Made by a program: the position numbers and the translations under genes
Assembly (NCBI GenBank): GCA_017847725.1
Contig: JAGAXW010000029.1
Coordinates: forward strand, 1 to 33,667
Direction: 5' to 3'
DNA length: 33,667 bases
Origin: Prevotella sp.
GTDB taxonomy: Bacteria; Bacteroidota; Bacteroidia; Bacteroidales; Bacteroidaceae
Shown here: positions 1 through 33,667 of the stretch, one piece after another
Layout of the letters: each line of letters starts with the position of its first letter
How positions within the stretch are numbered: the stretch's first letter is position 1
Notes under the pieces: model-generated
Seen by the model: the letters and a program-made list of their open reading frames with translations, nothing else
Told to the model about the DNA's origin: nothing
Databases searched by the model: none

Positions 1-115
1 CATACGGCACAAGGCCGCACGCTCGCTTCTTGTACTACTTCTTCTCTGTTTATGTAACTCTTTCAAAGAACTCTTTCCTTTTCACTCTCCAACCCCGCAG
101 GGCTGAAAGCGGATG
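1..115 (-). other. probable rRNA operon leader, running off the left edge
   Basis: Read on the minus strand, the bases after the promoter at 116-146 contain GTTCTTTGAAAG (60-71), which resembles the boxA antitermination signal of rRNA leaders, followed by AGTAGTACAAGAAG (28-41). I associate that run with the region upstream of 16S genes in Prevotella and Bacteroides. No open frame of note starts here. The 16S gene itself would lie beyond position 1, so the assignment rests on the promoter and leader only. Another stable RNA is possible. Confidence 0.55.
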
Positions 116-146
116 CAAAGGTACGACTATTTTCCGAAACTGCAAA
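116..146 (-). promoter_or_regulatory. strong leftward stable-RNA promoter
   Basis: On the minus strand a TTTG (143-146) and TACCTTTG (116-123) are 19 bp apart, the Bacteroidetes housekeeping promoter form. Long A and T runs at 147-190 sit just upstream and could act as an UP element, as expected for an rRNA promoter. The transcript leaves the window to the left. Confidence 0.65.
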
Positions 147-193
147 TATTTTCGAAGAAAAATTGCAAAAAACAGCGAAAAAAATTTCTTAGA

Positions 194-209
194 CTTGACA
201 TACGTCAAG
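194..209. repeat. inverted repeat between divergent promoters
   Basis: CTTGAC-ATAC-GTCAAG is a perfect 6-bp inverted repeat lying between the leftward stable-RNA promoter and the rightward argR promoter. It could be an operator or a small hairpin; nothing in the sequence decides this. The rest of 147-339 is AT-rich and shows no gene. Confidence 0.3.
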
Positions 210-339
210 CCTTCATCTACATATACCTTATATTATATATGCGTGCGCGAAAGCAGAAACAATATGTATGCCATTACACCACAACCATAGGCGCTATCTC
301 TAAATAATGTTATACTTAGCATAAAAAGAGGCTTGGAAA

Positions 340-371
340 TTTGGTGATATGCACTTTTTTGTATAATTTTG
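340..371 (+). promoter_or_regulatory. promoter of argR operon
   Basis: TTTG (340-343) and TAATTTTG (364-371) are separated by 20 bp, a canonical Bacteroidetes promoter. Transcription would start near 378, giving a leader of about 20 nt before the argR ATG at 399. I saw no convincing ARG box by eye. Confidence 0.7.
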
Positions 372-398
372 CGCCCGATTTCGCATAAATATACCGCA

Positions 399-875
399 AT
401 GAAAGTTAAAAACGACCGACTGGAGGCTTTACGCATGATTATTTCCAGTCAGGAGCTTGGCAGTCAGGACGAACTGCTCACAGCGCTGAAGAAAGAAGGA
501 TTTCAACTGACTCAGGCTACGCTAAGCCGCGACCTGAAACAGCTGAAAGTAGCCAAGGCAGCCTCTATGCGTGGCAACTACGTCTACGTTCTTCCCAACG
601 ACACCATGTACAAACGTGTCACCACACCACATTCCGTACGTGAGATGTTGCAGGTGCCGGGATTTCTGAGTATCAATTTCTCTGGCAACATGGGCGTCAT
701 CAAGACGAGGCCCGGATATGCCAGTTCTATCGCATACAATATCGACAACAATCATATTAACGAAATCTTAGGTACCATCGCTGGCGATGACACCATCTTT
801 ATCGTCATCAAACAAGGAGTCAGCAAAGACGAGGTTGTCGATGCGCTGAGCGAGGTTGTACCTAACATGAAATAA
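399..875 (+). CDS. argR: arginine repressor ArgR
   Basis: A 158-residue ArgR, the usual length of the family. The N-terminal winged helix (about 1-60) carries the recognition-helix signature SRDLKQL (43-49). The C-terminal hexamerisation and arginine-binding domain (about 80-155) carries GTIAGDDT (125-132), where the paired Asp residues contact arginine in known ArgR proteins. The frame is open further upstream to a TTG at 369, but that lies inside the promoter's -7 element, so I chose the ATG at 399. It is the first gene of the arginine operon, 13 bp before the acyltransferase gene, and probably regulates the operon it heads. Arginine-dependent DNA binding is family knowledge; the targets here are inferred. 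Confidence 0.92.
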   Translation: MKVKNDRLEALRMIISSQELGSQDELLTALKKEGFQLTQATLSRDLKQLKVAKAASMRGNYVYVLPNDTMYKRVTTPHSVREMLQVPGFLSINFSGNMGVIKTRPGYASSIAYNIDNNHINEILGTIAGDDTIFIVIKQGVSKDEVVDALSEVVPNMK

Positions 876-888
876 AAAAAGACCAAAA

Positions 889-1485
889 ATGGAACAGAAA
901 GACATAAAAGTTTTTGTAGCCGGCCCTGAGCATGAAGTCTACGTAGACACCATTCTACAAACCATCGCCGATGCTGCCAAAGTACGTGGAACAGGTATTG
1001 CCAAACGCACCCATGAATACCTGACAACGAAGATGAAAGAGGCCAAGGCCGTCATCGCACTATATGGTGATAAGTTTGCGGGATTCAGCTACATAGAGAC
1101 GTGGGGCAACAAGCAATACGTGACGACCAGCGGCTTGATAGTCCATCCCGACTATCGCGGACTTGGCGTGGCCAAGAAGATCAAGGACATGACATTCTCC
1201 CTGGCACGTACACGCTGGCCACACGCCAAAATCTTCTCGCTGACCAGCGGGGCAGCAGTCATGAAGATGAATACCGAGCTGGGCTATCAGCCTGTCACCT
1301 TTGCCGACTTGACAGACGACGAGGCCTTCTGGCGCGGTTGTGAAGGATGCGTCAACGTGGATGTGCTACACCGCACTGGCCGCAAATACTGCATCTGCAC
1401 CGCCATGCTCTACGACCCGGAAGTGCATCTTCCTGCCAAGATTCCCGAGGATGTAATTGAGAGAATCAAGAAACTGAAAGACTGA
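889..1485 (+). CDS. GNAT acyltransferase, probable glutamate N-acyl(succinyl)transferase of arginine synthesis
   Basis: A 198-residue GNAT-fold protein. The acyl-CoA pyrophosphate loop is visible as YRGLGVAKK (89-97), after the beta strand YVTTSGLIVHP. It stands where argA would be expected, between argR and argG, and the pathway needs a first acyl transfer to glutamate. From memory, genetic work in Bacteroides thetaiotaomicron assigned the orthologous gene beside argR to glutamate N-succinylation; the downstream transcarbamylase here is also of the succinyl type. Four cysteines in a C-x2-C ... C-x-C pattern (151, 154, 168, 170) form an unusual C-terminal extension that might bind a metal. 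The fold is clear; the exact acyl donor is inferred. Confidence 0.78.
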   Translation: MEQKDIKVFVAGPEHEVYVDTILQTIADAAKVRGTGIAKRTHEYLTTKMKEAKAVIALYGDKFAGFSYIETWGNKQYVTTSGLIVHPDYRGLGVAKKIKDMTFSLARTRWPHAKIFSLTSGAAVMKMNTELGYQPVTFADLTDDEAFWRGCEGCVNVDVLHRTGRKYCICTAMLYDPEVHLPAKIPEDVIERIKKLKD

Positions 1486-1506
1486 AACAACAAAAACATA
1501 ACAAAT

Positions 1507-2706
1507 ATGGCAAACAAGAAAGTAGTAGTAGCCTTCAGTGGTGGATTGGACACCAGCTACACCGTGATGAAACTAACCCAGGACGGCTGGGACGTATACG
1601 CAGCATGCGCCAACACCGGCGGATTCAGCGACGAACAGTTGAAGACCAACGAAGAGAATGCCTACAAGCTGGGCGCCAAGGCCTATGTGACACTCGACGT
1701 GACACAGGAGTATTACGAGAAGTCGCTGAAATACATGATATTCGGCAACGTGTTGCGCAACAACTGCTACCCCATTTCCGTTTCCTCCGAGCGCATTTTC
1801 CAGGCCATTGCCATCGCACGCTATGCCAAGGAGATTGGTGCCGACGCCATCGCCCACGGCTCGACAGGAGCCGGCAACGACCAGATACGCTTCGACATGA
1901 CCTTCCTCGTGATGGCTCCCGGCGTAGAAATCATCACCCTGACACGCGACAAGAAACTGACGCGTAAGGAAGAGGTCGACTACCTGAACGAGCATGGATT
2001 CACGGCCGACTTCACCAAGCTGAAATACAGCTACAACGTTGGCATCTGGGGCACCAGCATCTGCGGAGGCGAACTGCTCGACCCCACGCAGGGACTCCCC
2101 GAAGAGGCTTACCTGAAGCACGTCACCGCCCAGGCAGACTCGCTGCTGAAGATTGAGTTCGAGAAAGGTGAGATAGTCGGTGTGAACGGCGAGAAATTCT
2201 CCGACCGCGTGAAGGCCATCCAGAAGATTGAAGAGATTGGTGCCTCGTACGCCATTGGCCGCGATGCCAACGTGGGCGACACCATCATAGGCATCAAGGG
2301 GCGTGTAGGTTTCGAGGCCGCAGCCCCTAAGCTCATCATCGAGGCCCACCGCCTGCTGGAGAAGTCGACCCTCTCCAAGTGGCAGCAGTACTGGAAGGAC
2401 CAAGTAGCCAACTGGTACGGCATGTTCCTGCACGAGAGCCAGTATCTGGAGCCCGTCATGCCCGACATCGAGGCCATGCTCACGTCCAGCCAGCGCAACG
2501 TGACAGGTACCGCCATCCTGAAGCTGCGCCCCTACGGATTTGAGACCGTGGGTGTTGACTCTGCCAACGACCTGACCAAGTCGAAGCTGGGCGAATATGG
2601 CGAGACGCAGACGGGCTGGACAGCCGACGAGGCCAAGGGCTTCATCAAGGTATCGAGCACGCCCCTGCGCGTCTACTACGGAATCCACAAAGACGAGAAG
2701 AGATGA
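1507..2706 (+). CDS. argG: argininosuccinate synthase
   Basis: A 399-residue argininosuccinate synthase, full length. It joins citrulline and aspartate using ATP. The N-terminal PP-loop ATP site reads AFSGGLDTSY (9-18). The middle of the protein carries the family's AHGSTGAGNDQIRFD nucleotide and citrulline-binding run. It follows the acyltransferase gene by 21 bp, and its stop codon overlaps the argC start by 4 bp (ATGA), so translation of the two is probably coupled. No broken or missing motif was noticed. The partner enzyme argininosuccinate lyase (argH) is not in the window. Confidence 0.96.
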   Translation: MANKKVVVAFSGGLDTSYTVMKLTQDGWDVYAACANTGGFSDEQLKTNEENAYKLGAKAYVTLDVTQEYYEKSLKYMIFGNVLRNNCYPISVSSERIFQAIAIARYAKEIGADAIAHGSTGAGNDQIRFDMTFLVMAPGVEIITLTRDKKLTRKEEVDYLNEHGFTADFTKLKYSYNVGIWGTSICGGELLDPTQGLPEEAYLKHVTAQADSLLKIEFEKGEIVGVNGEKFSDRVKAIQKIEEIGASYAIGRDANVGDTIIGIKGRVGFEAAAPKLIIEAHRLLEKSTLSKWQQYWKDQVANWYGMFLHESQYLEPVMPDIEAMLTSSQRNVTGTAILKLRPYGFETVGVDSANDLTKSKLGEYGETQTGWTADEAKGFIKVSSTPLRVYYGIHKDEKR

Positions 2707-3668
2707 TCAGAGTAGGAATCCTTGGGGCAGCAGGCTATACGGGCGGTGAGCTCATCCGCCTGCTGCTCAACCACCCCGAGGCAGAGATTGTCTTTGCCAA
2801 CTCCGAGAGCAACGCAGGCAATCTGGTCAGCGACGTGCATGAGGGTCTCATCGGCGACACCACCCTGCAGTTTACCAACCAGATGCCCTTTGAGCAGGTT
2901 GACGTGGTATTCTTCTGTTTCGGACACGGCAAGAGCGAGCAGTTCCTGAAGGAGCACACCATCCCTGCCAACGTCAAGATTATCGACCTGGCGCAGGACT
3001 TCCGCATCAAGGGCGACCACGACTATGTCTATGGTTTGCCCGAGACGCATAAGAATATCATTGCCGGTTGTCAGCATCTCGCCAATCCCGGCTGCTTTGC
3101 CACCTGTATTCAGCTGGCCATGCTACCCGCCCTGAAGGCCGGTATCATCAGCGGCGATATTCATGTGAACGGTATTACGGGCAGCACCGGCGCCGGCCAG
3201 AAGCCGGGTGCCACCACCCATTTCTCATGGCGCAACGACAACTGTTCCGTCTACAAGACCTTCACCCACCAGCATCTGTTAGAGATCAACCAAACCGTGC
3301 AGGAGCTGGCTCCTGGCTATGCGGGACGTGTACTGTTCATTCCCCAGCGCGGGTGTTTTGCCAGGGGAATTTTCGTGACGGCCTACGCTAAATGCGACAA
3401 GTCGTTAGAAGAGGTGCAGCAAATCTACGCCGACTATTACAAGGATGCCGCCTTTACCCATTTCGTGACCAAGAGTCCCGATATGAAGCAGGTGGTCAAT
3501 ACCAACAAGGCAGTGGTGTATGTAGAGAAATTCGAAGACCAGCTCCTGATGATTTCTTGCATCGACAACCTGCTGAAGGGTGCTGTAGGTCAGGCTGTAC
3601 AAAATATGAACCTAATGTTTGGCATTGACGAGAAGGCCGGACTGATGCTGAAGGCCTCCGCATTCTAA
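2703..3668 (+). CDS. argC: N-acyl-gamma-glutamyl-phosphate reductase
   Basis: A 321-residue ArgC that reduces N-acylglutamyl phosphate to the semialdehyde with NADPH. The Rossmann start GILGAAGYTGGE (5-16) binds the nucleotide, and the catalytic cysteine is Cys131 in ANPGCFAT. Given the rest of the pathway, the substrate is probably the N-succinyl form. It overlaps argG by 4 bp. In related genomes, as I recall them, argD follows directly; here about 11 kb of other DNA intervenes. The last 61 codons recur in diverged form at 13540-13725 without the rest of the gene, which marks argC as the edge of an inserted or rearranged segment. The gene itself is intact. Confidence 0.95.
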   Translation: MIRVGILGAAGYTGGELIRLLLNHPEAEIVFANSESNAGNLVSDVHEGLIGDTTLQFTNQMPFEQVDVVFFCFGHGKSEQFLKEHTIPANVKIIDLAQDFRIKGDHDYVYGLPETHKNIIAGCQHLANPGCFATCIQLAMLPALKAGIISGDIHVNGITGSTGAGQKPGATTHFSWRNDNCSVYKTFTHQHLLEINQTVQELAPGYAGRVLFIPQRGCFARGIFVTAYAKCDKSLEEVQQIYADYYKDAAFTHFVTKSPDMKQVVNTNKAVVYVEKFEDQLLMISCIDNLLKGAVGQAVQNMNLMFGIDEKAGLMLKASAF

Positions 3669-3710
3669 GGCATCAAAAGCTCCACATTCTAAACATTACA
3701 GCGGAAAACC

Positions 3711-3749
3711 ACTGACAATTTCTGAATTGTTAGTCGTTTTTCGTTTTTT
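3711..3749 (+). terminator. possible argC operon terminator
   Basis: ACTGACAATT (3711-3720) pairs with AATTGTTAGT (3725-3734) around a TCTG loop, followed by T-rich sequence. The right arm overlaps the first half-site of the presumed regulator operator (3727-3735), so one stretch may serve both purposes. The matching region at 10950 does not form this hairpin. Confidence 0.45.
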
Positions 3750-3783
3750 GTAAGTCTTTTTTTGCTACTATTTTCTATCTTTG
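3727..3783 (+). promoter_or_regulatory. operator (21-bp direct repeat) and promoter of the Kelch-AraC operon
   Basis: TTGTTAGTC (3727-3735) and TTGTAAGTC (3748-3756) form a direct repeat with exactly 21 bp start to start, two helical turns, as expected for an AraC-type dimer site. The -7 element TATCTTTG is at 3776-3783. No TTTG lies at the standard 19-20 bp distance, which fits an activator-dependent promoter. The same arrangement occurs at 10956-11013. Binding by the adjacent regulator is inferred. Confidence 0.6.
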
Positions 3784-3788
3784 CAACG

Positions 3789-5474
3789 ATGAACACCTAT
3801 GATCATCGCATATTGACAGCAATTCTCAGCGTTCTGTTTCCCCTCATGACGCATGCGGTTCCGACAAACGATGAGGCTACGACCTATCGACAAGCGAAGA
3901 TACAGGTCGAGCAATTGCCATCGTTGCAGGTTCCGCGCAGCGGTCACGCCACCCTTTATTTAAATGGTGAGCTCACCGTCATCGGCGGTCACACATCCGG
4001 TTTCATCCCCACCCCCACTGCCGAGTATTACAAGGACGGAGAATGGCACCTGATGCAGACGGTCTATGCGCACGACGGCGGTCTCACCATTCCATTGTCT
4101 TCAGGCAAGGCACTGATAGCAGGAGGTTTTGAGAAGCATCTCGGCATCGGTCAGACCTTTGTCGTGGAGATGTACGATCCCGTGCAACACAGCTTCACCG
4201 GTTTCGGCTGTCTGGACAAGAAGCGCGTATCAGCATCCGGCATTGAACTGGACAGCAGTCTGGTATATATCACTGGCAATTGGTACCACGATGACGGCAT
4301 TGAGCGTTTCGACGGAGTGGAGACATTCTCGCCCGTCAAGGATGTCACTGAGGGTCGCTACCGTCCCTATCTACTCCGTATCGCACCTGACGACTTCCTC
4401 ATCTTCGGCTGTCTCGACACAATCGGCCAACCGCTACACAGCGATATTGTCGACTGTCTTCAAGGCGACACGCTCCATATCCCCCTGTTGAAAGAATGGC
4501 AACCCCTTTTCTTCGACTTCGGACATTTCAGCGACAACAGCTTTATCGGTAACATCGACAAGGGCATCTACGCCTATCTGATACCTGTGAAGAACGACGA
4601 TGGACAGGTTGCCATCGCCCTTGTCGAGGGCACTCGTTTCTCCCTGTTGCCCACCACCAGTCCTATTCCCATGAAAAGCCAGTGGGGCGATATCCGCTAT
4701 TACTCGCCCATCATCGTTGACCATCACGCCAAGCGCGGTTATATGATGGGTATAGACAAGGACTGCCGACAATATATCCTGGCCATCGAGTACAACAAGC
4801 GCATCGACCAGGGTGTACCCCTCACTCTATACTACACCGCCCCCTTGCCAGACGTTGGCAGTCTGCCCGTGCTGACTCCCGAGGGTAACATCGTGATGGC
4901 TGGCGGTGTGAATTGGACTACCAACAACAACTACTCACCCAGCAATGGCGTCTATCTGTTCCATGTGAGTCCCACCAGTGCGGCAGACAACGACCAAGCT
5001 CCATTTTGGGTCTGGCTTCAAGTAGTCTTGCTGCTACTCATCATTTCCCTGACAGGTTTGTTCATCTATACGAGACGTCAGCAACGTCAGGCGAAGGAAA
5101 AAGCCGAGCACCTTGCGACAGTTGTAGACTCCAACGAGCTACTCATGCAGCGCATCTGTCTGGTGATGGAACAGCAGAAGCTCTTCCTGCAAAGCAATCT
5201 CCAGCTCTCAGATGTGGCCAACCTGTTAAATACCAACAAGCGATACATCTCCGACTGCATCAAGGCGACTCGTGGATGTACCTTCAACTATTTCGTCAAC
5301 AGGTACCGCATCGACTATGCCAAGCGACTCATCCAAGGTCAGCCAGACATTAAGATTGCCGAGGTATACTATAAGTCGGGCTTTGCCAACGAGACCTCCT
5401 TCTACCGTACCTTCAAGACCATGACAGGTATGACTCCCAAGGAGTGGATGGTAAAAACAATGGAAATAAAGTGA
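3789..5474 (+). CDS. membrane-spanning one-component regulator: periplasmic Kelch-like sensor, TM helix, AraC DNA-binding domain
   Basis: From the ATG at 3789 the product has 561 residues; an in-frame TTG at 3762 lies upstream of the -7 element and was rejected. A signal sequence or N-terminal helix (about 6-25) is followed by about 370 residues with glycine-pair blades (VIGG, IAGG, VMAGG), typical of Kelch or galactose-oxidase-like propellers. One strong transmembrane helix spans about 406-428, then a basic stretch RRQQRQ. The C-terminal 100 residues are an AraC/XylS domain with two helix-turn-helices (about 472-492 and 522-545). No histidine kinase or receiver domain is present, unlike Bacteroides hybrid two-component sensors. 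It is predicted to sense an envelope ligand and activate the genes behind it (36 bp gap to the next). I recall no characterised member with this layout. Confidence 0.85.
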   Translation: MNTYDHRILTAILSVLFPLMTHAVPTNDEATTYRQAKIQVEQLPSLQVPRSGHATLYLNGELTVIGGHTSGFIPTPTAEYYKDGEWHLMQTVYAHDGGLTIPLSSGKALIAGGFEKHLGIGQTFVVEMYDPVQHSFTGFGCLDKKRVSASGIELDSSLVYITGNWYHDDGIERFDGVETFSPVKDVTEGRYRPYLLRIAPDDFLIFGCLDTIGQPLHSDIVDCLQGDTLHIPLLKEWQPLFFDFGHFSDNSFIGNIDKGIYAYLIPVKNDDGQVAIALVEGTRFSLLPTTSPIPMKSQWGDIRYYSPIIVDHHAKRGYMMGIDKDCRQYILAIEYNKRIDQGVPLTLYYTAPLPDVGSLPVLTPEGNIVMAGGVNWTTNNNYSPSNGVYLFHVSPTSAADNDQAPFWVWLQVVLLLLIISLTGLFIYTRRQQRQAKEKAEHLATVVDSNELLMQRICLVMEQQKLFLQSNLQLSDVANLLNTNKRYISDCIKATRGCTFNYFVNRYRIDYAKRLIQGQPDIKIAEVYYKSGFANETSFYRTFKTMTGMTPKEWMVKTMEIK

Positions 5475-5510
5475 TTATGAAATAATTATTCACGTATAAA
5501 TAATAAAGGT

Positions 5511-6521
5511 ATGAAAAAAAGACTGTTTTTCCTGGTTGCTCTGATGGCAGCCTTCATGAGTGTTAACGCAGCTACCGACCGCTTGATGGCAACGCTGCAG
5601 AAAGGTGACAATGTGGATGTGTTCTATGGTATAAATGCCTTTATGCAAGCCATGGAAAAAGTGAGGGCCGAAGAGGGGGATGCCACCATTACCCTGTCGG
5701 AAGGTGAGTTCTATACTGGTAATAACGCCAACTTCAACAACATCAAGAACCTGAAGATACAGGGAGCCGGCTATGGCCTTGGTCTGACATTCAATTCCTC
5801 CTATGCCAATGTTTGTTTCACACTCAATGGTGACGCAGAGTCCATTGAGTTCGATGGAATAAACTTTGGCGGATATCTTTATATATATGGAAATATCAAG
5901 AACTGTACTTTTAGACGATGTAAAATCTCAAATATATATATTCAACCCAATAGTGACACAAAGAGTGAGAACGTAACAATTGACCAATGCCGAATCCGGT
6001 ATTTGAATATTGGACAAGAGAGCAAAAACATGGTCATTTCCAACTCTGCTATAGATCAACTCCTCGGCGGTTCTCAGGAATCCAATGTCCAGGTGGAGCA
6101 TTGTTTCATCAGATGGCTGGAACTAGGTAGCAACAATCCCACTTTTCCCAACTGCCGCAATTGTATTGTCCGAGAAGTGCGTGGCTCAAGTGCCGAAGGT
6201 GCCATCTTGTTCAACTCCCTTTATTACAATAAATCTTCCAGTGATCCTATATTGGCAACTTGCCGGCAGGCCGACTTCATTAGTAATCCCAACATGTTTG
6301 ACTGGGAAAAGGAATGTAAACTGACCGACGAGCAGATTGCTGAGTATGCCGATGTATGCACTGACGGAACGCAGGTAGGTATTTACGGTGGTATTGGATT
6401 CTCCGAGGATCCCACCAACCCGAAGATTACCTCTACGGATATTAGTCGTGAGGCCACTTACGACGAGGCCAACGACAAATACACACTCAATGTGAAGTTT
6501 ACCGTTGAGACACAAGAGTAA
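5511..6521 (+). CDS. secreted right-handed beta-helix protein (pair 1)
   Basis: A 336-residue exported protein: a Lys-rich start and hydrophobic core end at a likely cleavage after VNA (about residue 20). Residues 60-260 are a run of short strands with repeating Asn, Cys and aliphatic positions (for example NVTIDQCRIRYLNI, NMVISNSAIDQLL), the pattern of a parallel beta-helix such as the pectin-lyase fold. It shares its start (LQ-x-GDN ... FYG-x-NA, ITLS-x-G-x-F) and end (DGTQ-x-GI-x-GG) with the protein at 11072-12103. No catalytic motif of a lyase or hydrolase was recognised, and it lacks the C-terminal sorting-like domain of its neighbours. It lies 21 bp before the repeat-protein gene. Role unknown; a surface scaffold or glycan-binding protein is an inference. 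Confidence 0.7.
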   Translation: MKKRLFFLVALMAAFMSVNAATDRLMATLQKGDNVDVFYGINAFMQAMEKVRAEEGDATITLSEGEFYTGNNANFNNIKNLKIQGAGYGLGLTFNSSYANVCFTLNGDAESIEFDGINFGGYLYIYGNIKNCTFRRCKISNIYIQPNSDTKSENVTIDQCRIRYLNIGQESKNMVISNSAIDQLLGGSQESNVQVEHCFIRWLELGSNNPTFPNCRNCIVREVRGSSAEGAILFNSLYYNKSSSDPILATCRQADFISNPNMFDWEKECKLTDEQIAEYADVCTDGTQVGIYGGIGFSEDPTNPKITSTDISREATYDEANDKYTLNVKFTVETQE

Positions 6522-6542
6522 CCCATCATCATATCAGAGACT

Positions 6543-8114
6543 ATGATCAAGTATATCCTTACGCCTCTGCTGCTGGTTCTCTGTACCGTTGTCTGCGGAC
6601 AAGGCATCACCCATTACCAGTACTGGTTCGATGGTGATGTGGACTCACGCGTAACAACAGCCACCAGCGGCAATGTTGATGTCCAGGTTGACGTGACGGC
6701 ACTGCCCGACGGCGTACACACCATCCACTACAGGGCTGTTGACGACCAAGGACGCTGGACGGCTCCAGAGTGCTACTACTTTATTAAGCATAAGCCACTG
6801 AAACAGACCCAGCGTACACCAGCCACACTGACCAAGTACGAGTACTGGTTCGACAACGATATTGCTAACCGCATCGTAACGGAAAACACCAACGGTATCG
6901 TTGACATCCAGAGCGACATCACGACACTCACTGACGGCGTGCACACCATCAACTATCGCATGGCTGACAGCTACGGCAGTTGGACACCGCCTGAGAGCTA
7001 CTATTTTATTAAGCATAAGCCACTGAATCAGGCCCAGCGTACACCAGCCACGCTGACCAAGTACGAGTACTGGTTCGACAACGATATTGCCAACCGCATC
7101 GTGACGGAAAACACCAGCGGTATCGTTGATATCCAGACCGACATCACGGCCCTCACTGACGGCGTGCACACCATCAACTACCGTATGGCCGATAGCTATG
7201 GCAGTTGGACACCGCCTGAGAGTTACTATTTCATCAAGTACAAACTGCGCCCCGCCGTGGTGGATAACAGGAAGATCAGGGGTTACCGCTACTGGTTCAA
7301 TGATGCCGAATCGCAGGCTGAGTATGTGGAACTATCGGAACCCGTGAACCCCTACGAGATGAACGAGGTACTTACCGTCAACAATCTGGTGACCACTGTG
7401 ACACGCGACAACTACGTATTGACCGAGGACGACAAGATAGCCGTCAGAAACAAGCTGAATATCGCCTTCCGCAACACAGCCAACGACTGGAGCCAGATAC
7501 AGGTGGAGCCGTTCAACGTGACTTTGCCGGCTGGCGATCATGACCTGACGGGACTCATCCTGAACCCCAATGCCGACAAGGGTCTTGATGACTGGACAAC
7601 GTCCTCCTGCTCAACGTCAAGCAGCGAGCACTGGAGCGGTGAGTCTAACCCTTACTTCACGATGGGCTACTCATCTAGCAGTTCGTGGACGGCCACGATG
7701 AGTCAGGACATGCCGGCACTGCCTACCGGACTCTACTCGCTGACATTCTATGCCCGTGCCTCGGCAGATGCTACGGTAAGCGTCACCGTGGGGAACAAGA
7801 CCATCCAAGTTCCTGGCATCGGCAATACCGGTGGTGAGGGATTCGGATGGCGTCCGTTCACCATATCGTTCGAGGGCAACGGTCAGCCGTTCTCTATTCT
7901 CTTTGAGGCATCAGCCACCAGCAGCAACCAGTGGGCACATCTCGATGCGCTGACGCTGACAACAACCATCGAGGACGAGACCACAGGCATCAGTAATGCT
8001 ATCGTGGAAAAGAAGTCTGCTGACAACTGGTACACGCTGGACGGTAAGAAGGTGGCTCAGCCGTCGAAGAAAGGTATCTACATCAATAACGGAAATAAAG
8101 TAATCATCAAATAA
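6543..8114 (+). CDS. secreted YWFD-repeat surface protein (pair 1)
   Basis: A 523-residue exported protein with a signal peptide (about 1-20). Three tandem units of 75 residues follow, each opening with Y-x-YWFD-x-D and closing with G-x-W-T and YYFIK; a fourth degenerate unit starts near 243 (YRYWFND). Units two and three are nearly identical in DNA. Residues about 335-475 look like a jelly-roll carbohydrate-binding or lectin-like domain. The last 45 residues (YTLDGKKV ... GIYI-x-NGNKV-IIK) are a C-terminal sorting or anchoring-like domain common in Prevotella surface proteins. The repeats resemble small beta-sandwiches. Its paralogue is 12135-13343. Function unknown; adhesion or glycan binding is inferred from architecture and operon. 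Confidence 0.7.
   Translation: MIKYILTPLLLVLCTVVCGQGITHYQYWFDGDVDSRVTTATSGNVDVQVDVTALPDGVHTIHYRAVDDQGRWTAPECYYFIKHKPLKQTQRTPATLTKYEYWFDNDIANRIVTENTNGIVDIQSDITTLTDGVHTINYRMADSYGSWTPPESYYFIKHKPLNQAQRTPATLTKYEYWFDNDIANRIVTENTSGIVDIQTDITALTDGVHTINYRMADSYGSWTPPESYYFIKYKLRPAVVDNRKIRGYRYWFNDAESQAEYVELSEPVNPYEMNEVLTVNNLVTTVTRDNYVLTEDDKIAVRNKLNIAFRNTANDWSQIQVEPFNVTLPAGDHDLTGLILNPNADKGLDDWTTSSCSTSSSEHWSGESNPYFTMGYSSSSSWTATMSQDMPALPTGLYSLTFYARASADATVSVTVGNKTIQVPGIGNTGGEGFGWRPFTISFEGNGQPFSILFEASATSSNQWAHLDALTLTTTIEDETTGISNAIVEKKSADNWYTLDGKKVAQPSKKGIYINNGNKVIIK
6606..7280 (+). repeat. 225-bp tandem coding repeats
   Basis: Three in-frame units of 225 bp encode the YWFD repeats. The units beginning at 6831 and 7056 differ at few positions, mostly silent, while the first unit is more diverged. 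This fits recent duplication or gene conversion of the last unit and would allow copy-number change by slippage or recombination. Confidence 0.8.
7977..8084 (+). repeat. C-terminal domain coding repeat, copy 1
   Basis: About 108 bp encoding TTGISNAIVEKKSADNWYTL and the residues after it are almost identical to 10700-10807 at the end of the next gene. The bodies of the two proteins are unrelated, so the shared end is a reused sorting-domain cassette. Confidence 0.85.
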
Positions 8115-8140
8115 TCAAAAAACTAAAGTCATTCGCTATC

Positions 8141-10837
8141 ATGAAACAAAGATTGATAACATCACTCATCGTACTTGCGGCGACAGCCACCGGAGCGTGG
8201 GCTATCAAGGACAAGACTGTCGAGATTGGTATCGAACAGGGTGGCACGGAGCTGACAACAATACTCCCCATCTATACCTATCGAACCTATCACATGTCAC
8301 AGCAAATCTACACCTCCGAGGAAATTGGCATTCCGCAGGGTGGAAAGCTGAAAAGTATCTCCCTATATTATGACCACAGCAATCAAAGCTATGCTCTCGA
8401 GCGTTCGACGAACCTAACCATCAAGCTGGCAAACACCGAAGTGGAGTCGTTACAAGGTGACTATCCTAAAACAACCCAATCAAAGAAATGGGTTACTGGC
8501 GGCACCATGTATACGTTTAGCAACTTTTCGTTACCCGCCACGTCGGGCTGGATAACAATCACTTTCAACAATCCTTTTACCTATAACGGCAAGAACCTGG
8601 CTATAATGGTCTATAGCGAGATGAAAAATGACTATCAGTATGGTAGATTCCGCTCTTACAACTGCGGGAAGTACCAGTCATTGTACGTCAACTATGACAT
8701 CGAGTGGCAAGACAACAACTATAGTGCCACATCACACACTTTTAATCCGAATACTCCTACCAAATATACCGGTCGTCCCGTGACTTCAAAGAACCAGATA
8801 AAAATGGTCATCACACCTAATCCCGGTCTGTCGTTCTCTGATGTCGTTGCCCCAGAGCAGGTGAAGGGTGGTCAGCCGTTTACCATATCAGCCAATGTGA
8901 CGAATATCGACGAGGACGAGGCCTCACCCGAGACGACTGTTTATGTCGAGGCGAGCGCCAACGGTAGCACATGGCAAACCGCCGGCCAGCAATCGCTGTC
9001 AGCTATAGACGGAGGAGCCACTACACAAGTTAGCATTGAAAACGCCAAAGCAGCGCTGGCCGAACCCGCTCCAGAAAACATCATGCTGCGACTGCGCGCC
9101 GACGCCTTTAGCAAGTCGTTCTACAGCACCGTCAAAAGTGTGCCATACGTAGGCTGTAGTCATGTCGCTGGCGATCCTGTACAAGAGAATGTTGTAGATC
9201 CTAAATGTACTGAGGGAGGAAGCTACGACTTAGTGAAATATTGCACCTTGTGTGGCATAGAACTTTCGCGTGAGAAGATGAAAACTGACCCACTCGGTCA
9301 CAATTGGGGAAGTCCAACTTACTCATGGGCTGAAGACAACAGTCAGGTGACGGCATCACGCACTTGCGGTCGAGATGCATCGCACGTGGATTCAGAAACC
9401 GTACAAACCACCTCGGAGGTGACAAAAGAGCAGACTGCCACTGAGCCAGGCGAAATAACCTACACCGCCACATTTACCAAGTCTGCTTTCACCAAGCAGA
9501 CGAAGGTGATCACTTTATATATTGAAAATGAGGTAGCATGTGATTATTTTTATTGGAGTAAGAATGGAAATACATACACCGCCAGTGGAGAATATACATA
9601 CGATAGTGGTGAGGAAATTTATAAACTGAACCTGACCATCCACAACTCCACCGGCGAAATCTGGGAACGCAAGGTGTTTATCGGCCAGCACTTCAACGAA
9701 TATCCTTTCGAGTTTGATGTGACCGCCGACACCAAACTGACGTGGGAAGAAGTCACCACCAATGCATCAGGCTGTGACAATGTCATCACACTGAACCTGA
9801 CCATTGTAAATCCTGAAGATTACTACTACGACGGTAAGCTGGGCAATGAATATTCGCCTGAAAAGACTGAGTTTAAGCTGTGGGATCCGACAGCCACTTC
9901 AGTCAAGGTTAATCGTTATGCTACAGGAACGGACGGTGAGGCAGACGCACAGAACTACGGCTCTACAGAAATGAACAAACTGATGGACGGTAGCAATTGG
10001 ACGGGCGTGTGGACATGTACGATTGCTGGTGATCTGAAAGGAAGCTACTACACCTACAACGTCAACGAAGAGGAGATTGCTGACCCGTGGTCGCAGGCCG
10101 TAGGCTTCGACCGCAAGCGCTCAATGGTCTTCGACAGTGGGGATGTAGAACCTAGCGGATGGGACAGCGACTACCACGTATTCTATGAGCCAGGCAAAAA
10201 GATTGAGTACATCGACGTGCCGACGTTCTCTGAAGATCCGATGTGCGGTGTCAGTGATAGTCATCGCGGCAAGTATCTGGCTCTTACTGAGGACAACACG
10301 ACATACGAGAATGCTGGTTTGGAGCCGACGTGCATGAGTAAACTGAAGGCAGAAGGCTGCAAGGCCGTCATCGTGACGATGACCGACCCACAGATGGTGG
10401 TCGATCCCTACTCCACCAACCCGTACGACGGCACGACGGTCATCAACGAAGTACAGCAGGCTATCATGGCCGTCCACAAGACTTTCGGCATGTCGTTCTT
10501 CGTACGTTTCGACTTCTCAACCATACCTGTCAATGAGGTATTCCGTCGGAGATACATCATGGAAACCATTCAATACTGGGTGGAGACGTACCATGTTGAC
10601 GGCATCGTGCTGGCTAGCGACATCGATACCGAGACGAGAGGTCTCATCCGCGACCTGCTCGATGGCTATGATTCACGCATAGTCCTCACTACCGACGAGG
10701 AGACCACAGGTATCAGTAATGCTATCGTGGAAAAGAAGTCTGCCGACAACTGGTATACGCTGGACGGTAAGAAGGTGGCTCAGCCGTCGAAGAAAGGCAT
10801 CTACATTAGCGATGGACGGAAGATACTGATCAAGTAA
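8141..10837 (+). CDS. large secreted multidomain protein with a degenerate type I pullulanase (CBM48-GH13) module
   Basis: 898 residues with a signal peptide (cleavage near 20, GAWA). Modules in order: a Bacteroidetes adhesin-like beta-sandwich (about 30-230), an Ig-like domain (232-335), a Cys/His-rich stretch with C-x2-C and GHNWG (338-445), a beta domain (450-560), a CBM48-like domain of pullulanases (about 561-690: YDGKLGNEYSPEKTEFKLW, then KGSYYTYNVN and DPWSQAVG), a shortened GH13 barrel (about 690-850) and the sorting-like C-terminus (853-898). In the barrel NPYDGT (about 759-764) and YHVDG (about 817-821) match pullulanases, but the FRFD motif reads IVLA, so the nucleophile Asp is Ala825, and the DVVYNH loop is absent. 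It is probably a non-catalytic glycan-binding pseudoenzyme. It is the last gene of the regulator's operon (26 bp gap). Confidence 0.75.
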   Translation: MKQRLITSLIVLAATATGAWAIKDKTVEIGIEQGGTELTTILPIYTYRTYHMSQQIYTSEEIGIPQGGKLKSISLYYDHSNQSYALERSTNLTIKLANTEVESLQGDYPKTTQSKKWVTGGTMYTFSNFSLPATSGWITITFNNPFTYNGKNLAIMVYSEMKNDYQYGRFRSYNCGKYQSLYVNYDIEWQDNNYSATSHTFNPNTPTKYTGRPVTSKNQIKMVITPNPGLSFSDVVAPEQVKGGQPFTISANVTNIDEDEASPETTVYVEASANGSTWQTAGQQSLSAIDGGATTQVSIENAKAALAEPAPENIMLRLRADAFSKSFYSTVKSVPYVGCSHVAGDPVQENVVDPKCTEGGSYDLVKYCTLCGIELSREKMKTDPLGHNWGSPTYSWAEDNSQVTASRTCGRDASHVDSETVQTTSEVTKEQTATEPGEITYTATFTKSAFTKQTKVITLYIENEVACDYFYWSKNGNTYTASGEYTYDSGEEIYKLNLTIHNSTGEIWERKVFIGQHFNEYPFEFDVTADTKLTWEEVTTNASGCDNVITLNLTIVNPEDYYYDGKLGNEYSPEKTEFKLWDPTATSVKVNRYATGTDGEADAQNYGSTEMNKLMDGSNWTGVWTCTIAGDLKGSYYTYNVNEEEIADPWSQAVGFDRKRSMVFDSGDVEPSGWDSDYHVFYEPGKKIEYIDVPTFSEDPMCGVSDSHRGKYLALTEDNTTYENAGLEPTCMSKLKAEGCKAVIVTMTDPQMVVDPYSTNPYDGTTVINEVQQAIMAVHKTFGMSFFVRFDFSTIPVNEVFRRRYIMETIQYWVETYHVDGIVLASDIDTETRGLIRDLLDGYDSRIVLTTDEETTGISNAIVEKKSADNWYTLDGKKVAQPSKKGIYISDGRKILIK
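10700..10807 (+). repeat. C-terminal domain coding repeat, copy 2
   Basis: Near-identical to 7977-8084. It encodes the sorting-like end of the pseudo-pullulanase protein. Confidence 0.85.
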
Positions 10838-10939
10838 GACAAGTTTCTATTGACTCTCAAAGCGCCTGAATATGCATTCTCATAACAGAGATGTATATTC
10901 AGGCGTTTTATTTGTGAGTGTAAATCCAATACTCTTTTT
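10814..10939 (+). repeat. gene-end and terminator direct repeat, copy 1
   Basis: About 125 bp covering the last codons (GRKILIK), the stop, the terminator hairpin and a following CCAATACTCTTTT recur at 13320-13443 after the second operon, with few changes. Confidence 0.85.
10863..10910 (+). terminator. terminator of the Kelch-AraC operon
   Basis: CGCCTGAATATGCAT (10863-10877) pairs with ATGTATATTCAGGCG (10891-10905) with a single G-T wobble around a 13-nt loop, followed by TTTTA. It ends the four-gene operon. Confidence 0.85.
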
Positions 10940-10955
10940 ACTTACATTTTCTGCA

Positions 10956-11013
10956 TTGTTAGTCGATTTTCTGATTTTGTAAGTACCTTTTCCAATATAT
11001 ACTTCTATCTTTG
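10956..11013 (+). promoter_or_regulatory. operator (21-bp direct repeat) and promoter of the second secreted-protein operon
   Basis: TTGTTAGTC (10956-10964) and TTGTAAGTA (10977-10985) repeat at 21 bp, and the -7 element TATCTTTG is at 11006-11013, in the same layout and within 1 bp of the same spacing as 3727-3783. Shared bases extend beyond the half-sites. The standard -33 TTTG is again not at the usual distance. The Kelch-AraC regulator is the obvious candidate to act here. A leader of about 55 nt precedes the ATG at 11072. Confidence 0.6.
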
Positions 11014-11071
11014 CGAAGTAAACCTACAGAAAAAGTGTTCATCAAATAATTAACATCTAAACTGTAAAATT

Positions 11072-12103
11072 ATGAAGAAAACTATTCTTACCTTGGCAAT
11101 GCTGTGTTGTGCCATCGTGGGCAACGCACAAGTGACTGACGAACAAAGTGCCATCCTGCAGGTTGGTGACAACGCCCAGATTTTCTACGGGACCAACGCA
11201 CTGGTAGAAGCATTGGAGGCTGCACCAGACCGTGGTGCCACCATCACCCTATCCTCTGGAACTTTCGCAGGCGGCACCATGACCAAATGCGTGAATATCT
11301 ATGGTGCCGGCTGGGTAGAGCAAAAGATTGCCAGAGACAACAACAATCCTTCTGACAACAGTATCCTGCCGACGATTATCAGCTCCAGACTTACCATCAG
11401 CATTCCAGAAGAACTGACGGCTCCTCACAACATCCATATTGAAGGGATCGGATTCCCTAACTATGGTACTGGATTTGTCTTTGATAAGGCGATAGACGGA
11501 TTGGAGATAATGAAATGTATGGCCAATACCGGATACATAGCTCTCGAATTTTTGGCAGAGAATAAGAACGTTGTTGTCACCCAGTGTCATTTTGCTGGGG
11601 CTACAGGCTTAGACGATGTTCTTTTCCAAAATTGCTATTTAGAGAATTCTTCCGCTTATCATTGCCGTAATATAAACACAAGCAATGTTGTGATTAATCA
11701 TTGTATCATAAGTGGCTGGTACAGTTTTGGAAACGATGTCAAAGCACTTTTCACCAACTGTATGATATACAGCGGTTATGGAATTTCTCCCGCCAGCACA
11801 GCCCGTAATTGTATGTTTATGGTATCAAACATTACCAATGTCGGCAGTGAAGACAATATTTTCAGTGTGGATTATAATCAGATTTTCGAAGATGCTACCG
11901 GTATCGGCTACACCGATGCCCGCACCTTCAAGATCAAAGACGAACTGGTGGATACCTACATGGGTGGCGACGGTACGCAGATTGGTATCAATGGCGGTAA
12001 CTACAACTGGAACAAGACGCCTCATACTCCATTGGTTACAGACTTGAAACTGGCGATTGACGGAACGAACCTGAAGGTGACCTACAATGCTGAGACACGA
12101 TAA
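11072..12103 (+). CDS. secreted right-handed beta-helix protein (pair 2)
   Basis: A 343-residue exported protein with a signal peptide ending near GNAQ (about residue 20). It matches the pair 1 protein (5511-6521) at the start (LQVGDNAQIFYGTNA, ATITLSSGTF, NIYGAGW) and near the end (DGTQIGINGG), with a freely diverged helix body between, rich in Asn, Cys and short strands (for example NVVVTQCHFAGAT, NVVINHCIISG). The body is AT-richer than the flanking ends. It is the first gene of the second operon, 31 bp before its repeat-protein partner. No catalytic residues were recognised. The variable body between conserved ends suggests that the helix is the ligand-facing part, which is inference. Confidence 0.7.
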   Translation: MKKTILTLAMLCCAIVGNAQVTDEQSAILQVGDNAQIFYGTNALVEALEAAPDRGATITLSSGTFAGGTMTKCVNIYGAGWVEQKIARDNNNPSDNSILPTIISSRLTISIPEELTAPHNIHIEGIGFPNYGTGFVFDKAIDGLEIMKCMANTGYIALEFLAENKNVVVTQCHFAGATGLDDVLFQNCYLENSSAYHCRNINTSNVVINHCIISGWYSFGNDVKALFTNCMIYSGYGISPASTARNCMFMVSNITNVGSEDNIFSVDYNQIFEDATGIGYTDARTFKIKDELVDTYMGGDGTQIGINGGNYNWNKTPHTPLVTDLKLAIDGTNLKVTYNAETR

Positions 12104-12134
12104 GTAAGACATCACTCCATAAATACGCTAACAG

Positions 12135-13343
12135 ATGATGAAAGCAATCAAAGGAATGCTGTTAGCCGTGGTGATGATTTTCAGCACTGCTGCTGCAGCA
12201 CAAACAACCATCGCAGGAGGCGAGTACTGGATAGACGGTGCAATCAATGCACGTCAGCCGTTATCATCGGGTGCTTCCATTGACATCAGTGCCCTCCAGC
12301 CCGGTCTGCACACACTCACCGTGCGTGTGAAAGACAGCAACGGACTGTGGAGCAACCAGATGGCGCGTATCTTCTTCGTGTCACCTTCGGGACGTACCGA
12401 CGCCACCAGCGTGACAGCCTGCGAATACTGGATAGACGGTGTGAAGAAGCCAGAATATACGACGCTCAACATACAGACTATTGATATCAGCGACCTCAAG
12501 CCTGGTCTGCACAAGATACTTGTGAGGGCGAAAGACAACCTTGGTATCTGGAGCAACCAAATGGCGCGTATCTTCGTCGTGTCACCTTCGGGACGTACCG
12601 ACGCCACCAGCGTGACAGCCTGCGAATACTGGCTGGACGGTGTGAAGAAAGCAGAGTATAAAACGCTCAACACACAGGTCATCGACATCAGCGGTCTCAC
12701 GCCAGGTCTGCATAAAGTACTTATTCGTGTGAAGGACGACCTCGGTATCTGGAGCAATCAGATGAGCCGTACGTTCTTCGTCTCCCCAGGCGCTCAGTCT
12801 GATGCGACAACCATTACGAAACGGGAGTTCTGGTTGGACGGTAATATCGTTCACCGGCAAACCATTGACGACACCCCCGCTGTCATTGATATCAGTGTGC
12901 TGGATGCGGGTCTTCACATGATGACCATGCGTGTACAGGACAACAAGGGCATCTGGAGCAACCAGATAGCTCGCACCTTCTACGTGGCACCGCTACCTGC
13001 GCCTGCCGCCACGCTCACCAAGTACATGTATTGGATAGACAGCGACCAGGAGCATGCCGTGACTGGTGATATCACGGACGACAGCGGACAGCTCGTCATC
13101 GATCTGGAGCCGCTGGCGATCGACGAGGGTGACCACACCTTGACATTGGCTATTCTGGACTCAAAGGGTGTATGGAGCAACATCGTCAAGGAAACATTCA
13201 CCGTCATCGCATCAGGTATCCACAGTATTCCTGCCGACATGAAGACCGGTCAGTGGTTCGACCTCTCTGGTAAGAAGCTCAACGGTGCACCCAGTCGTCC
13301 GGGTATTTACATCCGCGACGGACGGAAGGTACTGATCAAGTAA
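12135..13343 (+). CDS. secreted YWID-repeat surface protein (pair 2)
   Basis: 402 residues with a signal peptide ending near AAAAQ (about residue 23); the ATG at 12138 is an equal alternative start. Five tandem units of about 67 residues follow, each with EYWIDG or a variant near the start, IDIS-x-L-x-PGLH in the middle and GIWSNQ near the end, then the sorting-like C-terminus (WFDLSGKKL ... GIYI-x-DGRKV-LIK). Units two and three share an almost identical 90-bp stretch at 12361-12449 and 12562-12650. It is the paralogue of 6543-8114 but lacks the lectin-like domain. The end of the gene and its terminator are a repeat of 10814-10939. Function unknown; the pairing with a beta-helix protein is conserved in both operons. 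Confidence 0.7.
   Translation: MMKAIKGMLLAVVMIFSTAAAAQTTIAGGEYWIDGAINARQPLSSGASIDISALQPGLHTLTVRVKDSNGLWSNQMARIFFVSPSGRTDATSVTACEYWIDGVKKPEYTTLNIQTIDISDLKPGLHKILVRAKDNLGIWSNQMARIFVVSPSGRTDATSVTACEYWLDGVKKAEYKTLNTQVIDISGLTPGLHKVLIRVKDDLGIWSNQMSRTFFVSPGAQSDATTITKREFWLDGNIVHRQTIDDTPAVIDISVLDAGLHMMTMRVQDNKGIWSNQIARTFYVAPLPAPAATLTKYMYWIDSDQEHAVTGDITDDSGQLVIDLEPLAIDEGDHTLTLAILDSKGVWSNIVKETFTVIASGIHSIPADMKTGQWFDLSGKKLNGAPSRPGIYIRDGRKVLIK
12361..12650 (+). repeat. 201-bp tandem coding repeats (most similar pair)
   Basis: The stretches starting at 12361 and 12562 are nearly identical over about 90 bp and lie exactly 201 bp (67 codons) apart inside the YWID-repeat gene. Recent unit duplication or gene conversion explains this. 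Confidence 0.75.
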
Positions 13344-13443
13344 GACAAGTTTCTATTGACTCTCAAGCGCCTGAATATGCATTCTCATAACAGAGATGTA
13401 TATTCAGGCGTTTTATTGATGGGTGTTCGACCAATACTCTTTT
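13320..13443 (+). repeat. gene-end and terminator direct repeat, copy 2
   Basis: Second copy of the segment at 10814-10939, again covering the last codons, the stop and the terminator. Together they bracket the second operon as a roughly 2.5-kb unit, as if it arose by, or could be lost by, recombination between them. Confidence 0.85.
13368..13415 (+). terminator. terminator of the second secreted-protein operon
   Basis: Same hairpin as at 10863: CGCCTGAATATGCAT (13368-13382) pairs with ATGTATATTCAGGCG (13396-13410), followed by TTTTA. Confidence 0.85.
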
Positions 13444-13455
13444 ATATTGACAGAT

Positions 13456-13725
13456 ATGAGCGGTGGAAAGATTCATGCCCTTAAGTTCTACACCACCGCC
13501 TCCGATGATTATACCACGCTCAGCGATGTGGATGTCTATATGAAGCAGGTGGTGAACACCAACAAGGCACTGGTACACGTAGAGAAGTACGGCAACAAGC
13601 TCCTCGTCACCTCCTGCATCGACAACCTGCTGAAAGGAGCCGTCGGACAAGCTGTGCAGAACATGAACCTCATGTTTAACATCGACGAGACGGCAGGACT
13701 TAGGCTGAAGGCTTCTGCATTTTAA
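13456..13725 (+). pseudogene. chimeric remnant: adhesin-module scrap fused in frame to the argC 3' end
   Basis: The last 61 codons (13540-13725) align without gaps to the argC C-terminus (3483-3668), about 50 of 61 residues identical and with many silent base changes. The catalytic Cys and Rossmann parts of ArgC are missing. The preceding codons ([12 protein letters not shown] ... DVDVY) look like part of the Bacteroidetes adhesin beta-sandwich found at the N-terminus of the 8141-10837 protein. The two parts meet at ATATGAAGCAGGTGGT, shared exactly with argC at 3481-3496. There is no promoter or signal peptide, and a terminator lies just upstream, so it is probably not expressed. It marks the right edge of the inserted block. 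Confidence 0.75.
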
Positions 13726-13737
13726 GTATTTTCCCCG

Positions 13738-13794
13738 AAAGTTGTACAACTTCGGCGCCAGACTGTACGGATTTGCGCCAAAGTTGTACAACTT
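13738..13794. repeat. paired 14-bp perfect palindromes
   Basis: AAGTTGTACAACTT, its own reverse complement, occurs at 13739-13752 and 13781-13794, 42 bp apart, directly after the argC remnant. GGCGCC and GCGCC blocks lie between them. It could be a protein-binding or recombination site, or a short palindromic repeat element. No gene was seen in 13726-13990. Confidence 0.6.
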
Positions 13795-13887
13795 TTCGCG
13801 CGCCCGCTTGTTTTTTCAGTTCGTTTAGCATGAAAAACGACTGCAACCCCAATGGGAAAAGACACACCCCAAGAAGGACAGAAGAAC

Positions 13888-13910
13888 AGAAGGACATTTT
13901 GTCCTTCTTT
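13888..13910. terminator. short hairpin, possible terminator
   Basis: AGAAGGACA (13888-13896) and TGTCCTTCT (13900-13908) form a perfect 9-bp stem with a 3-nt loop, followed by a few T residues. It lies between the argC remnant and the kinase-like gene. Confidence 0.4.
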
Positions 13911-13990
13911 AAGGCAAAAATCGTGTAACCAACTGATATCTCCGTCATTACACAGATTCCCAAAATGTCCCACTTGCTCACAGGGCTCAT

Positions 13991-14022
13991 ACATCACAGG
14001 GGGTATGCCCCTCCTGTGATGT
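13991..14022 (-). terminator. hairpin downstream of the kinase-like gene
   Basis: ACATCACAGG (13991-14000) pairs perfectly with CCTGTGATGT (14013-14022), with GGGTATGCCCCT as loop. It begins 5 bp past the end of the minus-strand gene, where a terminator would be expected, though a T run is lacking. A related sequence lies on the other side of the gene at 14801-14826. Confidence 0.45.
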
Positions 14023-14027
14023 ACGAA

Positions 14028-14669
14028 TTACTCAATGTACATCAGAATCTGATTCGCAATCTCCTCCTCAGTCCTTGCTGAAGAATTGAAGACGAGGTCG
14101 TAGTTACGGGTTTCGTAGCGGGAAGTGCCAGTATATCGCTTCACGTAATTCTCGCGCATCTTATCCACCTTCTCGATAATCTTGCGCGCTTCGTCTTCAG
14201 AGATATTCTTTTTGGCGGCGACACGTGCCACACGGTAAGCCATTGGTGCCTGAATGAGAACGCTTAAATGGTTCGGATGGTTTCTGAACACGAAGAAACT
14301 GCAACGGCCGGCAATGACGCACGACTCCTCTTCAGCAATCTCATGCAGAATCTCCGTCTCTGCCTTAAACATGTTTTCAGTAGTCAGCACATCAGGCTCC
14401 TTACCATATTTCGTAAGACAGGATCTGCTGTCAACCAATCCAGCGCCGATACCTGCGACACGCTTGAAGCCTTCCCACCATCTGATCTCGCGTCCCTTCA
14501 TCTTCTCAATCTCTTCGGCTGTGAGATTATATCTCTCCACTAAAGCCTTGATTAAGGCCTTGTCGTAGAAAGACACGCCCAGCTTGTGGGCCAAAATTTC
14601 ACCAATGGTGCGACCACCACTACCTAACTCACGATTAATCGAAATGACAAACTTCTCTTTCCTATTCAT
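14028..14669 (-). CDS. cytidylate kinase-like P-loop protein
   Basis: From the ATG at 14669 the product has 213 residues. The P-loop-like start reads ISINRELGSGGRTIGE, the form seen in the cytidylate-kinase-like family common in Bacteroidetes and Firmicutes, not canonical Cmk. It is followed by LAHKLGVSFYDKALI, and later by VIAGRCSFF and a lid-like stretch RVAARVAAKKN... with DEARKIIEKVDKMRENY. It probably phosphorylates a nucleotide or small molecule; the substrate is unknown. A longer in-frame start (14702) exists but would begin upstream of the palindrome at 14670. It is transcribed against its neighbours from its own promoter and interrupts the arginine genes. Family confidence is good, function confidence low. 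Confidence 0.8.
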   Translation of the reverse strand: MNRKEKFVISINRELGSGGRTIGEILAHKLGVSFYDKALIKALVERYNLTAEEIEKMKGREIRWWEGFKRVAGIGAGLVDSRSCLTKYGKEPDVLTTENMFKAETEILHEIAEEESCVIAGRCSFFVFRNHPNHLSVLIQAPMAYRVARVAAKKNISEDEARKIIEKVDKMRENYVKRYTGTSRYETRNYDLVFNSSARTEEEIANQILMYIE

Positions 14670-14729
14670 AATACTATAGTATTGTTTTGTTTGTACTTGC
14701 ACATCCTGCCATCGAATTGATAATTCGAT
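14670..14729 (-). promoter_or_regulatory. two palindromes in the leader of the kinase-like gene
   Basis: AATACTATAGTATT (14670-14683) is a perfect palindrome directly before the start codon. ATCGAATT-GAT-AATTCGAT (14711-14729) is a perfect inverted repeat around the expected transcription start. Either could be an operator. Confidence 0.45.
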
Positions 14730-14730
14730 A

Positions 14731-14762
14731 CAAAAATACGGCTATTTCCTGATATCACCAAA
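14731..14762 (-). promoter_or_regulatory. promoter of the kinase-like gene
   Basis: On the minus strand TTTG (14759-14762) and TATTTTTG (14731-14738) are 20 bp apart, a canonical Bacteroidetes promoter reading toward 14669. Confidence 0.65.
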
Positions 14763-14800
14763 CTTTTACTATACTTTTTTGATTGTAAGACGACCTCTCT

Positions 14801-14826
14801 CACAGGGAGTATGTCCACCCGTGATG
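14801..14826. repeat. diverged copy of the hairpin flanking the kinase-like gene
   Basis: CACAGGGAGTATGTCCACCC with GTGATG after it matches 13995-14021 at most positions and in the same orientation. The two copies bracket the kinase-like gene and its promoter. Confidence 0.45.
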
Positions 14827-14879
14827 CAGACATTCTGCGTTAATCTTCTGAAATCCGTCTTTAGTTACAGATTTTTTCG

Positions 14880-14972
14880 TAACTTTGCCACTACGTGGCG
14901 AACTTACTTCGCCTCGGCAATAAAAATAAAATGATTTTTATTTTGTATTGCTCTCGACTTTTCGTAACTTTG
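14880..14972 (+). promoter_or_regulatory. tandem promoters of the argD operon
   Basis: The nearer promoter has TTTG (14942-14945) and TAACTTTG (14965-14972) with 19 bp between them. A second -7 element TAACTTTG lies at 14880-14887 within the same surrounding words (TTCGTAACTTTG), but its -33 is poor. Between them GCCAC-TAC-GTGGC (14887-14899) and GGCGAA-CTTAC-TTCGCC (14897-14913) are overlapping hairpins that cannot form together, which could give a regulated leader on the longer transcript. Confidence 0.6.
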
Positions 14973-15002
14973 TCCCCCAAATACACACAAATTGAGAACA
15001 AC

Positions 15003-16130
15003 ATGAAACTATTCGACGTTTATCCTTTGTTCGACGTGAACATCGTCAGGGGCGAAGGTTGTAAAGTATGGGACGACAAGGGTCAAGAATATCTCGATCT
15101 GTATGGCGGTCATGCCGTCATCAGCATCGGGCACTCACACCCCCATTATATTAAAAAGGTTACGGAGCAACTGAACCGCATCGGGTTCTACTCCAATTCC
15201 GTCATCAACAAGCTGCAGGTAGAACTGGCTGAGCGGCTGGGACGCATCAGTGGCTATGACGACTACCAGCTGTTCCTTATCAACAGCGGTGCCGAGGCTA
15301 ACGAGAATGCACTGAAGCTGGCCTCGTTCACCAACGGACGTACCCGTGTGCTCAGTGCCGAGAAGGCATTCCACGGCCGTACCTCGCTGGCTGTCGAGGT
15401 AACCAACAATCCAAAGATTATTGCACCCATCAACGATAACGGCCATGTGACCTATCTGCCGCTGAACGACCTTGCGGCATGGGAGCAGGAACTGCAGAAG
15501 GGCGACGTCTGTGCCGTCATACTGGAGTGTATCCAGGGCGTTGGCGGTATCCAGATGGCCACGAAGGCGTTTGCGCAGGGACTGGCCGCTGCCTGCAAGA
15601 AATACGGTACGGTGCTCATCTGCGACGAGATACAGTGCGGCTACGGACGCAGCGGACGGTTCTTTGCCCACCAGTGGCTTGACATCCGCCCCGACATCAT
15701 CACCGTAGCCAAGGGCATCGCCAACGGATTCCCCATGGGCGGCGTACTCATCGGTCCCGACTTCAAGCCTGTCTACGGTCAGCTGGGCACCACCTTTGGC
15801 GGCAACCACCTGGCCTGTGCTGCCGCACTGGCCGTACTCGACGTGTTCGAGGACGAGCAGCTGGTGGAGAACGCCCACGAGGTGGGCACCTATCTGATAC
15901 AGCAGCTCAAGGCTGTTGACAGTCCCCACATCAAGGATGTGCGTGGCCGCGGTCTCATGATAGGCATCGACCTGGACATTCCCCACAAGGAGGTGCGCGT
16001 GCCGCTGATACACCAGGAGCACTGCTTCACGGGCTGTGCCGGCACCAACATCCTGCGCCTGCTGCCCCCCCTCTGTCTGACCAAGGAGGAAGCCGACAAT
16101 TTTGTTGAACGTCTAAAACGCGTATTATGA
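15003..16130 (+). CDS. argD: N-acylornithine aminotransferase
   Basis: 375 residues, class III PLP aminotransferase, the usual ArgD length. The PLP lysine is Lys237 in TVAKGIANGFPMGG, and ICDEIQCGYGRSGRFFAHQ precedes it. It converts N-acylglutamate semialdehyde to N-acylornithine; the N-succinyl form is expected here. The frame stays open upstream to 14895, but that stretch contains the promoter at 14942-14972, so the ATG at 15003, 30 nt after the -7 element, is the start. The stop overlaps the proC start (ATGA). It heads an eight-gene operon and is separated from argC by the inserted block and the kinase-like gene. Confidence 0.94.
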   Translation: MKLFDVYPLFDVNIVRGEGCKVWDDKGQEYLDLYGGHAVISIGHSHPHYIKKVTEQLNRIGFYSNSVINKLQVELAERLGRISGYDDYQLFLINSGAEANENALKLASFTNGRTRVLSAEKAFHGRTSLAVEVTNNPKIIAPINDNGHVTYLPLNDLAAWEQELQKGDVCAVILECIQGVGGIQMATKAFAQGLAAACKKYGTVLICDEIQCGYGRSGRFFAHQWLDIRPDIITVAKGIANGFPMGGVLIGPDFKPVYGQLGTTFGGNHLACAAALAVLDVFEDEQLVENAHEVGTYLIQQLKAVDSPHIKDVRGRGLMIGIDLDIPHKEVRVPLIHQEHCFTGCAGTNILRLLPPLCLTKEEADNFVERLKRVL

Positions 16131-16909
16131 AGATTTCCGTGATAGGTGCAGGAGCCATGGGCGGGGCCTTTGCCGAGGGTCTGGTGAAAGCCGGGCAGTC
16201 AGAGCGCAAGGCCATCACCGTCAGCGATCCGTCGCAGGCCGTACTCGACAAATTCGCAAAACTGGGTGTCACCACCACCACCGACAATGCTGCGGCAGCA
16301 GACACGGCCGACATGGTATGTGTCTGTGTGAAGCCCTGGCTTGTAGAGCAGGTGCTCAGTGGTATCAAGGAGGTGCTCCACCCCGAGAGACAGGTGCTGG
16401 TGGTCATTGCCGCCGGCGTACCGTCAGAGCACATTCAGGAGTGGCTGGGCAGCCAGTGCCCGCCATTGTTCCTGGTCATTCCCAATATCGCAATAGCCCA
16501 GTTGGCGTCGATGACCTTCGTCGTGCCGGTAGGTGCACAGGCAAGGCAGCACACCGAACAGGTGGTGGGCATCTTCAACTCGATGGGACAGACCATTGTC
16601 ACTGAAGAGCGGCTGCTGGGGGCCGGTACGACCCTTGCCTCCTGCGGTATTGCCTATGCCATGCGCTATGTCCGCGCAGCCTCAGAAGGCGGTGTGGAGT
16701 TAGGATTCAAGGCTGACGACGCCAAGAACATCGTGTTACAGACCATGAAAGGCGCCGTAGAACTCCTACAGGCCAGCGGCATGCACCCCGAAGCCGCCAT
16801 CGACCTGGTGACGACGCCGGGCGGAGTAACCATCAAGGGGCTGAACGAGATGGAGCATGCCGGCTTCACCTCAAGTGTCATTAAAGGATTAAAAGCAGGA
16901 GCTAAATAA
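16127..16909 (+). CDS. proC: pyrroline-5-carboxylate reductase
   Basis: 260 residues, full length. The Rossmann start ISVIGAGAMGGAFAEGL (3-19) binds NAD(P)H, and the C-terminal dimer domain carries the family signature around VTTPGGVTIKGLNEME. It makes proline from pyrroline-5-carboxylate. It overlaps argD by 4 bp and is followed 4 bp later by the XRE/cupin gene, so it belongs to the argD operon. proB and proA lie two genes further on, so all proline genes are co-transcribed with arginine genes. Confidence 0.93.
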   Translation: MKISVIGAGAMGGAFAEGLVKAGQSERKAITVSDPSQAVLDKFAKLGVTTTTDNAAAADTADMVCVCVKPWLVEQVLSGIKEVLHPERQVLVVIAAGVPSEHIQEWLGSQCPPLFLVIPNIAIAQLASMTFVVPVGAQARQHTEQVVGIFNSMGQTIVTEERLLGAGTTLASCGIAYAMRYVRAASEGGVELGFKADDAKNIVLQTMKGAVELLQASGMHPEAAIDLVTTPGGVTIKGLNEMEHAGFTSSVIKGLKAGAK

Positions 16910-16913
16910 AATT

Positions 16914-17471
16914 ATGGACGAACAACTAAAACAGATTGGCGAGCGTCTGCGCGGCCTGCGCGACGTGCTCGACATCCCCGTCAGCGAGATGGCCGAGACC
17001 ATCGGCATCAGCGCAGAGAAGTATGAGAAGATAGAGCAGGGAGAGGTGGACATCACCATCTCCAACCTGATGAAGATAGCACGCAAGTATGGCGTGTCGA
17101 CCGAGGAGCTCATCTTTGCCGAGGCACCCCACATGAAGTCGTACTACGTAACACGCAAGGGACAAGGCATGAGCATTGAGCGCACGAAGGCGTATAAGTA
17201 CCAAAGCCTGGTGGGTGGTTTTGTGGGTCACAAGGCCGACGTCTTCATCGTGACAGTAGCGCCCAAGCCGGGAGCCCGCACCATCTATAAGAACACCCAC
17301 CCCGGCCAGGAGTTCAACCTGGTGCTCGACGGAAAGATGGAGCTGTACATCGGAGGCAAGACCATCATGCTGGAAGAGGGCGACAGCATCTATTTTGACT
17401 CCACCAAGCCCCACGGCATGCTGGCTGTCGGCGACAAGGCTGTCAAATTTTTAGCATTCACTGTAGAATAG
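16914..17471 (+). CDS. XRE-family regulator with C-terminal cupin domain
   Basis: 185 residues. Residues about 5-65 are an XRE helix-turn-helix (RLRGLRDVLDIPVSEMAETI, then ISNLMKIARKYGVSTEEL). Residues about 110-180 are a cupin barrel (HPGQEFNLVLDGKMELYIGG, EEGDSIYFDSTKPH) with His and Glu residues that could bind a metal or small ligand. Such proteins usually sense a metabolite and regulate the operon they sit in. It is 7 bp before the acyl-CoA ligase gene. I remember this regulator-ligase pair as common in Bacteroidales, so it likely controls that ligase or the whole operon; the ligand is unknown. Confidence 0.88.
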   Translation: MDEQLKQIGERLRGLRDVLDIPVSEMAETIGISAEKYEKIEQGEVDITISNLMKIARKYGVSTEELIFAEAPHMKSYYVTRKGQGMSIERTKAYKYQSLVGGFVGHKADVFIVTVAPKPGARTIYKNTHPGQEFNLVLDGKMELYIGGKTIMLEEGDSIYFDSTKPHGMLAVGDKAVKFLAFTVE

Positions 17472-17478
17472 ACTTAAC

Positions 17479-19143
17479 ATGATAGAAAGATTTTTAAAGC
17501 AGACGCATTTCGAGTCTGTAGAGGATTATAACCAGCATCTGGAATTCATCATTCCGGAGAACTTCAACTTTGCCTACGATGTCATGGATGCCTGGGCCGA
17601 GGAGAAGCCCGACGGGCTGGCCCTGCTGTGGACCAACGACCAGGGCGAAGAGATTCGTGCCACATTCAAGGACCTGAAGGAGCAGTCCGACCAAGCCGCC
17701 AGCTATTTCCAGTCGCTGGGTATCGGCAAGAACGACCCCGTCATGCTCATCCTCAAGCGCCGCTACGAGTGGTGGGTCGTCATGCTGGCACTCCACAAGA
17801 TAGGTGCCGTGGTCATCCCGGCCACCCACATGCTGACCAAGCACGACATCGTATACCGCAACACACGAGCCAGCGTCAAGGCCATCGTCTGCGTCGACGA
17901 TGCCTACGTTGTCAGTCAGATACAGGCTGCCAAGGCTGAGAGCCCGACGGTCAGACAGTATATTACCATCACCGACCACGGCAAACCCATCCCCGAGGGG
18001 TTCCGCGACTACCAGTCGGAGTGGAGGCAGGCACCAAAGTTTGTGAAGCCGGCGTTTGTTAACAGCAACGACGACACCATGCTGATGTACTTCACCAGCG
18101 GCACCAGCGGCGAGCCCAAGATGGTGGCCCACGACTACCTGTATGCCATGGGGCACCTGACGACGGGCGTCTTCTGGCACAACCTACATGAAGGCTCGCT
18201 CCACCTGACCGTTGCCGACACCGGCTGGGGCAAGGCCGTGTGGGGCAAGTTCTATGGCCAGTGGTTTGCCGGTGCCACCGTGTTCGTCTTCGACCACGAG
18301 AAGTTCAATGCCGACACCCTGTTGCGCCAGATAGAGAAATACAAGGTGACCAGCTTCTGTGCCCCGCCCACCATCTACCGCTTCATGATTCGCGAAGACC
18401 TGTCGAGATACGACCTGTCCAGCCTCGAATACTGTACCACCGCAGGCGAGGCCCTGAATCCTGCCGTCTTCGACAAGTTCAAGGAAAAGACTGGCATCCC
18501 GATGATGGAAGGCTTCGGTCAGACCGAGACCACGATGACGCTGGGCACATTCCCCTGGATGACGCCCAAACCCGGCTCGATGGGTATTCCCAATGCACAG
18601 TACAACATCGGCCTTGTCAAAGCCGACGGCACGCCCTGTGAGGACGGTGAGAAGGGCGAAATCGTAGTCTACGTAGGCGACAAGAAGCCCATCGGCCTGT
18701 TCAAGGAATACTACCGCGACCCCGAACTGACGCGCCAGGCGTGGCACAACGGCATCTACCATACCGGCGACATGGCATGGCGCGACGAAGACGGCTACTA
18801 CTGGTTTGAGGGCCGTATCGACGACGTCATCAAGTCCAGCGGCTACCGCATCGGCCCGTTCGAGGTGGAGAGCGCGCTGATGACCCACCCTGCCGTCGTG
18901 GAGTGTGCCATCACGGGAGTACCCGACGACATCCGCGGCATGGTAGTCAAAGCCACCATCGTACTGGGCAAGGAGTGGAAGGACAAGGCCGGCGACGACC
19001 TTGTCAAGGAGTTGCAGCAGCACGTCAAGCGCGAGACGGCACCTTATAAGTATCCGCGTATCGTCGAATTTGTCGACGAACTGCCAAAGACCATCAGCGG
19101 CAAGATCCGTCGCGTGGAAATCAGACAAAAAGACGCCAAATGA
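17479..19143 (+). CDS. AMP-forming acyl-CoA synthetase
   Basis: 554 residues, ANL superfamily, close in form to medium-chain or aromatic acyl-CoA ligases and acetyl-CoA synthetases. The adenylate-forming loop YFTSGTSGEPKM starts near residue 204; EGFGQTETT and YHTGDMAWRDEDGYYWFEGR follow, and the catalytic Lys542 stands in SGKIRR. It activates a carboxylic acid to its CoA thioester. The substrate cannot be read from the sequence. Its place in an arginine-proline operon beside a ligand-binding regulator suggests a link to acid scavenging or CoA supply for the N-acylation step, which is speculation. Its stop overlaps proB by 4 bp. Confidence 0.88.
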   Translation: MIERFLKQTHFESVEDYNQHLEFIIPENFNFAYDVMDAWAEEKPDGLALLWTNDQGEEIRATFKDLKEQSDQAASYFQSLGIGKNDPVMLILKRRYEWWVVMLALHKIGAVVIPATHMLTKHDIVYRNTRASVKAIVCVDDAYVVSQIQAAKAESPTVRQYITITDHGKPIPEGFRDYQSEWRQAPKFVKPAFVNSNDDTMLMYFTSGTSGEPKMVAHDYLYAMGHLTTGVFWHNLHEGSLHLTVADTGWGKAVWGKFYGQWFAGATVFVFDHEKFNADTLLRQIEKYKVTSFCAPPTIYRFMIREDLSRYDLSSLEYCTTAGEALNPAVFDKFKEKTGIPMMEGFGQTETTMTLGTFPWMTPKPGSMGIPNAQYNIGLVKADGTPCEDGEKGEIVVYVGDKKPIGLFKEYYRDPELTRQAWHNGIYHTGDMAWRDEDGYYWFEGRIDDVIKSSGYRIGPFEVESALMTHPAVVECAITGVPDDIRGMVVKATIVLGKEWKDKAGDDLVKELQQHVKRETAPYKYPRIVEFVDELPKTISGKIRRVEIRQKDAK

Positions 19144-19919
19144 AGCACAGAATCGTCATCAAGGTAGGCTCCAACGTGCTGACACGCAGGGACGGCAAGC
19201 TCGACGTCACACGCATGTCGTCGCTCGTCGACCAGATAGCATGGCTCCGCCAGAAGGGCTATGAAGTCATCTTGGTGTCGTCCGGTGCCGTGGCCTGCGG
19301 ACGCAGGGAGCTGCAGGTAGACCACGACCTCGACTCTGTGGAACAGCGACAGCTGTACTCCGCACTGGGACAGGTGAAACTGATAGGACTCTACTACGAC
19401 CTGTTCCGCGAGTTCGGCATCCACATCGGCCAGGTACTGACGATGAAGGAAAACTTCGAGCCCGGCGAGCAGTATCGCAACCAGCAGGCCTGTATGGCCG
19501 TCATGCTGGAGAATGGCGTCGTCCCCATCGTCAACGAGAACGACACCGTCAGCGTCACAGAGCTGATGTTCACCGACAACGACGAACTCAGCGGCCTCAT
19601 CGCCCAGATGATGCAGGCCGACACACTCATCCTGCTCTCCAACATCGACGGCATCTACACTGGCCACCCCGACGACCCGCAGTCACAGCTGATTCGCGAA
19701 GTGGAGCCCAGCCGCGACCTCTCCGACTACATACAACCTGAAAAGAGTGCCTTCGGGCGCGGTGGCATGCACTCCAAGTACACCACCGCCACCAAGGTGC
19801 AGCAGGCAGGCATCCGCGTCATCATTGCCAACGGCGAGCGCGACGACATCCTGATAGACCTGCTACAAGACCAGAAAGACGTACCACACACCACATTTAT
19901 TCCCCATGGAACTCACTGA
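19140..19919 (+). CDS. proB: glutamate 5-kinase, short form
   Basis: 259 residues covering the amino acid kinase domain only. The PUA domain that extends the E. coli enzyme to 367 residues is absent, as in many bacteria. KVGSNVLT (8-15) begins the kinase fold, VNENDTVSV and FTDNDELSG are the glutamate and nucleotide sites, and [12 protein letters not shown] the later conserved loop. It makes glutamyl phosphate for proline synthesis. It overlaps the ligase gene by 4 bp and proA by 14 bp, so ProB and ProA are probably made in coupled amounts, as expected for enzymes sharing a labile intermediate. Confidence 0.94.
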
Positions 19920-21153
19920 AACCTTTGAACACGTAAAGTCGGCCAGCCGCTCACTGGCCTCACTGACGGATGCACAGCGCAACGAGATACTCAACGCTGT
20001 GGCCGACGCCATCGCCGACCAAAAAGAGCGCATCCTTGAAGCTAACACGATGGACTTGGCCAAGATGGACCCCAAGAATCCCCTCTACGACCGTCTGCAA
20101 CTGACAGAGAAGCGACTCGACGACATTGCAGCCGACATGCGCAACGTCGCAACACTCCCCTCTCCGCTGGGCCATATCACCAAGCAGAAGACACTGCCCA
20201 ACGGACTGCGCCTGTGCCGCATCAGCGTACCCTTCGGGGTTATCGGCATGATATACGAGGCACGCCCCAATGTCACCTTCGACGTCTTCTCGCTCTGCTT
20301 CAAGAGCGGCAACGCCTGTGTGCTGAAAGGCGGCAGCGATGCCGACCTCTCCAATCAGGCTGCCGTAGAACTTATCCACGAGGTACTTGAGCGCTATTGC
20401 ATCAACCCCGATGTTGTGACTCTGCTGCCCGCCACCCACGAGGCCACGGGCGAACTGCTCAATGCCGTAGGCTACGTAGACCTATGCATACCGCGCGGAG
20501 GCAGGCGCCTCATCGACTTCGTACGCGACACCGCCCGCATTCCCGTCATCGAGACCGGTGCCGGAGTGGTCAACACCTACTTCGACAAGGATGCCGATCT
20601 GGAGATGGGCAAGGCCATCGTCTGCAATGCCAAGACCAGGCGCGTCTCCGTCTGCAACGCCCTCGACTGCCTGATAGTCCATGAGAGCCGTCTGGGCGAC
20701 CTGCCCGAACTGGTGCAGCCCCTGCACGACCATAAGGTGACGCTCTATGCCGACGGTCCTTCCTACCAGCTGTTTGCGGGCCGCTATCCCGACATCCTGC
20801 TCCGCCAGGCCACGTCCGAGAGCTTCGGCACCGAGTTTATGGACTATAAGATGGCCATCCGCGTGGTAGCGTCGCTCGACGAGGCCATCCGGCATATCGA
20901 CCAGTACGGCAGTGGCCATAGCGAGGCCATCATCACCCAGAACGAGGAGACGGCGCGCCGCTTCCAGCAGGCTGTCGACGCGGCCTGCGTCTACTGGAAT
21001 GCCCCCACCTCCTTTACCGACGGCGCCCAGTTCGGGCTGGGTGCAGAGATAGGCATCTCCACGCAGAAGCTCGGTCCGCGCGGCCCCATGGCCTTAGAGG
21101 AAATCACCACCTACAAATGGCTCATCGAGGGCGAAGGACAGGTGAGAAGTTAA
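19906..21153 (+). CDS. proA: gamma-glutamyl phosphate reductase
   Basis: 415 residues, the normal length. It reduces glutamyl phosphate with NADPH. The aldehyde-dehydrogenase-like fold shows [21 protein letters not shown], the loop [13 protein letters not shown] and the active-site cysteine region [11 protein letters not shown]. The start at 19906 lies inside the proB end (14 bp overlap). It is followed after 28 bp by the transcarbamylase gene. No anomalies noticed. Confidence 0.95.
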
Positions 21154-21181
21154 AGACAGACAGTTAAAAGGACATATCTAT

Positions 21182-22162
21182 ATGAAGACATTTATCAATG
21201 TGGAGGACATCGGCGACCTCCGTCAAGCACTTGCCGAAGCACAAGAAATCAAGAACGACCGTTTCAAATACCAGCATCTGGGCAAGAACAAGACGCTCAT
21301 GATGATATTCTTCAACAACTCGCTGCGCACCCGCCTGTCTACTCAGAAAGCCGCCATGAACCTGGGCATGAACGTCATCGTACTCGACGTCAATGCCGGA
21401 GCCTGGAAACTGGAGACCGAGCGCGGCGTCATCATGGACGGCGACAAGTCGGAACACCTGCTGGAGGCCATTCCCGTCATGGGTTGCTACTGCGACCTCA
21501 TTGGCGTGCGCAGCTTTGCCGGACTGTCCGACCGCGAATACGACTATGCCGAGACCGTGCTGCAGCAGTTCATCAAATACAGCGGCCGACCGCTCTTCGC
21601 CATGGAGACGGCCACCGTCCACCCGCTGCAAGCCTTTGCCGACCTGATTACCATCGAGGAATATTGGCGCCAGGAGCCGAAAGCCAAGAGCCAAAAGCCA
21701 AAGGTAGTGCTGACCTGGGCCCCCCACTGCCGCGCCCTGCCCCAGGCTGTTCCCAACTCGTTTGCCCAGTGGATGAATGCTGCCGACGTCGACTTTGTCA
21801 TCACCCATCCCGAAGGCTATGAGCTCGACCCCAGGTTTGTGGGCAATGCCCGTGTGGAGTACGACCAGCGGAAAGCCTTCGAGGGTGCCGACTTCATCTA
21901 TGCCAAAAACTGGTCGAACCCTGGTGTCACCCATCCTGCCGACTATGGCAAGATAACCTCCAAGGACATGTCGTGGACGGTAGACACCGAGCACATGTCG
22001 TGGACCGACAACGGCAAGTTCATGCACTGCCTGCCCGTGCGCCGCAACCTCATTGTCACCGACGACGTCATCGAGTCCAAGAACTCAATAGTCATCCCCG
22101 AGGCTGCCAACCGTGAGATTTCCTGCTCCGTAGTCATCAAACGCATGCTGGAGGCTCTATGA
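21182..22162 (+). CDS. argF': N-succinylornithine carbamoyltransferase-type enzyme
   Basis: 326 residues. It is closest, as I recall the sequences, to the Bacteroides fragilis SOTCase. SLRTR (47-51) binds carbamoyl phosphate, HPLQ (147-150) and HCLPVRRN near the C-terminus complete the site, and ETERGVIMDGDK (79-90 region) forms the loop that reads the N-acyl group. At position 90, Pro in the B. fragilis enzyme, this protein has Ser; published swaps of the matching Glu92 in Xanthomonas AOTCase to Pro, Ser, Val or Ala all gave SOTCase activity, so succinylornithine is the predicted substrate. A low-complexity insert with AKSQKPK (about 163-175) lengthens a surface region. Its stop overlaps ltaE by 4 bp. 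Confidence 0.9.
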   Translation: MKTFINVEDIGDLRQALAEAQEIKNDRFKYQHLGKNKTLMMIFFNNSLRTRLSTQKAAMNLGMNVIVLDVNAGAWKLETERGVIMDGDKSEHLLEAIPVMGCYCDLIGVRSFAGLSDREYDYAETVLQQFIKYSGRPLFAMETATVHPLQAFADLITIEEYWRQEPKAKSQKPKVVLTWAPHCRALPQAVPNSFAQWMNAADVDFVITHPEGYELDPRFVGNARVEYDQRKAFEGADFIYAKNWSNPGVTHPADYGKITSKDMSWTVDTEHMSWTDNGKFMHCLPVRRNLIVTDDVIESKNSIVIPEAANREISCSVVIKRMLEAL

Positions 22163-23184
22163 TATCCTTTGAATGTGACTACAACAACGGGGCGCACCCC
22201 AAGGTGCTTGAGAACCTCGCCAAGCACAACGAGGCCAAGCCGACGCCCTACGGTTTCGACGAATTCAGCGAGCGGGCCAAAGACCGCATCCGCGAGGCCA
22301 TCGGCATGCCCGATGCCCAGATTTTCTTTCTGACAGGCGGCACCCAGACCAACGCCACCACCATCGACTCGATGCTCTATCAGTACGAGGGCGTCATCTG
22401 TGTCGGTTCGGGCCACATCAACGTGCACGAGGCCGGTGCCGTGGAGTTCACGGAGCATAAGATTGTCACCATTCCCGACACGGAGGGCAAGATGGAGGCC
22501 AAGACGCTCGACAAGTATCTGGACGACTTCTACCACGACGGCAACCGCGACCACGCCGTCCACCCAGGACTGGTATACATCACGTTCCCGACAGAACTGG
22601 GCACTCTCTACACGGCCCACGAGCTGGATGCCATCTACCAGGTGTGCCAGCACTACGACATACCGCTATATATTGACGGAGCCCGACTGGGCTACGGACT
22701 GATGGCCGAGGGCAACGACGTCACGCTGCCCTATCTGGCACGCCACTGCGACGTGTTCTATATCGGAGGCACTAAGATTGGCGCACTCTGCGGCGAGGCC
22801 GTCGTCTTCACCAACCGCCGCGCCCACAAGCACTTCTTCTCCATCCAGAAACAGCATGGTGCCGTCATTGCCAAGGGAGCGCTGATAGGTCTGCAGTTTG
22901 AGGCCCTGTTCACGGACAACCTCTACTTCAAGCTGTCGGAACATGCCATCCGCATGGCCATGCGCATGAAGCAGCTCTTCCAGGAGAAAGGCTACGAGTT
23001 CTACGTCGACTCACCCACCAACCAGCAGTTCATCGTGCTGCCCGACGCAGAGGTGGAGCGGCTGTCGCAGCACGTGGAGTTCACCCACTTCGGTCGTGCC
23101 GACAAGCATCACACCATCTGCCGCTTCGTCACCTCGTGGGCGACGACAGACGACGACCTAAACGAATTGAAGCGCCTACTGTAG
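22159..23184 (+). CDS. ltaE: low-specificity threonine aldolase
   Basis: 341 residues, PLP fold type I. The N-terminus has the family start SFECDYNNGAHP, FFLTGGTQTN follows, and the PLP lysine is Lys206 in YIGGTKIGALCGEAV. It cleaves threonine or allo-threonine to glycine and acetaldehyde. It overlaps argF' by 4 bp and is the last gene of the argD operon. Its stop codon overlaps the end of the convergent pectin methylesterase gene by 9 bp, and no terminator is visible between them, so the two transcripts probably run into each other. Confidence 0.9.
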   Translation: MISFECDYNNGAHPKVLENLAKHNEAKPTPYGFDEFSERAKDRIREAIGMPDAQIFFLTGGTQTNATTIDSMLYQYEGVICVGSGHINVHEAGAVEFTEHKIVTIPDTEGKMEAKTLDKYLDDFYHDGNRDHAVHPGLVYITFPTELGTLYTAHELDAIYQVCQHYDIPLYIDGARLGYGLMAEGNDVTLPYLARHCDVFYIGGTKIGALCGEAVVFTNRRAHKHFFSIQKQHGAVIAKGALIGLQFEALFTDNLYFKLSEHAIRMAMRMKQLFQEKGYEFYVDSPTNQQFIVLPDAEVERLSQHVEFTHFGRADKHHTICRFVTSWATTDDDLNELKRLL

Positions 23185-24231
23185 TAGACGCTTCATTATT
23201 TTTGCCGCTTTCTTCTCGGTCTTCCTGATTACCTTTTCCGGCTGCCAGTCGCCGAAGACCCGTTTCTGCGTATACCGCTGCGCCTCGTCGGCTGTCAGGA
23301 TGGTCTCCACAGGGTTCTTCTGCTCCTTGATGGTGAAGGTCACCACGTTCGTCTGCGGGGTGATGTCGCGGCCCTGCGCATCCATGGTGCCATACTCCTT
23401 GAAGTCGTTCTGCACGGTGCGCATGCCACGACTGTCGAAGCGGGTGGCCGTAATCTTCTCTGGTGTCAGCAGCGTAGTGTACAACCAGATGCAGTGTGGC
23501 GTACCATTCCAGCCGCGTGCATATTCGAAGTTAGACACGATGTTCTCCACCGTGCAGCGGTTGAAGATATAGCCCCACTGCGTCTTAGATGTGCGGGGTG
23601 CTGCTATCACGCAACGTCCGCTGCCGTCGGCCGTGCGCTTCTCGGTGACGATGCGGCAACGCTCAAACCACACGTCGCCGGCACCACAGATAAAGTCTAC
23701 CGTACCATGGATTTCAGCATCCTTAAAATACAACTGGCACTGTTCATTGTCCGAGTAATAGGTATCTTGATAGGACAGCATTCCCACACGGTTGCAGATG
23801 GTGCGCGTGCCCTTGTCGTGCAGCGTGACGGCACGCCCTGCCGAGCCACAGGCATAGTAGTCGAGGGCATTCTTCAGCGTCAGGTCCTGAAAGTAGTTGT
23901 CGGTGCCGCGGTTTTGGAAGACGGCGGTCTTGCTGATACCCTCGTTCCTGAAGGCCGGTGCATTCTGGATGACCGTACCCTTCATGCTCTGTCCGATGAG
24001 TGCGATATGGTGGCCGGTGATGGTTGTCAGCACGCGCTCTCCCAAGTCATAGAAGCCGTCGGGAATCAGGATAAACAGTTGCTTGGCATGCTCGTCGGCG
24101 TTCAGCTTGTTGGCCTTGTCGACAGCGTCCAGCAGGCTCTGGGCGTCGCCCTTCTTCACCACGATGACCTCCTGGGCCATGCCCGTCAGCATCGTCAGTA
24201 GCGAAATTGTCAGTAGCAGATAGCGTTTCAT
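23176..24231 (-). CDS. secreted pectin methylesterase (CE8), second in tandem
   Basis: 351 residues with a signal peptide ending near GMAQ (about residue 20). The CE8 right-handed beta-helix carries SYQDTYY with Asp156 (acid), GTVDFICGAGD with Asp179 (nucleophile) and Arg239 in ARGWN, matching the three catalytic residues of characterised pectinesterases. It removes methyl groups from homogalacturonan in the periplasm or at the surface. It overlaps the preceding CE8 gene by 4 bp (ATGA), so the two are translationally coupled. The basic tail (RKTEKKAAKIMKRLL) is unusual for an exported enzyme and is shared in weaker form by its partner. Confidence 0.9.
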   Translation of the reverse strand: MKRYLLLTISLLTMLTGMAQEVIVVKKGDAQSLLDAVDKANKLNADEHAKQLFILIPDGFYDLGERVLTTITGHHIALIGQSMKGTVIQNAPAFRNEGISKTAVFQNRGTDNYFQDLTLKNALDYYACGSAGRAVTLHDKGTRTICNRVGMLSYQDTYYSDNEQCQLYFKDAEIHGTVDFICGAGDVWFERCRIVTEKRTADGSGRCVIAAPRTSKTQWGYIFNRCTVENIVSNFEYARGWNGTPHCIWLYTTLLTPEKITATRFDSRGMRTVQNDFKEYGTMDAQGRDITPQTNVVTFTIKEQKNPVETILTADEAQRYTQKRVFGDWQPEKVIRKTEKKAAKIMKRLLQ

Positions 24232-25292
24232 TTGCGTTGATATTTTTTCATGAGTTTACTACTTAGTTTCTCCAGCCTTTTCAGTTCGACGGTCGGCTGC
24301 CAGTCGGGGAAGACGTTTTCCAGCGTATAGCGCCGTGCCTCCTCGTCGGTCAGGATGGTTTCAGCCACAAAGGGCTGCGTATTGTCGCGCAGCGTGAAGG
24401 TGACCACGTTGGTCTTGGGCGTGATGTCGCGCCCCTGGGCGTCCATGGTGTGGTACTCTTTGAAGAAGTTGCTCGATACTTTCATTCCCTTCGGGTCGAA
24501 GCGGGCAGGCAGCAGTTTCTCCGGCGTCAGCAGCGTGGTATGCAGCATCACACACCGCGGATGGGTGTGCCACGAGCGCCCGTAGTAATAGGTGGAAACA
24601 CTGTTTTCGATGGTGCAGCGGTTGAACACGTAGCCCCACGGGGTGATAGAGGTTCGCGGAGCCATGATGATATTGTTTCCCTCACCGCTGAACGTGCGCT
24701 TCTCGGTGATGATACGGCAGCGCTCAAACCACACGTCGCCGGCACCGCAGATGAAGTCTATCGTGCCGTGTATCTCCGTGTCCTGCAGATAATACTGACT
24801 CCTCTCGTTGTCAGAATAGTAGGTATCCTGATACGACAGCATGCGCACGCGGTTGCAGATGGTGCGGTTGCCCTTGTCCTGCAGGCATACGGCACGCCCG
24901 TCGGGCTCCACGTGATAGTAGTCGAGGTCGTTCTTGAGTGTCAGGTCCTGAAAGTAGTTGCCCGTGCCGCGGTTCTGGAAGATGGCGGTCTTGCTGATGC
25001 TCTCAATCTTCACGTCGGGAGCGTTGCGGATGACGGTGCCCTCCATGCTCTGCCCCACCAGTGCCACGTGGTGTCCGGAGATGCGTGTCAGCACACGGTC
25101 GCCCAAGTCGTAATAACCGTCAGGAATGAGAATGAACAGTTGCTCTGCCTCAGGGCTTTCATTCATCTGATTGGCCTTTTCGATGGCCTGAAGCAGGCTT
25201 TGCACACTGCCTTTTTCTACGACAATCACTTGTTGGGCTGTGCTGACGACTATCCATACCATGCACATCAATAGCAGTAGCAACCGATTCAT
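24228..25292 (-). CDS. secreted pectin methylesterase (CE8), first in tandem
   Basis: 354 residues with a signal peptide ending near STAQ (about residue 20). The catalytic residues are Asp156 in SYQDTYY, Asp179 in GTIDFICGAGD and Arg239 in GRSW, all present. It is similar to the 23176-24231 product along its whole length, with equal spacing of all motifs, so the pair arose by tandem duplication. Both keep intact active sites, which suggests different substrate patterns and not redundancy. It has its own promoter at 25311-25342. The basic tail ends LMKKYQRK. Confidence 0.9.
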   Translation of the reverse strand: MNRLLLLLMCMVWIVVSTAQQVIVVEKGSVQSLLQAIEKANQMNESPEAEQLFILIPDGYYDLGDRVLTRISGHHVALVGQSMEGTVIRNAPDVKIESISKTAIFQNRGTGNYFQDLTLKNDLDYYHVEPDGRAVCLQDKGNRTICNRVRMLSYQDTYYSDNERSQYYLQDTEIHGTIDFICGAGDVWFERCRIITEKRTFSGEGNNIIMAPRTSITPWGYVFNRCTIENSVSTYYYGRSWHTHPRCVMLHTTLLTPEKLLPARFDPKGMKVSSNFFKEYHTMDAQGRDITPKTNVVTFTLRDNTQPFVAETILTDEEARRYTLENVFPDWQPTVELKRLEKLSSKLMKKYQRK

Positions 25293-25310
25293 TTAATGTA
25301 GTTTTGCCTG

Positions 25311-25342
25311 CAAAGTTAATCGTTTTTTAGGTGAATAACAAA
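25311..25342 (-). promoter_or_regulatory. promoter of the CE8 pair
   Basis: On the minus strand TTTG (25339-25342) and TAACTTTG (25311-25318) are 20 bp apart, followed by a leader of about 15 nt before the ATG. Confidence 0.65.
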
Positions 25343-25382
25343 TTTTTTCTACCAAAAATGCAGATAATTAATTATTATTTTG

Positions 25383-25390
25383 TATCTTTG
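25383..25390 (+). promoter_or_regulatory. -7 element of the tRNA promoter
   Basis: TATCTTTG followed by CACCCGCTTT, close to the start region of the stable-RNA promoter at 116. No clear TTTG lies 19-20 bp upstream. Confidence 0.5.
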
Positions 25391-25412
25391 CACCCGCTTT
25401 TTCGAGCGATAT

Positions 25413-25488
25413 CGGGATGTAGCGCAGTTGGTAGCGCACTACGTTCGGGACGTAGGGGTCGGGCGTTCGAGTCGCCTCATCCCGACCA
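25413..25488 (+). tRNA. tRNA-Pro, anticodon CGG
   Basis: A full 76-nt cloverleaf. The acceptor stem is CGGGATG with CATCCCG, the D arm GCGC-AGTTGGTA-GCGC, the anticodon stem CTACG/CGTAG around TTCGGGA (anticodon CGG, 25446-25448) and the T arm GGGCG-TTCGAGT-CGCCT with its last pair mismatched. CCA is encoded (25486-25488). It reads CCG proline codons. Confidence 0.95.
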
Positions 25489-25490
25489 AA

Positions 25491-25525
25491 AAAGGAACAG
25501 TCGTTAAAACGGTTGTTCTTTTTTT
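25491..25525 (+). terminator. tRNA-Pro terminator
   Basis: AAAGGAACAG pairs imperfectly with GGTTGTTCTTTT around a TCGTTAAAAC loop, followed by a T run. Confidence 0.6.
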
Positions 25526-25559
25526 GTGTGGAAATGGCACGTAGTGCTCTGAGCCAAAT

Positions 25560-25643
25560 GTCGCCTCATCCCGACCAAAAAAGGAACAGCCACTAAAAAG
25601 GTTGTTCTTTTTTTTGGTAAGTTGTTCTTTTTTTGTGTAGAAA
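25560..25643 (+). repeat. duplicated tRNA-Pro 3' end with terminator
   Basis: GTCGCCTCATCCCGACCA and the following 12 bases (25560-25589) repeat 25471-25500 exactly, 89 bp away, and lead into a second terminator with a longer T run. A third partial copy of the terminator end follows at 25621-25643. It is either an attachment-site scar or the remnant of a deleted second tRNA gene. Confidence 0.75.
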
Positions 25644-25649
25644 AAAAAG

Positions 25650-25684
25650 AGAGATGCAACCCGTTGTGGGCTACATCTCTTTTT
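25650..25684 (-). terminator. eno terminator, possibly bidirectional
   Basis: AGAGATG (25650-25656) pairs with CATCTCT (25674-25680), with CCC and GGG extending the inner stem. A run of A on the left and T on the right gives a T tail in both directions. Confidence 0.7.
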
Positions 25685-25704
25685 AGTATGATGTGAAACT
25701 GGTC

Positions 25705-27021
<1,317 letters not shown>

Positions 27022-27057
27022 CTATTTAAATGTAACGTTCTTGAAAATTTCAGACTG

Positions 27058-27065
27058 CAAAGGTA
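27058..27065 (-). promoter_or_regulatory. -7 element of the eno promoter
   Basis: TACCTTTG on the minus strand, identical to the stable-RNA -7 element at 116-123, about 45 nt before the eno ATG. A good -33 match was not found. Confidence 0.5.
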
Positions 27066-27110
27066 CTAAATAGTGACGAGAGGCGCGAGGTAAAGAGCGC
27101 GTTTTTAACC

Positions 27111-28481
27111 TTATTTATTATTAGGCGCGCCTATATTGTCATGCGGAAATGGCAATTCGAAGTGCATGGGCTGCTGCGTGACGGGATGGCTGAACCATAT
27201 TTCTGCCGCGTGGAGCATCAGCCGGCCGCCCCTGGTGCCATAGAGCTCGTCGCCCACGATGGGACGCGCCAGTCCGTCGGGATGGGCGCAATGGATGCGC
27301 AGCTGGTGGGTGCGGCCCGTCTGCGGATAGAGCGCCACGAGGCAGTCGGTCAGCATCTCGTAGTAGGTGACGGCCCGCTTGCCGTGCTCCCTGTCCACCA
27401 TCTGGCGCGGACGGTTCATGGGGTCCCTGCGCAGGGGCAGGTCGATGGTTCCCTTCTGCGGGCGGATGGGTGCTGAAGGCTGGGGACTGTCCAGCACGGC
27501 CAGGTACTTCTTGCGCACCTCGTGCCTGACGAACTGCTCCTGCAGGGGTCGGTAGACGTCCAGCGTCTTGGCCACGATGAGCAGTCCGCTGGTGCCCATG
27601 TCGAGCCGATGGGCCACGACGGCCTCGGGATAGCGCTGTCGCATGACGGTCTCTACCGAATAGTCCTCGATGCGGCCGGGTATCGACAGCATGCCGCTGG
27701 GCTTGTCGACCACCAGCAGGTAGTCATCCTCGTAGACCACAGGCAGCTCCTTATGCTCAAAGCCCAGCGACTCGGGGTCGGGGTCTACGTCGAGTCCCTG
27801 CAGCATCCACGTCAGTATGGGCTTGCACTTGCCGCGGCAGGCGGGATAGTAGTTCAGGTGGCGGCGCAGCTCGGTCTTCGTGGGCGCCCCCCACCAGAAC
27901 TCGGCCATGCACACGGGCCTGAGGCCCTGCCGGTAGGCATACTGCAACAGCTTGGGTGCGCAGCAGTCGCCCGTGCCGCCTGGCGGTAGCGGATAGCGGC
28001 GCTGCAGCTTCGGACGGCTGTAGTACGACTGCCACAGGTCTACCAGGTCTCTCGTCTCGCCGCGCGCGTTGAGCAGCTGGTACTGGTGGAACAGCCACAG
28101 CTGCAGGTCTTGCGACATCTTGGCCCCCACCAGCCTTCCGCCTTCAGACGAGGCTACCAGTTCTGAAATCTCGCGTTCCTTGGTCTTGAAGTAGCCGTCG
28201 GGCTGCTGGGCGTCGTAGACGGGCGGCACAAAGTAGGGCCAGTCGTTGCGCCCGGCCAGCAGTCCGCTATAGGCTGCCACGAATCCCAGCTGGCCGTCGC
28301 GCTCCACCACCAGCACGCCAAACATCTTGCCACTGTCGGCATCCTGCCTAATCTCGTCGTGTGCCGCGATGTACTGCTGCACCTCCTGTGCGGCCTGGCG
28401 GCACAAGGGGTGCGGCTCGTAGCAGAAGGGATAGGTGAAGCGCTCCGGCTTCTGCACGTCAGTTTGTAGCGGATGCATCAT
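27111..28481 (-). CDS. RluA-family pseudouridine synthase with a long N-terminal domain
   Basis: 456 residues. The catalytic half (about 245-450) shows VVDKPSGMLSIPG, HRLDMGTSGLLIVAK with the nucleophile Asp294, and GRTHQLRIHCAHP. It converts uridine to pseudouridine in rRNA or tRNA; the target cannot be told. The first 240 residues are an extra domain with GTGDCCAPKLLQYAY (169-183) and YYPACRGKC (211-219), whose clustered Cys residues could hold zinc. I recall such extended RluA proteins in several bacterial groups, but not a function for the extension. It starts at an ATG (28481; a second ATG follows directly) and has its own promoter divergent from the pectate lyase. Confidence 0.88.
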   Translation of the reverse strand: MMHPLQTDVQKPERFTYPFCYEPHPLCRQAAQEVQQYIAAHDEIRQDADSGKMFGVLVVERDGQLGFVAAYSGLLAGRNDWPYFVPPVYDAQQPDGYFKTKEREISELVASSEGGRLVGAKMSQDLQLWLFHQYQLLNARGETRDLVDLWQSYYSRPKLQRRYPLPPGGTGDCCAPKLLQYAYRQGLRPVCMAEFWWGAPTKTELRRHLNYYPACRGKCKPILTWMLQGLDVDPDPESLGFEHKELPVVYEDDYLLVVDKPSGMLSIPGRIEDYSVETVMRQRYPEAVVAHRLDMGTSGLLIVAKTLDVYRPLQEQFVRHEVRKKYLAVLDSPQPSAPIRPQKGTIDLPLRRDPMNRPRQMVDREHGKRAVTYYEMLTDCLVALYPQTGRTHQLRIHCAHPDGLARPIVGDELYGTRGGRLMLHAAEIWFSHPVTQQPMHFELPFPHDNIGAPNNK

Positions 28482-28502
28482 GCTACGTTGGTTTTATGCT
28501 TA

Positions 28503-28533
28503 CAAAATTAAGCAAAAATAAGGAAAGCGCAAA
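28503..28533 (-). promoter_or_regulatory. promoter of the RluA-family gene
   Basis: On the minus strand TTTG (28530-28533) and TAATTTTG (28503-28510) are 19 bp apart. Confidence 0.65.
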
Positions 28534-28549
28534 GGATTCCGCCAAAACA

Positions 28550-28581
28550 TTTGGTCATATCGCCAAAAGCGTGTAACTTTG
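28550..28581 (+). promoter_or_regulatory. promoter of the pectate lyase gene
   Basis: TTTG (28550-28553) and TAACTTTG (28574-28581) are 20 bp apart. It is back to back with the RluA promoter, the -33 elements being only 16 bp apart, so the two promoters may interfere or share a regulator. Confidence 0.7.
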
Positions 28582-28616
28582 CCATGAAATAGCAAACTAC
28601 TAAAACTGAATTAAAT

Positions 28617-31412
28617 GTGAAAAACATCCTTACCTCCTTACTGATGCTGTGCTGCACCGGCATGGTGATGGCACAGAGCATCGACTTCAATCTTCCGCAA
28701 CCAGGCCAGGAGACGCTGGTCGAAGAGCCCGGCTACGTATCGTGGAACATCCCCCATGCAGCCAGCGATACCAAGACGCTCGACAACGGACTGACCATCA
28801 CCATCGCTGCCGCCGGCAATGCCGACATCCTGCGCTCTGGATGGCACAAGAACACCTGTACCTGGGGCAGAAGTGACAATCTGACGGGCAACCGCTTTCT
28901 GGGCGACGGCGCCATTGCCTATATCGCTGACGGCGGCAACACGCCGCAACTGACAGACACGCCCACCAGCATCGCCGTCACCATCAAGGGACTGCCCGTC
29001 GGCAAGCACACCGTGGCTGCCTACCACGTGTGGAAGGACCCCAAGGACGGCAACATGCCGACCATCAAGGTAGACGTGGTGCGCACCGACTATAACGAGA
29101 CCATCGAAGTGGTAGGCGACGAGGAGGTGACCAAGAAGACGGAGGTGAAGACCACCCTGCCCGGACAGACGGGCGTAACCTTCGTCAATGTAATCAACAC
29201 CAAGGGAGCACTGAAGATGGCCGACGCCACCTTCTCGTATGTCGAGCTCGACATCATTCAGGAAGGGCAGCCCGTCACCCTCACCTATACCACGGAGGTG
29301 GCTGCGGGCAAGACCTACCAAACCACCAACGTCATGCTGAACGGCCTGCTGATAGACCGCTCGCCGCTGATTGCCATGGACCCGACACCCAGCCATCAGG
29401 ACTTCCACGTCGACGCCGACAACGGACAGACGACGCTGAAGTGGGCGAGCGCCGCAGTGGCCGTCAAGCACAAGCTCGTGTGGGGCACCGACCCCGACGA
29501 GGTGGCCAGCTCTACCGCCTATGCCTATGAGGGCACGGCGACAGAATATACCCTCAGCGGACTGAGCACCTCGCAGACCTACTACTGGCGCGTGGACGAG
29601 GAAATCAACAACGGCACGACGCAGAAGGGCAACGTGTGGTCGTTCCGCCCCCGCCAGCTGGCATTCCCCGAGGCCGAGGGCTACGGCCGCTTTGCACAGG
29701 GCGGCCGCGGAGGCATCGTCTACCACGTGACCAACCTGAGCGGCGACAAAGACACACCGGGCTCGCTGCTCTACGGACTGGTGAACATCGACGCCCCGCG
29801 CTACATCGTCTTCGACGTGAGCGGCATCATCGAGCTCGACTTCTCGTCGCACTTCATCAAGCCCTACGCCACCATCGCCGGACAGACCGCACCGGGCAAG
29901 GGCATCTGCATCAAGGCATCGAATATCAACGTCGGCTCCGACGTCATCTGCCGCCACATCCGTTTCAAGCGCGGGCTGGGCGTCTACGGCGAGAACACGG
30001 GCAACGCCATGGGCATGTCGGGTGCCAACCACTCCATCGTAGACCACTGCACGGCAGCATGGGGCACCGACGAGACGGTCAGCGGCCGCGGCGCCAAGAA
30101 CATCACGTTCCAGTATAGCGGCATCTTCGAGGCGCTGGGCATCACGGGACACAAGAACTACAGCAACGGCACCAACCACGGCTATGCGGCCACCATCGAC
30201 GGCCAGATAGGATCGTGGCACCACAACATGCTCATCCACTGTACCGGCCGCAACTGGTCGATGGGCGGCGGCATGGACGCACAGAACATCCCCATCGGCG
30301 GACTGGACCTCTTCAACAACGTGGTCTACAACTGGAAGAGCCGCACCACCGACGGCAACTGCCATGCCGTGAACTTCGTCAACAACTACTACAAGATGGG
30401 GCCCGACACCAGCAAAAAACTGCTCTTCACCCAGCAGTTCGAGGATGCCATCAATCCTGACGGCGTCGACCAGGCCTACATCAACGGCAACATCCGCGAG
30501 AACAAAGACCACACGCAGTCGACCGACAAGAAAGGCGACACCTACAACGCCACAGGCAACATTCCCACTAAATACGACTACGTGGTCAGCAGTCCGCTGT
30601 TCCCCAGCTACGCCACCATCCACTCAGCCAAGGACGCCCTGAAGATAGTGACCAGCTACGGAGGCGCCACGATGCCCATGCGCGACGAGCACCACCAGCG
30701 CGTGGTCAGGGAGACGCTGCAGGGCACCTACACCTACAAGGGCTCCAAGTCGGGCATCAAGGGTGAGATAGACAGCGAGGCCGACATCAAGGAGCACACC
30801 AACGGCTGGGAGGTCTACGCCGAGGAGAAGCGCGCCGCCAACTGGGACACCGACCAGGACGGCATGCCCGACTGGTGGGAGCAGACCGTCGGCAGCAACG
30901 CTGCCACGGCCAACCAGAACGACGATCCCGACGGCGACGGATGGACCCTGCTGGAAGACTATCTCGAATTCATGGCCCACCCCTACATCATCGTCCAGCC
31001 GGGCCAGACGGCGACACTCGACGTCAAGGAGCACTTTGCCGGCTTCTATGGTCAGAACGGTACGGTCGTGACGCCCTCCTACACCGTAGCCACGGCGAGC
31101 AGCCTGTTCACGCCCTCCGTATCGGGCTCCGTGGTCACCGTCAGCGCTCAGGGCACCCAAGGCATCGGCTATATCAGCGTCACTGTCAACGACGGCCAGA
31201 CGCAGTGGAGCCAGCGCGTCTACGTAGCCGTGAGCGGCCAGACCGACGGCATCCGCTCCGCACAGAGCGAGGAGTCCGCCGACATCGTCAGCCGTGAGTT
31301 CTTCACCCTCGACGGCAAGCAGGTGAGCCAGCTCGCCGCCCACGAGGTATACCTGATGAAGACCACCGACAGCCAGGGCAACATCCGCACAGTAAAGATT
31401 CTCAAGGACTAA
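28617..31412 (+). CDS. large secreted pectate lyase (PL1) with FN3 and calcium-binding modules
   Basis: 931 residues from a GTG start; the ATG 2 bases earlier is out of frame and stops at once. A signal peptide ends near MVMAQ (about residue 20). In order: an N-terminal beta domain (about 21-250), an FN3 domain (about 254-345, ending YYWRVDEE...WSFRPR), the PL1 beta-helix (about 347-700: FPEAEGYGRFAQGGRGG, YATIAGQTAPGKGI, DHCTAAWGTDE), an EF-hand or thrombospondin-like calcium region (DTDQDGMPDWWEQ, about 744-756; DDPDGDGW), a beta domain and a short C-terminal sorting-like end (FTLDGKQV). It cleaves de-esterified homogalacturonan by beta-elimination and would follow the CE8 enzymes. LMLCC resembles a lipobox, but the AQ cleavage looks better. 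Confidence 0.88.
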   Translation: MKNILTSLLMLCCTGMVMAQSIDFNLPQPGQETLVEEPGYVSWNIPHAASDTKTLDNGLTITIAAAGNADILRSGWHKNTCTWGRSDNLTGNRFLGDGAIAYIADGGNTPQLTDTPTSIAVTIKGLPVGKHTVAAYHVWKDPKDGNMPTIKVDVVRTDYNETIEVVGDEEVTKKTEVKTTLPGQTGVTFVNVINTKGALKMADATFSYVELDIIQEGQPVTLTYTTEVAAGKTYQTTNVMLNGLLIDRSPLIAMDPTPSHQDFHVDADNGQTTLKWASAAVAVKHKLVWGTDPDEVASSTAYAYEGTATEYTLSGLSTSQTYYWRVDEEINNGTTQKGNVWSFRPRQLAFPEAEGYGRFAQGGRGGIVYHVTNLSGDKDTPGSLLYGLVNIDAPRYIVFDVSGIIELDFSSHFIKPYATIAGQTAPGKGICIKASNINVGSDVICRHIRFKRGLGVYGENTGNAMGMSGANHSIVDHCTAAWGTDETVSGRGAKNITFQYSGIFEALGITGHKNYSNGTNHGYAATIDGQIGSWHHNMLIHCTGRNWSMGGGMDAQNIPIGGLDLFNNVVYNWKSRTTDGNCHAVNFVNNYYKMGPDTSKKLLFTQQFEDAINPDGVDQAYINGNIRENKDHTQSTDKKGDTYNATGNIPTKYDYVVSSPLFPSYATIHSAKDALKIVTSYGGATMPMRDEHHQRVVRETLQGTYTYKGSKSGIKGEIDSEADIKEHTNGWEVYAEEKRAANWDTDQDGMPDWWEQTVGSNAATANQNDDPDGDGWTLLEDYLEFMAHPYIIVQPGQTATLDVKEHFAGFYGQNGTVVTPSYTVATASSLFTPSVSGSVVTVSAQGTQGIGYISVTVNDGQTQWSQRVYVAVSGQTDGIRSAQSEESADIVSREFFTLDGKQVSQLAAHEVYLMKTTDSQGNIRTVKILKD

Positions 31413-31434
31413 AAGAGAATGGAACTGACAAGGT

Positions 31435-31474
31435 TAGCGGCGCTGCCTCGATGGGCAGCGCCGCTACTTTTTTT
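31435..31474 (+). terminator. terminator of the pectate lyase gene
   Basis: TAGCGGCGCTGCC (31435-31447) pairs perfectly with GGCAGCGCCGCTA (31454-31466), followed by C and eight T residues. Confidence 0.9.
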
Positions 31475-31483
31475 TCGCAAAAG

Positions 31484-31515
31484 TTTGGAGGTTACGGAAA
31501 TAGTCGCTAAATTTG
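31484..31515 (+). promoter_or_regulatory. promoter of the truncated ATPase gene
   Basis: TTTG (31484-31487) and TAAATTTG (31508-31515) are 20 bp apart, directly after the terminator T run. Confidence 0.65.
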
Positions 31516-31527
31516 CAGGCACAATTA

Positions 31528-31557
31528 CGAAAAAAATCGTAACGAAAAAAATCGTAA
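31528..31557 (+). repeat. 15-bp tandem repeat in the leader, abutting the start codon
   Basis: CGAAAAAAATCGTAA occurs twice in a row (31528-31542 and 31543-31557); each copy with its flanks can form a TTACGA/TCGTAA hairpin. It ends one base before the ATG at 31559 and could affect translation or bind a regulator. Confidence 0.7.
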
Positions 31558-31558
31558 T

Positions 31559-32098
31559 ATGAAATTGGGTAGTCAGGAAAGTATGATGTCGGATATTTTC
31601 GAGAAAAAGAAGTCACCCTTCTATCACTTCGGACAACTGATGAGGTTAGGAAAACTACCTCGTGACGACTTCCATCGATATCTGTCCGAACGCCTGGCAA
31701 GTTGTTTCCCTGAGCAGCAGAGCAACGAGCTGTCTGGAAACATACTTGACTATACCAATTGTCATCCCTACTATTCACAGCAGCTTGCTGCCAACGTCTG
31801 GCAGCTGAGGATGCTGCAGCCAGAGAGCACGCAGCCCATCAGTGATGCCATTCAGCAGATTATCACATCCCACAGCTTAGACTACGAGCGACTATGGGCC
31901 AGTTTTAACCGCACCAACAGATGGCTTTTGCAGCGCCTGGCATCAGGTAATTCACTGCAGACCAGCGAATATCCTACAAGCACATTATACAGCGCCCTAA
32001 AGCAACTGCAGAAGAAAGGATACGTCATTTATACTGACAGCTACGAACTGGAGGATCCTTTCTTTAAAGAATGGCTGCTAAAAGAAATGCATGCTTGA
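31559..32098 (+). CDS. orphan C-terminal half of an AAA-type ATPase (N-terminally truncated)
   Basis: 179 residues. The start (GSQESMM ... PFYHFGQLMRLGKL) matches the sensor region after the Walker motifs of the prokaryotic AAA ATPases related to the archaeal type. The middle (NCHPYYSQQLAANVWQL) and the end (TSTLYSALKQLQKKGYVIYT, then LEDPFFKEWL) match their lid and winged-helix parts. No Walker A or B is present, so it cannot hydrolyse ATP alone. It nevertheless has a promoter, a structured leader and an intact frame. An alternative start at 31583 or 31586 is better spaced from AGGAAAG. It may be a decayed gene or a stand-alone regulatory piece; a full-length partner was not seen in the window. 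Confidence 0.65.
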   Translation: MKLGSQESMMSDIFEKKKSPFYHFGQLMRLGKLPRDDFHRYLSERLASCFPEQQSNELSGNILDYTNCHPYYSQQLAANVWQLRMLQPESTQPISDAIQQIITSHSLDYERLWASFNRTNRWLLQRLASGNSLQTSEYPTSTLYSALKQLQKKGYVIYTDSYELEDPFFKEWLLKEMHA

Positions 32099-32100
32099 CT

Positions 32101-32168
32101 GGCACTTTCCTTTCAGCCGGAATGCCCCTGTGTAGGGCATCTCAGAGCGTGCTGAAAGGAAAGTGTCC
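32101..32168. repeat. 68-bp hairpin with a nested inner stem
   Basis: GGCACTTTCCTTTCAGC (32101-32117) pairs with GCTGAAAGGAAAGTG and TCC (32151-32168), a 17-bp stem with one bulge. Inside it ATGCCC (32122-32127) and GGGCAT (32135-32140) form a second perfect stem. It lies just past the stop of the truncated ATPase gene but lacks a T run, so it is not a standard terminator. Confidence 0.65.
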
Positions 32169-32188
32169 AACAAAAAACATCAAAAAAA

Positions 32189-32220
32189 TTTGCATGTTTC
32201 GTGGAGAATACCTATATTTG
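32189..32220 (+). promoter_or_regulatory. promoter of the secreted protein gene at 32312
   Basis: TTTG (32189-32192) and TATATTTG (32213-32220) are 20 bp apart. The leader is about 85 nt, longer than usual for the window. Confidence 0.7.
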
Positions 32221-32311
32221 CAGCGGAAAAGGTGTATGCTTCTGCCCGAGAGGTGTCCACCATTCCCTTAAGAAACTAATTCACTAACAATATAACAAAA
32301 ACAAAACGAGT

Positions 32312-33334
32312 ATGAAGAAAATTTTTACACTTATTTCCATGGCTCTCGTGGCCATGAGTGCTAATGCGCAGTCGCTTCCTGAGATTTGGGATGCCCAAGA
32401 TGCCGACTTGACAAATATTCAAACACAAACCTTGACAGAGAACATCTATGGAGGTGGCACAGCGGACGCACCAGATACTAGTATTCCAAGTTCTCTCACT
32501 TCTTACATCATCCAAGCCTCTACAACGAGTATTGTATTGACAGCTCATTCAACACCAAATATAGACCAAAACAATGACATTATCAAAGGAGATAAGAAGG
32601 CATGGGAATTAAAGGGAAATGGAGCTATTGATCCTGCCAATCCTGACAAGAATCGCAACCAAGCTCTCGACAAGGAAGATGGCTATCCAGACTTTTATGT
32701 ATACCTTGCAGGTATGGGTAATCCTTCTTTTGTCCATTGGGAGTTCGATGAGGAAACAGAAAATGGTACATCTCATAGAGTATATGATACTTTTTGGACA
32801 CCAGAAGCTACCACTTATCCGGCAAAAGGTGCATACTGGAAGTTTGATACAAAAGCAGAAGGAACTTTGATATTGGGAATATACAACAACAATGGTAACC
32901 GTCCTTTATATGTGTACAATGGTACTGACAAGGCAATGATTACTAATGACAAAATTGATGTTGCTGTTTATTACCAAAACAACGGCTTTTCCTATGCAAA
33001 CGATGGAGATGGTAATCCCCTGTATCTGAACGAAGGTAAAATGGCTAGCGATTATATTGTACAGCATACAAATGGAATAACACAAAATCGTCCATGCTTA
33101 GGATACATCACGTTTGATGTGGCAGCTAACAAAAGTTATTATGTTTTTAACTCAACAAGCCAGTTAGGTCTCTACGGTTTCTACTTCCAGCCCACCGAGG
33201 TTAATGCTATCAGCACGGTGAAGGCTGTCGCCCAGGCCGCTGACGCTCCCATCTACAACCTCTCCGGCCAGAAGGTGTCGAAGGACTACAAGGGTGTAGT
33301 GATTCAGAACGGCGTAAAGCGCATTCAGAAATAA
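32312..33334 (+). CDS. secreted protein of unknown function with sorting-like C-terminus
   Basis: 340 residues with a clear signal peptide ending SANAQ (about residue 20). Residues about 25-285 are rich in aromatic residues, Asn, Asp and Thr, with predicted beta strands (YWKFDTKAEGTLILGIYNNN, RPLYVYNGT) as in a carbohydrate-binding or lectin-like fold; I do not recognise a family. The last 45 residues (IYNLSGQKVSKDYKGVVIQN and the residues after it) are the sorting-like domain. The coding sequence is AT-rich to about 33170, then turns GC-rich like the rest of the chromosome, as if a foreign body had been joined to a native C-terminus. It is transcribed alone between its promoter at 32189 and the terminator at 33361. 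Confidence 0.75.
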   Translation: MKKIFTLISMALVAMSANAQSLPEIWDAQDADLTNIQTQTLTENIYGGGTADAPDTSIPSSLTSYIIQASTTSIVLTAHSTPNIDQNNDIIKGDKKAWELKGNGAIDPANPDKNRNQALDKEDGYPDFYVYLAGMGNPSFVHWEFDEETENGTSHRVYDTFWTPEATTYPAKGAYWKFDTKAEGTLILGIYNNNGNRPLYVYNGTDKAMITNDKIDVAVYYQNNGFSYANDGDGNPLYLNEGKMASDYIVQHTNGITQNRPCLGYITFDVAANKSYYVFNSTSQLGLYGFYFQPTEVNAISTVKAVAQAADAPIYNLSGQKVSKDYKGVVIQNGVKRIQK

Positions 33335-33360
33335 TACACACAGATAATATAAGGAAAGGA

Positions 33361-33399
33361 TAGCGGTGCAGCCCATTGAGGTTGCGCCGCTACTTTTTT
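33361..33399 (+). terminator. terminator after the secreted protein gene
   Basis: TAGCGGTGCAGCC (33361-33373) pairs with GGTTGCGCCGCTA (33380-33392) with mismatches, followed by C and seven T residues. It resembles the terminator at 31435, including the following CGCGAAAGTTTGG. Confidence 0.8.
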
Positions 33400-33667
33400 T
33401 CGCGAAAGTTTGGAAATAACGGGTTCCAATCTTAACGTGAGTTCGACGAATTCGCGTAGTTCCACATAAAGTATATTGATATAAACACAGAACTCTTTAA
33501 AGAAAATAAGATTCATAACAACTCGTATCCGTCTGTGTGACTGAGCGTTAGGTGTGAAACTAAGTTTTGGAGGACACAGGCATGCAGTCTGGGTGTGCGC
33601 TATCTATCAAGTTAGGCTGAAACATCATCAACGCCAGGTTTATCACCGCCTGGAGAGCCTTATTTCA
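33400..33667. other. right-edge region without a recognised gene, possibly a structured RNA
   Basis: No convincing coding frame lies here. From 33535 (GTGTGACTGAGCGTTAGG) the composition changes and short stems appear: TTAG/CTAA around GTGTGAAA, and CCAGG/CCTGG at 33644-33663. GTGTG at 33535 resembles the 5' end of group II introns. The window ends before any domain V or maturase could be seen, so this stays a guess. Confidence 0.2.

What the first reader, a model, noticed from the sequence alone, without database searches (positions are those of the whole stretch)
3483..13725. A 10-kb block is bracketed by two diverged argC 3' ends
argC ends at 3668, and its last 61 codons reappear gap-free at 13540-13725 with about 50 of 61 residues the same and many silent changes. 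Between the copies lie only a regulator and five secreted proteins, and argD follows beyond. The divergence is too great for a fresh local duplication. It suggests that DNA carrying a foreign argC end recombined into argC, keeping an intact reading frame in front and leaving the other 3' end behind. Which copy is native is not known.
Basis: partly seen in the sequence, partly recalled or inferred. Interest (0 to 1): 0.8.

Follow-up and report, generated by a model that had tools for sequence, protein, structure and literature searches.

The report
Leftover argC end marks stacked insertion
Behind the arginine gene argC, this Prevotella chromosome carries a 10-kb block of probable secreted-protein genes followed by the cut-off end of a different argC, best read as the scar left when foreign DNA recombined into argC; similar scars in two related genomes suggest a recurring way of adding genes at this spot.

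Summary
Intact argC ends at 3668; codons 261-321 of a second argC lie at 13540-13725 (50 of 61 residues the same, 80% nt). The ends belong to different allele types: the remnant has the usual type at 5 of 5 diagnostic residues, the intact gene a minority core (codons 115-284) seen in 8 of 120 genomes. Sisterhood of the two ends is rejected on a 33-row tree (AU p=0.0016), so an in-place duplication is unlikely.

In 48 of 86 other loci argC and argD lie under 200 bp apart (empty site); in 19 of 86, 3 kb or more. A kelch/AraC regulator like the one here often follows argC.

New here: the remnant is fused to a ~36-residue fragment of another cargo gene (13441-13551). Two relatives have their own scars: G022, a decayed argC end behind a kelch block; UBA2754, an argD fragment joined to an argC fragment between two kelch blocks.

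Best reading: integration anchored by homology in argC and joined illegitimately at the other end. Which copy is native, and whether the incoming DNA was linear or circular, is open. A related block also sits behind a ribosomal operon in another genome, so such blocks are not tied to argC. Known kind of event, apparently new place.

The parts
2703..3044 (+). argC codons 1-114, not specific to either allele type; over codons 1-100 nearest to G290 (usual type)
3045..3554 (+). argC codons 115-284, minority core type shared by 8 of 120 genomes
3555..3668 (+). argC codons 285-321 and stop; allele type not resolvable
3669..3788 (+). spacer from argC to the regulator with a hairpin-like repeat; 77% nt to the same spacer in tf2-5 and RUG037
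3789..5474 (+). regulator: AraC-type DNA-binding domain (HTH_18) and a weak kelch match just under Pfam's cut-off; mechanical ORF starts at 3762, the ATG at 3789 is the likelier start (by eye)
5511..6521 (+). probable secreted protein sec1, distant relative of sec4 (26%)
6543..8114 (+). probable secreted repeat protein sec2, related to sec5 (26-31% pieces)
8141..10837 (+). probable secreted protein sec3 with CBM48 and part of a pullulanase-like region
11072..12103 (+). probable secreted protein sec4, 78% to tf2-5
12135..13343 (+). probable secreted repeat protein sec5 (Y_Y_Y domain), 82% to tf2-5 and UBA2754
13344..13443 (+). terminator-like tail, 91-92% identical to the tail behind sec3 (10838-10938); these two copies are the only ones found in the held draft genome
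13441..13551 (+). fragment (about 36 codons, N-terminal part) of a large cargo gene; its 3' edge is the junction with argC
13540..13725 (+). argC 3' remnant, codons 261-321 and stop, usual Prevotella type
14028..14702 (-). cytidylate-kinase-like gene between the remnant and argD
15003..16130 (+). argD, right flank of the hotspot

Best explanation
The argC-argD gap is a place where Prevotella chromosomes gain and exchange blocks made of a kelch/AraC regulator and secreted proteins. Here incoming DNA carrying an argC end followed by such a block paired with the resident argC (homologous side, somewhere in argC or just upstream). Its other end, inside another cargo gene, was joined to resident argC at codon 261 within a few similar bases (illegitimate side). 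The result is an intact, mosaic argC in front, the block in the middle and the old argC 3' end as a scar. Shown: two argC ends of different type, empty sites in relatives, a cargo-fragment/argC fusion, a mosaic argC core, and two further scars of the same kind in other genomes. Inferred: the crossover itself, the microhomology (the parents' own letters at the junction are unknown), linear rather than circular incoming DNA, and that the remnant is the native copy.
For: Ends of different type: remnant on the usual side of a 100/99.5 branch, sister position to the intact end rejected at p=0.0016, 5 of 5 diagnostic residues. Minority core confined to codons 115-284; its hosts are scattered on the rpoB tree (4 of 8 hosts had an rpoB match; one clade rejected, p=4.6e-7). 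Right junction: 13441-13551 matches large open frames in 8 of 149 other genomes, and the change to argC falls within about 11 bases that look alike in both families. Empty site in 48 of 86 loci. Similar scars with other junctions: G022, decayed argC end right behind a kelch block; UBA2754, argD codon 106 joined to argC codon 226 with 3 bases in common, between two different kelch blocks. Recent movement of such a block: UBA2754 and tf2-5 share sec5 at 96.3% and the sec5-argD spacer at 97.2%, while argG is 81%, argC 78% and the argD start 80%. Mobility beyond this site: in Tb.RUG.517 (L220) a related block (kelch 46%, sec4 55%, sec5 72%) stands behind what by eye is a ribosomal-protein operon. 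No integrase or transposase matched among the six large ORFs of the block; no tRNA there.
Against: A donor with the minority argC core followed by this block was not found: of the other seven minority-type genomes only G142 has a kelch gene behind argC, on the other strand. Codons 285-321 do not tell the types apart, so one crossover there with the roles reversed fits equally well. The remnant at the base of the minority group is not rejected (p=0.23). Over codons 1-100 the eight minority rows are not one clade (p=0.019), but for six of them this is not significant (p=0.13). The relatives were picked from the best hits of two searches, not at random. All three scars are in draft genomes. Small ORFs of the block were not scanned for mobile-element genes.
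Confidence: 0.65

Rival explanations
1. Circular route with roles reversed: the resident already had the minority argC core; a circle carrying a usual-type argC end and the block integrated by one crossover in the conserved last codons (285-321). The remnant is then the donor's argC end.
For: Codons 285-321 are not type-specific, so a crossover there leaves this pattern. UBA2754, with an argD fragment joined to an argC fragment between two blocks, looks like the joint of a circle. In E. coli linear DNA can be circularised and integrated by single crossover (abstract of PMC3240628).
Against: The usual type is in 112 of 120 sampled genomes (sample not random), which makes it the likelier resident. 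The right border carries a cargo fragment, so the circle would have to close between a cargo gene and argC.
Confidence: 0.2
2. Old in-place tandem duplication of argC (or of argC with the block), followed by loss of most of the second copy.
For: Gives the same order of parts; two kelch regulators in a row occur behind argC in G352 and G394.
Against: Sisterhood of the two ends rejected at p=0.0016 (p=0.20 and 0.12 in the two weaker tests); 5 of 5 diagnostic residues differ in type; among the 93 other loci scanned only G022 has a remnant; the remnant's 5' edge is a cargo gene, not argC or argG sequence.
Confidence: 0.05
3. Site-specific island that inserts at the 3' end of argC and brings its own end, as islands do at other genes.
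For: Intact gene in front, displaced 3' end behind, cargo between.
Against: No integrase or transposase match among the six large ORFs. The repeats are 80% identical, longest identical run 20 bp. The three junctions lie at different argC codons (261, about 278, 226). A related block sits elsewhere in L220.
Confidence: 0.03
4. Assembly artefact: sequences of two strains joined in the draft assembly.
For: The genome is a draft of 56 contigs, 80.6% complete; reads are not available here.
Against: No N. The junction rests on about eleven similar bases, fewer than assemblers normally need to join reads (recalled), and two other genomes show scars of the same kind.
Confidence: 0.07

Closest known systems
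Homology-facilitated illegitimate recombination, HFIR (PMC3240628; outline and abstract seen)
   Same: One end joined by homology, the other illegitimately; no integrase.
   Different: Seen here only as a historical footprint in Prevotella; the incoming DNA is unknown.
Type VI effector-immunity arrays in Vibrio cholerae (PMC5361080; passages seen)
   Same: A conserved upstream stretch anchors new modules and displaced 3' pieces pile up behind them; those authors propose an HFIR-like mechanism.
   Different: There the anchor is part of the secretion cluster and the leftover is an immunity gene; here the anchor is an arginine-synthesis gene and the leftover is a cut-off argC end.
Genomic islands at the 3' end of genes such as trmE or dusA (PMC8409611; title and start of abstract in the listing)
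   Same: Cargo inserted at the end of a conserved gene that stays intact.
   Different: Those are mobilised islands with their own integrase (recalled); here no integrase was found and the junctions vary.

Membership tests
HFIR-type integration | One junction in homologous sequence | tested here: inconclusive
   argC is mosaic (core codons 115-284 of another type), which fits, but the crossover point and its link to this block are not shown.
HFIR-type integration | Other junction without extended homology | tested here: met
   Cargo fragment fused to argC codon 261; the two families look alike over about 11 bases only.
HFIR-type integration | Linear incoming DNA | not testable with these tools
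   A circle fits as well.
Site-specific island at a gene's 3' end | Integrase in the element | tested here: not met
   No such match for the six large ORFs of the block (Pfam, NCBIfam); small ORFs not scanned.
Site-specific island at a gene's 3' end | Identical attachment repeats and a fixed junction | tested here: not met
   Repeats 80% identical, longest identical run 20 bp; three different junction codons.
In-place duplication | The two copies are sisters | tested here: not met
   AU p=0.0016 over codons 261-321, 33 rows; p=0.20 on the 121-row quick tree and 0.12 with a non-argC stretch added.
argC (TIGR01850) | Score over the curated cut-off for the intact gene | tested here: met
   290 bits against 233.6.

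The most novel reading that the evidence does not exclude
argC-argD is a standing docking site across Prevotella: the conserved argC end works as a homology anchor that lets new kelch/AraC-regulated secreted-protein blocks be added in front of older ones without an integrase, so that displaced argC and argD ends record the order of arrivals. Related blocks use the ends of other core operons in the same way.
Probability: 0.4. Interest if true: 0.6.

Novelty: new member of a known kind. Interest (0 to 1): 0.45.

Why it matters
It gives a readable scar of how abundant gut and rumen bacteria may take up secreted-protein genes without mobile-element machinery, and names a spot (argC-argD) where this can be followed across species. 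It also shows that a housekeeping gene can be mosaic in its core, which matters when argC is used as a marker. In the listings of three paper searches (5 papers; 2; 10 shown of 70) I saw no title or abstract start about an argC-argD hotspot in Prevotella; these papers were not opened.

Tried and rejected
An in-place duplication was tested and rejected on codons 261-321 with a careful tree of 33 rows (8 minority rows, the remnant, and 24 of 112 usual-type rows that I chose by hand from nearest hits and block carriers). Earlier quick trees of 121 rows were too noisy: the sister test gave p=0.20, and one held tree scored better than the free tree. The first rpoB tree is void because seven loci were on the wrong strand; one search repeats it correctly. 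Extending the remnant upstream to 13465 weakened the tree because that stretch is not argC, as searches then showed; before that I took it for decayed argC.

Extra argC-end hits in G062 and G155 (second full-length frames), G279 (46% match in a 360-aa frame) and G056 (21 residues at a contig end) were set aside as not scars or not decidable. A search of 399 genomes of the family (345 with a match) was read only for genomes with two hits; those outside the genus were not followed up. The window has one tRNA and one Rfam match, the same tRNA-Pro, far from the block. GC was only tabulated and is not used. Lead not followed: what the block's proteins do (no structure was predicted).

Full report
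Observation. The window is contig C37 of a 2.39-Mb draft genome (56 contigs, 80.6% complete). The genus is Prevotella: a held genome of the same genus code, G167, is identical over 17,001 bases to Prevotella sp. tf2-5, and G035 to the record of uncultured Prevotellaceae RUG037. argC is 2703-3668. Its last 61 codons recur at 13540-13725 with 50 of 61 residues the same and 80% nt identity. A search of the own genome gives these two and one distant 29% hit elsewhere.

Two types of argC end. I aligned argC from 120 genomes, the window's included; they were taken from the best hits, so they are not a random sample. Eight (G000, G037, G105, G112, G050, G142, G093, G114) share a core type that 112 lack. 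The remnant has the usual residue at all 5 diagnostic positions of the last 61 codons and the intact gene the minority residue at all 5. In a careful tree of 33 rows the eight stand apart at 100/99.5 with the remnant on the other side; making remnant and intact end sisters is rejected (AU p=0.0016), but putting the remnant at the base of the eight is not (p=0.23). On a noisy quick tree of 121 rows the sister test gave p=0.20, and p=0.12 when I extended the remnant upstream into a stretch that later proved not to be argC.

The intact argC is a mosaic. By codon block the minority type is distinct only in codons 115-284 (for example 0.77 within the type against 0.52 between types in 181-215); codons 1-114 and 285-321 show no such split. 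Over codons 1-100 the eight do not form one clade (p=0.019; without G093 and G114 p=0.13) and G000 pairs with G290, a usual-type genome (96/88). On the rpoB tree (20 of 30 genomes had a match, among them 4 of the 8 minority hosts; bootstrap not settled) the four are not one clade (p=4.6e-7). So the core appears to move between lineages, with crossovers in the conserved ends of the gene.

The site in relatives. I mapped the stretch behind argC in 119 other loci. In 86 argD is on the stretch, same strand: 48 have under 200 bp between the genes, 10 have 200-999, 9 have 1-3 kb and 19 have 3 kb or more. Of 69 intervals of 300 bp or more, 18 have a homologue of this regulator on the same strand within 2.6 kb. 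tf2-5 and RUG037 have regulator-sec4-sec5-argD without a remnant. HMM scans of protein and DNA (523 kb; 94 of the 120 loci, window included, had 60 bp or more to scan, 33 of them without argD on the stretch) found argC ends only in the window (E=1.9e-41) and in G022 (E=5e-10).

The right border. The ORF 13423-13725 runs into the remnant from upstream. Its part 13441-13551 matches large open frames (881-1736 aa) in 8 of 149 other genomes, E from 1.1e-6 to 0.02. I read the one in G097: a 1732-aa gene, matched near its start, 4.5 kb behind argC with other genes between, no kelch regulator and no argD on that stretch. The change from cargo to argC falls within about 11 bases that look alike in both families (window TGAAGCAGGTG; one cargo homologue TGAAGGAAGTG; tf2-5 argC TGAAACAAGTG). 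The parents' own letters there are unknown, so the microhomology is inferred. The tail between sec5 and this fragment is 91-92% identical to the tail behind sec3; no third copy was found in the held draft.

Other scars. G022: argC of the usual type, a kelch regulator (53%), a probable secreted protein, and right behind its stop a decayed argC piece of about 28 codons. UBA2754, found by a scan with sec5 (6 loci; argC on 3 of them): argC, kelch, sec4, sec5, argD codons 1-106 joined to argC codons 226-321 with 3 bases in common, a second and different kelch block, then the whole argD. There sec5 and the spacer behind it are 96.3% and 97.2% identical to tf2-5, while argG (81%), argC (78%) and the argD start (80%) are not; the argD fragment is 90.5% like the genome's own argD. 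The three junctions differ, so I take them as three events. A fourth record, Tb.RUG.517 (L220), carries a related block (kelch 46%, sec4 55%, sec5 72%) with none of the arg genes on its 15.6 kb; by eye it stands behind a ribosomal-protein operon that ends with rpoA and rplQ. So such blocks are not tied to argC.

Mechanism. No integrase or transposase matched among the six large ORFs of the block and no tRNA lies there. The simplest account is integration anchored by homology at argC and joined illegitimately at the other end. This is the scheme proposed for type VI effector-immunity arrays in Vibrio cholerae, where a conserved upstream stretch is the anchor and displaced 3' genes pile up behind (PMC5361080, passages), and it is known from experiments as HFIR (PMC3240628, abstract). 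A circle integrated by one crossover in codons 285-321, with resident and donor reversed, gives the same result and cannot be excluded. The remnant shows little excess of amino-acid changes: 4 nonsynonymous to 23 synonymous against its nearest relative; in pairs with 25-35 differences its nonsynonymous share is 0.17 (40 pairs) against 0.13 for usual-type pairs (n=923, 95th percentile 0.26). So it was probably retired recently.

What the block does is not settled: an AraC-type regulator with a weak kelch match and five probable secreted proteins, one with a CBM48 and part of a pullulanase-like region, one with a Y_Y_Y domain. A carbohydrate-related surface role is a guess.

Verdict. A real and well-supported scar of acquisition, of a known kind, at a place that looks like a recurrent docking site.

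Noticed in passing
L220 (Tb.RUG.517) 3-14361: A related kelch-sec4-sec5 block stands behind a ribosomal-protein operon (by eye: S5, SecY, Map, S4, RpoA, L17) instead of argC, so the blocks use other core-gene ends too.
   Followed up: partly
window 7965-8114 and 10688-10837; 10860-10938 and 13365-13443: sec3 looks patched together: its last 50 codons are 86% nt identical to the end of sec2, and the tail behind it is 91% identical to the tail behind sec5; its pullulanase-like region is only part of a pullulanase.
   Followed up: partly
window 3698-3745 and 10940-11014; L048 3945-4050; L092 9615-9660: A hairpin-like repeat (GACTAACAAT..ATTGTTAGTC or close to it) stands between argC and the regulator in tf2-5, RUG037 and G022 and in a weaker form here; the stretch before sec4 is 79% identical to the tf2-5 regulator's upstream stretch. 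It may be a terminator or the regulator's own binding site.
   Followed up: no
genus code g30 (for example G595 C26 and C50): In another genus of the family 16 of 19 listed genomes give two or more argC-end hits; the two shown for G595 lie in full-length frames, so this genus may carry two argC genes.
   Followed up: no
argC codons 115-284 in G000, G037, G105, G112, G050, G142, G093, G114: A minority argC core in Prevotella genomes that are not one clade by rpoB (4 of 8 tested), with gene ends that do not follow the core.
   Followed up: yes
L217 (UBA2754) 11600-11980: By eye the argC fragment is nearly identical to the genome's own argC except for short tracts, one of which matches tf2-5, as if partly overwritten by gene conversion.
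   Followed up: partly
window 25413-25488: One tRNA-Pro, the only RNA gene found in the window, far from the block.
   Followed up: no
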